IMG/VR virus record: IMGVR_UViG_3300044766_000068
Span: 1 to 41,063 of that record
From: a virus
DNA length: 41,063 nt
Strand: one strand, 5' to 3'
In this document: one piece after another, positions 1 to 41,063 of the stretch
How positions within the stretch are numbered: position 1 is the first letter of the stretch
Layout of the letters: every line of letters begins with the position of its first letter
Translations under genes and position numbers: made by a program
The notes under the pieces: model-generated
The model's input: only the letters and a program-made list of their open reading frames with translations
Told to the model about the DNA's origin: nothing
Databases searched by the model: none

Positions 1-127
1 TCTGCCGGAACGGCGGGTGCAGCGCCGGCAGAAGGGCTACCTGGTCAGACATCGGTCAGACGGCCGGCGTGACGGCTGCGGTGATCGAGTCCACGATCGT
101 GTCGGCGGCGGTCGCCGTCGCGGTCAG
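1..127. repeat. Terminal direct repeat, left copy
   Basis: These 127 bases are identical to 40937-41063. An exact repeat of this length at both ends is what a de Bruijn assembler with k=127 leaves on a circular contig. The joined reading is continuous: the coiled-coil gene stops at 56 and the peptidase ATG follows at 52 (also 40988). It is probably not a biological terminal repeat, though a circularly permuted genome would look the same. Confidence 0.93.
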
Positions 128-514
128 TGCGTCGATCTGGTCCTGCGTCACGGCGCCGACGGTCAGCGCGTCGATCTGCGCCTTGAGATCGGCGAGCTGC
201 GCGCTGGTGGCGGCGAGGGCGGCGAGGACGGCCGCCGATGCGGTCTCCGCGCTGGCCTCGACTTCGGCGAGGGCTGCGGTGAGTGCGGTGAGGTCTGCCA
301 CGATGTTCTCCATCCTTCGCTTGGCGAATGCTTGACCGGCCACGATGTCAACCAGCAGGCCGCCGATCGTGACCTGGGCGTCGATGATCCAGCGGAGCAT
401 GTGAAGCTCGGCGTGCTCCATCGCCTCGAGGTCCCTGGTGGACCTCTCCCATGGCCACGATCCCGGCGTGCTGTGCCTCCTCCCTGTCATGGGGCCTGGC
501 TCGCGATCGTTCAT
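56..514 (-). CDS. Alanine-rich coiled-coil protein of the lysis region
   Basis: 152 residues, function not recognised. The C-terminal half is a long alanine- and leucine-rich heptad stretch beginning near MENIVADLTALTAALAEVEA, which should form a coiled coil. I see no signal peptide or membrane segment. The ATG at 514 was chosen because it overlaps the stop of the preceding gene as ATGA; a longer reading to 604 would only add arginine-rich out-of-frame-like sequence. The peptidase gene follows directly across the circular junction. Proteins of this shape are common beside lysis genes in environmental phages, but a lysis role is inferred from position only. Confidence 0.7.
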   Translation of the reverse strand: MNDREPGPMTGRRHSTPGSWPWERSTRDLEAMEHAELHMLRWIIDAQVTIGGLLVDIVAGQAFAKRRMENIVADLTALTAALAEVEASAETASAAVLAALAATSAQLADLKAQIDALTVGAVTQDQIDALTATATAADTIVDSITAAVTPAV

Positions 515-846
515 GCCATCGCCTCGGCCTCGCCGTGCATCCCGTCGCGGCAGAAGCCGCAGAAGACGATGACCGACTCGCGACACCCGCAAGCGCAAAC
601 GCACGTCACGGCGGGCTCGGGAAGCGGGCGGGGATATGGGGCAGAGACCACGATGTCAGCCGGGTCGCCGTTTCTCCGCGCTCGCCCCCGTGCCGATCGG
701 AGCACCTCGCGCTCCCGGTACTCCGGATGCCCGGCCCGCCAGGCGCGCCAGTAGCTCCGACGAAACTCGGCCTCGTGCCAGTGGCCGCCGCGGGATCCGG
801 CGCCCGTCGGGAGGCGATTGGACATGGGCGCGAAGCTCATCGCCAT
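511..846 (-). CDS. Small cysteine-rich protein
   Basis: 111 residues, not recognised. The first half is rich in Arg, Trp and Tyr. The C-terminus carries closely spaced cysteines (CVCACGC, then CGFC about 10 residues later), suggesting one bound zinc. Its ATG shares a base with the stop of the upstream membrane-protein gene (TGATG), and its stop overlaps the next start as ATGA, so the three genes are translationally coupled. A second ATG two codons in (840) is an alternative start. The function is unknown. Confidence 0.65.
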   Translation of the reverse strand: MAMSFAPMSNRLPTGAGSRGGHWHEAEFRRSYWRAWRAGHPEYREREVLRSARGRARRNGDPADIVVSAPYPRPLPEPAVTCVCACGCRESVIVFCGFCRDGMHGEAEAMA

Positions 847-1070
847 CAGTGGCCGTGGCTCAGCAGGTCGGCGATGGCGATCGCGGCGAGGATCCCCGAG
901 ATGATCGAGCTCCCGAGCGCGATCTTGATGAGCAGGAATGCGCCCTTAAGCTCGCTGCGCCACGCCTTGAGCGCGTCGATGTCCTTGTCATGCTCGAGGA
1001 CCATCGTGCGAACGCTCACCGCGGGGCTGTCCCCGTCATCTTCCCAACGACGCTTCGGGACATCAGTCAC
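846..1070 (-). CDS. XhlA-like small membrane protein (holin accessory)
   Basis: 74 residues. A charged N-terminus carries the pattern HDKDIDALKAWRSELKGAF, and one hydrophobic helix (about residues 47-70, LIKIALGSSIISGILAAIAI) ends in a short polar tail. This layout matches the haemolysin XhlA family, which works with holins in host lysis. An in-frame stop lies just upstream of the ATG, so 1070 is the earliest start, although no clear ribosome-binding site is visible. It is the first gene of the late block, after 188 bp without genes, and the lysis peptidase and second membrane protein lie a little further on. Confidence 0.65.
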   Translation of the reverse strand: MTDVPKRRWEDDGDSPAVSVRTMVLEHDKDIDALKAWRSELKGAFLLIKIALGSSIISGILAAIAIADLLSHGH

Positions 1071-1258
1071 CGGGGATAGCTCCGGGGATGACGGACCCCG
1101 GCGACCGGGCGGGCGCTGGGCAGTGTGCCGCTCGCCAGTAGCTGAAGCGGGACGCCCGGACGCGAAGAGGAGTCGACGCCCAGGCAGATGTCCACCCGGA
1201 AAGCGTGGACCTGTCAGCCGCTGCTTACTACTAGTTCAAAGCAACCGGTACATCCACA
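1071..1258. other. Non-coding gap: junction of early and late blocks, attP candidate
   Basis: 188 bp with no gene on either strand, between the HTH gene after the recombinase and the first late gene. It holds an inverted repeat CCGGGG-N8-CCCCGG (1082-1101), a second inverted repeat GTCCAC-N9-GTGGAC (1190-1210), and a locally AT-richer patch (about 1216-1262, with AACTAGTAGTAAGC on the minus strand). The late promoter must lie here or further upstream, but I could not find a convincing -35/-10 pair. Because serine-integrase attP sites normally sit beside the integrase operon, this is the most likely attP location; that is inference. Confidence 0.45.
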
Positions 1259-1483
1259 CTAGATCGCTGAGCGTGGCCCGTGCTCAAGAACACCCCGATT
1301 TGTCAAGAGGTAGATCGCCTGCTCGTTCGTTTCAACGCCGAGCCGGATCCGGGCGGTGGCCAGGTGGTTGCGGAGGGTGAACAGCGAGATGCCGAGCAGG
1401 TGAGCCGCGCCCTTCGGGGTCCCGGTGGCGAGGATGGCCTGGAAGCAGGCGAGCTGGCGCGGCGTGACGTCGCGGCCCCGCAT
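1259..1483 (-). CDS. Small LuxR/GerE-type HTH protein
   Basis: 74 residues that make up almost only a GerE-type helix-turn-helix. VTPRQLACFQAILATGTPK is followed by a second helix and a recognition-like helix (GISLFTLRNHLATARIRLGV), then EQAIYLLTNRGVL, as in LuxR DNA-binding domains. There is no receiver or sensor domain. The ATG lies 2 bp after the recombinase stop, so the two are co-transcribed. A small DNA-binding protein just after a serine integrase could be its directionality factor or a late-gene activator; the sequence cannot decide between these. Confidence 0.75.
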   Translation of the reverse strand: MRGRDVTPRQLACFQAILATGTPKGAAHLLGISLFTLRNHLATARIRLGVETNEQAIYLLTNRGVLEHGPRSAI

Positions 1484-1485
1484 CT

Positions 1486-3015
1486 TCAGCCGACCAGCCG
1501 GATGCGGCGCTCCGGGGCCGGCATCGTGACGCGACAACCCCGGATCTGCTGGTTGGCGAAGCCTTGAGCCCTCTCGCCCCGACCATAACCAGCAGATGCG
1601 CTCGAAAACGCCTCCGCGAGCCCCCGGGCGATCGCCGCGGGCGTCGGCTCCAGGTGCATCGAGCGCAGCCCCAGGACGTCGACGCGCTCGAAGAGCGACT
1701 CCGACAGCGCCCGGCGCGAGCCCGGCGCGTCGTCCCACAGGCGCGGCAGGTCCCGCAGGTAGCCGACGACCTCGGCCGCCTCGAGCGCCGTGGGCGCCAC
1801 GAGCTCGCGGGCCGCGGTCTCTTGCTCGTCGAGGACGGCCATCGCCGCCTCGAGGGCCCGCGCATCGCGATCGCGCCGGTAGCGGGCTACAGCGGCCTCG
1901 CGTTCGCGCTCGACGCGGGCCAGGCCCAGGCGGTCGGGCTCTGGATCCCGCGTCACGGCGACGACGTCGGCGACCAGGTCGGCGCCGAACGCGATCCGGC
2001 CGAGCACCTCGCGGAAGATCGTCTCGTATTCCGCGGCGCGGTAGCTGGCCCCGGGCATGCCTCGGCGCTGGCCGCGCGTCCGATGGCGCGGCTCGCGCCG
2101 GACGGCCCTGAACGCGTCGCAGGCGTCCGGGTGGCGGTAGCGCCCGGTGTCGCCGATCAGGTGCCGGCCGCAGGCGGCGCAGTGGAGCTGGCTCAGCGCG
2201 TAGGGTCGGCGCGTCGTGACCCGGCCGTCCCGGGTCCGGCGGAGCTCGCGGGTCGCCTGGACGGCCTCCCACAGGGCGGGATCGACGATCGGCGCCCAGT
2301 GCGCTCGCTCGCCGGTCCGGAGTCGGCCGGCGTAGAGCGGGCTCGTGAGCATCCCGCGGACGGTGTAGAGCGGCAGCCCCGTCGCAGCGGCGACAGCTCG
2401 GTCGTTCATCCGCGACGCCGCGAGCTCGAAGGCTCGGACGACCGCCGGGATGCGATCGGGGTCGGCCTCGAGGAGTTTCGTCTCGGGATCGCGCAGAAAC
2501 CCGAACGGGGCGCGACCGCCGGGATCGCGCTGCTCTGCGCGCTTCGCCGCGTAGCCCTCGCGGACACGCCGGCGGTGCTTGCGGAGCCACGAGTCGGCCG
2601 CCTTCGCCTCGTCGACCAGCTGGTCCCAGTGGCGCTCGTTCGACGAGAGAAGCTCCTCGTCGCAGAACCAGACGGCAACGCCGGCCGGGTGCAGGTTCTC
2701 CTCGAGCAGGTTCAGCGTCTGGCGAAGGTTCCGCTGCCAGCGTGCGACGTAGCCGACCAGGAGGAGGTCGAACTCGCCTTCGGCGGCCGCGGCCAGCATC
2801 GCCCGCATCGCCGGCGAGCCGTGGACCGTGGCGCCCGACTGCGCGGCCGACCACTCGAGGCCCGTGTCGACGAGGTCAAGGCGGCGGATCGCGCCGGCCT
2901 GGAGCTCGCGCTGGGCGCCGGGCCCGTAGCGGTCGAACTGTCCCGTCGTGCTCTCGCGGATCCAGCGGGCGACGCGTAGTCCGCGGAGGTCGTCGGCCGA
3001 TCGCGGGAGCCTCAC
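1486..3015 (-). CDS. Large serine recombinase (phage integrase)
   Basis: 509 residues, usual length for the family. The N-terminal resolvase fold has ARWIRESTTGQ with Ser22 as the expected nucleophile, then LLLVGYVARWQRNLRQTL holding the conserved arginines. A recombinase domain (about 150-260) follows, then a zinc-ribbon-like CAACG element with further His and Cys, and a charged coiled-coil segment (about 345-400) typical of serine integrases. It should cut and join attP and attB without high-energy cofactors and set up lysogeny. The GTG start overlaps the previous stop as GTGA. Its presence with an XRE repressor is the main evidence that the phage is temperate. Confidence 0.92.
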   Translation of the reverse strand: MRLPRSADDLRGLRVARWIRESTTGQFDRYGPGAQRELQAGAIRRLDLVDTGLEWSAAQSGATVHGSPAMRAMLAAAAEGEFDLLLVGYVARWQRNLRQTLNLLEENLHPAGVAVWFCDEELLSSNERHWDQLVDEAKAADSWLRKHRRRVREGYAAKRAEQRDPGGRAPFGFLRDPETKLLEADPDRIPAVVRAFELAASRMNDRAVAAATGLPLYTVRGMLTSPLYAGRLRTGERAHWAPIVDPALWEAVQATRELRRTRDGRVTTRRPYALSQLHCAACGRHLIGDTGRYRHPDACDAFRAVRREPRHRTRGQRRGMPGASYRAAEYETIFREVLGRIAFGADLVADVVAVTRDPEPDRLGLARVEREREAAVARYRRDRDARALEAAMAVLDEQETAARELVAPTALEAAEVVGYLRDLPRLWDDAPGSRRALSESLFERVDVLGLRSMHLEPTPAAIARGLAEAFSSASAGYGRGERAQGFANQQIRGCRVTMPAPERRIRLVG

Positions 3016-3263
3016 TTGGCAGGCCGCTCCGGCTCAGCGTATCGGGGCCTGCTCACAAAGCGTGGATCCCACAGCTCGGGGCTGTCCGGATCGAAGGACG
3101 CCGCACGACAGCCACGGACGGGATGCCCTCGGAGGTCGGCGTGATACCAGCTCATGCTCTCGAATGGCTCGATGCCGAGCTCGCCGGCGATCGCATTGCC
3201 CTCGGCCAGGCCCAGACGATGGATCTCCCGCCCGCAATGTCGGCAGGTCGCCTGCTCGCTCAC
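3012..3263 (-). CDS. Small zinc-finger protein
   Basis: 83 residues. The N-terminus has CRHCGREIHRL, and downstream come WYHADLRGHP and a single Cys (about residue 53), giving a likely C2-H-C zinc site. This short pattern is common in small proteins of actinobacterial phages, but no function is established for them. The GTG start overlaps the stop of the 48-residue gene as GTGA, and its own stop overlaps the recombinase start in the same way, so its translation is tied to integrase expression. Confidence 0.7.
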   Translation of the reverse strand: MSEQATCRHCGREIHRLGLAEGNAIAGELGIEPFESMSWYHADLRGHPVRGCRAASFDPDSPELWDPRFVSRPRYAEPERPAK

Positions 3264-3406
3264 GCTGCTCGCCCTCCCTGCTTGCCGCCGGTCACGACCA
3301 CGATCCTACGCCGTCGCTCGGCCGCCTCAGCCTCCCGGCGCGCGGTGATCTCGGCGATCGCAGCTGCGAGCGCCAGGACGATCGGATCGGTCGGTCGGCG
3401 GCTCAC
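3260..3406 (-). CDS. Short charged helical peptide gene
   Basis: 48 residues, function unknown. It has an Ala/Ile/Leu stretch (PIVLALAAAIAEITAR), then a highly basic segment (REAEAAERRRRIVVV) and a glycine-rich tail. It is called because it fills the 143-bp space exactly: its GTG overlaps the stop of the RlpA-like gene as GTGA and its TGA overlaps the GTG of the next gene as GTGA. That double coupling matches the rest of the operon. No signal peptide or zinc motif is seen. Confidence 0.6.
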   Translation of the reverse strand: MSRRPTDPIVLALAAAIAEITARREAEAAERRRRIVVVTGGKQGGRAA

Positions 3407-3969
3407 GGCAGCCGCTCGACCCTGACCGGGTAGAGCCCTCGCGCCGGATCCAGCCCGAGGGCGCGGAGGATTCCGGGCGACAGGTCGACGATCCGCTCAT
3501 CCGGGGTGCCCACGTAGCAGCCGCAGCTCGTGATGACCGTGGCATCGACGTGGAGCGACCCCGACCAGACGCGGATCGTGACGCGGGTCCCGGCGATGTA
3601 GCCCGGCAACGCGGCGTAGATGCCGGGCCCGAAGCTGGCCCACCACGAGGCCACACCCGCGACGCCGCCCGGGGGGACAGGCGACGCCGCGAGGGTGGCT
3701 GCCGACGGCTGGCGTGCCGCCGGGTGGGCCGGTGACGCCGTTTCCGGGGCGAGCGTCACCGGGGACAGGGTTCGGGGCTGATGGACCGCCGGGATTGACG
3801 CATGTCCCGACGCCGATGGCCCGGCGGTCCTGGTCGCCCCGAACGTAGCCGCGCGGACGGCTCCGGGAGCGAGGGCGGAGAGCAGCAGGAAGCCCGCGAT
3901 GATGCCGGCGGCTACCGCGGAGGCCACGGCGAGCCAGAGCGCGGCCCAGGTCAGGGCCGGGCGCGTCAT
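3403..3969 (-). CDS. Membrane-anchored RlpA-like double-psi beta-barrel protein
   Basis: 188 residues. A signal anchor or signal peptide occupies residues about 6-40 (ALWLAVASAVAAGIIAGFLL, then SALAPGAVRA). A Pro/Ala/Thr/Ser-rich linker follows (about 45-100). The C-terminal domain (about 102-188) has GVASWWASFGPGIYAA, AGTRVTIRV, ITSCGCY and IVDLSPGILRALG, the order of conserved blocks in RlpA-like barrels (septal lytic transglycosylase or expansin relatives). It should sit outside the cell membrane facing peptidoglycan. Its place among early genes rather than with lysis or tail genes is unusual; an envelope change during lysogeny is possible. I cannot tell whether it is catalytic. Confidence 0.7.
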   Translation of the reverse strand: MTRPALTWAALWLAVASAVAAGIIAGFLLLSALAPGAVRAATFGATRTAGPSASGHASIPAVHQPRTLSPVTLAPETASPAHPAARQPSAATLAASPVPPGGVAGVASWWASFGPGIYAALPGYIAGTRVTIRVWSGSLHVDATVITSCGCYVGTPDERIVDLSPGILRALGLDPARGLYPVRVERLP

Positions 3970-4478
3970 CCGGCGAATTCCGCGATCTTGATGAGCACGC
4001 CTGGCCCTCCCTCGGCGTTCGCAATGGCGTCCGAATCGGCCCAGCGTTTGCTGGAGTGGCAGTCGACGACCTGCCCGTCGTCGCGCCAGACGCCGGCGAC
4101 CGTGGCAGCATCGCCGATGGCCCGGACGAGCTTGTCGAGGTCGTCGCGCGCCCCGATCGGGCGGGCAGGAGCCGAGGGCAGGAGACGCCCGTGGCGCCCG
4201 TAGTGGCTGGCCGGGCGGGGCAGGAAGAACCAGACCTTGAGAACGACGGCCCCGGTCATCGGGGGGCCCGAGCGTGCCGCGAAGAGCGCTGCGGCCAGGT
4301 CGTTGCGCCAGCTGCGCAGCCGGGGGTTGTCGCTGGTCAAGACGGCGCGGCCGCCGACGACGAACCCGCGCATGGAGCCCTGCGGGATCGGGATGCCGGG
4401 GACGCGGACGGAGAGCTTGCGCCCGGAGGGCCGGACGTCGGCTGGACGGGCGAGCGCGGGGAACATGGGCTCGGTCAC
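3966..4478 (-). CDS. RusA-family Holliday junction resolvase
   Basis: 170 residues. The core has IPGIPIPQGS-like N-terminal strands (VPGIPIPQGSMRGF) and then the RusA signature: DDLDKLVRAIGDA (about 112-124), WRDDGQVVD (about 131-139) and Lys144. The acidic residues bind metal and cut four-way DNA junctions symmetrically. The first start is a GTG at 4478 with AAGGGAA about 6 bases upstream; an ATG at 4466 is possible but lacks a ribosome-binding site. It is the first gene after the repeat-rich gap 4479-4634. With the annealing protein and SbcCD it completes a recombination set. Confidence 0.9.
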   Translation of the reverse strand: MTEPMFPALARPADVRPSGRKLSVRVPGIPIPQGSMRGFVVGGRAVLTSDNPRLRSWRNDLAAALFAARSGPPMTGAVVLKVWFFLPRPASHYGRHGRLLPSAPARPIGARDDLDKLVRAIGDAATVAGVWRDDGQVVDCHSSKRWADSDAIANAEGGPGVLIKIAEFAG

Positions 4479-4634
4479 GACCGATTCCCTTTCCCTTCAA
4501 CCCGCTGGGGGTGCAACGTGTCCCCTCCCCCTCCCGTAGGGAGGGGACCGTGTTGCGCACCCCCTGCGCAACGTGCGCAACACGCGCGCAACATCGTGTT
4601 GCGGTCGGTCGTTCGAGCCTCGGCGCGGGGCGTC
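4479..4634. promoter_or_regulatory. Repeat-rich gap: candidate replication origin or operator
   Basis: 156 bp without a gene between the RepA-like ATPase and RusA. The heptamer GCGCAAC occurs three times forward (4566-4572, 4575-4581, 4586-4592) and once inverted (4552-4558), plus a shortened inverted copy (4598-4603) and a degenerate one (GTGCAAC, 4511-4517). Two pairs form palindromes with 5-base spacers: GTTGCGCA-N5-TGCGCAAC (4552-4572) and CGCAAC-N5-GTTGCG (4587-4603). Beside them is a perfect 8-bp hairpin with a 3-base loop (4528-4546). Iteron-like repeats next to a RepA-type gene suggest an origin; a repressor operator for the RusA operon fits equally well. Confidence 0.55.
4528..4546. 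repeat. Perfect 8-bp GC hairpin
   Basis: CCCCTCCC, loop GTA, GGGAGGGG. No T-run follows on the minus strand, so this is not a canonical Rho-independent terminator, but it could act as a bidirectional attenuator or as a structural element of the adjacent repeat cluster. Confidence 0.55.
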
Positions 4635-5876
4635 TTACGAGGCACGACGGACGACCTCCCAGGTTCCGGACGGGAGCTTGTTGAAACGTGGATCGCGCGA
4701 CAGCGCGACCCGGACCTTGTTCGACTCCTCCTTTTCCATGCCGAGCTCCTCGACGATCTGGGCCACCTCGCGGTGGAACCCGTCCGACAGGAGGTCGGCA
4801 ATCCGCTCGGGCAGCTTCATGGGCTTGCGCAGCTCGTCGGCCAGCATCGCCTCGGCATAGGTGATCGACCCTCCCTCTGTGTACTGGACGTGGAGCCCGC
4901 GGGGGGGTTGGAGTCGCGCGACATTCGACTTCGTGTGGTAGAGCGCGATGGCTTCACCGGCGCGCCGGATCTCCCAGGTCGAGCGCGCGAGGTTCTGCTT
5001 GAAGATCGAGCCGTAGGGCCGCGCTTGACGCCCGGGCTCGTCGAGCGATGCCTTCGCGACGTGGTCCAGCGCGAGCACCGTGGTGCGCAGAAAGCGGAAC
5101 GCCGCGAAGAGGCGGAGCGCCGACTCGGCCGCGTCCGCGCCATCCGACGTCGTACCCGAGGCCGGGCCGACCGAGTCGACGATCACGAGGCCGATGCGCT
5201 CGCGGTCGACGATGCGCGCGAGCTCGTCGACCTGGTCGGCGATCGGCGCCACCATCGGGCGGTAGCGGATCTCGATCGGGCGCGGCAGGTTCGCCCCCGC
5301 AGCCACGCCGGCCACCCGTTCGTTGATCTGCTCTTCGTCCCCCTCCCAGTCGAGGTACAGGACGCGGCCCGGACGCGGGACGAACCCCGGGACTGCCGCG
5401 ACTCCCGACTCGCAGGACACCGCGAACGCCGCGGCGAGGGTGCTCTTGCCGCTCCCGCCCTCGCCGTACAGGATCGAGGGCAGGTTGAGCGGCGCCAGGG
5501 GATCGATGCGGTACGAGACGCCGCCCACGATCCGCGGCCGGGCGCCGACCATGACGACCGGCTCGCCCTCCCGCTCGAGCTCCAGGATCCCCCGGCAGAA
5601 CTCCTCGATGACGTCCATCCAGTCGAGCCCCGGCAGGTTGGCCCGGTCCTTCAGGACGCGCGCGAGCGTCGAGCGCGACGAGCTCGAGGAGAGGTTCAGG
5701 CGCGCGGAGTGCAGGCGCCCGCTCCGGCTCCGCGTCCCGGGCAGCCCGCAGGTCACGCTCACATGGGCCTGCACGTCACCGCGCGATCGCACGAGGCGGT
5801 CGGCCGCCATCTCGGTCGCGATCTCGGGGAAGGTCATCGCGTAGCCCATGCCTTCCCGCCGGACCTCAGGAACCAT
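4635..5876 (-). CDS. RepA-like RecA-fold ATPase (AAA_25 type), putative replicative helicase
   Basis: 413 residues from the first ATG. Walker A is GEGGSGKST (about 138-146) and Walker B is LVIVDS (about 230-235), followed by ALDHVAK as in RSF1010 RepA-like and AAA_25 ATPases. The C-terminus (about 350-413) looks like a winged helix (RIADLLSDGFHREVAQIVEE). It probably opens DNA or loads host replication proteins, since no polymerase or primase is visible. ATGs at 5849 and 5837 are alternative starts; GGGAAGG precedes the former. The first ATG overlaps the previous gene by 11 bases. The repeat cluster directly downstream could be its binding site. Confidence 0.82.
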   Translation of the reverse strand: MVPEVRREGMGYAMTFPEIATEMAADRLVRSRGDVQAHVSVTCGLPGTRSRSGRLHSARLNLSSSSSRSTLARVLKDRANLPGLDWMDVIEEFCRGILELEREGEPVVMVGARPRIVGGVSYRIDPLAPLNLPSILYGEGGSGKSTLAAAFAVSCESGVAAVPGFVPRPGRVLYLDWEGDEEQINERVAGVAAGANLPRPIEIRYRPMVAPIADQVDELARIVDRERIGLVIVDSVGPASGTTSDGADAAESALRLFAAFRFLRTTVLALDHVAKASLDEPGRQARPYGSIFKQNLARSTWEIRRAGEAIALYHTKSNVARLQPPRGLHVQYTEGGSITYAEAMLADELRKPMKLPERIADLLSDGFHREVAQIVEELGMEKEESNKVRVALSRDPRFNKLPSGTWEVVRRAS

Positions 5877-6240
5877 GCAGAACGACCCCGCGACGCTCCA
5901 GCGCCTCGGCGTTCGCGCGGTAGTCGGCGAGCGCCCGCTCTCCGCTCCGGTCGTACAGGGCCATCGCTTCGGCCGGGTCGTCGCCGGCGACGCGGACCAT
6001 CCCGTCGAGTTCCGCGGCGAGCGTGCCGAGAAGGATCCGAACGCCCGCCCACGCCGCCCCCGTCTTCACCGGCTCGCGATCGAGCAGGCCCCGGAGGTAC
6101 GCGCCGATCCGGCGCCATTCGTCCACGGTGAGGTCGGTGAGCGCCCAGCGCGTCTGCGGGATGGCCAGCGCCGGAAGCACGAGCCACTCGGCCGCGTCGT
6201 CACCCTCGCGCGCGGCGATCGCCTCCTCGAGCGTCGTCAC
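5866..6240 (-). CDS. Hypothetical acidic protein upstream of the replication ATPase
   Basis: 124 residues, not recognised. Mostly helical and acidic, with no cysteine pair, membrane segment or nucleotide-binding motif. The GTG overlaps the previous stop as GTGA and the end overlaps the ATPase gene by 11 bases, so it should be made in step with the ATPase. A replication accessory role is suggested by position only. Confidence 0.6.
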   Translation of the reverse strand: MTTLEEAIAAREGDDAAEWLVLPALAIPQTRWALTDLTVDEWRRIGAYLRGLLDREPVKTGAAWAGVRILLGTLAAELDGMVRVAGDDPAEAMALYDRSGERALADYRANAEALERRGVVLHGS

Positions 6241-6440
6241 GGGCGGCCCTCGCAGATCCGCTCCCAGACCCGCGCCCGGATCGCGCGGAGTTCCCGGGCG
6301 AGGTCCGGCCAGGTGGCCATCTCGGCGCGGTTCTGCGCTGACCGGACGGCCTCGTAGAGGCAGCCGAGGTCGTGGTCGCGCTGTGCTGCGCGCGGCGTCG
6401 TCTCGGGGTCGCCGGAGACAGGAACAGGCGGTAGATTCAC
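6237..6440 (-). CDS. Short hypothetical protein
   Basis: 67 residues with a conserved-looking helical second half (LYEAVRSAQNRAEMATWPDL, then LARELRAIRARVWERICEG). The start is uncertain. GTG 6440 has GAGG eight bases upstream and is preferred. The frame stays open to GTG 6473 and to GTG 6623, which would make a GTGA overlap with the previous gene. The extra codons, however, show about 70% GC at third positions by my count, include AGA codons and carry inverted repeats, unlike their neighbours, so I treat 6441-6619 as non-coding. Function unknown. Confidence 0.5.
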   Translation of the reverse strand: MNLPPVPVSGDPETTPRAAQRDHDLGCLYEAVRSAQNRAEMATWPDLARELRAIRARVWERICEGRP

Positions 6441-6619
6441 GGCTGCGCCCTCGATATTCGGTTGGCTAGTCACCGTCGAGTGTCGGGGGCGCTGCGTTCT
6501 AATGACAAGGGCGATGTCAACGAGATTCCGAACGCTGTGCACCTTTTCCACGGCTTGAGGCGTTCTATTCGTGGACAGCGTGTGGAAAGTCACCACCCGA
6601 GTCCACAGCCGTTTCGCGG
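6441..6619. promoter_or_regulatory. AT-richer regulatory gap with TCCAC boxes
   Basis: About 180 bp with lower GC than its surroundings, upstream of the replication genes. Four TCCAC boxes alternate in strand: TTTTCCACG (6544-6552), CGTGGACAG (6570-6578), TGTGGAAAG (6581-6589) and GAGTCCACA (6599-6607). The third, read on the minus strand as CTTTCCACA, matches 7 of 9 positions of the DnaA box TTATCCACA. A further inverted repeat, TGACA-N7-TGTCA, is at 6503-6519 and includes a TTGACA on the minus strand, though I find no matching -10. A promoter with operators, or an origin, is plausible. Confidence 0.45.
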
Positions 6620-7315
6620 TCACGCTGGCACCTCTTCCAGCCCGCGGGCGCGCCGACTCCCCGCGGCTGCCGTGGCAATCCGTGCCGCGCGCGCCTCGGG
6701 CGAGTAGAGGGCCCAGACGCCCTTCAGGATCGCGGACTGCTGCCCGGGTTCGCGGTGCCCGTTGTGCGGGCTTGGCTTCACGGCCGCGATCAGCGGGCGC
6801 TCCTCGAGGAAGAGCGGCAGCGGGCTCACCGGCCGCAGCGCGCACCCGGGCGTCATGCACCGGCCCGACGGCTCGCAGCCGGCGCAGTAGGCCGCCACGG
6901 CTCGCTGGTGCGCGAGCAGGCGCCGCTCGGCCATCGCCGCGCGCGTCCGGCGATCCGTGCCCACGAGGGACTTGCCCCGAACCGACCGGCACGAGAGCGT
7001 GCAGTAGCGGCGGTTGTCCGATCCCGAGTCGTCGACGAACTCGGTGCCGCAGACGAGGCACGTCTTCCGGCGCAGCTCGGCGGCCAGCGCCGCGAGCCGC
7101 GGCCATTCGAGCGCCTCCGCGAGCTTCTCCGCGGTCACGATCCGCGGCAGGATCCGGCCGGTGCGCCAGTACATGACCGACGTGTCGGACGCATGCACCG
7201 CCTGGGCAACCGCCCGCCGCCCGACCTCCCGCGCTTTCATGGCTCGCTCGAGCTCGCGGCCGAACCGGATCGCGCGGTCGGACTTCGTCGAGACGACCGG
7301 GATGAGGTGGCTCAC
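6620..7315 (-). CDS. HTH plus zinc-finger regulator
   Basis: 231 residues. An XRE-like helix-turn-helix lies at about 16-80 (FGRELERAMKAREVGRRAVA, then HASDTSVMYWRTGRILPRI, then AEKLAEALEW). It is followed by a zinc finger, CLVCGTEF with RRYCTLSCRS about 14 residues later (about 95-125), as in zinc domains that detect unpaired or foreign sequence. A second cysteine cluster (YCAGCEPSGRCMTPGC) follows. The GTG at 7315 overlaps the previous stop as GTGA. It sits just before the regulatory gap 6441-6619 and may bind there. A Cro-like or early-gene role is inference. Confidence 0.65.
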   Translation of the reverse strand: MSHLIPVVSTKSDRAIRFGRELERAMKAREVGRRAVAQAVHASDTSVMYWRTGRILPRIVTAEKLAEALEWPRLAALAAELRRKTCLVCGTEFVDDSGSDNRRYCTLSCRSVRGKSLVGTDRRTRAAMAERRLLAHQRAVAAYCAGCEPSGRCMTPGCALRPVSPLPLFLEERPLIAAVKPSPHNGHREPGQQSAILKGVWALYSPEARAARIATAAAGSRRARGLEEVPA

Positions 7316-7461
7316 GTTGGCACCGCCATCCGCAGCACGAACACCGCGACGAACACGGCCAGGACCGCGAGGGCGAACAGCCGGTCGCGTCGCCTGCTCC
7401 GCTGGCAGGTCGCGCAGCCCTCGGGGCCGCAGGGTGGGAGACGGTGGGCGTGGGGCGTCAC
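7312..7461 (-). CDS. 49-residue single-pass membrane peptide
   Basis: Reads from GTG 7461 to TGA 7312. The first 20 residues hold three cysteines (CGPEGCATC) followed by a basic patch (RSRRRDR). A single transmembrane helix completes it (LFALAVLAVFVAVFVL). Positive charge before the helix predicts a cytoplasmic, probably zinc-binding head. It is flanked by GTGA overlaps on both sides, with the HNH gene upstream and the HTH regulator downstream, which is the main reason to call so short a gene. Its function is unknown. Confidence 0.62.
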   Translation of the reverse strand: MTPHAHRLPPCGPEGCATCQRSRRRDRLFALAVLAVFVAVFVLRMAVPT

Positions 7462-7973
7462 AACGCGGCCTTCGCCGTGAGCATCGGCAGCTTGCCCGCC
7501 ACGACGAGCTCGGCCACCGTCTGGCCGCCCGCCGTGCGACGTCGGTAGGCGCGCGCGGCCTCACGCATGCACTCCCGACACCGGCGATGGATCCGACCCC
7601 CGACGACGCGAGGCATGAGGTTGTCGCCGCTCAGCGGGTGCCCCTTCGGGCAGACCTCCTTGGCAGCATTCAGCGCCGAAGGGCTGGTGCCTCGGAGGAT
7701 GTTCTCGGCCGTGCTGACCGGCTCCAGATGCGCGGGGTTGATGCAGTCGTGGGTCCGGCACAGATGGTCGAGCACCAGCTCGTCTGGGATCGGCCCCCGG
7801 ACCAGCGTGTACGCGAGCCGGTGGGCCGGCCACTTGCGCCCATCGATCCGGATCTGGCCGTAGCCCTCGCTGGTCCGCGCGCCCGTCCAAACCCAGCAAT
7901 CGAAGAGCGTGGGCCGCTCGACCTGCTCCCAGAATGCCGCGACTCGGTCGGCTGGGATCCCTGCAAGCGTCAC
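7458..7973 (-). CDS. HNH endonuclease (HNH_3 type)
   Basis: 171 residues. The nuclease core is CWVWTGARTSEGYGQIRI, then PAHRLAYTLVRGPIP, VLDHLCRTHDCINPAHLEPV and ENILRG, the standard order in the HNH_3 family, with the His of DHLC and the HL pair binding metal. After it, CPKGHPL and CRECMREA form a zinc-binding tail seen in the same family. It nicks or cuts DNA and is likely a free-standing homing-type enzyme. It starts at GTG 7973, coupled by GTGA to the gene before it. Confidence 0.88.
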   Translation of the reverse strand: MTLAGIPADRVAAFWEQVERPTLFDCWVWTGARTSEGYGQIRIDGRKWPAHRLAYTLVRGPIPDELVLDHLCRTHDCINPAHLEPVSTAENILRGTSPSALNAAKEVCPKGHPLSGDNLMPRVVGGRIHRRCRECMREAARAYRRRTAGGQTVAELVVAGKLPMLTAKAAL

Positions 7974-8209
7974 AGCCCGGCCTCCTCTCGCGACGCCTTC
8001 GGCTTCCGCCAGGAGGCGCTCTGCGGGCAGTCGCTGAAGTGCGACGTCCCGTCGGCGTTGACCGGGGCGAGCGAGCCCTTCGTGGTGCGCAGCCAGGCGA
8101 TCCGCGCTCCGCAGGAGCGGCAGGTCCGCGTGTCGATCGGGGCTGATGGGGCGATCGCCCAGGGCGGACAGAGCCACGTTTCGCCGCCGCTGGTGACGTA
8201 GGGCGTCAC
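7970..8209 (-). CDS. Small zinc-ribbon protein
   Basis: 79 residues from GTG 8209, which overlaps the previous stop as GTGA; a GTG six codons upstream (8227) is a weaker alternative. It carries CRSCGARIAWLRTTKGSLAP followed by SHFSDCP, so two Cys, a His and a further Cys are spaced like a zinc ribbon. Similar C-C-H-C proteins are frequent in phages of high-GC hosts. The ribbon could bind nucleic acid or a host protein. Confidence 0.65.
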   Translation of the reverse strand: MTPYVTSGGETWLCPPWAIAPSAPIDTRTCRSCGARIAWLRTTKGSLAPVNADGTSHFSDCPQSASWRKPKASREEAGL

Positions 8210-8427
8210 GAGGAACCGCCCCGCCACGTTGCAAGCCGTGCCAGGGCCCGCTGGCGGTCATCGGGGTGGTCGATCTGGAGGGCCTCGGACATGCGACTGA
8301 GGCGGGCCGCCTCGATAGATCGGTCGGTCGGCTTCACTCGGCTGGTGCCGTAGCGATCCTCCCGTTCGTCCCACAGCGCGCTCAAGCGCGCCAAGGTCAT
8401 CGCCCTCGGGCGCCTCCGAGCCTTCAC
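8206..8427 (-). CDS. Short hypothetical helical protein
   Basis: 73 residues, charged and helical (LARLSALWDEREDRYGTSRV, then IDHPDDRQRALARLATWRGG). Not recognised. GTG 8427 overlaps the stop of the metallopeptidase gene as GTGA and is preferred; ATG 8400 is the alternative. No cysteines or membrane segments. It links the metallopeptidase and zinc-ribbon genes in the operon. Confidence 0.55.
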   Translation of the reverse strand: MKARRRPRAMTLARLSALWDEREDRYGTSRVKPTDRSIEAARLSRMSEALQIDHPDDRQRALARLATWRGGSS

Positions 8428-9185
8428 GCCAGCGGGGCCGGCTGGTCGAAGTGCCCGCAGTCCGGGACGTGATTGCTGCCTACGCAGCGGAGCTCGCCAG
8501 GGAGCAGGTCGTCGTCCGCGAGGTCCGCCTCTGCCCTCAGATCGGCGTGGCGAGTCCGGGCCCCTCGCTTGGCCGCCACGTCCGCCGCGGCCTGCTCCGG
8601 GGTCTTGGCAAGCGCCTCCGCCGGCGTGGCGCCCGCGCCGTTGCGGCCCTTCGGCCGGTCGAACGGGACCACGGTCTGGTCGCCCTCGACCGTCGCAGTC
8701 GTGCCGAACGACGGCTCGAACATCGCCAGCTGCTTGTCGAAGAGGGCGATGCTCTGCTGCCAGGCGCCGTACTTGCGGACGACGAAGCCGAACTCCTCGA
8801 GGTCGTGCTTCACGACCCGCAGCGATCCCTTCTCGCTCATCTCGCCGTGGCAGAGCTCGTGGGCGACGAGCGCCTCCTGCTCGGCCGGACCGAGGCGGGA
8901 CCACGCCCAGTCCTCGACCCGGATGATCGCGTCGTAGCCCGTGAGGCCGTGCCAGAGCGGAGGGGTCTTCGAGAACCGGGCGAGGACGACGCAGCCGCCC
9001 TGCTCCTTCGGGCGCGAGCCCCGGACGATGACGCAGCCGAGCTTGAAGTTACCGGTCCAGCCGAACTGGGCGGGGTTGAGGCGGATGAGACGGTGCATGA
9101 CCGTCGAGATCTCGGGGCTGACCTCGTAGACGACCGGAGCGGCCGGCTCCCTGGGCTTGCGGGCGCGGGCGAACGACCTGGCCAT
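8424..9185 (-). CDS. Phage metallopeptidase-like protein
   Basis: 253 residues. The motif VAHELCHGEM (HExxH at 109-113) lies in a domain (about 20-165) resembling the putative phage metallopeptidase family, a zincin fold without a signal peptide, so it acts inside the cell. A variable linker rich in Ala follows, and a C-terminal cysteine/histidine cluster (CVGSNHVPDCGHFD, about 234-247). ATG 9185 has AGAGGAG upstream at good spacing, one of the few strong ribosome-binding sites in the early block. It lies 12 bp after SbcC. Its substrate is unknown. Confidence 0.7.
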   Translation of the reverse strand: MARSFARARKPREPAAPVVYEVSPEISTVMHRLIRLNPAQFGWTGNFKLGCVIVRGSRPKEQGGCVVLARFSKTPPLWHGLTGYDAIIRVEDWAWSRLGPAEQEALVAHELCHGEMSEKGSLRVVKHDLEEFGFVVRKYGAWQQSIALFDKQLAMFEPSFGTTATVEGDQTVVPFDRPKGRNGAGATPAEALAKTPEQAAADVAAKRGARTRHADLRAEADLADDDLLPGELRCVGSNHVPDCGHFDQPAPLA

Positions 9186-9197
9186 GGCGTGCTCCTC

Positions 9198-11408
9198 TCA
9201 GCTGATCTGTTCGACCACGGACCCGCCCGGGCCCTTCGACACGCGGTAGATCGCGTCCCCGACCTCCGCGAGGTCCTCGTGGTGAGAGACGACGACCACC
9301 AGCTCGAGCTCGCCGTGGTGGGCGAGGACGCGCAGGGCCAGGCCGAAGGCGCGGCGCGCCTCGGCATCGAGTCCGTCGGGCTCGTCGATCACGAGCGTCC
9401 GGATGGCGGTTCCCGCCCGGCGCGCCACAAGGCGCGAGAGTCCGACCGCGAGGGCGAGGCTCACGGACATCCGCTCGCCGCCCGAGAAGAGCGAAAGTGG
9501 CCGCTCGCCGACGTCGTCGCGCACGACCAGGTCGAGCGCTTCGACGATGCCCTTGCCGTCCCGCTTCGCTCGCTGGGCCCGGATCGAGAGCGCCATGCCA
9601 GGCCGCAGCTGGTCGAGCAGCTCCTGCGCGTAGCCGGTGAGCTCGGGCAGGACCGATTCGATGATCCGGGCCGGGATCCCGGTGACGCCGAACGCGGCCA
9701 CCAGGCGGCGCAGAAGGGCAAGCTGGGCCTCGGCGCGGGCGACGTCGCCGGCGATCCGATCACGCTCTACCTGGTCGCGCTCGAGGCGCAACAGAGCGCC
9801 GCGGGCCTCGGCATCGGCTGCGATCGCGCCGGAGTGCCGCCGGGCCGCATCGGTGGCCGCAGCGATCGCCTCGCGGCGTTCGGCCTCCGCGGCCTCGAGC
9901 TCGCCAGCTACCTTGAGGGCACCGGATGCCCGCTCGGCCGCCTGCGTCTGCGCAATGCGAGCAGCCTTCCCGGTCGCGTCGATCTCGGCCAGCTCGGCTT
10001 CAGCGCGGCCCAGGGCGGCCTGTGCGTCGAGCAGTGCTACACGTGCGCCATCCCGGGCGATGAGCGCCGACGCGGCGCGCTGTGCGGCCTCCAGGGCCAC
10101 CCGGGCGGTCCGGAGGGCGGCGGGATCCACGGCGGCCTCGGCCAGGTGCTGCTCCGCCCGGAAGATGGCGGCCCGATCCCGGGCGATCGTCATCGGCTCG
10201 GCAGGTTCGGGCCCGACGTCTCGGAGAGCCACTCGTGCTGCGTCCAAGCGGCCGGCGACGTCGCCGGGATCTCCAGGGAAGCGGTGCTGGCACTTCGGGC
10301 AGGTGACCGGGGCCAGGTGCATCCCCTGGTCCTCGAGGGCCGCAACTAGGCCAGCCGCGGTGGCCTGATCCTTCCGCCAGTCCGACCTCTTGCGCTCGAA
10401 GGCCTTCTCGGCCGCCTGCTGGGCGCCCCGGAGGATCTCCAGGTTCTCCCGCGCGGCTAGGTGCGTCAGGGCGGCCGTCTCGCATTCGGCGACGATCGCT
10501 CGGGCTGCCTCGACGTCGTGCTCCGGGACCTCCGCCGCGGCCGCGGCCTTCGACCGCTCGATGGCGGCCGTTGCCATCGCCCGATCCGCGCCGGCCCGGC
10601 GGTAGCGATCGCGGAGGGCGGCGAGATCGGCATCGATGCGGGCGAGCTCGGCGCCCGCGGCCCGTGCCTCAGCGAGGCGCCCGGACAAGGCGGCGATCGC
10701 CCGCTCGGCTGCGTCCCGGCGCTGGCCGGCGGCTTCCATCGCCGCGACCGTCGCCTCCTCTTCGGCCTTCGCCGCGGCCGCGGCGGCTTCGAGCTCGGGC
10801 CGGAGTGAGAGTGATGCGTTGAGCGTGTCCAGGGTCCGGCGATCCGCCGCGGCCTCGCCCTCGATCCCCCGGGCGCGGTCACGAGCCCGGGTCTCCGCGG
10901 CCGCGTACACGTCGAGCCCCAGGACCGAACCGAGGATCCGCTTCCGCTCCGCGGCCGTGGCACTGATGAACGCGTCGGCATCGCCCTGGCGGAGGAAGGC
11001 GGCGGTCGTGAAGGTGGCGGCGTCCAGGCGCAGGAGGGTCTCGATCGTGGCCTGCGTCTCGCGGATCGAGTCAGCGGTCAGCGGCACCCAGCCGCCGTCC
11101 GGGAACTGCACCGCGAGCTCGAGGTAGCTCTTGCCGCCACTCCTGACGGTGCGCCCACGCGTCACGCGGTAGCGGGCGCCGGCGAAGCTGAACGTGATCT
11201 CGGCGGACATGTCGGTCGCGCCGAGACGCACGAGGTCGTCGGTCCGTGCGCGTGCGGCGTCGTAGAGCGCGAAGAGCATGCCGTCGAGGAGGGCGCTCTT
11301 GCCGGCACCATTCGAGCCCACGATCGTGGCCAGACGTGCGCCGTTCGGCTCCCAGTGCGTAGCCTCGTGGGACAGGAAGTTGCGCAGGTCGATCGACTCG
11401 AGCTTCAC
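9198..11408 (-). CDS. sbcC: SbcC/Rad50-like exonuclease ATPase subunit
   Basis: 736 residues. Walker A is GSNGAGKS (31-38). Two alanine-rich coiled-coil arms (about 170-365 and 385-560) flank a zinc hook CPKC (370-373). The ABC signature LFSGGERMS is near 640-648 and Walker B TLVIDEPDG near 671-679, followed by a VVVVSHHEDL H-loop. It pairs with the nuclease encoded just upstream to process DNA ends and hairpins. It is shorter than bacterial SbcC (about 1,000 residues) because the arms are shorter, as in phage gp46-type proteins. The GTG start is coupled to sbcD by GTGA. Confidence 0.93.
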   Translation of the reverse strand: MKLESIDLRNFLSHEATHWEPNGARLATIVGSNGAGKSALLDGMLFALYDAARARTDDLVRLGATDMSAEITFSFAGARYRVTRGRTVRSGGKSYLELAVQFPDGGWVPLTADSIRETQATIETLLRLDAATFTTAAFLRQGDADAFISATAAERKRILGSVLGLDVYAAAETRARDRARGIEGEAAADRRTLDTLNASLSLRPELEAAAAAAKAEEEATVAAMEAAGQRRDAAERAIAALSGRLAEARAAGAELARIDADLAALRDRYRRAGADRAMATAAIERSKAAAAAEVPEHDVEAARAIVAECETAALTHLAARENLEILRGAQQAAEKAFERKRSDWRKDQATAAGLVAALEDQGMHLAPVTCPKCQHRFPGDPGDVAGRLDAARVALRDVGPEPAEPMTIARDRAAIFRAEQHLAEAAVDPAALRTARVALEAAQRAASALIARDGARVALLDAQAALGRAEAELAEIDATGKAARIAQTQAAERASGALKVAGELEAAEAERREAIAAATDAARRHSGAIAADAEARGALLRLERDQVERDRIAGDVARAEAQLALLRRLVAAFGVTGIPARIIESVLPELTGYAQELLDQLRPGMALSIRAQRAKRDGKGIVEALDLVVRDDVGERPLSLFSGGERMSVSLALAVGLSRLVARRAGTAIRTLVIDEPDGLDAEARRAFGLALRVLAHHGELELVVVVSHHEDLAEVGDAIYRVSKGPGGSVVEQIS

Positions 11409-12550
11409 GCCGCAGCCTCCAGGAGCTCGCGTCCGAGCGCGACGAGGGCGTCCCGGTCGGGGTCGTCGGCGAAGTAGGCCGACAGCGCCTCCAGCGGGCC
11501 GAGTGACTCCGACAGGCCGCCGGCGATCTCCGGGGCATCGGGGCGGAGCCGCCGGATCTCGGTGATCTCGAAGGCGCCGGCGGCCTCGAGGTCACTCCGG
11601 AGCTGGACGACGTCGACGTCTGGATGCACGTCGACCGCCCGGACGATGGCGCCCTCGATCTGGACCTCGCCGAGGTCGTCGATCGTGTCGGTGAGGGTCA
11701 CGAAGCGCCGCGCCGGTGTCTCGACGAAGGTCCAGCTAGGAACGACGAGCCCGGTCGTCCCGTCGCGCTCGACGTCGACGACCATGTAACCCTTGGACTG
11801 ATTGGCTTCGCCGAAGTCCGTCCGGTAGGGCGACCCGGCGTAGGCGATCAGTGGTCGCTCGGAGAGCACCTGGTGCAGGTGGAAGTGCCCGGCGACGATC
11901 GCGTCGAAGCCGATCGCCCCGAGAGCGCGCGAGTCGACGACCAAGCTCATGTCGCCGAGGAAAGCTTCCTGCGATGGGCTCATGAGCCCGCCAGCCAGCC
12001 CCTGATGCACGACCAGCACGGTCGCGCCGGTCGTCATCTCGCGCGCCTGCGCAAATAGACCGCGGGCCATCGTCAGGAAGGCATCGCCGAGCACGCGGAA
12101 GATGTCGGCCTCGGGGACGCTTTCGTAGCCCGACAGGGCCCGAAGGTGGTGCTTGTCGAGATACGGCAGCACCGCGATCGCCGTGTCGTCGACCAGGATC
12201 ACGCCCGGGCGCGAGAAGCCGGCCCAGCCGGCCCGTCCGGCCGCCAATACGTCGACGATCGAACGGTCGGCCCGCAGGCCGTCGTGATTGCCTCGAGCGA
12301 GGATCGTCGGCCCGCCGAAGGCGTCGAGCGCCTCGCCGATCTGTGCCACGCGCCACGGCGCAGGGTGCCGCGATTCGGACAGGTCGCCGGCCACGATCAG
12401 AGCGTCGCAGCCGCGCTGGCGCGCATCGTTGGCGACCCATCGGACCATCCCGACGGTGTCAACCCATCGCGCGTTGAGGCCCGACGCGGCGTCGATCTTC
12501 GACCCGAAGTCGTCGCAGTGCGGATCGGCGAGGACGGCCAGGCGCGTCAC
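11405..12550 (-). CDS. sbcD: SbcD/Mre11-like nuclease subunit
   Basis: 381 residues. The phosphodiesterase motifs are in order: ADPHCD (8-13), GDLS (about 55-58), GNHDG (about 87-91), VVHQG and GHFHLHQ (about 221-227), together coordinating two metal ions. The C-terminal part is a capping domain that contacts the SbcC partner. The GTG start overlaps the stop of the HNH gene as GTGA. With SbcC it forms the phage counterpart of T4 gp47/gp46, likely making recombination substrates or protecting the genome ends. Confidence 0.93.
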   Translation of the reverse strand: MTRLAVLADPHCDDFGSKIDAASGLNARWVDTVGMVRWVANDARQRGCDALIVAGDLSESRHPAPWRVAQIGEALDAFGGPTILARGNHDGLRADRSIVDVLAAGRAGWAGFSRPGVILVDDTAIAVLPYLDKHHLRALSGYESVPEADIFRVLGDAFLTMARGLFAQAREMTTGATVLVVHQGLAGGLMSPSQEAFLGDMSLVVDSRALGAIGFDAIVAGHFHLHQVLSERPLIAYAGSPYRTDFGEANQSKGYMVVDVERDGTTGLVVPSWTFVETPARRFVTLTDTIDDLGEVQIEGAIVRAVDVHPDVDVVQLRSDLEAAGAFEITEIRRLRPDAPEIAGGLSESLGPLEALSAYFADDPDRDALVALGRELLEAAA

Positions 12551-13140
12551 CGGACGTGCCCCCAGGTCCGTCCGAGCGCCACGTAGGCGATTGCGACGTC
12601 GCTCACGCCGAACTCGACTGCGAGCGTGTCCAAAGCCTCGCCAGCAGTCCGCCGGCGGCGAATGGCCCTGACCGTATCGGCGGTCAGCTTGGCGCGACCG
12701 TTGCCCTCACCGCGATGGGCACCAGAGCGCAAGAGTCCGGCGCTGACCCGGTCAGGGTGCCGTCGGGCGCCGTTGCGATCGCCGATCGCCGCGCGACCCT
12801 TCGCGATCATGTCCGCGCGGTTGTCGGCGTTCGAACCCGGGAACAGATGGCCGGGACGGATGCACGGCGGGTTGTCGCAGGTGTGAAGCGACTCGTCCCG
12901 TCCGAGATGACGGCCAAGGGTTATGCCGAGTGAGACCCGGTGAGCGAGCTGCCGCACGCCGCGCTTCCCGTTGGACAGGGTGTCGTAGCCCCCCCGGTTC
13001 CGGCTCCCGGTCCACTCCCAGCATCCAGACTCCATCTCGACGAAGCGTCCGTCGAAGACAGCATGCCAAGCGAAGAGCCCCCGCCACTCGGGCGTCGCGG
13101 TGGTGACGAGCAGAGCATCGAAAGCGGGAGCGGTGTTCAC
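12547..13140 (-). CDS. HNH endonuclease with C-terminal HTH
   Basis: 197 residues. The N-terminal part has CWEWTGSRNRGGYDTLS, AHRVSLGITLG, then SLHTCDNPPCIRPGHLFPGS and NRADMIAKGR, the HNH_3 order. The C-terminus (about 148-190, KLTADTVRAIRRRRTAGEAL then GVSDVAIAYV) is a helix-turn-helix as in homing nucleases that bind long sites. It has a GTG start with GTGA overlap upstream, and the stop overlaps sbcD the same way. Its insertion inside the recombination operon without breaking the coupling is notable. Confidence 0.88.
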   Translation of the reverse strand: MNTAPAFDALLVTTATPEWRGLFAWHAVFDGRFVEMESGCWEWTGSRNRGGYDTLSNGKRGVRQLAHRVSLGITLGRHLGRDESLHTCDNPPCIRPGHLFPGSNADNRADMIAKGRAAIGDRNGARRHPDRVSAGLLRSGAHRGEGNGRAKLTADTVRAIRRRRTAGEALDTLAVEFGVSDVAIAYVALGRTWGHVR

Positions 13141-13421
13141 CTCCCGAAGACCTCAGCCACTTCGCCTGGCGGTCCATCGAACCAGGTCCGCTCGACCGGC
13201 TTCTCGATGGCCTCAGCGGCCGCGACGACGTAGCAGCTCCCGCGGAACCGGCCGCCCTCGCACTCGCAGGTGAGCTCGCCAACCCGGCGGAGCTCATCCC
13301 GGACGCGGAAGTCGCCGGCCTCGATCGGATGGACGAAGTGGTAGCGGGCGCCATCCTTCGAGAGGGCCAGCCAGGTCCGGCGAGCCGGATCCGCGAAGGC
13401 GAAGGCGACGGGCGCGGTCAT
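13137..13421 (-). CDS. SWIM-like small zinc protein
   Basis: 94 residues. FADPARRTWLALSKDGARYH leads into LTCECEGGRFRGSCYVVAAA, a CxC-Cys pattern like a SWIM-type zinc finger with the expected His replaced by Tyr-Val, so metal binding may be incomplete. SWIM-like proteins are often linked to recombination, and this one lies directly after the probable annealing protein, coupled by ATGA. Role inferred from position. Confidence 0.6.
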   Translation of the reverse strand: MTAPVAFAFADPARRTWLALSKDGARYHFVHPIEAGDFRVRDELRRVGELTCECEGGRFRGSCYVVAAAEAIEKPVERTWFDGPPGEVAEVFGR

Positions 13422-14527
13422 CCCGCCTGCGCCCCTGCCACGAGCTCGCGCCAGAGGTCGCCGAACTCGGCGTCGACCGCGCACTCGATGACAGCCTGGG
13501 CCTGGGCGGCGGTGATGTCGCCCAGGGATGCGAGGCCGAAGACGATCCTGAGCCCGACCGCCGTCGCCGGCAAGCCCAGGGGCTTGAAGACGAGCTGCAG
13601 GCGCTCCTTCTGCGGGGCCGTCGCCGGCCCGACCATGCCGGAGCTCGCGGCCTTCTCCCGGAGGATCGCGGCCAGGCGCATGGCCGGCGTCTGGGTCGGC
13701 GCAGCAGCCTCCGGCGCGGCCACGGTGGTCCCGAACCAGGAGGGCTCCGGGCCGGCATCGGTGGCCTGGCCATCGATCACACCGTCGTCCTCGGGCGCCT
13801 CGGGCGCCTGGATGTCCGGCTGACCAGCCGCCAGCTGGGGCGCCGGAGCCGGCCCGTACAGCTGGGCCACCGAGGGCGCCATCGCTTCGATGATCCGGGC
13901 TCGGACCTCGGGATGGTTCATGTTCGGCACGATCGAGAAGACCGCGAACGGCTTGACGATGTCGGCGTCCGGGTAGCTCGAGCGCAGCGACAGGAGCCCT
14001 CGGATGGCCCGGTTCTTGGCGCGCGTCGAGACGTGGGCGTAGAACTGCTTCCGGAACTTCGCGACCGACTGCGCGCTCGCGTCCTTCCCGAACCAGGTAC
14101 TCAGATCGATCATCTGCGAGCCGGGGGCGGTGACCCGCTGCCCGCTCGGGAGCAACATCGAGGCCATCACGGTGACGCCGATCACGTTCGGGTCGCTGCC
14201 GTCGTCGCTCCGCCGCTCGTCGTAGAAGCTGACCGAGGCCGCGGTCGCGACCTTGTTCAGCCCGCGGGCCGTCAGGGCGCGGTGGCCGGCCGGGGTGTCG
14301 CTCGAGCTGTAGTGGTCAGCCGACTTGCCCTGGCCGTCTGCCGGATCCAGCTGGACGACCTGGACGATCGGGACGAAGAGGTCGGAGGGCATCCGGATCG
14401 TCTGGATCGGGCTCAGGCGGTTGTACCGGGCCGTGGGGAAGGCGTCGAGGTTGTACTCGATCCCCTGGGCGACCGAGACGAGGGCGCTCGTCGCGGGCGG
14501 CGCGGTGGTTGGCTTCGTGTCCGTCAC
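13418..14527 (-). CDS. Probable single-strand DNA annealing protein
   Basis: 369 residues. The N-terminal domain (about 15-210) contains RKQFYAHVSTRAKNRAIRGL followed by SLRSSYP and KPFAVFSIVPN, resembling the conserved core around AKNRAIR of phage annealing proteins. A Pro/Ala-rich linker (about 225-290) and a compact helical C-terminal domain (QKERLQLVFKPLGLP and beyond) follow. Such proteins anneal single strands made by an exonuclease such as SbcCD. I cannot assign it to the RecT, Erf or Rad52-like class. The GTG start overlaps the HNH gene. Confidence 0.5.
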   Translation of the reverse strand: MTDTKPTTAPPATSALVSVAQGIEYNLDAFPTARYNRLSPIQTIRMPSDLFVPIVQVVQLDPADGQGKSADHYSSSDTPAGHRALTARGLNKVATAASVSFYDERRSDDGSDPNVIGVTVMASMLLPSGQRVTAPGSQMIDLSTWFGKDASAQSVAKFRKQFYAHVSTRAKNRAIRGLLSLRSSYPDADIVKPFAVFSIVPNMNHPEVRARIIEAMAPSVAQLYGPAPAPQLAAGQPDIQAPEAPEDDGVIDGQATDAGPEPSWFGTTVAAPEAAAPTQTPAMRLAAILREKAASSGMVGPATAPQKERLQLVFKPLGLPATAVGLRIVFGLASLGDITAAQAQAVIECAVDAEFGDLWRELVAGAQAG

Positions 14528-14907
14528 GTGCTCGCTCCTCTTCGATGGGCCCGGGCAATCCCGGCCGTTCGCTCGTAGACGCAGGCCCGGCAGATGCGGA
14601 CCTGTGGTTTTGCGCGCCGACGGATCAAGTTCGCCTCGTCATCGAGCCGATGGCCACGGATGCAGAGCGGCTTGAAAGAGCGCCTGGTCAGCCCGCGGTT
14701 CACGCCCAGCGGGAGCGGACGCAGGTGCTCATCGTTCACGCAGGGCCGGACGAAACAGGTGTGGTCCACGTCCATCCCCGGCGGGATCGGGCCGTGCACA
14801 CGCTGGTAGGCGACGCGATGAGCGAGCTGGCCCTTCTGCCCCCGATACGTGCACCTCCCATAGCCATCGGAGTCGGTGTACCCCGGCCAGATGACGCAGT
14901 CGCTCAT
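14524..14907 (-). CDS. HNH endonuclease (short HNH_3 type)
   Basis: 127 residues. CVIWPGYTDSDGYGRCTY, AHRVAYQRVHGPIPPGMDVD, HTCFVRPCVNDEHLRPLP and CIRGHRLDD follow the HNH_3 plan, with CRACVYER at the end as the second zinc half. ATG 14907 is preceded by AAGAGGAG at good spacing, a strong ribosome-binding site that begins a new translational unit after a 34-bp gap. It is the third of three related nucleases in the early block. Confidence 0.88.
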   Translation of the reverse strand: MSDCVIWPGYTDSDGYGRCTYRGQKGQLAHRVAYQRVHGPIPPGMDVDHTCFVRPCVNDEHLRPLPLGVNRGLTRRSFKPLCIRGHRLDDEANLIRRRAKPQVRICRACVYERTAGIARAHRRGAST

Positions 14908-14941
14908 GTGCTCCTCTTCCCGGCCAGCGGCCGGCGTCGTG

Positions 14942-15574
14942 TCAGGCGGGGTCGGTAACCCCTGCCAGAAGGTCGGATTTGGCCCCTCCCAAGTCCGCAG
15001 CCGCGATTTCGGCGTCCGCGTGGGTGTTCGCACGCCTCGCATCGCCCTGCGACTTGCGAGACGGGTTGGCGGTCCAGTCCGCGAGGCCCATCGGCAGGAA
15101 GCAGCCGGAGCAGTACCAGTGCGCCGCTTCGGGGCGGTCGCAATCGGGGCACCGTTGCGAGAGGCGCCGCTCGAGGGCCGCCAGCTCTTCGGGGCTCACC
15201 GGCGAACGTCGCCGCGCCTGGATGAAGGCGATCCGCTCGGCCTCGCTCATCTCCAGGCGGTTGGCGGGGATGGCGACCGGGGCGTCGGGACCCCGGAGGA
15301 GCGCAGGAAGGGCCCTCGAACCCGCATCTGCGGGGCGACCCTGCCGGGGCACACCGTTGCGTAGATCGTGTCCTGCGCTCCTCGGGAGCGGCGATGCGGC
15401 GACAGTCCGGGCGAGTCGGGAGACGCGGGAGACGGCGCGGCGGCGGGGCGTCATGAGTCGGCTGAGCCCCGAACCGGTTCCGCCGCAGCGGGGGCATCGC
15501 ACACGCTCCCATCCCGGGCGGCCCTTGACGCGGATGTCGCCCTTGCCGTTGCAGGTCGTGCAGACGTGGCCCAT
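14942..15574 (-). CDS. Zinc-ribbon protein with DnaJ-like CxxCxGxG pair
   Basis: 210 residues if read from ATG 15574. The start holds CTTCNGKG and, about 19 residues later, CPRCGGTG, the DnaJ-type zinc pattern. A low-complexity middle (about 40-105) is followed by EAERIAFIQARRRSPVSPEE and a zinc ribbon CPDC with YCSGC. The reading frame has no stop, but the middle is not protein-like, so these may be two proteins: ATG 15454 overlaps the stop of the gene before it as ATGA, and ATG 15250 begins the second conserved part. The function is unknown. Confidence 0.55.
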   Translation of the reverse strand: MGHVCTTCNGKGDIRVKGRPGWERVRCPRCGGTGSGLSRLMTPRRRAVSRVSRLARTVAASPLPRSAGHDLRNGVPRQGRPADAGSRALPALLRGPDAPVAIPANRLEMSEAERIAFIQARRRSPVSPEELAALERRLSQRCPDCDRPEAAHWYCSGCFLPMGLADWTANPSRKSQGDARRANTHADAEIAAADLGGAKSDLLAGVTDPA

Positions 15575-15726
15575 CGCCGGAACCGCGCGAGGGCGCGCTC
15601 GCCGCATGCGAGGCAGGTGACGGACGACGCTCCGAAGATGGCGAGCAGGAGCCGGAGCTCCGCGGTGATCCGATGCTTCGCGCTCAGCCCGCGGCCGCAG
15701 TAGAAGCAGCGCGGTCGGCGGCTCAT
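15451..15726 (-). CDS. Small zinc-binding protein with overlapping 3' end
   Basis: 91 residues. CFYCGRG near the start and CLACGERA about 30 residues later form a likely zinc site around a hydrophobic helix (AELRLLLAIFG). The ATG overlaps the previous stop as ATGA. After residue about 50 the sequence turns into Ala/Arg/Ser-rich text and overlaps the CxxCxGxG gene by 124 bases in another frame, so the true product may be mainly the N-terminal part. Confidence 0.55.
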   Translation of the reverse strand: MSRRPRCFYCGRGLSAKHRITAELRLLLAIFGASSVTCLACGERALARFRRWATSARPATARATSASRAARDGSVCDAPAAAEPVRGSADS

Positions 15727-15905
15727 CGCGGCGCCCCATCTTCGATGCCCATCCCGGTCCCGCGGAGGTAGGCGGCGCAGGCGTCGCACAGCACCGCGGT
15801 CTGCTGCCTCGGGAAGACGCGGTGGACGCGTGCCGGCGTGACCGTGCAGGCCCGACAGTGACCGCGGCAGGTGCCGCGCGAGGGCTGGCGGCTCTCGGGG
15901 CTCAT
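15723..15905 (-). CDS. Small CxxC-CxxC zinc protein
   Basis: 60 residues. CRGHCRAC and, about 20 residues on, CDACAAYLRGTG give two Cys pairs separated like a zinc ribbon, with a basic stretch between (PARVHRVFPRQQ). The ATG at 15905 lies 7 bp after the previous stop, without a clear ribosome-binding site. Similar short ribbons cluster in this stretch (15451-16083). Not assigned a function. Confidence 0.6.
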   Translation of the reverse strand: MSPESRQPSRGTCRGHCRACTVTPARVHRVFPRQQTAVLCDACAAYLRGTGMGIEDGAPR

Positions 15906-15912
15906 GGCCGGC

Positions 15913-16083
15913 TCATCGCTTTGCGGCCTTCGCGATGCAGCGCTTGCACGTGATTGGCTTCGTTGTGTCGGAGAGATAGACCCGCGTGGCCGCCATGCCT
16001 GAGCAAGCGGGGGTGAGATGGCCGCCTCGGTTGACGGCGCTATGTACCGTCCCCGTGGTCCTCTGGAGCCCGCGGACGCTCAT
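15913..16083 (-). CDS. Small Cys/His protein
   Basis: 56 residues. VHSAVNRGGHLTPACSG and ITCKRCIAKAAKR supply two His and three Cys that could hold one zinc, in the style of short actinobacteriophage proteins ending in TCKRC. The ATG overlaps the stop of the membrane peptide as ATGA. Role unknown. Confidence 0.62.
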   Translation of the reverse strand: MSVRGLQRTTGTVHSAVNRGGHLTPACSGMAATRVYLSDTTKPITCKRCIAKAAKR

Positions 16084-16187
16084 CGCCGGCGGCCTTTCCG
16101 GAGGCGCCGTCGCTCCCACTCGAGGAGCGCGCTGAGACCGGCGGCGGCCAGGAAGGCGATGGCGACGGCGATGAGGAGGGCGATCAT
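16080..16187 (-). CDS. 35-residue single-pass membrane peptide
   Basis: One transmembrane helix (MIALLIAVAIAFLAAAGLSA) followed by a strongly basic tail (WERRRLRKGRRR), so N-out/C-in by the positive-inside rule. GGGAGG lies 7 bases before the ATG, and the ATG overlaps the repressor stop as ATGA. It is the second gene expressed from the repressor promoter, so it may be made in lysogens; an exclusion or membrane-targeted role is possible but unproven. Confidence 0.65.
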   Translation of the reverse strand: MIALLIAVAIAFLAAAGLSALLEWERRRLRKGRRR

Positions 16188-16396
16188 GGGAATGCCTCCC
16201 CTGCGGGCTGCGATGCGGCGATGAGAACCTGACGCAGTGCCTTGGCCTCTTCGGTCGTCGGGGCCACGCCGCGCTCGATGATCGACAGGCGCCCAGAACT
16301 GATACCGCTGCGCCGCGCGACCTCGTTCATGGTCAGTCCGGGGAGCGTTTCCCGCCATGCGCGCCAGGAGGTGCGGGTTCCGTCTGTGCTTTGCAT
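16184..16396 (-). CDS. XRE-family HTH repressor-like protein
   Basis: 70 residues, essentially one XRE helix-turn-helix: LPGLTMNEVARRSGISSGRL then SIIERGVAPTTEEAKALRQV. There is no cleavage or dimerisation domain, so it resembles Cro or minimal immunity repressors. I chose ATG 16396 because a promoter (TTGACA, 17 bp, CATAGT) places transcription start on the A of this ATG, making a leaderless message; ATG 16411 and a start at 16438 are longer options. A 7-bp palindrome covers the -10 and the start codon, so it probably represses itself. Confidence 0.75.
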   Translation of the reverse strand: MQSTDGTRTSWRAWRETLPGLTMNEVARRSGISSGRLSIIERGVAPTTEEAKALRQVLIAASQPAGEAFP

Positions 16397-16410
16397 AGCG
16401 CCACTATGCA
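16392..16410. promoter_or_regulatory. Palindromic operator over the repressor promoter
   Basis: TGCATAG-CGCCA-CTATGCA, perfect 7-bp arms with a 5-base spacer. It covers the -10 element (16403-16408) and the repressor start codon (16394-16396). A dimeric XRE protein bound here would block RNA polymerase, giving autoregulation. No second exact copy was noticed in the other gaps. Confidence 0.65.
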
Positions 16411-16431
16411 TAACCTGTGGGCCCTTGTCAA
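16403..16431 (-). promoter_or_regulatory. Sigma-70-type promoter of the early block
   Basis: On the minus strand, TTGACA (16431-16426) is separated by 17 bp from CATAGT (16408-16403, four of six matches to TATAAT). Seven bases downstream is the A of the repressor ATG (16396), predicting a leaderless transcript. It is the clearest promoter in the window and lies at the head of the early gene block. Confidence 0.65.
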
Positions 16432-16481
16432 GGGGCAATGTGCGCCTACGTGGCGCTGAGCCAATACGCCGCCATCGCCAG

Positions 16482-16781
16482 CTAGCCGTAGCCCTGCATC
16501 ACGAAGCTGAACGTCGCATCGTCGGTGTATGTCCCGAGCCCCCAGACAACGCGCAGCCCGCTCGCGGCGTTCAGCGGCGCCTCGGGCATCGCGTTGTCGC
16601 TCGCCGACCCCGACGTGAGCGCCGTCCCGCCCCATGTCGCCCCGCTGTCGGCCGAGGTGTAGCGGAAGAGCTCGAAGTGGGCGCCGACCTTGACGGGCAT
16701 GTAGATCGTGTCCGGGTCACCGTCCGCGATGGCCGCGGTTGCGAGGTTCGCGTTGCCCCCGACGTAGCCGCCCGAGTCCGC
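16482..16781 (-). pseudogene. 3' remnant of a second BNR_4 propeller protein
   Basis: An open stretch of 99 codons with no proper start; a stop in the same frame lies at 16782-16784. It reads YVGGNANLATAAIADGDPDT, then ELFRYTSADSGATWGGTALT and ENDS similar to the last blade of the propeller in the 1286-residue tail protein (there EIFRYTTADDGDTWAAGAIT). An internal ATG at 16700 could still yield 72 residues. It is best explained as the tail end of a former receptor-binding gene cut by recombination. The partner sequence at the breakpoint is on the plus strand. Confidence 0.7.
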
Positions 16782-17131
16782 TCACGCTGGCCGCGGCCGC
16801 GGGACTGGCGGTAGAGTTCCTCCTGATCGCCGCGACGCGATCAGGAGGTCCCTATGCGATCCACCCACGCTACACATACACGGCCGCAGCCTTCGGGCTG
16901 ATCATCGCCGCCGAGCTGATCGCGATCGCGCGTTGGCCGCTCCTCCGGGTCGTCATCGGGGTCGTCCTGGCGGGCGCGATCGTCTCCAACGCCGTGTCGC
17001 TGCTGGTTGGTCCGGGCCTCTGGGGGGCTGGCCGCTACCAGCTCCCGACGGCCTTCGGGTGCATCCCGGTAGCCTCGATCACCGACCCCGACGGGCTCGT
17101 GCAGACCATTCCGCCCGGGGGGCGCTGCTAG
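16781..17131 (+). pseudogene. Truncated plus-strand membrane protein fragment
   Basis: About 116 codons of convincing membrane protein: hydrophobic segments LTLAAAAGLAVEFLLIAAT, TAAAFGLIIAAELIAIA and VVIGVVLAGAIVSNAVSLLV separated by short loops (IHPRYTYT, ARWPLLR), ending at TAG. No start codon or ribosome-binding site exists before the conserved part; the frame opens only at a TTG at 16739 within the propeller remnant. It resembles the C-terminal part of a bacterial polytopic enzyme such as a GT-C glycosyltransferase, but I cannot assign it. Opposite orientation to all phage genes suggests host-derived DNA. Confidence 0.55.
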
Positions 17132-17163
17132 ACCGACGAACTTCCACGCTGCGGCCTGCTCCC

Positions 17164-17808
17164 CTAGAGCGCCGTCCCATGCGCCACGTGGCCCCGGAGG
17201 AACGGCCTGACGCCGGGCAGCGTGTGGCCCGACACCTGGAGGCGCGTGTCGCGGTTCAGCCTGCCGGGGATCGTCGAGTAGTACACCAGCGCCCATGCGT
17301 GAAAGGCGACGCTCACCTCGAACTCGTCCCCGGGCTCTGCGGTCACGTCCGGGACGTTGATGTAGATCGTGCCGAAGAAGCCATCGAAGCCGGTTCCCCC
17401 CGGTGCTGGCGAGGAGTTGATCTGCGAGGCGATGACCACGCCGTTCTGAAGGATCAGGACCTGGACGTAGCACTCATGATCCTTGTAGCGCACCCCTCCG
17501 AACGGCCCGGCATGCTCGATCGTCACGAGAGACTTTGCCAGGACCCGGATGCCGCGATATTTGCAGAAGTACCCGCCAGTGTGGTACGGGATGACTTCGA
17601 CCGGGCCTGTCGTCGGCTCCGGCACGAAGCCGATCGAGGGATGGTCGCCGTCTGTGTCCCACCCGACGATCTCGGTCCCGTCCGGCCACGTTCCCTTGGG
17701 GATGCAGCCATACATCCCGGAGTGGTGCTCCAGGAGCGTCAGGCTGAGGGGTAGCGACTCCGCCCCGGCGGCGAACCGGCTGGTGCCGCTGACCGTCGAC
17801 TCGGTCAC
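17164..17808 (-). CDS. Probable tail-tip or virion-associated protein
   Basis: 214 residues, not recognised. Beta-rich with many Gly, Tyr and aromatic positions (GVRYKDHECYVQVLILQNGV, then INVPDVTAEPGDEFEVSVAF), like a jelly-roll or Ig-type surface domain. No cysteine pairs or membrane segments. The GTG overlaps the upstream tail gene as GTGA. It is the last intact structural gene. A host-contact role is inferred from position. Confidence 0.55.
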   Translation of the reverse strand: MTESTVSGTSRFAAGAESLPLSLTLLEHHSGMYGCIPKGTWPDGTEIVGWDTDGDHPSIGFVPEPTTGPVEVIPYHTGGYFCKYRGIRVLAKSLVTIEHAGPFGGVRYKDHECYVQVLILQNGVVIASQINSSPAPGGTGFDGFFGTIYINVPDVTAEPGDEFEVSVAFHAWALVYYSTIPGRLNRDTRLQVSGHTLPGVRPFLRGHVAHGTAL

Positions 17809-18305
17809 GGCTTGTACTTGCGCTGGACCGTGATCTTGAAGCCGATCTCGACCGAGATCGTCGCCGGCGTCCGGTAGACCCGCGTGACGTACAGGGGGTT
17901 GGAGATCGCCTCGTCATACGTGTGCGTGTCGAGCCCGTCCTCGATCGTCCACCCCGGCGGAGGATCCCACAGCATCTTGAAGCCCTGGAGGAGCGGGTCG
18001 ACGCGGTGCTGCGTAACCTCGCAGCGGCAGTAGAACTCCTTGTCGCCCTCTGGGCTGTCGATGCCCGGAGTCAGGCTCAGCGGCCCGTAGGTCCGCCCCG
18101 CGTCGGAACCGTAGGCCGGGGAGAACGTCAGTTTGGCGTCGAACTGGTCGTCGATCGGCGGGCGCGCACGCAGGATGACCGGTTTCGGCGCCGGCTTCTT
18201 GACGATCGTGAGGACCTTCGGGATCGGGTCATAGACCCGCGGGATCAGCAGCATGGCCCGCGCCATCCTGGTCTTCGGCTCGTAGACCCGCCTCGGATCA
18301 GGCAT
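17805..18305 (-). CDS. Hypothetical tail protein
   Basis: 166 residues from ATG 18305; a GTG four codons earlier (18317) is possible. The N-terminal 50 residues are basic and proline-rich with repeated RVYxP-like pieces (RRVYEP, PRVYDP), followed by a beta-rich domain (YCRCEVTQHRVDPLLQGFKM and TISVEIGFKITVQRKYKP). Overlaps the propeller-hub gene by 8 bases. Not recognised; position indicates the tail tip. Confidence 0.55.
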   Translation of the reverse strand: MPDPRRVYEPKTRMARAMLLIPRVYDPIPKVLTIVKKPAPKPVILRARPPIDDQFDAKLTFSPAYGSDAGRTYGPLSLTPGIDSPEGDKEFYCRCEVTQHRVDPLLQGFKMLWDPPPGWTIEDGLDTHTYDEAISNPLYVTRVYRTPATISVEIGFKITVQRKYKP

Positions 18306-21300
18306 CGATCCACTCACCGACGATCTCGGTCTCGCCGGCCGCCGCGTCCGTGCTCCACCCGATGGCGCGCTCCGTCCCGGTCCACCGCCCCGGCGGCCCT
18401 TCCGTGGCGACGTCGACCGCGTGAGACGTCCCGAAGCCGATCGTCAGCTGGTCTCCGCGGAAGTGGGAGACGTGCGCTCCGACCCGGATGTAGGGCCGCG
18501 AGATCTCCGCGAGTTCATCGGCGGCCCATTCCGCGCCCTCGGGCCACGTGTACGGGAACGGGAAGCCGGCCCACGCCTCCGCGCCGAAGCGCGTCACCGG
18601 AGCCCCGGCCTCGTGGATGATCGCCTCCGTCCCGCCCTGGCCGCGAACGACGTGCAAGAGCGCTCCGACCATCGAAAGAACGGAGACGATCTCCCGGTTG
18701 GATCCGTCATCGATGGCCACGAGGAACGGGAACGCGCCTGGCTCAGAGTCGGGATCCGGCGCGCCCATGATCGAGTCGACCTCGAAGTCGGTATCGGTCG
18801 CGGAGATCCCGGTCGTCAGCGACGTCGACCAGTCGCTGCCAACGTCGAAACTCGCGATGTGCCAGCGCGGCCGGGAGGTCTCCGCGCCGTTGAAGATCGT
18901 GATCGCGGCCTTCAGGATCCCGACCCCGTCCCGGCGTGGATCGTAGTCGTCGATCCGGTCCTCCTCGAAGTCGTACATCTTGCCGATGAACGTCGCGCCG
19001 TTCGCGTCGACCTGGTCGATCGCCGCGTCCGGGCCCAGATCCGTGAAGCGGTTGTCCGAGTCGCCGGAGTTGACCCACGTGGAGAGCGCCAGCGGCCCGG
19101 AGATGATCCGCCGGAGGTTGAGGCGCCTGTGGAGGATCGGATCCCACACCGGCACGCTGTACGGGTCGACGTAGGCGCCGTCCCCGGCGGCGATGCTCCG
19201 GCGGGACGTCACCCGGCCGCCGGAGACCGTGAAGAGCTCCACGACGCCGTAGTTGTGCCACTGCACCAGCGACAGCCCGGCGGCGCTCGGGATCGCGACC
19301 GTCTGGACGGTCTGTACGCCCGTGATCCGGTTGTACGTCACGACCAGCCATTCCCGGAGATCCAGCTGCGAGTGCTTATCCGAGATCATCACCGCGCTCC
19401 CGGGCTCGTTCGTGTGGAGCTCCACGAGTTGGAGCCGGGTCCGGAAGGCGCGCCGGGAGAGCGAGTCGCGGCCGGCGAGCTTCGGCTCATAGAAGTCCGG
19501 CGGCCCGAGGTAGGCCCATCCGTCGTGCCAGGGCCGGCCCTCGATGTCGTGCACGGCTCGAAGGAAGGATCGGTACAGGCTCCAGATCCAGTCGACGATC
19601 GCGTTGCACTGCGCGGCGATCGCGGCCTTGGAGAGCCCCCAGTCGAGTGACTCGTCGAGCCGCTGGCGGTTCCGGTAGGTACCCGGGTCCACGGAGACCG
19701 TGATCTCCGGAACGATGTCCAGTAGCGCCCACTGCGCCCACTCCGGGAGGCACGCCGCGAGGTCGGTTGTCATGCCGCGGAGCCGGATGGAGAACCTGAG
19801 CGGCGTGGGATCCTCGACGACCTTGACGCCGGTCAGGACGTTGCCGCCCGGCCCGTCGTAGATCGCCGCGCCGGCCCCGGCGTCGAAGCGGTCGCGGACC
19901 CGGAGGATCGGCACCAGGCGGTTGCCGTCGAGCCGGGAGTCGCACGCGATCTCGGTCCGGCTGCGGGCGATGACCAGGTCCAGGCAGGAGACCGTATCGG
20001 TGTCGAGGTCGAGGTCGCCGCGGAACGGTTTGGAGCCCGCGAGGTCCAACTCCCAGCGGAGATCTCCCGTCACGGCCCGGAGGTCGTTGTGGAGCGCCAT
20101 CAGCCGCGCGTAGACCGCGGTGGCTGGCGTCCCGTCGCTGACCTCCTCCGTGAGCGTGATCGCCGGCCCGTCGCGCAGCACCGTGAAGGGATCCGCGCAC
20201 TCGACCTCACGGATGCCCGTCTCCTCAGGCGATTTGTCCGCGTCCACGGTGGGACCCATCGTTCCCCACCAGGGCGTCTCCCCGGCCAGGCTCTGCAAGC
20301 GCACCAGGCGATCGGAGGCGATCAGGCCGATGTCCGGCGAGTGCCGGCTCACGTTGAACGTCATCCCGCCCTCATTCGTTACCCGGCGCGAGCGGAGGTA
20401 ACGGACCGGCGGACCCGTGACGTTGAACTCGGCGATGGAGCCCAAATAGACCCCCGCCTTGTCGAACACCATCAGCGGCTGCCAGAGCGGCGGGACGGTC
20501 CGGGGCGCCCCGCCGGGGACGCCGGCGGCGAGCAGGTCGAAGAGCTGGTGCAGCGACGATCCGACGAGATCCGCGACCAGGCTGAACGGCTGGCTGAGGC
20601 TCGATCCGACCGGCCCGGCTAGGTTGAACAGTTGGTGCAGGGTCGCGCTGACCGGCGGACCCTCGAGCGTGAACGGTTGGCTGAGCTCAGAGCCGATCGA
20701 GCCGATCGTGAAGAGCTGGTGGAGGATCAGCGGCCCGAAGTCGAGGGTCACGACCGGAATAGCGAGGACGATCACGACCGGATCAGGAGCCAGCCCGGAC
20801 GCGGCCGCTGCCGCTGGCGCAGAGGCCGACGCGCCCCAGATCCCGAGGCTGTTGTTCTGATCGAACGCTGGGAACGTGAGCGTGCCGCGGAGCCACGCGA
20901 CGACCAGCGTATCCGGCCGCGGCCCTCGCACGGCAACGGGGTAGACGTTCTCGACCGTCGAGCCGGAGGTGATCGCGCCCGCGGCCCACGTGTCGCCATC
21001 GTCCGCCGTCGTGTAGCGGAAGATCTCACGGTGCCCGCCGACCATCTGCGAGCCGTAGGCGCGCGTCAGATCCCCCGCGTCGACTGTGGCGACCGAGCCC
21101 GGGTCACTGGTGTTCACGCCGATCGACCCCACGATCGTCGAGAGCGTCCACGTCCCTCCGCTCTCCCGGGCGTAGCGATAGGAGGCATCGACCCCGAGGT
21201 CGACGGCGAAGACGAACCGCGGATGTCCGCTCCCGTCGACGATCAGATCGGTCGCCCACGCCGGACCGGCAACGCCCGTGTAGTAGGCCCGCGTCAGGTC

Positions 21301-22158
21301 CGACGGTGCGAGCGGCAGGCTGGCGGAGATCGTCGTTCCGTCGCTCTTGAGATAGACCCCGGCTGAGGGTGAGGAGAAGTGGAAGATCGAGCACGGCCCG
21401 CCCTGCGGGTTGTCGTCCGTGACGACGAAGTGGAGCGTCGCGCCGTCCGGCGCCAGGGCGACCTTCCAGTACGTGTAGTGGCCGGGGTTCGCGTAGACGT
21501 GCTCGATCGGGCTCCAGAAGGCGCCGTCAAAGTCGGTGGCCTTCGTGAAGGACAAGTAGCTCGTGGTGCCGAAGACGTAGTCCCTGAAGAACAGGTAGAC
21601 CGGCGAGCCGGCCTCGGTTGTCCGTTGGACCAGGATCGGATAGGTATAGAGGTTCCCGCCGATCGTCCCGTGGAGTGCCTGCTCCGTCCCGAAGGAAGCG
21701 ATCGAACCGGAGATCGTCGAGATCCGGAGATAGATCTGGCCGCCGTTGTGTGGCGAGTAGGCCGCCATGATCCGGCCATCGGCGAGGACCAGGAGCGCCG
21801 GCGCATTGTGCGTGTCGGGCGGCGAGGAGATCGCGGCGCGGAGGATCGTGGCGGCCGAGGTGATCCCGGTAGCCATATCCCGCTCACGGACCTCGACGTT
21901 GCCCGTGACCCCGTCGATGTAGCCGAGGAACGTCTTGTTGCTCGCCTCGTCGTAGACGAGGCGCGACTCGGGGATCTGCGTCCAGCCGCCCGACGGCGGG
22001 CTCGTGATCGGGAACGGCGGGAGCGCCAGCGTCGGGGCGGGGACGACGAGCGGGATCGCGACCGGAGCCGGGGTGAGGATGCGGCCGGCGGACGCGCCGA
22101 CGAGCCCGCCGGGCGACCCGACGAGCCCGCCGCCTCCCCCGACGATCGCTTGCGTCAT
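18298..22158 (-). CDS. Tail hub fused to BNR_4 beta-propeller
   Basis: 1286 residues. After a Gly/Pro-rich start, residues about 58-445 form a sialidase-like propeller of BNR_4 type, with NKTFLGYIDGVTGNVEV, HNAPALLVLADGRIMAAYS, YLRISTISGS, PVYLFFRDYVFG and FRYTTADDGDTW. A linker (about 476-541) repeats LHQLF and LSQPF alternately. The rest (about 545-1286), starting MVFDKAGVYLGSI and SRRVTNEGGMTFNVSRHSPD, resembles siphovirus ReqiPepy6 Gp37-like tail proteins that form the hub. It should attach to the tail tip and bind or trim host surface glycans. GGAG precedes the ATG. Confidence 0.75.
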   Translation of the reverse strand: MTQAIVGGGGGLVGSPGGLVGASAGRILTPAPVAIPLVVPAPTLALPPFPITSPPSGGWTQIPESRLVYDEASNKTFLGYIDGVTGNVEVRERDMATGITSAATILRAAISSPPDTHNAPALLVLADGRIMAAYSPHNGGQIYLRISTISGSIASFGTEQALHGTIGGNLYTYPILVQRTTEAGSPVYLFFRDYVFGTTSYLSFTKATDFDGAFWSPIEHVYANPGHYTYWKVALAPDGATLHFVVTDDNPQGGPCSIFHFSSPSAGVYLKSDGTTISASLPLAPSDLTRAYYTGVAGPAWATDLIVDGSGHPRFVFAVDLGVDASYRYARESGGTWTLSTIVGSIGVNTSDPGSVATVDAGDLTRAYGSQMVGGHREIFRYTTADDGDTWAAGAITSGSTVENVYPVAVRGPRPDTLVVAWLRGTLTFPAFDQNNSLGIWGASASAPAAAAASGLAPDPVVIVLAIPVVTLDFGPLILHQLFTIGSIGSELSQPFTLEGPPVSATLHQLFNLAGPVGSSLSQPFSLVADLVGSSLHQLFDLLAAGVPGGAPRTVPPLWQPLMVFDKAGVYLGSIAEFNVTGPPVRYLRSRRVTNEGGMTFNVSRHSPDIGLIASDRLVRLQSLAGETPWWGTMGPTVDADKSPEETGIREVECADPFTVLRDGPAITLTEEVSDGTPATAVYARLMALHNDLRAVTGDLRWELDLAGSKPFRGDLDLDTDTVSCLDLVIARSRTEIACDSRLDGNRLVPILRVRDRFDAGAGAAIYDGPGGNVLTGVKVVEDPTPLRFSIRLRGMTTDLAACLPEWAQWALLDIVPEITVSVDPGTYRNRQRLDESLDWGLSKAAIAAQCNAIVDWIWSLYRSFLRAVHDIEGRPWHDGWAYLGPPDFYEPKLAGRDSLSRRAFRTRLQLVELHTNEPGSAVMISDKHSQLDLREWLVVTYNRITGVQTVQTVAIPSAAGLSLVQWHNYGVVELFTVSGGRVTSRRSIAAGDGAYVDPYSVPVWDPILHRRLNLRRIISGPLALSTWVNSGDSDNRFTDLGPDAAIDQVDANGATFIGKMYDFEEDRIDDYDPRRDGVGILKAAITIFNGAETSRPRWHIASFDVGSDWSTSLTTGISATDTDFEVDSIMGAPDPDSEPGAFPFLVAIDDGSNREIVSVLSMVGALLHVVRGQGGTEAIIHEAGAPVTRFGAEAWAGFPFPYTWPEGAEWAADELAEISRPYIRVGAHVSHFRGDQLTIGFGTSHAVDVATEGPPGRWTGTERAIGWSTDAAAGETEIVGEWIDA
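20537..20732 (-). repeat. Tandem LHQLF/LSQPF linker repeats
   Basis: Inside the tail hub gene. Five units of 13-15 residues alternate LHQLF, LSQPF, LHQLF, LSQPF, LHQLF, each followed by Leu/Ile-Gly-rich spacer. DNA copies have diverged, so selection acts on protein spacing rather than recent duplication. The regular period suggests a stiff beta stalk or trimer seam between propeller and hub. Confidence 0.7.
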
Positions 22159-22178
22159 TGCATCTCCGCCGGAACGCG

Positions 22179-23030
22179 CTATCCGACCTTGGTCAGGACG
22201 AGTAGCGTCGCGCGGTGGAGGCTCGAGGTGTCGTTGCCCTGGTCGCGCCGGATCTTGTAGTTGTTCCCGCCGGCTGTCGCCTGGACCGTAATCGGGTCCG
22301 TCCCGTTAGCCGTGACCCGGGCCGAGAGGAACAGGTTGTAGGCGAAGCTGTTGACCGTGAGGAAGTCCAACTCGGTCTCGTCGACCGGCGTGGAAGAGCC
22401 GTTGGCGATCAGGCGCGCGATCATGTCAATGTTGGCCGAGCTCGCAGCTTGGATGCAGACCCGGGCCCAGACGTCATAGACCCCGGCGGCGGGAGTTGCC
22501 GTCGGCCCGTCGTAGAAGGTGTCGGCCGTCGTCATCGTCACGTCGCCCGACAGGGTCGCCTCGGTCCGGGCCGGCGTTGAGGAGGTCCCGAACACCGTGA
22601 CCCGCTTGTCGATGATCTGCCCCGACGAGATGGCCGTATCGCTTGTCGGGACGTCCACCATCGCGAGCGCAATGTGCCCGGAGGGAAGCGCCGGCGGGTC
22701 CGGGTTCGCGGCGGCGGTTCCAGCGGTAACCGTCTTGACGCCGGCGGCGCTCGCGGTGACGAGGTCGATCCGCGGGTGCGTCCCGTCGGCGGTGCCGATC
22801 GTCACGTTCCCGGAGGTGACGGTGACGGCCGTCGCCCCGGCCGACGGCTGGATGGTCCCGGAGGCCACGGCGAGCGTCATGTCCGGCGAGCCCTGTGCGG
22901 TGACTCCGCAGCCCGTCAGGACCCCGACGCCAGCGGTGCCGGCCACGAGGATCGCAATGTCGGCGTCGTACCACTGTGACTGGCGCGCCGGGACGCCGGC
23001 CCCTGCCTGATTCGGGATCGTGAATACCAT
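22179..23030 (-). CDS. Tail fibre-like structural protein
   Basis: 283 residues. The N-terminal part has SQWYDADIAILVAGTAGVGV, VTAQGSPDMTLAVASGTIQP and TAAANPDPPALPSGHIALAM with IIDKRV, a set of blocks found in many siphovirus virion proteins. The C-terminal half is beta-rich (YDVWARVCIQAASSANIDM and similar), like a carbohydrate-binding or fibre knob domain. ATG 23030 is preceded by GAGGAG at good spacing, so a 15-codon upstream extension (to 23075) is rejected. Sits beside the hub gene. Confidence 0.65.
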   Translation of the reverse strand: MVFTIPNQAGAGVPARQSQWYDADIAILVAGTAGVGVLTGCGVTAQGSPDMTLAVASGTIQPSAGATAVTVTSGNVTIGTADGTHPRIDLVTASAAGVKTVTAGTAAANPDPPALPSGHIALAMVDVPTSDTAISSGQIIDKRVTVFGTSSTPARTEATLSGDVTMTTADTFYDGPTATPAAGVYDVWARVCIQAASSANIDMIARLIANGSSTPVDETELDFLTVNSFAYNLFLSARVTANGTDPITVQATAGGNNYKIRRDQGNDTSSLHRATLLVLTKVG

Positions 23031-23041
23031 GACCGACTCCT

Positions 23042-23476
23042 CTAGGTGAGCTGAACGATCCCCTCGGCGTTCCACGTCACGGCGACGTCGCTGCCGGTGC
23101 CGGCGAACGGGAAGCCGCCGGAGTCGATGTAGGCGATCGGGATGGAATCCGAGTCATTCGTGACGAATGCCAGGACTACCATCGCCTGCGCCTGCCGCGT
23201 CCCGGCCCCGAGCGCCGACCAGGTGATGTCGTTGGCGTCGAGCTCGGCGCGGTTGTTCGCGTCGTCGCGATTGACGGCCTCGCCGGTGACCGCCTTGCGG
23301 GCGTAGGACGCGCCGTCGTATTCGTCCAGCGTCCCGATCGCCGAGATCGTGCCCGCGTCCTGGTCGGTGTCCGCCGTCGTGTTCGCCATCACGAGCAGGA
23401 CCCGGATGTCGGAGGTCTGCCAGGCGAGCGTTCCCTTGGCGAAGTGCTCCTTGGCTGGCGTGTAGGCGAAGCTCAT
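23042..23476 (-). CDS. Small virion protein of the tail tip
   Basis: 144 residues. FAYTPAKEHFAKGTLAWQTS then DIRVLLVMANTTADTDQDAG and SYARKAVTGEAVNRDDANNR are blocks seen in a widespread family of small tail or baseplate proteins of unknown function. AGGAG lies upstream of the ATG. Little else can be said. Confidence 0.65.
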   Translation of the reverse strand: MSFAYTPAKEHFAKGTLAWQTSDIRVLLVMANTTADTDQDAGTISAIGTLDEYDGASYARKAVTGEAVNRDDANNRAELDANDITWSALGAGTRQAQAMVVLAFVTNDSDSIPIAYIDSGGFPFAGTGSDVAVTWNAEGIVQLT

Positions 23477-23486
23477 TGTTCGCTCC

Positions 23487-24203
23487 TCACAGCGTTTCGG
23501 TCGCGAGTGGGAGATCCTGCGCCCCGGGGGTCGCTCCGGCCGAGACGACGACCTTCTCCCAGATCCCGGTCACGTCACCGGCGACGAGCGCCGGCAACTT
23601 GAGCCCGACCGACTTCGAGGCGGCCGTGATCCAACGGAAGCAGTTAGCGATCGCGATGCCGATCGTTCCGCGCGTCGTGCCGCCGGCGCCTTCCTTGACG
23701 GTGACCGTGCGGCTCGCCGATACGGTCGTGTGCAGCGCGAACGGGCCGCCGGCGTCGAAGGTGGCGGCGCTCAGGACCTCGGCCGCCCCGTTGAGGACCA
23801 CGGTCTCTACCGTCGGGACGCCCGAGACCAGCCCCCACACGTCGACCGAACGCGTGTCCGCCGCGTCGGAGCGCAGCGAGACCTTGGCCGGTGCCGCGAA
23901 GGCGACGAGGTTCCCGCCGGTCAACTCGTCGTCGTCGGCGTCGTCGAAGCCGAGGCCGATGTAGCCGTCCGAGTGGCTCGGGTCCGTCGAGATCCAGATC
24001 GAGTGCGCGGCGTAGGCGTCGGTCGAGTGTTCGTTGGCGATGAAGATCTTCCGATATTCGGTCCCGCCGGCGACCCGGGACGAGTTGGAGACGTCGGAGA
24101 ACACGTTGTCATCCGTCGCGTCGACGATCGGCGTCGAACTCTTGGCGCCGCCCTCGGAGGCACCCGTGGCGCTCAAGTACCAATGAAGGTCGGTTCGGTC
24201 CAT
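23487..24203 (-). CDS. Hypothetical beta-rich tail protein
   Basis: 238 residues, not recognised. It starts MDRTDLHWYLSATGASEGGA and is rich in Thr, Ser, Asp and Val, with EYRKIFIANEHSTDAYAAHS, IWISTDPSHSDGYIGLGFDD and TVTVKEGAGGTTRG. The fold is likely a beta sandwich such as carbohydrate-binding or Ig-like. It begins 1 bp after the preceding stop. It lies between the distal tail-like gene and the small tip protein. Confidence 0.6.
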   Translation of the reverse strand: MDRTDLHWYLSATGASEGGAKSSTPIVDATDDNVFSDVSNSSRVAGGTEYRKIFIANEHSTDAYAAHSIWISTDPSHSDGYIGLGFDDADDDELTGGNLVAFAAPAKVSLRSDAADTRSVDVWGLVSGVPTVETVVLNGAAEVLSAATFDAGGPFALHTTVSASRTVTVKEGAGGTTRGTIGIAIANCFRWITAASKSVGLKLPALVAGDVTGIWEKVVVSAGATPGAQDLPLATETL

Positions 24204-24204
24204 G

Positions 24205-24612
24205 TCAGCTCCATGTGGGGTCGGGGGCGATGGCCTTGGCGGTGCACAGCCCGTTCTCGGTGTCGACGGTCATGCCGGCGTCGAAGTAGACGTTCAGGGT
24301 GTGGCCAGCCACGTCTTGCCCCAGGATCGCCAGCATGTAGACGTGCTGCCCGGGTGCGACGAGCGCGCGCAGGACGGTCAGGTTGACTAGGTTCTGCGCC
24401 GCCTCGAGGCAGTCGAGGTTCGTGATCAGGAAGGTGAAGCGGCCGGCCACGGGCTGCTGCCGATTGAACACGGGGGTCCGCGCCTGCATCTCCGTCATGA
24501 GGACCTGGGCCCCGAACTCCGCTTCAGCCTCGGGCACGGTCGTGATGAAGTGGACCCCGTCGCTGATGTCGATCCCGTCGATCTTGTGGATCCAGCGCGT
24601 CGCGACGGTCAT
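24205..24612 (-). CDS. Putative distal tail-region protein
   Basis: 135 residues. It opens with RWIHKIDGIDISDGVHFITT and contains TPVFNRQQPVAGRFTFLITN followed by DCLEAAQNLVNLTVLRALVA. Length and position right after the tape measure fit a distal tail or tip adaptor, though no clear family match is visible. ATG 24612 is preferred; a GTG one codon earlier is possible. Confidence 0.5.
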   Translation of the reverse strand: MTVATRWIHKIDGIDISDGVHFITTVPEAEAEFGAQVLMTEMQARTPVFNRQQPVAGRFTFLITNLDCLEAAQNLVNLTVLRALVAPGQHVYMLAILGQDVAGHTLNVYFDAGMTVDTENGLCTAKAIAPDPTWS

Positions 24613-24615
24613 CAC

Positions 24616-27228
24616 TCAGCCCAGCGACGCCAGGAAGCGCAGGTGCTGGATCACGGTGAACTCGTCGTGCGCGTCGGCGAGCTCGATGTGCTCGATGTTG
24701 ATGTGCTGCTCACGCGCACCGGCGCCGCCGGTTCCCGCGGAGCGCCAGGCATCGGCCTGGTCGACGGTCAGGACGGCCTCGCGCTGATGGATGTATGTGA
24801 GCTGATCGTGCGGCACGTAGGGGATCCCGCTCGCTCCGCTGGGGAAGACAAGTGTCCCGCCGACCATCGTCCCGGTATCGACGGACGCTCCGCCCGGTTT
24901 GGCCGTCCAGAGCGTCAGGCCGCCCAGCCCGTGGGCCAGGAGCGCCATCGCGGCCGCGATCTTCGCCTTCGCGGTCGCGCTGGAGATCTCCTCTGCCAGC
25001 GCATCGGTCCAGCGGGTGCCCTCGGCCCGTGCATCGGCCCTGATGAGAGGGTCGGCTGAATCGAGCGCCGCCTTCATGAGTTCCTGGAGCGCAGCCGAGA
25101 CGACGACCTCCGAGCCTGCCGACTTGATCCCGGATGCGATGGCAGCCCTATGCGCCGCGTCAGGGAGGACCGTCCCTCCGACGATCGTCCCGGTATCGAC
25201 AGCTGGGGGCATCGCGGCGAGGGCGGCCGCGATCGCGGCCTGGCTCTGGACCTGAAGCGCGAACCAGCCGGCGAAGCCCCTCAGCTCCGTGTCGGTGGAT
25301 GTCTTGAGGTCGTCGATCAGGCCTTCGGAGACCTTGCTCATGATCCCCGGGCGCGGCTTCAGATCTGCGATCGCGGAGTCGAGCGACGTCGCCAGAGCCT
25401 TGGCATCAGCCCGAATCTGCGCATCGGGCGACTTCAGTGCATCCGTGAGGCTCTTCGAGGTTCGCGCTTTCAAGAGGCGCTCGAGCTCCGTCGTCTGAGT
25501 CAGCGGCTTGTTCTTCAGGTCGGCATTGAGCTGGTCGATCGCCGCATCGATCCCGGAGCGCCGGCTGCGGATCTCGTTCGCAGCGCCGGTCAGGAGGTCG
25601 GCAACCGCCTTTCGCGTTTCCGCCGTCAGGCCACGGATGCCCGCTGGGATGCCGCCGAAGCCTGTCGCCGCGGCGGCCTCCAATGTCGTTCGAGAGGCCG
25701 CAAGATCGCGGGCGGCGGCGTCGACGTCCCCGCGCTCACCAGCCCGGAAGGCGTTGCTCGCGGCCTGTCGCTTCGCCTCGATCTGGGCGGTGACCGCGTC
25801 GAAATCCCGCTGCATGCTCGCGAGCTGGTCGCCATAGAGGGTCCGCCCGAACGGCAGGTTCAGGATGTCGGCCATTCCCTTGCCGATCGCCGCTCGGGAT
25901 GCCTCGAGCTGGTCGAGCGTGGCCGTCTGGACGAATGCGGCAGTCTGGGTCTCGATCGCCGCCGCCTGCTGATTTAGCTGATCGTTGATCGTCGCCCAGG
26001 TCAGGACAACTGCGCCCGCGGCCGCCAAGGCGAGAGCGGGGCCGATTGCGGCGCCGATCAGCGTCCCGATCTTCGTACCCGTGGTCATCCAGGCCTGGAC
26101 GCCGGCAGCCCCGACCAGCGGCCCGGTGATGGCGCCGATGAGCTTCGGCCCGAGCCCCGGGAACGTGAGCGCGAGGCCCGCGAGCGCCGAGCCGAGCGAG
26201 CCGACGATCCCGATGACCGGGCCGGCCGCATTGCCAACCTGGGCCAGGAAGCCGGTCACGTTCTGCACCAGGAGATCGAGGGTCCGTCGCCACGATGAGT
26301 CAATCTTGCGCGCCGCGATCTCGACCTTATCCGCCGTCTCCTGGGTGGTGAAGCCGTAGTTCTCGATCGCCCCGCGACCAGGGGCCAGGGCATTGGCCAT
26401 CTTGGCCCCGGCGAGGGCTCCGAAAAGATCGGCCGCCTTCGTCGCACGTGCGAAGGGATCCTCGGTCGCCTGGATGTCCGCGACGAGGCGCGCGAACTCC
26501 TCGGGGCTCTTCACCTTCCTCAGTGCGTGCTGGAGCGCCATTGTCATGGTGGATGCGTCCACGCCGGCCGAATTGAAGAGGTTGATCAGCTCGGCCCCCT
26601 GCTGCCAGGTCATGTTCGCGGCGGTGAGAGCGGGCGCGACGGAGATCAGCGCCTCGCGGTTGGCCGTGAGCGTGCCGCCGAACTTCTGCTGGCCAGCCTC
26701 CAGCGTGTCGAGGACCGAGAGCGTCTCGGCCAGCGTGAGCTGGTAGGCATCGTGGAGATCGTCCGCGCCTTTGACCGCGGACGCGAAGCTCTCCTGGGCG
26801 ACCAGGCCGAAGTCCGTCAGACGATCGGCTGCCATGCCGACCTCGCCAGCGCTGGCCTGCAGGTCGGTCGTAATCGCCGCGACACCGTCGCCGATCTCGG
26901 TCAGCGAGAGGGTCGTCCGCCGGTTCTGGCGCTGGATCGCGTTCGACATCGCATCCCACTGGGCGCCGGTGGCACCGGAGCGGGCCTGGACGTTCGTCAG
27001 GGTCTCGTTGAGGTCGAGACCCCCCTTGGTCATCACCCCGAAGGCAGCGGCGGAGACCGTCGCGAGCGCCCCAAGGACCCGCCGCGGGCTGAACGCGCTC
27101 TCGATCCGGTCGCCGGCTGCCTTGGCCTTGCCCTCCGACTGCGCGATAGCCGCGTCGAAGCCCGACATGTCGCCACCGATGGCGATGTAGGCATCGAGCA
27201 GCTTCAGGAGGCCGCCGCGGGCTGCCAT
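24616..27228 (-). CDS. Tail tape measure protein
   Basis: 870 residues. Residues about 80-280 match the TP901-type tape measure core (TNVQARSGATGAQWDAMSNA, then GDGVAAITTDLQASAGEVGM and WQQGAELINLFNSAGVDAST). Hydrophobic segments lie at about 330-415 (VIGIVGSLGSALAGLALTF, IGAAIGPALALAAAGAVVL). The helical C-terminal half contains a duplicated VDTGT-VGGT element and ends near HQREAVLTVDQADAWR. At about 0.15 nm per residue it predicts a tail near 130 nm. The gene follows the frameshifted chaperones, as usual. Confidence 0.9.
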   Translation of the reverse strand: MAARGGLLKLLDAYIAIGGDMSGFDAAIAQSEGKAKAAGDRIESAFSPRRVLGALATVSAAAFGVMTKGGLDLNETLTNVQARSGATGAQWDAMSNAIQRQNRRTTLSLTEIGDGVAAITTDLQASAGEVGMAADRLTDFGLVAQESFASAVKGADDLHDAYQLTLAETLSVLDTLEAGQQKFGGTLTANREALISVAPALTAANMTWQQGAELINLFNSAGVDASTMTMALQHALRKVKSPEEFARLVADIQATEDPFARATKAADLFGALAGAKMANALAPGRGAIENYGFTTQETADKVEIAARKIDSSWRRTLDLLVQNVTGFLAQVGNAAGPVIGIVGSLGSALAGLALTFPGLGPKLIGAITGPLVGAAGVQAWMTTGTKIGTLIGAAIGPALALAAAGAVVLTWATINDQLNQQAAAIETQTAAFVQTATLDQLEASRAAIGKGMADILNLPFGRTLYGDQLASMQRDFDAVTAQIEAKRQAASNAFRAGERGDVDAAARDLAASRTTLEAAAATGFGGIPAGIRGLTAETRKAVADLLTGAANEIRSRRSGIDAAIDQLNADLKNKPLTQTTELERLLKARTSKSLTDALKSPDAQIRADAKALATSLDSAIADLKPRPGIMSKVSEGLIDDLKTSTDTELRGFAGWFALQVQSQAAIAAALAAMPPAVDTGTIVGGTVLPDAAHRAAIASGIKSAGSEVVVSAALQELMKAALDSADPLIRADARAEGTRWTDALAEEISSATAKAKIAAAMALLAHGLGGLTLWTAKPGGASVDTGTMVGGTLVFPSGASGIPYVPHDQLTYIHQREAVLTVDQADAWRSAGTGGAGAREQHINIEHIELADAHDEFTVIQHLRFLASLG

Positions 27229-27231
27229 CGG

Positions 27232-27974
27232 TCAGTGCACCCGCATCTTCACGGCGTCAGGAAACCGGGCGGCCAGCCGACTGGCGGTAGCGCGGTACTC
27301 CGCCACGCTCTGGGTCTGGGGCATGCGCGCCTCGCGCCGAGCGTTCCACGCCCGCGCGGCCGCGGGGTCGCGGGCCGACACGTAGCCCTGGTTCACCGCC
27401 ATCGTCATTCGCTCGAGGTCCGCCTCTGCTTCGCGCTTGCGGCGCTTGAGGAGCTTGTCGATCAGGAGGCTGAATTGCCGCGGCGTGAGCGAGGCTTCAA
27501 GCTCTTGGGGGCCACGGAAGGCTGGCCAGCTGGCGAGGGCGAGCTCGTAGAGCTCCGCAGCAGTTGCAGCACGGTTGGGATCAGAATGGCCGGCGGCACC
27601 TTTCGGAGCAGCTCGGCGATCTGAGGGAAGGCCTCATCGAGCACCGCCTTGAGCCCGGTCCATACCTCGCGCTCGGTGGCATGGCTCGCGATCCACTCGG
27701 CGCCCCCGAGCGACCCCGCCTCGTCATATGCGACCAAGAGGTCGATGTGCTGGTCGGTCATCGCCGCCAGGGTCGCGATGAGCTTCGTCCAGTCCTCGGC
27801 GCTGCCCGCGATGGAGATCCAGGCGACGCCGACCATCTCGGCGAGACCCGTCTTCCAGACGCGGTTTCGATCGATGGTGAGGGGGGCCACGGACTTGGCG
27901 TGACCCCCCAGGACGATCCGGATCCAAGTCCGGGTCAGGATCGTCTCTTCTTCGGCAGGCGTGAGCTCGGGCAT
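27232..27974 (-). CDS. Tail chaperone long form made by -1 frameshift (GT-like)
   Basis: The frame from about 27636 to 27232 is open but has no start codon until late, and reads coherently as ELYELALASWPAFRGPQELE, ASLTPRQFSLLIDKLLKRRK and RATASRLAARFPDAVKMRVH. It lies in the -1 frame of the chaperone that ends at 27462. A slippery run GGCCCCC (minus strand, 27507-27513) followed by AAG allows tRNAs to re-pair after a -1 shift. The extended protein would bind both tape measure and tube. Protein-like text in this frame begins slightly before the slip, so the site could be earlier. Confidence 0.65.
27462..27974 (-). CDS. Tail assembly chaperone, short form (G-like)
   Basis: 170 residues from ATG 27974. 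The N-terminal part is mainly helical (PELTPAEEETILTRTWIRIV, RVWKTGLAEMVGVAWISIA, DWTKLIATLAAMTDQHIDLL), as in lambda gpG and gp24-type chaperones that wrap the tape measure. The last 40 residues become Ser/Pro/Arg-rich and are probably read through only rarely. Placement between tail tube and tape measure is diagnostic. It lies 4 bp after the tube gene stop. Confidence 0.75.
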   Translation of the reverse strand: MPELTPAEEETILTRTWIRIVLGGHAKSVAPLTIDRNRVWKTGLAEMVGVAWISIAGSAEDWTKLIATLAAMTDQHIDLLVAYDEAGSLGGAEWIASHATEREVWTGLKAVLDEAFPQIAELLRKVPPAILIPTVLQLLRSSTSSPSPAGQPSVAPKSLKPRSRRGNSAS

Positions 27975-27978
27975 GCCG

Positions 27979-28995
27979 TCACCCGATCTTGAAACGCCAC
28001 GGCAGAGCCGTGGGCGCGTTCGGGTCGCCATAGGCCTCCAGCTCGACCGCGAAGCCCGACCAGTCATCATCGCTGAATGGGATGTCCTGGTTGACGATTG
28101 ACAGGGCATCATCGAGTTCGACGATCAGCGGCAGGCCGTCGAGCCCCACGCCCGTGAGCTTCACGTCGTGGTAGGCCGAGCTTGGGACCCGTCCCGCGAC
28201 AGGCTGGATCGTGGTCACGCCGAGCGACGTCACTTCGATGACCCATTCGTCGACGGCATGGTCGCGGGTGAGCGGGATGCCGAAGGTGAGGCCTGTCCCG
28301 GTCGGGGTGGCCGTTCCGACCGCCGTGAGCTCACGCGTCTCGTAGTGGCCGACGTAGCCGATGCGGACGAAATCGCCGATGCTGAGGGCGGCGACTGAGT
28401 CGACCTTGATGTTGACGGCTCCGGCCGCGACTGCCGTCGCGAGGATCGTTCCGGTGACGGTCTTGACCGCTTCGCCGTTGCCGTGGTCGATGAGCAGGCC
28501 GCCTCCGGCGCTGTTCTCGATGATCGTATTGCCGCCTCCGTTCGTGCCGACGGTCGTGACCTTGACGATTTCGCAGGCAGCCTCGGTCAGGGTGGTTCCG
28601 ATGCGGATGAAGTCGTTGACGTTGACCGTCGAGACGCTTGTCAGGCTGATCGTCGTCGCGCCGAGATCCGGATCGGCCGCGAGGGTCGTGACGAGCCCCG
28701 CCACGACCTGCCCCACGGATTCAGACGATGTGGCGGCCGCGCCCGGAAGCACCCAGCCGAGCTTGAGCGCCGTCCACTCGTTGACCCGGAAGACAACCTT
28801 GCACACGGCCGTCTTCACGAACAGGAGGCCCTTGATCTTGCTCCTGGCGCCCTGGGGGGTCGTCTTGTCCGCGTTGGTCGTGTACTCGACCGTGACCTTC
28901 GGCGGGTCGAACGACGTGCCCTGCTCTTCTCCGTCCACCGTGAGCGACGCCGGCGCGCCGAAGAACATGCGATCCGGCTGGATGGCTGCGGTCAT
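27979..28995 (-). CDS. Major tail tube protein with duplicated insert
   Basis: 338 residues. It begins IQPDRMFFGAPASLTVDGEE and ends with DDWSGFAVELEAYGDPNAPT plus ALPWRFKIG, typical of siphovirus tube proteins. In between, residues about 105-180 and 185-258 look like a duplicated domain: ISLTSVSTVNVNDFIRIGTT versus IKVDSVAALSIGDFVRIGYV, each followed by a strand pair and a DH-containing loop. AAGGAGG lies 10 bases before the ATG, the strongest ribosome-binding site seen, matching its high copy number. Confidence 0.85.
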   Translation of the reverse strand: MTAAIQPDRMFFGAPASLTVDGEEQGTSFDPPKVTVEYTTNADKTTPQGARSKIKGLLFVKTAVCKVVFRVNEWTALKLGWVLPGAAATSSESVGQVVAGLVTTLAADPDLGATTISLTSVSTVNVNDFIRIGTTLTEAACEIVKVTTVGTNGGGNTIIENSAGGGLLIDHGNGEAVKTVTGTILATAVAAGAVNIKVDSVAALSIGDFVRIGYVGHYETRELTAVGTATPTGTGLTFGIPLTRDHAVDEWVIEVTSLGVTTIQPVAGRVPSSAYHDVKLTGVGLDGLPLIVELDDALSIVNQDIPFSDDDWSGFAVELEAYGDPNAPTALPWRFKIG

Positions 28996-29016
28996 TGGTC
29001 TCGAGCCTCCTTCGGG

Positions 29017-29433
29017 CTAGCTGACAATGCGATCGACCATCACCATGTCGAACGCGCCAAAGGCCCGAAACCATCCGGTGTCGGGATCTGCGAATGGTTG
29101 CTGCAGGCCGGTCTCCTCGAAGATCCGGAAGATCCCGATGCCATTCCTGACGACGGGCCCATACCGGTGCAGGAGCGCCGCAGCGGTCAGATACATCTCG
29201 ACCGCCTGATCCTGATCGAGCGCCCAGGCAGAGAGGTTGATCCGCGCCGGGTTGTACACAGGGCCCGTGCGGTGGTGGATCGCCCCAGCCTCGCCCACGA
29301 GGAAGAACGGCGGAGCCTCAGCCTCGAGATGCTCTGTCCGCACGGGGATCGCGGCGAGCGCCGTCGACGGCGCCAGCGCGAGCAGGGCGTCACGGAGGGC
29401 GGCCACGGGGTCGACGAAGGTCGGGTTCGTCAT
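29017..29433 (-). CDS. Tail terminator-like protein
   Basis: 138 residues. VDPVAALRDALLALAPST and PFFLVGEAGAIHHRTGPVYN then NLSAWALDQDQAVEMYLTAA match the general plan of tail terminators (lambda gpU/DUF3168-like), which cap the tube and join it to the head. Coupled to the upstream gene by ATGA and directly before the tube gene. The assignment rests on both order and weak similarity. Confidence 0.65.
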   Translation of the reverse strand: MTNPTFVDPVAALRDALLALAPSTALAAIPVRTEHLEAEAPPFFLVGEAGAIHHRTGPVYNPARINLSAWALDQDQAVEMYLTAAALLHRYGPVVRNGIGIFRIFEETGLQQPFADPDTGWFRAFGAFDMVMVDRIVS

Positions 29434-29885
29434 TGCCCGAGATGCCTTCTGGCGCCGGCGGCAATGAGGGCCGGAGCCTGGCCCTTCATCTTCAGGAGCG
29501 CAGGGACGGCTGCGGGCCGTGCCGGCATCTTCACGGTCCCGAGCTCGACGAAGGCACCGTAACCGCTATTGCTCCCGACGAAGACGACCATGCCCTTCTC
29601 GGAGGGATAGGCGGGCGGAGCATTGCCGTTCTCATCGGCCGCCTCGCCGCCGATCCGCGTCCCATCCAGATAGGCCGCGGTGTGGATCGATCGGCGGAAG
29701 GTGCCGCCGATGCGCGGCGTGCCTGCCTTCGTGAGATCGGTGTTGAAGCTGCGGTGCCCGCCACGGACGACCGCATCGGCCTTCCAGGCGCCCTCCACAG
29801 CGAACCCGAAGTTGAGCAGACCGTAGGCCGTCGCCTCGCGGGCTGCCTTGATCGCCTCGGGATGGCGCACGATGCGGACCGTCAC
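29430..29885 (-). CDS. HK97 gp10-like tail completion protein
   Basis: 151 residues from GTG 29885, which overlaps the previous stop as GTGA. The C-terminal block GYGAFVELGTVKMPARPAAV PALL is split here as GAFVELGT and MPARPAAVPALL, the recurring signature of HK97 gp10-like proteins. The N-terminal half is helical (HPEAIKAAREATAYGLLNF). It finishes the tail end that docks with the head. Confidence 0.8.
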   Translation of the reverse strand: MTVRIVRHPEAIKAAREATAYGLLNFGFAVEGAWKADAVVRGGHRSFNTDLTKAGTPRIGGTFRRSIHTAAYLDGTRIGGEAADENGNAPPAYPSEKGMVVFVGSNSGYGAFVELGTVKMPARPAAVPALLKMKGQAPALIAAGARRHLGQ

Positions 29886-30229
29886 GGCGTCACCCGGCGC
29901 AGATCCGCCTCGAGATGGCGCCCGCGGCCGCCGGCATCGCGGGGAAGTCCGAGGAGCTCGTAGACCAGTCCGCCCATCTTCAGACGGTCCGGCGCGCGAA
30001 GCGTCGCGGTTGCTGTCTTGATCGGCAGGAAGGCGATCGCGTTGGAGATGGCCACACCGGCGAGCTCGCCGGTCGGGACCTCTCGCGCGGCGCGCTCCTG
30101 GAGGTTGCCCTTGATGGGCTCGGCATCGTCCACGTAGCCCTTGGTCAGATTGCCGCGGGCGTTCGCGATGCCGCTCTCGGTGAAGCGGGTGATGGTCAGG
30201 CTGTGGCGGAAGCGGCCGGCGATGCTCAC
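29882..30229 (-). CDS. Head-tail joining (stopper-like) protein
   Basis: 115 residues from GTG 30229 (GTGA overlap upstream). It starts SIAGRFRHSLTITRFTESG and is beta-rich, with DAEPIKGNLQERAAREVPTG and FLPIKTATATLRAPDRLKMG, the size and shape of SPP1 gp16/HK97 gp7-type stoppers. These close the portal after packaging. A reading from 30394 would add only arginine-rich text. Confidence 0.68.
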   Translation of the reverse strand: MSIAGRFRHSLTITRFTESGIANARGNLTKGYVDDAEPIKGNLQERAAREVPTGELAGVAISNAIAFLPIKTATATLRAPDRLKMGGLVYELLGLPRDAGGRGRHLEADLRRVTP

Positions 30230-30837
30230 ACGACGCCTCCGCCGACGAGGTGGGCCACGCCCATGATCGACAACATCGCGGCGCGCGGCGCGAGGCCGGC
30301 GAGGGCCTGGAAGTAGCTCTCGGCGTCGGCGCCGGTCGAATAGGAGGCCAACCCGGCGGCTCGATCGCGCTCTTCCCAGCGCGTCTTGCCCCATTCGAGG
30401 CAGGCCATCGGGAGTTGTGCGGGGATCTCGCCGGTCGTCGTCCAGATGACGTGGATGTAATCGGGATTGCGCCGCCAGCGCGCTGGCGGGCCCTCCCAGG
30501 ACCCGCTCGAGCGTAGGGCGATGAGGCCCCGGGCAGCATCATCCAGGCGCCAGTCGGTCGCCGGGTATGGATCGTCCTCGGTGCCATCGAAGCGAACGCG
30601 GGCGATGCTCGCGATCGCCTTGACCGGAGTCCACGGCAGGGTGAACTCGCGCAGGCCTCGGATCCGGATGATCTGGTCGTAGGAGCCGCCATCGTCGCCC
30701 TCGAAGGCGCGATGGGTCAGCCGGCGGATCTCCGCGTTGATCGCATCGAAGAGCAGGCTGACAGCGTCGACCTCGGGATCCGTTGCGCCCACCCCGAGGT
30801 AGTCGCGGAAGACCTCGAACTCGATGACGGCTCCCAC
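30226..30837 (-). CDS. Head-tail connector (gp6/gp15-like adaptor)
   Basis: 203 residues. VIEFEVFRDYLGVGATDPEV and SLLFDAINAEIRRLTHRAF form the helical start usual in adaptor proteins, followed by strands in LREFTLPWTPVKAIASIARV and helices around ACLEWGKTRWEERDRAAGLA. Such proteins form a ring on the portal. It lies 3 bp after the preceding gene and just before the stopper gene. Confidence 0.75.
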   Translation of the reverse strand: MGAVIEFEVFRDYLGVGATDPEVDAVSLLFDAINAEIRRLTHRAFEGDDGGSYDQIIRIRGLREFTLPWTPVKAIASIARVRFDGTEDDPYPATDWRLDDAARGLIALRSSGSWEGPPARWRRNPDYIHVIWTTTGEIPAQLPMACLEWGKTRWEERDRAAGLASYSTGADAESYFQALAGLAPRAAMLSIMGVAHLVGGGVV

Positions 30838-30840
30838 GGC

Positions 30841-31278
30841 CTAGAGCCCCCCGATCTTCGCGGAAGGCGGCAGATCGCCGAGCGTGATGGCGCCCGGGCC
30901 CGGGGCCGGCGGAGCGGCGACGGGCGGGATGGGTTCGGCTACAGATGCCGGCACTTGGCGCGCGTCCTGCGCGTCGGGTGCGCGCATTTCGGACTCTGGC
31001 GCGACGGCAGTCGGAGACGCGACCTCAGCCTCGGCGACCGAGATCGAAGGATCGGTCCGGAGCAGGAGCGCCGCGGTGACCGCGTCGACCGTGAAAGCGA
31101 TGCCGCGGAGGACCCGGCGCTTGGCACCGGATCCGTCGCGGAAATTCAGGGTCGCCCCGCCGTGGTGGACGAGGAGGACCGTGCCATCGGAGACAAGGGC
31201 CGGCGGCGCGGTCGCCGGCCTGGAGGGCATGCGCGCGGGCGTCGAACGGGACACCCGCGCCGGCTTCTTGGTGACCAT
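30841..31278 (-). CDS. Hypothetical head-region protein with proline-rich tail
   Basis: 145 residues. The N-terminal 30 residues are basic and proline-rich; the middle (VSDGTVLLVHHGGATLNFRD, RRVLRGIAFTVDAVTAALLL) is a small folded domain; the rest is Pro/Ala-rich. Not recognised. Position between major capsid and connector genes suggests a head-completion or decoration role. Stops with TAG, unlike most genes here. Confidence 0.6.
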   Translation of the reverse strand: MVTKKPARVSRSTPARMPSRPATAPPALVSDGTVLLVHHGGATLNFRDGSGAKRRVLRGIAFTVDAVTAALLLRTDPSISVAEAEVASPTAVAPESEMRAPDAQDARQVPASVAEPIPPVAAPPAPGPGAITLGDLPPSAKIGGL

Positions 31279-31289
31279 CGCGTTCGGGC

Positions 31290-32243
31290 TCAGGCCGCCA
31301 TGCCGTAGGTGTCGACGATCCCGTCCTGCTCTTCGATGATCGGGTCGTCGTCGATGAAGATCGCGTAGAACCGCTTGTCCTCGCGAATGGCCTCCCGGCC
31401 CTCGGTCGTCCGGCGGATCCGGATGTCACGCGTGTTCACGACCATGAACTGCCTGGCGTTGGCCAGGACGATCCGCGCATTCGGCATCGACGGGATCGTC
31501 TGAATGGCGATGCCGTGCGGGCTGCGGCCGCCCTGGCCCAGGAGCGCGGCGTCGCCGGCGGGGGTGGCCCGGCCGGTGAGGTACTCGAGCCAACGGCTCT
31601 CGTTCGTCGGGCTCATGAACCAGCGCATGAGGTCGGCCTGCGCCTTGTACTTGTCGGGGAGCGCCTGGAACGCGTCGAAGAAGTGATCCTTCGCGATGTT
31701 CCCGGAGTTGACCGACGCGCCGTTGAGGCGATGGGCGAGGCCATCATTCGCGAGCTGGTAGAGCCAGCCGCTGTTCTGGGTCAGGAACGCCGCGTCGGCC
31801 GACGTGTCGGTCGTGTCGGCGTTGAAATGGAGATCCTCGAGGTCGCGCCCGAGCTGGCCCGTCATGAGCCGCATGACGTGGTCCTCGTAGCCGTCCTGCT
31901 CGATGTTCTCCTGGAAGACTTCCTCCTCGATCTCCCAATCGAGCCGGCTCCGGACGCACGTGTAGTCCACGTGGCCGAACGTCGTCTTGGCGAGCGTCGC
32001 GTCGTCGACGCCGGCCGTCTTCTTGCGCAGGAGGCGCCCGCCGATCCCGATCTTCGCGATCGAGCCGGTCGTCGCGCGCCGGCGCTCGTTGCGCTGGAGC
32101 CCGCTGAACGGGGTGGCCAGGTAGACCTGGTCGAGGAAGGTGTTGGACTGCTCGGGCGCCAGCAGACCGCTGGCGGCGAGGAAGTCGCCGGTCCCGATCG
32201 GCCCGGCCGCCTTGCGGAGCAGAGCCGCGTTGCTCATCGCCAT
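31290..32243 (-). CDS. Major capsid protein (HK97 fold)
   Basis: 317 residues. NTFLDQVYLATPFSGLQRNE opens the mature part, with FGHVDYTCVRSRLDWEIEEE and IEQDGYEDHVMRLMTGQLGR forming the long spine helix region, and RFYAIFIDDDPIIEEQDGI near the end. Order after protease, scaffold and accessory genes is the standard head layout. GGGAG precedes ATG 32243; a second ATG two codons on is possible. The N-terminal residues may be removed by the upstream protease. Confidence 0.85.
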   Translation of the reverse strand: MAMSNAALLRKAAGPIGTGDFLAASGLLAPEQSNTFLDQVYLATPFSGLQRNERRRATTGSIAKIGIGGRLLRKKTAGVDDATLAKTTFGHVDYTCVRSRLDWEIEEEVFQENIEQDGYEDHVMRLMTGQLGRDLEDLHFNADTTDTSADAAFLTQNSGWLYQLANDGLAHRLNGASVNSGNIAKDHFFDAFQALPDKYKAQADLMRWFMSPTNESRWLEYLTGRATPAGDAALLGQGGRSPHGIAIQTIPSMPNARIVLANARQFMVVNTRDIRIRRTTEGREAIREDKRFYAIFIDDDPIIEEQDGIVDTYGMAA

Positions 32244-32287
32244 GATCGTGTTCTCCCTCGCGGCCGTGGCCGCCTTCTGGTGGCCTG

Positions 32288-32704
32288 CTAGCCGTTCGCC
32301 GCGAGGCGGACGTAGTGGATGAACGCCCGGGCCTTGCCGGTGGTCGCCGCGGTGTCGCCCGGCGTGTAGTACACATACACGTCGGTCTCGGCCCCAACCG
32401 CCGCGAACGGCAGCCCCGGGGTGGCCTGGGGATACAGGCCGGGCGTCTGCTCCGTCACAGTCGGGACGAAGTCATCGGCCGTCGCGGCGCCGATCGCGCC
32501 ATAGCCCACGGTCACGAGGTTCGAGGTCCCGGCGTTGAACGCCGTGATCACCTCCACCCAGGAGTTGAGGATCACCGCGCCCAGGGGGAGCGTCGCGATC
32601 AGAACTCGCGCAGCCGCGGCCGAGAAGATGATCTCCGCCTCCGCGACGCTCGGGGCGCCGGCGGCGCCGGCATGATACGGACGGGTGCGCTGGCTACCGG
32701 CCAT
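32288..32704 (-). CDS. Small head protein, probable decoration protein
   Basis: 138 residues. Beta-rich, with IFSAAAARVLIATLPLGAVI, NSWVEVITAFNAGTSNLVTV and TDVYVYYTPGDTAATTGKAR, blocks common to small proteins encoded just before phage capsid genes. A strong AAGGAGAT site precedes the ATG, implying high expression, as for decoration proteins. The assignment is from position and composition. Confidence 0.6.
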   Translation of the reverse strand: MAGSQRTRPYHAGAAGAPSVAEAEIIFSAAAARVLIATLPLGAVILNSWVEVITAFNAGTSNLVTVGYGAIGAATADDFVPTVTEQTPGLYPQATPGLPFAAVGAETDVYVYYTPGDTAATTGKARAFIHYVRLAANG

Positions 32705-32912
32705 CGGTATCTCCTTCTGGTTCAGCCGCCGCGGCGGGCTTCGTCGTTGTCTCTGCGAGCCCTAGCCGCGAGAGCCAGAACTGGCAATCCTGGATGGCGC
32801 CCATGGTCGCGTTGACCTGGGCGACGAGCTCGAGGCGCTGGGCCTCGAGCCGCTCCATGCGGGCCCGGATCTCCTCGGGAAGGACGACCCCAGACCCGTC
32901 GATTTGAGTCAC
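32694..32912 (-). CDS. Short coiled-coil head-region protein
   Basis: 72 residues. A single amphipathic helix dominates (EEIRARMERLEAQRLELVAQ, then VNATMGAIQDCQFWLSRLG) followed by an acidic Ala/Pro-rich tail. GTG 32912 overlaps the previous stop as GTGA. No recognised function; could be a trimerising stalk or assembly aid. Confidence 0.6.
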   Translation of the reverse strand: MTQIDGSGVVLPEEIRARMERLEAQRLELVAQVNATMGAIQDCQFWLSRLGLAETTTKPAAAAEPEGDTDGR

Positions 32913-33685
32913 GCGACCGTGCCGACCTGGAGATACCGGACGCCGACGCCGGCGATGTTCACCGCGATCTTGTGGGTCGGGGTGAGGGTCCCCGGGGTGG
33001 CGGACAGGAAGCCGGCGATGTCCTCAAAGGTGAAGAGGACCGGCATCCGGCCGCCGTTGTAGATCGTGAAGACGCCATCGATCGCCGCCGTGCCGTTGTG
33101 GGACAGGCGCACGAGGTGGTCCGAGCCGTCTGCCTTCGTGGTGGCGTGCGTGTCGAACCAGGCGACCCAACGCCGGCCGACCGAGGCCGCGGTGGCGTCG
33201 ATGCGGCCGTAGACGGCGGTCACGATGTTCGTCGGGTCCGTCGTCTGCGCCAGGGCATTCGGCTGGGCGACCGCATTGAGTGCCTTGAGGACGCCGTAAT
33301 CGGCGTGCTGGGCAGATGCCGAGGCGTCGATCGCGGTCGTCGTGCCGACGGAGTTGCCGCCGTCGCCGGAAGCCGTGGCGGCTCCGTTGTAGCGGGCTCG
33401 CATCCGGAGGGTCGCGAACTCGCCCGTGGCCGCCCGGTTTTCCAAGAGCAGCTTGACGCCACAGGCGCCGGCGGTCGTGAAGGCGATCCAGGTCGTGCCC
33501 GTGGTGACGAGCGAGCCCGTGGTCTCGACGCCCGGCGTGACGGACGCGAAGTTGAGCGGCGCGGTGGGGAACCCGCCGAGCAGGTTGACTGCGGCGATGA
33601 CCTCCTCGAGCTTGGTCAGGAGGTCGTAAGCGAGCCCGTCCGGGGATGCCCGCCCGGAGGCGACGGGGTTGTCGATGGCCGTCAT
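32909..33685 (-). CDS. Head fibre or decoration-like protein
   Basis: 258 residues, not firmly recognised. Helix-forming start (DGLAYDLLTKLEEVIAAVNL), then a beta-rich body with FATLRMRARYNGAATASGDG, HLVRLSHNGTAAIDGVFTIY and ILFTFED-like text, resembling head-fibre or surface proteins. ATG 33685 lies 1 bp after the scaffold stop. Its place within the head genes supports a capsid-surface role. Confidence 0.5.
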   Translation of the reverse strand: MTAIDNPVASGRASPDGLAYDLLTKLEEVIAAVNLLGGFPTAPLNFASVTPGVETTGSLVTTGTTWIAFTTAGACGVKLLLENRAATGEFATLRMRARYNGAATASGDGGNSVGTTTAIDASASAQHADYGVLKALNAVAQPNALAQTTDPTNIVTAVYGRIDATAASVGRRWVAWFDTHATTKADGSDHLVRLSHNGTAAIDGVFTIYNGGRMPVLFTFEDIAGFLSATPGTLTPTHKIAVNIAGVGVRYLQVGTVA

Positions 33686-33686
33686 C

Positions 33687-34580
33687 TCAGAGGATCCCCG
33701 CCCACTTGGACTTCTTGACCGGCTCGGTGCCGCCGTCCTGGCCCTCCAGGCTCTTGCGGACGGCCGCGCCGCCCTCGAGGACCTCCAGGCGATCGGCGAG
33801 CTTCTCGATGACCTTCACGGCCGTCTCGAGCGTGACCGGCTCCTCCTCGCTGCTCTCGGCGGCCTCGACCTTCACGATGGGCTTCGCCGCCTCGAGCACC
33901 TCGAGGCGCTTGCTGATCGGCTCCATCGCCTCGGTGAACGCTGCGACCATCTCGGCCTTGTCCACATCGACCTCCTCGGCCGTCTCGGCCGCTTCGTCTA
34001 CGACTTCCGCGACCTCGGCGAGGACGCTGTTGAGGGCTTCGGCCGCGGCATTGAGGCGCTCGAGCCGAGAGCCGCTGATCTTCTTGCCGAGCTTCCGGAC
34101 GAGCGCCGCGATCGCCCGCTGGTCGGGGGATCCGGGGTCGCTCTTGGCGACCGTGACGCTCGCCATCTGGGCGAGCAGATAGCTCTTGAACTCGTCGAGA
34201 TCCTGGGCGACGAGCGCCGTCTTGGCGTCGATCGAGAGGGCCTGGCCGTTCTCGTCGTAGGCGTAGATCGCGCCCCAGAGGACGTCCTGGAGCGTGTACC
34301 AGCTGTCGTAGAGCGCATCGCTCAGCTGCTGGCCCGCGACCACCTCCGCAAACGTGGCCGCCTTGGCGATTGGGGAAACGTCCAGGCCGAGCGCCTTGCG
34401 CAGCCAGGCGAAGACGCCTACGCGGGCCTCCTGCGGGTCGGCCTTCGCGATCGCCGCGGCGATCGGGTCCGTCATGGATCCCTCCTCGTCTCGCTTGAGC
34501 ACGGCCAGGCGCCTCGCGTTGGCCCCCTTATCGACCAGGGAGACCCGGGTGATCTCGAGGTCTGTCAGTCGCTGCGTCAT
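33687..34580 (-). CDS. Scaffold-like protein with XkdF-type N-terminal motif
   Basis: 297 residues. Residues 8-30 (LEITRVSLVDKGANARRLAV) look like the sequence that normally ends XkdF-type protease domains. The rest is acidic and helical, with coiled-coil segments EAVEKL-like (ETAVKVIEKLADRLEVLEGG) typical of scaffolds. It is separated from the protease gene by an ATGA overlap, so a commonly fused protease-scaffold appears split here. It should guide shell assembly and be degraded. Confidence 0.68.
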   Translation of the reverse strand: MTQRLTDLEITRVSLVDKGANARRLAVLKRDEEGSMTDPIAAAIAKADPQEARVGVFAWLRKALGLDVSPIAKAATFAEVVAGQQLSDALYDSWYTLQDVLWGAIYAYDENGQALSIDAKTALVAQDLDEFKSYLLAQMASVTVAKSDPGSPDQRAIAALVRKLGKKISGSRLERLNAAAEALNSVLAEVAEVVDEAAETAEEVDVDKAEMVAAFTEAMEPISKRLEVLEAAKPIVKVEAAESSEEEPVTLETAVKVIEKLADRLEVLEGGAAVRKSLEGQDGGTEPVKKSKWAGIL

Positions 34581-35011
34581 TCGAAGACCCTCATGCCCTT
34601 ACCCCAGACCGAGAAGGCGCCGAGGTCGCCCTTCACGATCTGGCTCCAGATCTCCGCGTCGGGGTAGTGGACGCCCATCACCCAGGATCCGGCCTTCACG
34701 ATCTCGGCGCGATCGCCGTCGCCCCATGCGAAGTCGACGGGAGCAATGAAGCTCTCGACGGGATACCCGATGAGAGCGCCATCGCCGGCGTCCGCATGCA
34801 TCAGATCGGCGCCGCCCTCGCCCTTCGCCACTCCCTCGAGGAACCCGTGGGCCGCCTTCTCGATGTCCTCGGCTGTGTACCAGTCGCCCTGGCTGTCGCG
34901 GGTCGTCTCGGCGGTGCACGGCTCGAGGACGACGCCCATCGCGATCTGCCGAACGACGTCGCTCTTGACGATCCGCACCGGGAAGGCCCGCGCGGCCACT
35001 TGCTCGCTCAT
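34577..35011 (-). CDS. XkdF-type prohead protease
   Basis: 144 residues from ATG 35011, which overlaps the previous stop as ATGA. TTRDSQGDWYTAEDIEKAAH, LMHADAGDGALIGYPVESFI and GSWVMGVHYPDAEIWSQIVK with GAFSVWG follow the phage XkdF-like serine protease family (HAD and FSVWG regions near the expected catalytic His and Ser). It processes scaffold and capsid during maturation. An upstream extension to 35137 is out-of-frame-like. Confidence 0.82.
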   Translation of the reverse strand: MSEQVAARAFPVRIVKSDVVRQIAMGVVLEPCTAETTRDSQGDWYTAEDIEKAAHGFLEGVAKGEGGADLMHADAGDGALIGYPVESFIAPVDFAWGDGDRAEIVKAGSWVMGVHYPDAEIWSQIVKGDLGAFSVWGKGMRVFE

Positions 35012-35793
35012 CGGGCAACCACCGGCCCGAAGGCGCGTTGGCAGTTCGGGTGGGCGACCGGATACTCGTCCGCCTCGTCGAGCGTCCGGGTGGATCCGTC
35101 CGCGAGGTCCGGATCGTCGTGCTCGGTCCAGCCGCACTCCGGCCCGTCGAAGACCTCGACCTCATCGATAAGCCCGGACTCACGGTAACCGGCCGAGGAG
35201 GCGAGATTGTAAGCCGTGGCCGTCTCTGTCAGGGCGATCGCCTGAGCGCGATTACCGAACAGTTCGCGGAGGCCTGGGACGCTCTCGGTGCCGGCCACGA
35301 GCTGCTCGACCGACAGCCCGCCCGCGATCGCGGCCTCGACCCGGTTGCGGAGGGCAGCGAGCAGTGTGTCGGTGATGCTCGAGACGTTGAGCCCGAGCCG
35401 GGCGCGGATGCCCTTTGTCGATGCGGCCGCCAGGTCGAAGGTGAGCTCGACCCCGAGCTGGTCGCCGAGCGTCGAGTAGGCCGCCTCGCCCATGACGACG
35501 TACCAGCGCTCGAGCACCACCCGGAGACGGGCCTTCTCGTCGGTCCAGTCGACATCGGCCTCGGGGTCGAACGGGAACGCCACGTCCTTCCGGACGCCCG
35601 CCCGCGCGAGCAGCCCGTCGAAGAGATCTATGAGCTCGGCGGCCAGGGCCGGCTGGGCCTCGGCGAAGAGCTTGTCGCGCGCAGCGATCGCCGCAGGCGC
35701 CGTCGCCTTGCTCAGGCGGCCGCGGGCGAACCGGAGCATCTCGTCGACGATCGGCAGGATGATTTCGCCCTTGTGGAGCAAGGTGAGCGTCAT
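35008..35793 (-). CDS. Minor head protein, SPP1 gp7/Mu gpF-like
   Basis: 261 residues. The helical N-terminus is followed by the family's C-terminal block: QAIALTETATAYNLASSAGY, IDEVEVFDGPECGWTEHDDP and ADEYPVAHPNCQRAFGPVV, where the acidic/Cys/His residues resemble the known HPNC zinc or metal site. These proteins are ejected or sit inside the capsid near the portal. Coupled to the portal gene by ATGA. Confidence 0.85.
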   Translation of the reverse strand: MTLTLLHKGEIILPIVDEMLRFARGRLSKATAPAAIAARDKLFAEAQPALAAELIDLFDGLLARAGVRKDVAFPFDPEADVDWTDEKARLRVVLERWYVVMGEAAYSTLGDQLGVELTFDLAAASTKGIRARLGLNVSSITDTLLAALRNRVEAAIAGGLSVEQLVAGTESVPGLRELFGNRAQAIALTETATAYNLASSAGYRESGLIDEVEVFDGPECGWTEHDDPDLADGSTRTLDEADEYPVAHPNCQRAFGPVVAR

Positions 35794-37283
35794 GCGGCCG
35801 CCCGCCCCTCGAACATGGCTTCGATCCGCTTGCGCAGCTCGGCGAGTTCGCGGACCTCAACGCCCCAGCGCTTGGCGACCAGGGCAGCATCGATCGCGTT
35901 CATGCCCGACTGCATCCCGCCGAAGCCACCTGCGGCCGGCGCCGGCGGCGCGGCCTTGTACTCCTTCGCGAGCTCGGGCGGCAGGTCATCGAGGTTGTAG
36001 AACCGCGCGATCGCGCCCTTCGTGATGACGCCCATGTCCCAGAAAGCCGTCGTCGCGAGGATGTCGGCCGCCATGTCGCGCGAGTCGAGGCGCTTCGCCT
36101 TGAGCTCGACGGTGGTGAGCGCGAGGCCCTTGGCGCCGAGGAGCGCCCGATCGAGCCGCTGCTCCCAGGTCTCCTGGCGCGGCTGGACGATCGAGTCGTT
36201 GTAGATCTTGGTCATCTCGAGCGCCGTCGAGCCGCCGAGCGAACCGAGGATCGGCCAGCCGACACGGTACGGCGGGACCCCGTGGGCGATGCAGATTTCG
36301 AGGGCGTTGTCCTGCTTGTAGAGCCGGAAGGACGCATCCTTGACGTCGATCGAGAGCTTCTCGAACCGAACGTGGACCGCGGTCGCCTCGTCGCCGGTCG
36401 GCCCGGGGATAGGGATCACGACGGTCCGGTGCGGATCGCCCTTGATGGTGCGGAAGTGGTCAAGGATCTTCTGCTCGAACTCCGGTGAGACGTCGGAGCC
36501 CTCGACGATCACCGCGTAGGACGGCACCGCGTTGTTGTCGAAGAAGCGGATGTTGAACTCCGCCTGCGCACGCCAGCCGGCGATCGCCGAGATCGCAGGG
36601 ATGTGATCGGGCAGGCCATAGAGGCTCGAGCGCGGCGTGTAGTTGCGGATCACCAGGAGTTCGTTGCCGGTCCAGTCGGCAGTGACCGTGCGGTCGGACC
36701 AGGCGCCGGTGTCCTTGTGAACCGTGCCCTCGATGCCACAGCGCTTGAACCAGATCGTCTTGCCGCCGGCCTTCTGCGCAAACCGGCGCCGATCGACATG
36801 GGCCCGGATCGTATGGGCAGGAACCTGCCAGAGGCCGGCCGGCATGCGGTCCGGTCCGCGGCCGATCTCGAGGACGGCCCAGCCGATTGACTCGTAGTCC
36901 TGGTGGGCCTGCGTGATCCGCTGCCCGAACGATTCATCGCCGCGCTCGTCCTGTTCGAGGGCCTCGACGAACGTGCCCCAGGTCGCCTGGTCGGCCGCGC
37001 CGGCTCCCTCGGCGACGTCGGCCTTGACGCGAAGCTCGAAGCCGCGCCCGGCGACATCGGTCGCCTTCTGGCGGGCACAACGCGCATGCAGCGAGTTGGC
37101 CTCGAGCATCCCTGCCAGCTGATCCATGTCGAAGAGAGGCCGCACGAGGCCCGACTCGCCAGCATCCCGCGAGTAGGTGAACGGATCGTCGGGAAGCTGC
37201 TGGCTCAGCGAGTCGGCCTTTCGGATCCGCGCGCCCTCGGATCCCTCGGTGATCCAGAGCTGTGTCAGGGGCAGACGACTCAT
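35790..37283 (-). CDS. Portal protein (PBSX/HK97-type)
   Basis: 497 residues. VIRNYTPRSSLYGLPDHIPA and SAIAGWRAQAEFNIRFFDNN followed by IVEGSDVSPEFEQKILDHFR are the conserved wing and stem helices of PBSX-like portals. It forms the ring through which DNA enters and leaves the head. The ATG overlaps the terminase stop as ATGA. Normal family length, no odd insertions. Confidence 0.88.
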   Translation of the reverse strand: MSRLPLTQLWITEGSEGARIRKADSLSQQLPDDPFTYSRDAGESGLVRPLFDMDQLAGMLEANSLHARCARQKATDVAGRGFELRVKADVAEGAGAADQATWGTFVEALEQDERGDESFGQRITQAHQDYESIGWAVLEIGRGPDRMPAGLWQVPAHTIRAHVDRRRFAQKAGGKTIWFKRCGIEGTVHKDTGAWSDRTVTADWTGNELLVIRNYTPRSSLYGLPDHIPAISAIAGWRAQAEFNIRFFDNNAVPSYAVIVEGSDVSPEFEQKILDHFRTIKGDPHRTVVIPIPGPTGDEATAVHVRFEKLSIDVKDASFRLYKQDNALEICIAHGVPPYRVGWPILGSLGGSTALEMTKIYNDSIVQPRQETWEQRLDRALLGAKGLALTTVELKAKRLDSRDMAADILATTAFWDMGVITKGAIARFYNLDDLPPELAKEYKAAPPAPAAGGFGGMQSGMNAIDAALVAKRWGVEVRELAELRKRIEAMFEGRAAA

Positions 37284-38797
37284 GCCGCGGTCGCCTCGGG
37301 CCGCCGGACGTCGAGGACGCGTCCGAAGGCGCGCCGGCGCAGCTGGATCGCGATGCCCGCGGCCATCACGTCGTCATCGTGGTAGCCCTCCTGTGCCTCG
37401 GGCCGGCCATCATCGCTGTAGGCGAAGGTGGCCATCTGGTCGACCGTGCCCGCGTCGCGAAGTGTCAGCGCATTGGTGCGCAGCGCCTCTTCGAGCTGGT
37501 CGATCAGGACCGGGCGCGACGCGCTCGTCGTGAGCCAGCCGACGCGCTTGTCGGGGGCCCGATAGATCCGATACGGCGCGGTCCCGGCGTGGAGCTTCGC
37601 GAGGGCGAGGAGGACCGCGTGACCGTGGTTGTTCCGCTCGATGCCGACGATGACCGGATGGGGATTGGTGATCGAGGCTTCGCACGCATATCGGCGGGCG
37701 AGGGCATCGATCTTCGATGCGAAGACATCGGGGGTCCAGCGGGCGCGGAGCTGCGCGACCTGCTCCCCGGAGTCTCGCTCCAGGATCGTCGCCGAACTCC
37801 AGTCCGAGGTCGTCAGGCCCTCTCCGACGTCGGCGCCGATCACGTAGACGCGGCCGGCCTCAGGCTCGCGGTAGTACGTGACGCCGGGCTCGCCTGCCGT
37901 TCCCATCTCAAGCGGCTGGCGCATGAGATCCCCATGGCGGAAGACCGGTCGGCCGGTCGAGACGATGGCCTCGACGTCATTGGCCGGATATTCCTGGGCG
38001 AACTTGGCGTCGTCGAGCTGCTCGAGTTCGGCCCGCTCCCGCTCGAGCCAACCTGGGGCCTGCCGGTCCGGATGCGCGTTGAACGGAATGAAGACGGCCT
38101 TCCAGCCGTTTGTGCCAGCCTTGGCGGCGATGTAGATCTGCGAATGCAGGGCACCCTGGCCGTTGGCCGAGCTGATCGAGAGGATCTGGCCTTTCTCGGC
38201 GACGGCCTTGATGGCGAGCATGATCTTGCGGGCCCAGGGCTGGTGCGCGTGCTCATCGAGGATCACGAGCTGGGCGGTTCGCGACCGGCCGATGTTCTCG
38301 CTCGCGGGGAGCGCTTCGATCTCGCTGCCGAGGGCGGGGAAGCGAATGGAGCGGGTATTGACGATCGCCCGCGGCCGCCAAGCGGGCAGCCGGCCGTAGA
38401 TGTACGCGACCTTCGCGAGGAGCTTGTCTGCATCGTCCTGACGGCGGCTGATGAGCAGGATCGACTGGCCCGGCTTGCGGATCGCCACCCAGAGCGCGTA
38501 CATCGCCGCGAGCCATGACACACCGAGCTGGCGGGCCTTGAGAACCACGCAGAGCCGATTGAGGACCCAGATCGCGAGCAGCTGGAACTGCCATGCCCAG
38601 CCGGCATCCCGGAAGGAGATCTCGGCGCCGTCGGCGTCCTGGATCTTTGCATGCTGGGCGAACTTCCCGACGTCGGCGTAGGCCGCGGCTCGTTCACGAT
38701 CGAGCGCTGCCTGCTCCGAGTCCGGATCAAAGCTCCGCGCCAGACGCGCGAAGACATTGCGGGTGCGCGGCGCGATGGTAGGCAGGGCAAGGATCAT
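37280..38797 (-). CDS. Terminase large subunit
   Basis: 505 residues from ATG 38797, whose A is the last base of the small-subunit stop (TGATG); a TTG at 38800 is a less likely start. Non-standard Walker A KARQLGVSW (about 87-95), Walker B LVILDEHAH (about 177-185), and an RNase H-like nuclease with GADVGEG, GIERNNHG and DDDVMAAGIA (acidic residues near 322, 386 and 473-475). It pumps and cuts DNA during packaging. Full length with no visible defect. Confidence 0.92.
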   Translation of the reverse strand: MILALPTIAPRTRNVFARLARSFDPDSEQAALDRERAAAYADVGKFAQHAKIQDADGAEISFRDAGWAWQFQLLAIWVLNRLCVVLKARQLGVSWLAAMYALWVAIRKPGQSILLISRRQDDADKLLAKVAYIYGRLPAWRPRAIVNTRSIRFPALGSEIEALPASENIGRSRTAQLVILDEHAHQPWARKIMLAIKAVAEKGQILSISSANGQGALHSQIYIAAKAGTNGWKAVFIPFNAHPDRQAPGWLERERAELEQLDDAKFAQEYPANDVEAIVSTGRPVFRHGDLMRQPLEMGTAGEPGVTYYREPEAGRVYVIGADVGEGLTTSDWSSATILERDSGEQVAQLRARWTPDVFASKIDALARRYACEASITNPHPVIVGIERNNHGHAVLLALAKLHAGTAPYRIYRAPDKRVGWLTTSASRPVLIDQLEEALRTNALTLRDAGTVDQMATFAYSDDGRPEAQEGYHDDDVMAAGIAIQLRRRAFGRVLDVRRPEATAA

Positions 38798-39492
38798 CAA
38801 TGGACCACCGGCGCGGTGCCACTGAGTTCATCGAGGCGGCGCCTCGCCCAGATCTGGAGTTCGGGCCGCGCCGGGGCCGGCACGCGGTCGAGGAACTCGG
38901 CAACGAAGATCTTGAGGAGCTCGAAGGCCGCATCCTCAAGGACAGCTCCGTGGTCGGCGACCTTCGCGTCAACCACGGCCTTGCCGCCGCGGAACGCGGT
39001 TCGGAGCGTGACATCCTGCCGATCCAATGCCGCCGATGTTGCCTCGGCGTCGTCGGCGAGGATGGCCTTTTCAACGAGCAGGGCGGAGCGTCCAACTTTC
39101 TGCTGCTGCTGCGCGACGGCCTCCATCAGGAGGTCGAACGGATCTCCGTTTCCGAGAGGCACGGTCAGGAGGTCGTTGAGCTTGATGACGCGCTCGATCG
39201 CCGCATGCTTCGCGCCGTTGGGCGTGTTGCCGCCATGGCTTCGGCAGTTCCCAGAGCCCGGGTGATCAGTGCGCCAGCCGCGCGGATGGGTGCAGGGCGT
39301 GCCCCGGCTCTTTGTCTTCGCCGAGCATTGGACCGCCTCGCGGCAGGCCATGCAGTTGCTGAGGGTCGGGCTGCCATCCCGCTTCCGGATGATCTCGGCC
39401 CCACAGGCCGTCTTCCGAGTCGAGAGATGGGCGTGGGCGACACCGTCGGCGCTCGCCGTCCAGCGAGCTACTTTCGTCGCAATCGCGATCAC
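38797..39492 (-). CDS. Terminase small subunit-like protein with HGG zinc motif
   Basis: 231 residues from GTG 39492. The N-terminal part (about 30-100) has CMACREAVQCSAKTKSRGTP and SGNCRSHGGNTPNGAKHAA, the Cys/HGG motif found before the DNA-binding part of many small terminases. The rest is helical (LNDLLTVPLGNGDPFDLLME, LRTAFRGGKAVVDAKVADHG). It recognises the packaging site; no non-coding cos or pac site lies next to it, so that site may be inside coding DNA. Confidence 0.72.
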   Translation of the reverse strand: MIAIATKVARWTASADGVAHAHLSTRKTACGAEIIRKRDGSPTLSNCMACREAVQCSAKTKSRGTPCTHPRGWRTDHPGSGNCRSHGGNTPNGAKHAAIERVIKLNDLLTVPLGNGDPFDLLMEAVAQQQQKVGRSALLVEKAILADDAEATSAALDRQDVTLRTAFRGGKAVVDAKVADHGAVLEDAAFELLKIFVAEFLDRVPAPARPELQIWARRRLDELSGTAPVVH

Positions 39493-39782
39493 GCGACGGC
39501 TCCCCGGACGCCGGCCATCGCGAGCAGGCTCCCCCAGGCAGACGTCCCAGGCCGGATCCAGCGGTGATCAGGCCCGGGCTCGGGGTCCGCAAATGGGACG
39601 GCCAGCGCGATGCCGCACACGTTGACTGGGCGAACTGCCTGGGCGAAGCATGGCCCGCTGGCGGGTCGTTCGCTCGGACAGGTCGGCCTGCACACGAAAC
39701 GTCGCGCCTCGGGATTCCCGATCGGCCAGAAGGCGATCAGGTCCGAAGCGTTCCGCGTCAGATGGCAGGCCGAGCAGATCAT
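39489..39782 (-). CDS. Small zinc-binding protein
   Basis: 97 residues. CSACHLTRNASDL at the start and FVCRPTCPSERPASGPCF about 30 residues later provide four or five Cys likely to hold zinc. The tail is Pro/Gly-rich. ATG 39782 overlaps the previous stop as ATGA. It lies between the other small ribbon gene and the small terminase; function unknown. Confidence 0.62.
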   Translation of the reverse strand: MICSACHLTRNASDLIAFWPIGNPEARRFVCRPTCPSERPASGPCFAQAVRPVNVCGIALAVPFADPEPGPDHRWIRPGTSAWGSLLAMAGVRGAVA

Positions 39783-40024
39783 CCGCTTGTCGCTACCGAC
39801 TCGGCCACGGTCCCCTCGGCGAACCGAGGGAAGCAGTGACGGCAGAGCTCGCTCGGCACGAGGGCGAACGACTCGAGCTCGCTGAACGGGCCCAGCACGA
39901 TGTAGGGGCCCGACTGGTCGAGGTTATCGGCCTCGAGCGTGGCCAGGCCATCGCCGAGCACGACGCGCTTGTGCACCTTGCCGCTGCCCTTGTCCCGCGT
40001 CAGGAACTGGTCGCCGTCAGCCAT
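39779..40024 (-). CDS. Small beta-rich protein with CxxC
   Basis: 81 residues. DGDQFLTRDKGSGKVHKRVV, LGDGLATLEADNLDQSGPYI and LCRHCFPRF near the end. Possibly a small zinc-binding fold using the Cys pair and nearby His. The ATG overlaps the holin gene by 8 bases. Not recognised. Confidence 0.6.
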   Translation of the reverse strand: MADGDQFLTRDKGSGKVHKRVVLGDGLATLEADNLDQSGPYIVLGPFSELESFALVPSELCRHCFPRFAEGTVAESVATSG

Positions 40025-40370
40025 CGGGAGCGGCCGTCATGGAGACGTCGGGCGGCAAACTCTCGCCTGCCACCGCGGCGATCAGCTGCTTGACCTCGGC
40101 GGCTGCAGCGATCACGACACCGCCGCTGTACGCGATGATCAAGCCATCGCGGGTCACCGGATCGGTCACGGCGTAGGTGGTGATGCCCAGGACCGCGAGT
40201 GGCACGAGCTTCTTCAGCACGAGCGTGTCGAGCAGCTTGGGGAGCTTGGAGAGGTCGAATTGACCGCCTTCGATCGCCCGCCAGACGGTCAGGACGAAGA
40301 CGGCGAGCGAGAGGATGCCCAGTGCCCAGAGAGGCATCACGATCGGATTGTTCAGGAACTCCGTGATCAC
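40017..40370 (-). CDS. Holin-like membrane protein
   Basis: 117 residues. Transmembrane segments at about 11-29 (VMPLWALGILSLAVFVLTVW) and 76-95 (GLIIAYSGGVVIAAAAEV), with a shorter hydrophobic stretch at 56-66 (VPLAVLGITTY) and a charged loop (RAIEGGQFDLSKLPKL). Directly after the peptidase gene (3 bp), it fits a holin that lets the lysin out or collapses the membrane. A second membrane protein lies two genes upstream (846-1070). Confidence 0.7.
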   Translation of the reverse strand: MITEFLNNPIVMPLWALGILSLAVFVLTVWRAIEGGQFDLSKLPKLLDTLVLKKLVPLAVLGITTYAVTDPVTRDGLIIAYSGGVVIAAAAEVKQLIAAVAGESLPPDVSMTAAPDG

Positions 40371-40373
40371 GGG

Positions 40374-40988
40374 TCAGTCCTCCTCTCGCCAGACGGCGAA
40401 CGTCACGCCCCAACCGCTCGTGCCGGGAAGGGCATTGATGGCCCGGCCGAGATAGCGCATCTCCATGCGGTCATAGGGCGGCGCGGTGCGCGAGCCGTCG
40501 TGGCCGTCGTAGTGGTGGTCGGGGTCCCGGACCCAGGCATACCAGTGGCCGTCCGCGAGCTTCCGGCGGCCCCAGGCGCTGACGGCGTGGGCGCCCGTGA
40601 AGCCGAGGTCGACCCGGCCGCCGATCTGGCATTCGGATGGGACTGGATAGGCGCCGTAGTTGACTCCGACGAGCACGACGCCACGATCCGTGGCCTCGAG
40701 CACCTCCTGGGCCGTGACGCGATCGGCGTAGGCGTAACCCTTGACCCCGAAAGCACGCAGGCCGTTCAGGAACTGGCCGGGCGTCAGGCCGCCACACGGG
40801 TTCGGGTCGTTGGGCCGGGCCGCTTTCCGGAACGCAGCCGGGGTGATCGTTCGGCCGCGGTCGCGCCTGACAATCTCGCAGCCGACCGCATCGGTGCAGC
40901 ACGATCGCCCACCGCACGGGGCGCCCGGGAAGCCGATCTGCCGGAACGGCGGGTGCAGCGCCGGCAGAAGGGCTACCTGGTCAGACAT
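40374..40988 (-). CDS. C39-like cysteine peptidase, probable endolysin
   Basis: 204 residues. Cys31 (GGRSCCTDAVG), His134 (FTGAHAVSAWG) and Asp155 (WVRDPDHH) form a papain-like triad in the C39 order. There is no signal peptide or membrane segment, so export would need a holin, matching the adjacent membrane proteins. ATG 40988 equals position 52, so the gene spans the assembly junction and starts in the repeated 127 bases. As a peptidase it may cut peptidoglycan cross-links; maturation of a phage protein cannot be excluded. Confidence 0.7.
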   Translation of the reverse strand: MSDQVALLPALHPPFRQIGFPGAPCGGRSCCTDAVGCEIVRRDRGRTITPAAFRKAARPNDPNPCGGLTPGQFLNGLRAFGVKGYAYADRVTAQEVLEATDRGVVLVGVNYGAYPVPSECQIGGRVDLGFTGAHAVSAWGRRKLADGHWYAWVRDPDHHYDGHDGSRTAPPYDRMEMRYLGRAINALPGTSGWGVTFAVWREED

Positions 40989-41063
40989 CGGTCAGACGGC
41001 CGGCGTGACGGCTGCGGTGATCGAGTCCACGATCGTGTCGGCGGCGGTCGCCGTCGCGGTCAG
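40937..41063. repeat. Terminal direct repeat, right copy
   Basis: Exact copy of 1-127. It contains the first 17 codons of the peptidase gene and the end of the coiled-coil gene. When the contig is closed the copy should be removed, leaving about 40,936 bp. Confidence 0.93.

Follow-up and report, generated by a model that had tools for sequence, protein, structure and literature searches.

A candidate replication origin of iterons and a nested hairpin next to a RepA-like ATPase gene in a virus genome

Gene setting of the gap between the ATPase gene and rusA

The window, by which we mean the whole stretch of DNA analyzed here, corresponds to a 41,063-bp virus record in IMG/VR. Nearly all genes of this phage genome lie on one strand, and those around the locus of interest are transcribed leftward. 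A gap of 156 bp separates the gene of an AAA_25 ATPase from rusA. The features of the locus, in window positions, are as follows.

3966-4478, minus strand: RusA-like Holliday junction resolvase, the first gene past the array (PF05866, E = 7.5e-13; phrog_140)
4479-4634, no strand: intergenic gap between the 3' end of the ATPase gene and the 5' end of rusA, with the proposed origin (array and hairpin)
4511-4517, minus strand: degenerate iteron (GTTGCAC on this strand), beyond the hairpin and inverted relative to 4551-4557
4520-4548, no strand: GC-rich hairpin, with the inverted iterons 4511-4517 and 4551-4557 on either side
4551-4557, plus strand: iteron TGTTGCG, exact
4567-4573, minus strand: iteron CGTTGCG, one mismatch
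4576-4582, minus strand: iteron TGTTGCG, exact
4587-4593, minus strand: iteron TGTTGCG, exact
4597-4603, plus strand: iteron TGTTGCG, exact
4635-5876, minus strand: RepA-like AAA_25 ATPase, proposed origin-binding helicase (PF13481, E = 2e-21; model pLDDT 82; match to RSF1010 RepA)
4635-4859, minus strand: C-terminal winged-helix domain of the ATPase in the predicted structure, proposed iteron reader

The start of rusA, a GTG at 4478, is backed by an 80%-identical homologue. Past rusA, two ORFs without a PHROG or Pfam match (3403-3972 and 3012-3263) are followed by a large serine integrase (1486-3015). Genome contigs that encode relatives of this integrase are mostly titled Chloroflexi or Chloroflexota (27 of 29), which points to a Chloroflexota host. 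A PHROGs scan of 28 window ORFs gave no primase or polymerase, in line with an earlier note on this DNA, which had stated that the phage has neither. SbcC-like and SbcD-like subunits are phage-encoded (9198-12550, minus strand), and the 41-kb record has three HNH endonuclease-like genes (7458-8261, 12547-13140 and 14524-15042, minus strand). The 6-mer GATCGC has five copies within 100 bp at 16824-16920.

Repeats and hairpin in the gap

Six GTTGC-type repeats lie within about 94 bp of the gap, at 4511 (GTGCAAC), 4552 (GTTGCGC), 4566, 4575 and 4586 (GCGCAAC each), and 4598 (GTTGCG). Palindrome 1, GTTGCGCA-N5-TGCGCAAC, occupies 4552-4572, and palindrome 2, CGCAAC-ATCGT-GTTGCG, occupies 4587-4603, with a 5-base spacer in both. 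An 8-bp hairpin, CCCCTCCC-GTA-GGGAGGGG, lies at 4528-4546 within a 10-bp pairing that spans 4520-4548. The earlier description of the gap between the ATPase and RusA genes (six related copies in about 95 bp, two palindromes of equal 5-base spacing and an 8-bp hairpin) thus holds.

The repeats form the top-scoring cluster in the window. When 1,633 overlapping 250-bp segments were each scored by the Poisson tail of their best 7-mer, the array ranked first (7.5 versus 5.7 for the next), its top 7-mer being CGCAACA with four copies. Chance clustering was rejected on this ranking and on simulation: CGCAAC occurs five times in 100 bp, and it never exceeded three copies in 200 Markov simulations. The recurrence of any 6-mer at least five times in 100 bp was seen in 37 of 60 simulations and is therefore commonplace in such GC-rich composition. 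The exact spaced-palindrome pattern had no match in IMG/VR, and comparison of the gap DNA with 400 Chloroflexota genomes gave short, chance-like matches only.

Folded as single-stranded DNA, the block of iteron, hairpin and iteron (4505-4562) forms one long stem (z = -5.25), and none of 200 shuffles was as good. The nested-hairpin test, in which the iterons were fixed and the remaining bases shuffled, gave the same count for the window (0 of 200), but the right-hand iteron departs from TGTTGCG at two bases and was counted only after its motif had been relaxed to the core, GTTGC. An intrinsic terminator was considered for the hairpin and rejected, because a T run is absent after it and a terminator scan called none there. 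No AT-rich opening region is evident at the gap. The GC skew of the window, which the earlier note had put forward as a check, has no minimum near 4.5 kb and so does not support an origin at the gap, although this result is not decisive because the genes are nearly all on one strand.

The ATPase and its relatives

AAA_25 is the only family that clears the Pfam cut-off for the window ATPase. In a Foldseek search with its AlphaFold model (14 sequences; mean pLDDT 82, pTM 0.65), Rad51/RadA-type chains lead by E-value; RSF1010 RepA (1g8y) stands at rank 45, with an rmsd of 3.2, the lowest among the matches listed, and a TM score of 0.68 by target. For the last 74 residues the predicted fold is a winged helix, with three helices and a wing of two strands (pLDDT 78.5), and the best matches of this domain model are winged-helix DNA-binding domains, at a weak E-value of 7.5e-3. 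What the models predict is a helicase fold with a winged helix. Walker A Lys144, Glu178, Asp234, His272 and Arg298 are invariant across 14 sequences, and identity between the window ATPase and its relatives in alignment A4 is 22-35%.

The relatives include Prim-Pol/PriCT_1/AAA_25 fusions (L090, L092 and L096) and a DnaB_N/AAA_25 fusion (L067, 5261-6781; E = 1e-31); the element of L067 also encodes an integrase and has an array past the 3' end of the ATPase gene. Fusions of these two kinds place the family of the window ATPase in replication.

Relatives were detected by protein search in 6 of 20 and in 11 of 177 genomes, and profile A2, made from seven ATPases, has matches in 17 of 400 Chloroflexota genomes. 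A search of IMG/VR with short exact peptides found none, and the phage and plasmid collections gave none beyond one match at E = 0.1. For the comparisons below we sampled 45 distinct distant ATPases: those of Chloroflexota genomes, those of IMG/VR contigs, and five of Actinomycetota type. Loci holding the same place were counted once (e.g., L044/L062 and L050/L063/L068); two weak matches below the profile cut (L048 and L049) and a duplicate of L092 (L091) were left out.

Arrays downstream of distant ATPases

An array was called when the 250 bp after the ATPase stop codon scored at least 6, a threshold that was set after the scores had been seen; the window scores 7.4. The first six relatives were inspected by eye and seemed to have an array 3' of the ATPase in each case, although one of them (L064) later scored zero. 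By score, arrays lie directly 3' of 27 of the 45 ATPases. The first scored set contributes 16 of 24, and two sets collected after the idea had formed contribute 8 of 13 (IMG/VR) and 3 of 8 (all 3 new Chloroflexota-class ATPases and none of the 5 Actinomycetota-type ones). Scores below 6 were obtained for 18 of the 45, including all five Actinomycetota-type relatives. As controls, none of 18 regions 5' of the ATPases reached the threshold, and 2 of 279 regions 3' of other genes did; one of these two (L027) is the same ATPase as L066, leaving 1 of 278.

The repeat differs between elements, with top 7-mers such as TGTCCCG, TGTCGCG, TGTCTCG, TGTCCGG, TGTAAGT, TGTAGCG and TGTTCTC. Of 37 regions, 24 score at least 6; near the top, TGTNNNN is found in 15 of these and TGNNNNN in 19, and the window iteron, TGTTGCG, has the form TGTNNNN. 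Exceptions to TGTNNNN include repeats of the GGTAC type (L062 and L095), CGTCCGG (L089) and CGGGAAT (L081).

The nested layout recurs with other letters, for example as TGCGACA-hairpin-TGTCGCA in L110 and CGGGACA-hairpin-TGTCCCG in L109. The iterons were chosen from the output of the 7-mer survey and by eye; of 34 regions tried, 30 were testable, and 20 of these have a hairpin nested between inverted copies at p <= 0.05. A 60-nt fold reaches z <= -3 in 12 of the 45 family regions and in 2 of the 278 controls, and a plain count of perfect-arm hairpins at p <= 0.05, weaker than the nested test, gave 13 of 37 regions on the 3' side versus 2 of 28 on the 5' side. What the data show is the array, the hairpin and an arrangement that is conserved among diverged ATPases. 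The gene after the array varies, being rusA in the window, HNH-like in L062, an integrase module in L066/L067, and others elsewhere; therefore, the array travels with the ATPase. In L062, a gene just upstream of the ATPase (7876-8790) is possibly archaeo-eukaryotic primase-like, its family matches being weak.

On the tree of the ATPases, where the placement of the window ATPase is weakly supported, 12 rows have no called array, and 7 of these share one starred set of 8 with L081; for this reason the array may characterize only some members of the family. A label test on the tree says little, as it compared strong with weak arrays only and left out the 12 array-less rows. Five pairs of ATPases have different iterons, and in these the identity of the C-terminal 75 residues falls 8 to 28 points below that of the core; in one pair with the same iteron, the difference is 3 points. 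L070 and L088, whose iterons are TGTCCCG and TGTCCGA, share 87% identity in the core and 73% over the last 75 residues. With six pairs, this is only suggestive that divergence of the C-terminus goes with iteron change.

Function of the gap

We consider it likely that the gap is the replication origin of the phage and that the adjoining RepA-like ATPase is its initiator helicase. This reading is supported by the fact that, in most of the sampled distant relatives, an array occupies the same position next to the ATPase gene, where repeat and downstream gene both differ from those of the window. Together with the Prim-Pol and DnaB fusions, these arrays speak in favor of what the earlier note had held plausible, an origin recognized by the RepA-like protein.

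The rival idea of that note, an operator for the integration operon, has lost ground. A phage HTH protein or the ATPase would bind the array and control transcription of rusA and the downstream integrase. The array does lie directly 5' of the rusA and integrase operon, inverted pairs are common in operators, and an HTH_31-like protein, below the Pfam cut-off, is encoded at 6620-7564. However, the array keeps with the ATPase in relatives although the downstream gene changes, a simple scan for sigma-70-like promoters, covering this type only, found none in 4300-4800, and an XRE-like gene of the phage has a different palindrome at its start codon. On balance an operator seems unlikely. The XRE-like gene (16187-16396, minus strand) encodes a small protein whose helix-turn-helix fold was read by eye; its palindrome, TGCATAG-N5-CTATGCA (16392-16410), overlaps the start codon and is unlike the GTTGC array, and the two are a possible phage repressor and operator.

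Self-regulation occurs in some iteron origins elsewhere, and the gap sits between two same-strand genes. The gap might be a dual element, in which the ATPase, bound to the iterons of the origin, would in addition repress transcription through the gap. Because the array lies 3', not 5', of the ATPase gene, repression by the ATPase of its own promoter is improbable, and we judge the dual element very unlikely. A partition site, a recombination site or a terminator-like decay structure would fit the presence of repeats and a stable hairpin, and in mycobacteriophages Miko and Rachaly repA is directly followed by a parS locus of five direct repeats (PMC7157519), but given that no ParA/ParB family was matched in the 28 ORFs scanned with PHROGs and that the terminator was rejected as above, this explanation is extremely improbable.

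For the origin, we infer iteron binding by the ATPase, hairpin extrusion, strand opening and use of a host primase. The winged helix at the C-terminus of the ATPase would bind the TGTTGCG copies in both orientations, and the ATPase would assemble as rings around the central GC-rich hairpin, itself framed by inverted iterons and extruded or opened in the process. The helicase would then unwind the DNA, and a primase and polymerase of the host, or unrecognized ones of the phage, would be recruited.

More broadly, we lean slightly towards the view that the locus exemplifies a widespread and apparently undescribed class of origins. In this class, RepA-type (AAA_25) helicases with a winged-helix reader of their own would be followed by NNNNACA - hairpin - TGTNNNN and extra iterons. 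Conserved contacts would recognize the TGT half, and a rapidly evolving recognition helix the remaining four bases. The open-licence PMC literature, in the parts available, yielded no description of an AAA_25 protein with this arrangement.

Comparison with known systems

The following comparisons draw on the portions available of the papers cited. In the rep/ori of SaPIs, multiple short iterons lie directly downstream of the initiator helicase gene, and the C-terminal domain serves as their reader (PMC7581432). The window likewise has an iteron array directly 3' of the proposed initiator helicase gene, and the counterpart of the reading domain is the predicted winged helix. Two things differ: SaPI Rep is DUF927-related or Primase_Cterm/D5-like (PMC7581432), whereas the window protein is RecA-fold AAA_25/RepA-like, and the window has an iteron-framed hairpin. 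The window origin would work like an SaPI-type origin but is not a member by helicase family. In SCCmec, the C-terminal domain of the helicase Cch2 binds AAGTG direct repeats just downstream of its gene, where there are inverted repeats too (PMC7581432). The window shares the repeats just past the proposed helicase gene, inverted copies included; SCCmec differs in its helicase family and in having three 5-nt iterons. The general principle of an initiator helicase followed by its iterons is already known from SaPIs and SCCmec, and what would be new is the helicase family, the common TGT anchor and the nested hairpin.

In plasmid pRN1, an essential stem-loop lies just downstream of the gene for ORF904, a replication protein with a winged helix, and the authors propose a similar 3' stem-loop origin for some phages (PMC4234260). 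The window, too, has a stem-loop 3' of its putative replication gene, but pRN1 combines a prim-pol and SF3 helicase with a stem-loop of about 100 nt, no iteron array being argued in the available text, and the window protein is neither prim-pol nor SF3. The oriV of RSF1010 has iterons plus hairpins (PMC4234260), as does the gap, and the window ATPase, by its match to 1g8y, is predicted to share the RepA core fold. RSF1010 has one protein, RepC, to read the iterons and another, the primase RepB', to read the ssi hairpins, whereas the RepA-like helicase of the window has a predicted winged helix of its own, and the PHROGs scan of 28 ORFs gave neither a RepC-type iteron binder nor a RepB' primase. 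PrimPol-PV1/PrimQH proteins join an AEP primase, a RepA-like helicase and a winged helix, and the winged helix of PolpTN2 has been speculated to recognize the origin (PMC5862659). Their domain order equals that of L090, L092 and L096; the window protein differs in having no primase part. The available text of PMC5862659 shows no downstream iteron arrays for PrimPol-PV1/PrimQH.

If the reading as an origin class is true, each phage or mobile element would have a private origin with a readable protein-DNA code. A rule drawn from one repeat cluster, to look 3' of the AAA_25 ATPase, would predict the replication start in many uncultured phages and integrated elements. It would also supply dozens of natural helicase/iteron pairs for studying origin choice by winged helices, and might open a way to build plasmid vectors for Chloroflexota.

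The locus in relatives of the phage

No close relative that keeps the ATPase was found, and none of 13 viral records with relatives of the capsid, RusA or integrase carries it. Two phage relatives with an 80%-identical RusA (L006 and L007) lack both the ATPase and the gap, and in L007 rusA comes directly after a different gene. In these phage mosaics, a small sample, the ATPase and the array are missing together. At the place of the ATPase, three phage relatives have another two-gene module (L007, 2950-4004; L011, 2119-3194; L013, 1779-2836). It has no family match at E <= 0.001 and is possibly an alternative replication module.

Follow-up and report, generated by a model that had tools for sequence, protein, structure and literature searches.

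A predicted lyase-superfamily beta-propeller in the N-terminal stalk of a conserved phage tail-tip protein

The usual plan of a tailspike or tail fibre is an anchor at the N-terminus and an enzyme at the far C-terminal end, and the majority of known phage depolymerases are beta-helix tailspikes whose enzyme lies at this far end. One gene in the tail module of the viral DNA analysed here (IMG/VR record IMGVR_UViG_3300044766_000068; the window, 41,063 nucleotides in length) raises the question of whether another layout exists, since its product appears to carry a beta-propeller near the N-terminus whereas its conserved part is C-terminal. The earlier note on this DNA had read the gene as a BNR_4 propeller fused to a Gp37-like tail hub, which would place glycan binding or cleavage on the tail axis rather than on separate fibres. 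At issue are whether the two halves form one protein, what kind of propeller is present, and what it is joined to.

The 41 kb contig has a GC content of 70% and contains terminase, portal, major tail, tail terminator and tape measure genes. On the minus strand the tape measure gene is followed by genes for proteins of 136, 238, 144 and 298 aa, then by the fusion gene and by genes for 170 and 214 aa; this order after the tape measure marks the fusion gene as the large tail-tip gene. Homologues were found in the IMG/VR contigs L003, L004 and L009, and in L041 (IMGVR_UViG_3300045286_000133), which is cut off mid-gene by the contig end. The genes concerned are as follows.

24616..27228, minus strand: tape measure protein gene (phrog_1272, E 2.3e-7; tblastn to annotated tape measure proteins, E 7e-7).
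22179..23075, minus strand: structural protein gene just upstream of the fusion gene, 298 aa (phrog_3398, phrog_20556).
18298..22158, minus strand: fusion of propeller and conserved tail-tip part, whole ORF, 1286 aa (single open frame; start common to relatives).
17805..18317, minus strand: conserved 170-aa gene just downstream (homologues at this position in L004 and L009).

The propeller and the C-terminal part are one protein. The earlier note named no strand; stops interrupt the reading of 18298-22158 on the plus strand, whereas the minus strand has an uninterrupted ORF whose start lies 20 bases past the point where the upstream tail gene stops. The N-terminal sequence M..AIVGxGGGLVG..GGLVG recurs in the homologues of L003, L004 and L009, which indicates that this start is right. 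GC at codon positions 1/2/3 is similar in the two halves, at 0.59/0.53/0.90 in the propeller and 0.66/0.50/0.92 in the C-terminal part. The single 1286-residue protein of the earlier note is thus upheld by the open frame, the codon-position GC and an N-terminus that matches relatives without a propeller. The parts of the protein are listed below.

22012..22158, minus strand: conserved Gly-rich tip and first PxPVAIxLxIPxPT unit, residues 1-49 (invariant residues common to L003 and L004).
20824..21987, minus strand: predicted beta-propeller of the PL24/PL25/PL42 lyase superfamily, residues 58-445 (AlphaFold, Foldseek).
21142..21933, minus strand: match to Pfam BNR_4 (PF15892), residues 76-339 (E 2.7e-17).
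20494..20823, minus strand: stalk with a second PxPVxI-type unit, then LHQLF/LSQPF repeats, residues 446-555 (five repeat units).
18301..20493, minus strand: conserved tail-tip part, presumed hub, residues 556-1286, 731 residues (conservation in relatives).
18595..18828, minus strand: small domain common to phage tail fibre and structural proteins, residues 1111-1188 (phrog_38058).

BNR_4 is the sole Pfam match on the 1286-aa protein, scoring 63.5 bits against a gathering cut-off of 27.3 and covering positions 2-266 of the 272 in the profile. Residues 50-455 were modelled with AlphaFold from a 5-row alignment with relatives (haloarchaeal BNR-4 proteins); the model was all beta, with a pLDDT of 71.8 and a pTM of 0.77. 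When this model was compared with the PDB using Foldseek, the PL25 ulvan lyase structures 5UAM/5UAS (PLSV_3936) came first with an E value of 4.8e-13, and the next best fold matches were BT3686 (5MUL; formerly GH145, now PL42), FoRham1 (7ESL; PL42), LOR_107 (6BYX; PL24) and Uly1. Ranks 1-16 were all of PL25, PL42/GH145 or PL24 type (E 4.8e-13 to 1.2e-8), with unrelated propellers below them, and 5UAM, 5MUL, 7ESL and 6BYX each matched with a probability of 1.00 and a TM score by query of 0.55-0.68. Overall identity to the solved lyases in these superpositions is 11-15%, and the model itself is middling (pLDDT 72). A PDB sequence search with the single fused protein gave no match, and a profile made from the 5-row alignment matched PL25 5UAM by sequence at E 1.1e-5, with sialidases next at 7e-4 by way of their Asp boxes. 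We conclude that the domain belongs, by its predicted fold, to the PL24/PL25/PL42 lyase superfamily. Both the structure prediction that the earlier note had proposed for residues 58-445 and the Pfam and Foldseek matches agree with its placing of a BNR_4 propeller N-terminal to a conserved tail protein. That note's reading would have been undone by the lack of a propeller fold or by halves that are separate proteins; the fold is predicted with fair confidence and both halves lie in one ORF.

Four residues of the propeller align with the active site of PLSV_3936.

21808..21810, minus strand: H117, equivalent to PLSV_3936 H123, the catalytic acid (profile alignment; role from PMC8377490, PMC13193363).
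21748..21750, minus strand: H137, equivalent to H143 (profile alignment to 5UAM).
21640..21642, minus strand: Y173, equivalent to Y188, the catalytic base (profile alignment to 5UAM).
21583..21585, minus strand: R192, equivalent to R204, the charge neutraliser (profile alignment to 5UAM).

These equivalences can be read because, with a constant offset of 24, each of the 11 residues that the literature names (PMC13193363, PMC8377490) coincides with the right letter in the 5UAM chain. In PL25 enzymes His123 acts as acid, Tyr188 as base and Arg204 as neutraliser (PMC8377490), and in SH2L_Ulv3, which like the PL25 ulvan lyases belongs to the Pfam family BNR_4, changing the tyrosine to alanine abolishes activity (PMC13193363). 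The equivalents of H117, H137, Y173 and R192 are invariant in all seven proteins of an alignment (A5) drawn from phages, haloarchaea and an actinobacterial plasmid, in which 17 of the 406 columns are invariant; the probability that all four would fall in such columns by chance is about 2e-6. That the fused copy keeps all four when little else is invariant suggests selection on the active site. The likeness to PLSV_3936 and SH2L_Ulv3 thus extends over the propeller fold, the catalytic H, Y and R and the second H. It does not extend to the PL25 substrate residues N122 and K125, which are T116 and A119 in the fused propeller, nor to the zinc ligands H208, H264, C266 and H278, whose aligned positions lack a His/Cys cluster, in a stretch where the alignment is gapped and of low confidence. 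Identity to PLSV_3936 is about 14%, and the domain has no secretion context and is joined to a tail protein. Because N122 and K125 are replaced, we file the domain as a superfamily member whose catalytic set is intact, and not as a member of PL25; ulvan is probably not its substrate. FoRham1, also a member of BNR_4, has the anterior-pocket histidine in common with it (PMC8377490). FoRham1, BT3686 and LOR_107 are, however, cellular enzymes at 11-15% identity, from which specificity cannot be transferred. With the four PL25 residues kept, the glycan cleavage suggested in the earlier note is plausible from the sequence, and the domain is probably a catalytic one.

The closest sequences found were haloarchaeal and Janibacter 'BNR-4 repeat-containing proteins' (L017-L024), which are 26-34% identical over the domain and have the same H/H/Y/R set. 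They are, however, chromosomal or plasmid-borne, several of them beside sugar-metabolism genes, and are not tail proteins. Searches of IMG/VR for propeller relatives, with the single sequence or with patterns from alignment A6, found none.

Comparison with the relatives places the propeller within a variable stalk. The propeller is missing from the hub homologues of L003 (870 aa), L009 (847 aa) and L004 (1038 aa), no BNR_4 match was found in these three contigs, and the insert is likewise absent from the hub homologue of L041, which is cut by the contig end. Residues 1-49 are 61% identical to L004, and the Gly-rich tip also forms the N-terminus of the L009 protein; stalk residues 455-546 are 55% identical to L004. 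Since the L004 protein matches both flanks and skips the propeller, the insert sits in the stalk between the PxPVAIxLxIPxPT unit and a similar one. In place of the propeller the L004 stalk has five PxPVAIxLxIPxPT-like units, with a different insert of about 100 aa further on (residues ~207-310) that matches, at 53% identity, part of Nocardia phage NTR1 annotated as tape measure. The propeller therefore looks, from these alignments, like a swappable module set in a variable stalk that follows the conserved tip at the N-terminus. Recombination through flanking DNA repeats is only suggested: the units are alike in protein, but their DNA is identical at 32 of 51 positions, no better than many pairs of L004 units.

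L041 has a propeller of its own, encoded by a separate gene of 393 aa (6181-7362 of the reverse complement) directly upstream of the homologous hub gene, which begins at 7363; the TAG stop of the propeller gene is followed immediately by the in-frame ATG of the hub gene. This gene lies between the homologue of the 22179-23075 gene and the hub gene. Its product is homologous to the fused propeller (30% identity, E 3e-16) and differs from it in being a separate protein without equivalents of H137 and R192, so that it is probably inactivated, to judge from these residues, and some propellers in the pool of modules are probably only binders. An IMG/VR search with the L041 propeller returned only L041 itself. 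Part of another such gene is present in the window.

16482..16745, minus strand: remnant of a second propeller gene, its 3' end, last 87 codons (closest to the L041 propeller).

The remnant lies downstream of the tail genes and is 66% identical to the L041 propeller (E 5e-32) and 42% identical to the fused one; upstream of it nothing recognisable of the rest of the gene was found in any frame. With a separate gene in L041 and both a remnant and an insert in the phage analysed here, propellers come and go in this tail locus. A tree joins the fused and L041 propellers with weak support (84/90) and long branches, and we do not derive the one from the other.

What the propeller is joined to was less readily identified. 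Residues 556-1286 are 72-77% identical in L003, L004 and L009 (alignment A3), and L041 is 72% identical over the 442 residues present. This part gave neither a Pfam nor a PDB match, and a pattern scan of bacterial genomes found no hub relatives. An AlphaFold model from 4 sequences reached a pLDDT of 31. Residues 1111-1188 match the tail fiber protein family phrog_38058 (E 1.1e-6), a match found in all four members of A3. The Gp37-like identity given in the earlier note (PF14594) found no match by hmmscan or by genome search, although the same profile scores 82 bits on ReqiPepy6 gp37 as a control. Comparison of A3 with an alignment of seven ReqiPepy6 gp37-like proteins by hhalign gave probabilities of 0.03-0.3%, with an A3 profile shallow enough (Neff 1.36) for a remote kinship to escape it. 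Of the two profile searches proposed in that note, then, the one for BNR_4 succeeded (E 2.7e-17) and the one for the Gp37-like family failed by both methods, with hhalign below 1%. The gene nonetheless lies downstream of the tape measure gene, its neighbours are the same in L041, L009 and L004, and from gene order, size and conservation the C-terminal part is fairly likely to be the tail hub.

A substantial minority possibility is that the C-terminal part instead anchors a side fibre or spike, with the propeller at the periphery. Its sole profile matches come through the small domain that also occurs in structural and tail fibre proteins of phages, no hub family matches it, and the long repeat stalk is fibre-like; on the other hand, this is the largest gene past the tape measure, every relative conserves it to a high degree, and it has no rival in the tail module as a conserved candidate of hub size. 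The earlier contrast with separate fibres was too strong, as the stalk that carries the propeller is long and variable and may reach sideways, and L041 has a propeller as a separate gene. That the fusion is an assembly chimera in which a foreign propeller gene was joined to a hub gene is very improbable. The fused form was found once and all data are metagenomic contigs, but a conserved tip precedes the insert, conserved stalk follows it, GC and codon-position pattern are similar across the parts, and the same genome holds an independent remnant of the same propeller superfamily.

As to what the propeller does, it would be a lectin-like binder if it recognised a surface glycan and had lost cleavage, as might be expected from the L041 copy, which lacks two of the four active-site residues, and from the precedent for oligosaccharide-binding sites on tail-axis proteins in the RcGTA hub and megatron (PMC7296036). 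We regard this as unlikely though deserving some weight for the fused copy, in which 4/4 active-site residues are kept while little else is invariant in the family. Hardly credible is a sialidase or BNR hydrolase of GH33 type. The propeller does contain the Asp-box-like motifs ATDFDGAFW and TTADDGDTW and matches sialidase profiles weakly, but those matches are mostly short Asp-box stretches, lyases come first by both profile and fold, and PL25 is the family whose H/H/Y/R set is conserved here.

The reading that we favour, with modest confidence, is that the phage is temperate and siphovirus-like and that its tail-tip protein combines a conserved C-terminal virion part with a replaceable PL24/PL25/PL42 depolymerase propeller in a variable N-terminal stalk. 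The C-terminal 731 residues, the presumed hub, would form the virion-building part, and the stalk would hold the propeller near the tail tip, a virion position that we infer. There the propeller would meet the host coat, possibly a uronic-acid-containing capsule or exopolysaccharide, and bind the polymer, which may then be cut by beta-elimination: R192 would neutralise the carboxylate, Y173 take the C5 proton and H117 protonate the leaving group. Once the coat is degraded, or at least bound, the tail tip could reach the cell surface or wall, and exchange of the module between phages could change which coat is penetrated. A more specific version is tentative: a lyase propeller of PL24/25/42 type N-terminal on an axial tail hub, in a phage family that preserves a separate upstream gene, a decayed remnant and an in-stalk insertion. 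If it were true, depolymerase specificity would shift via the hub and not via fibres.

Propeller depolymerases are an established minority among phages: DepoScope describes n-bladed propellers as depolymerase domains on phage proteins, and they account for 119 of 984 detected phage depolymerase folds, about 12% (PMC11326577). Glycan contact at the tail axis also has precedent, as the RcGTA hub carries oligosaccharide-binding domains on an axial tail protein (PMC7296036). BNR_4-like propellers with the same four residues are already known in structural-gene regions of Gordonia phages, in Nordenberg gp19 ('glycoside hydrolase') and YungMoney gp37. In these proteins, however, the propeller stands between an anchor-like segment at the N-terminus and further domains, and they are unrelated to the fused tail-tip protein. 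The Nordenberg gp19 gene (L012, 8638-11058) lies between the major tail and head-to-tail adaptor genes, far from the minor tail genes, and the same cassette in YungMoney is placed after the minor tail genes.

In the literature searched, we found no paper combining 'BNR_4' and 'phage tail', and no report of a PL24/25/42-type propeller on phage tails. New here are the lyase subtype with a complete catalytic set, its N-terminal placement on a tail-tip protein, and the occurrence of fused, separate and absent states in one family. With a lyase-type propeller in the N-terminal stalk of a conserved tail-tip protein, coat penetration would be arranged in a different way, and the range of BNR_4 lyase-like domains, best known in degraders of algal polysaccharides, would extend to virion parts. 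The four relatives without the insert, one of them with a separate propeller gene, form a natural comparison set, with which access to coated hosts can be tested directly against movement of the domain in and out of the tail tip.

A large serine integrase indicates that the phage is probably temperate.

1486-3015, minus strand: large serine integrase with Resolvase and Recombinase domains (phrog_95).

A haloarchaeal host was considered because the nearest sequences to the propeller are haloarchaeal and the best matches of the portal protein are to archaeal viruses. The phage proteins lack strong halophilic acidity, and given this and the serine integrase such a host is unlikely. For the portal protein (35790-37283, minus strand) the best named matches are Drs3, psiM2, PhiCh1 and phiH, viruses of methanogens and haloarchaea, and the majority of matching records are Streptomyces phages.

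Elsewhere in the window, adjoining SbcC-like and SbcD-like genes lie at 9198-12550 on the minus strand (phrog_77, E 1e-64; phrog_100, E 1e-25), and a PhageMetallopep domain protein (PF18894, E 1.5e-17) is encoded at 8424-9185, minus strand. Two genes downstream of the presumed hub gene, the gene at 17164-17808 (minus strand) and its counterparts in L004 (11260-11958) and L009 (12677 on) have a similar start, a conserved end (LRGHV) and a variable middle, like a receptor-binding protein.
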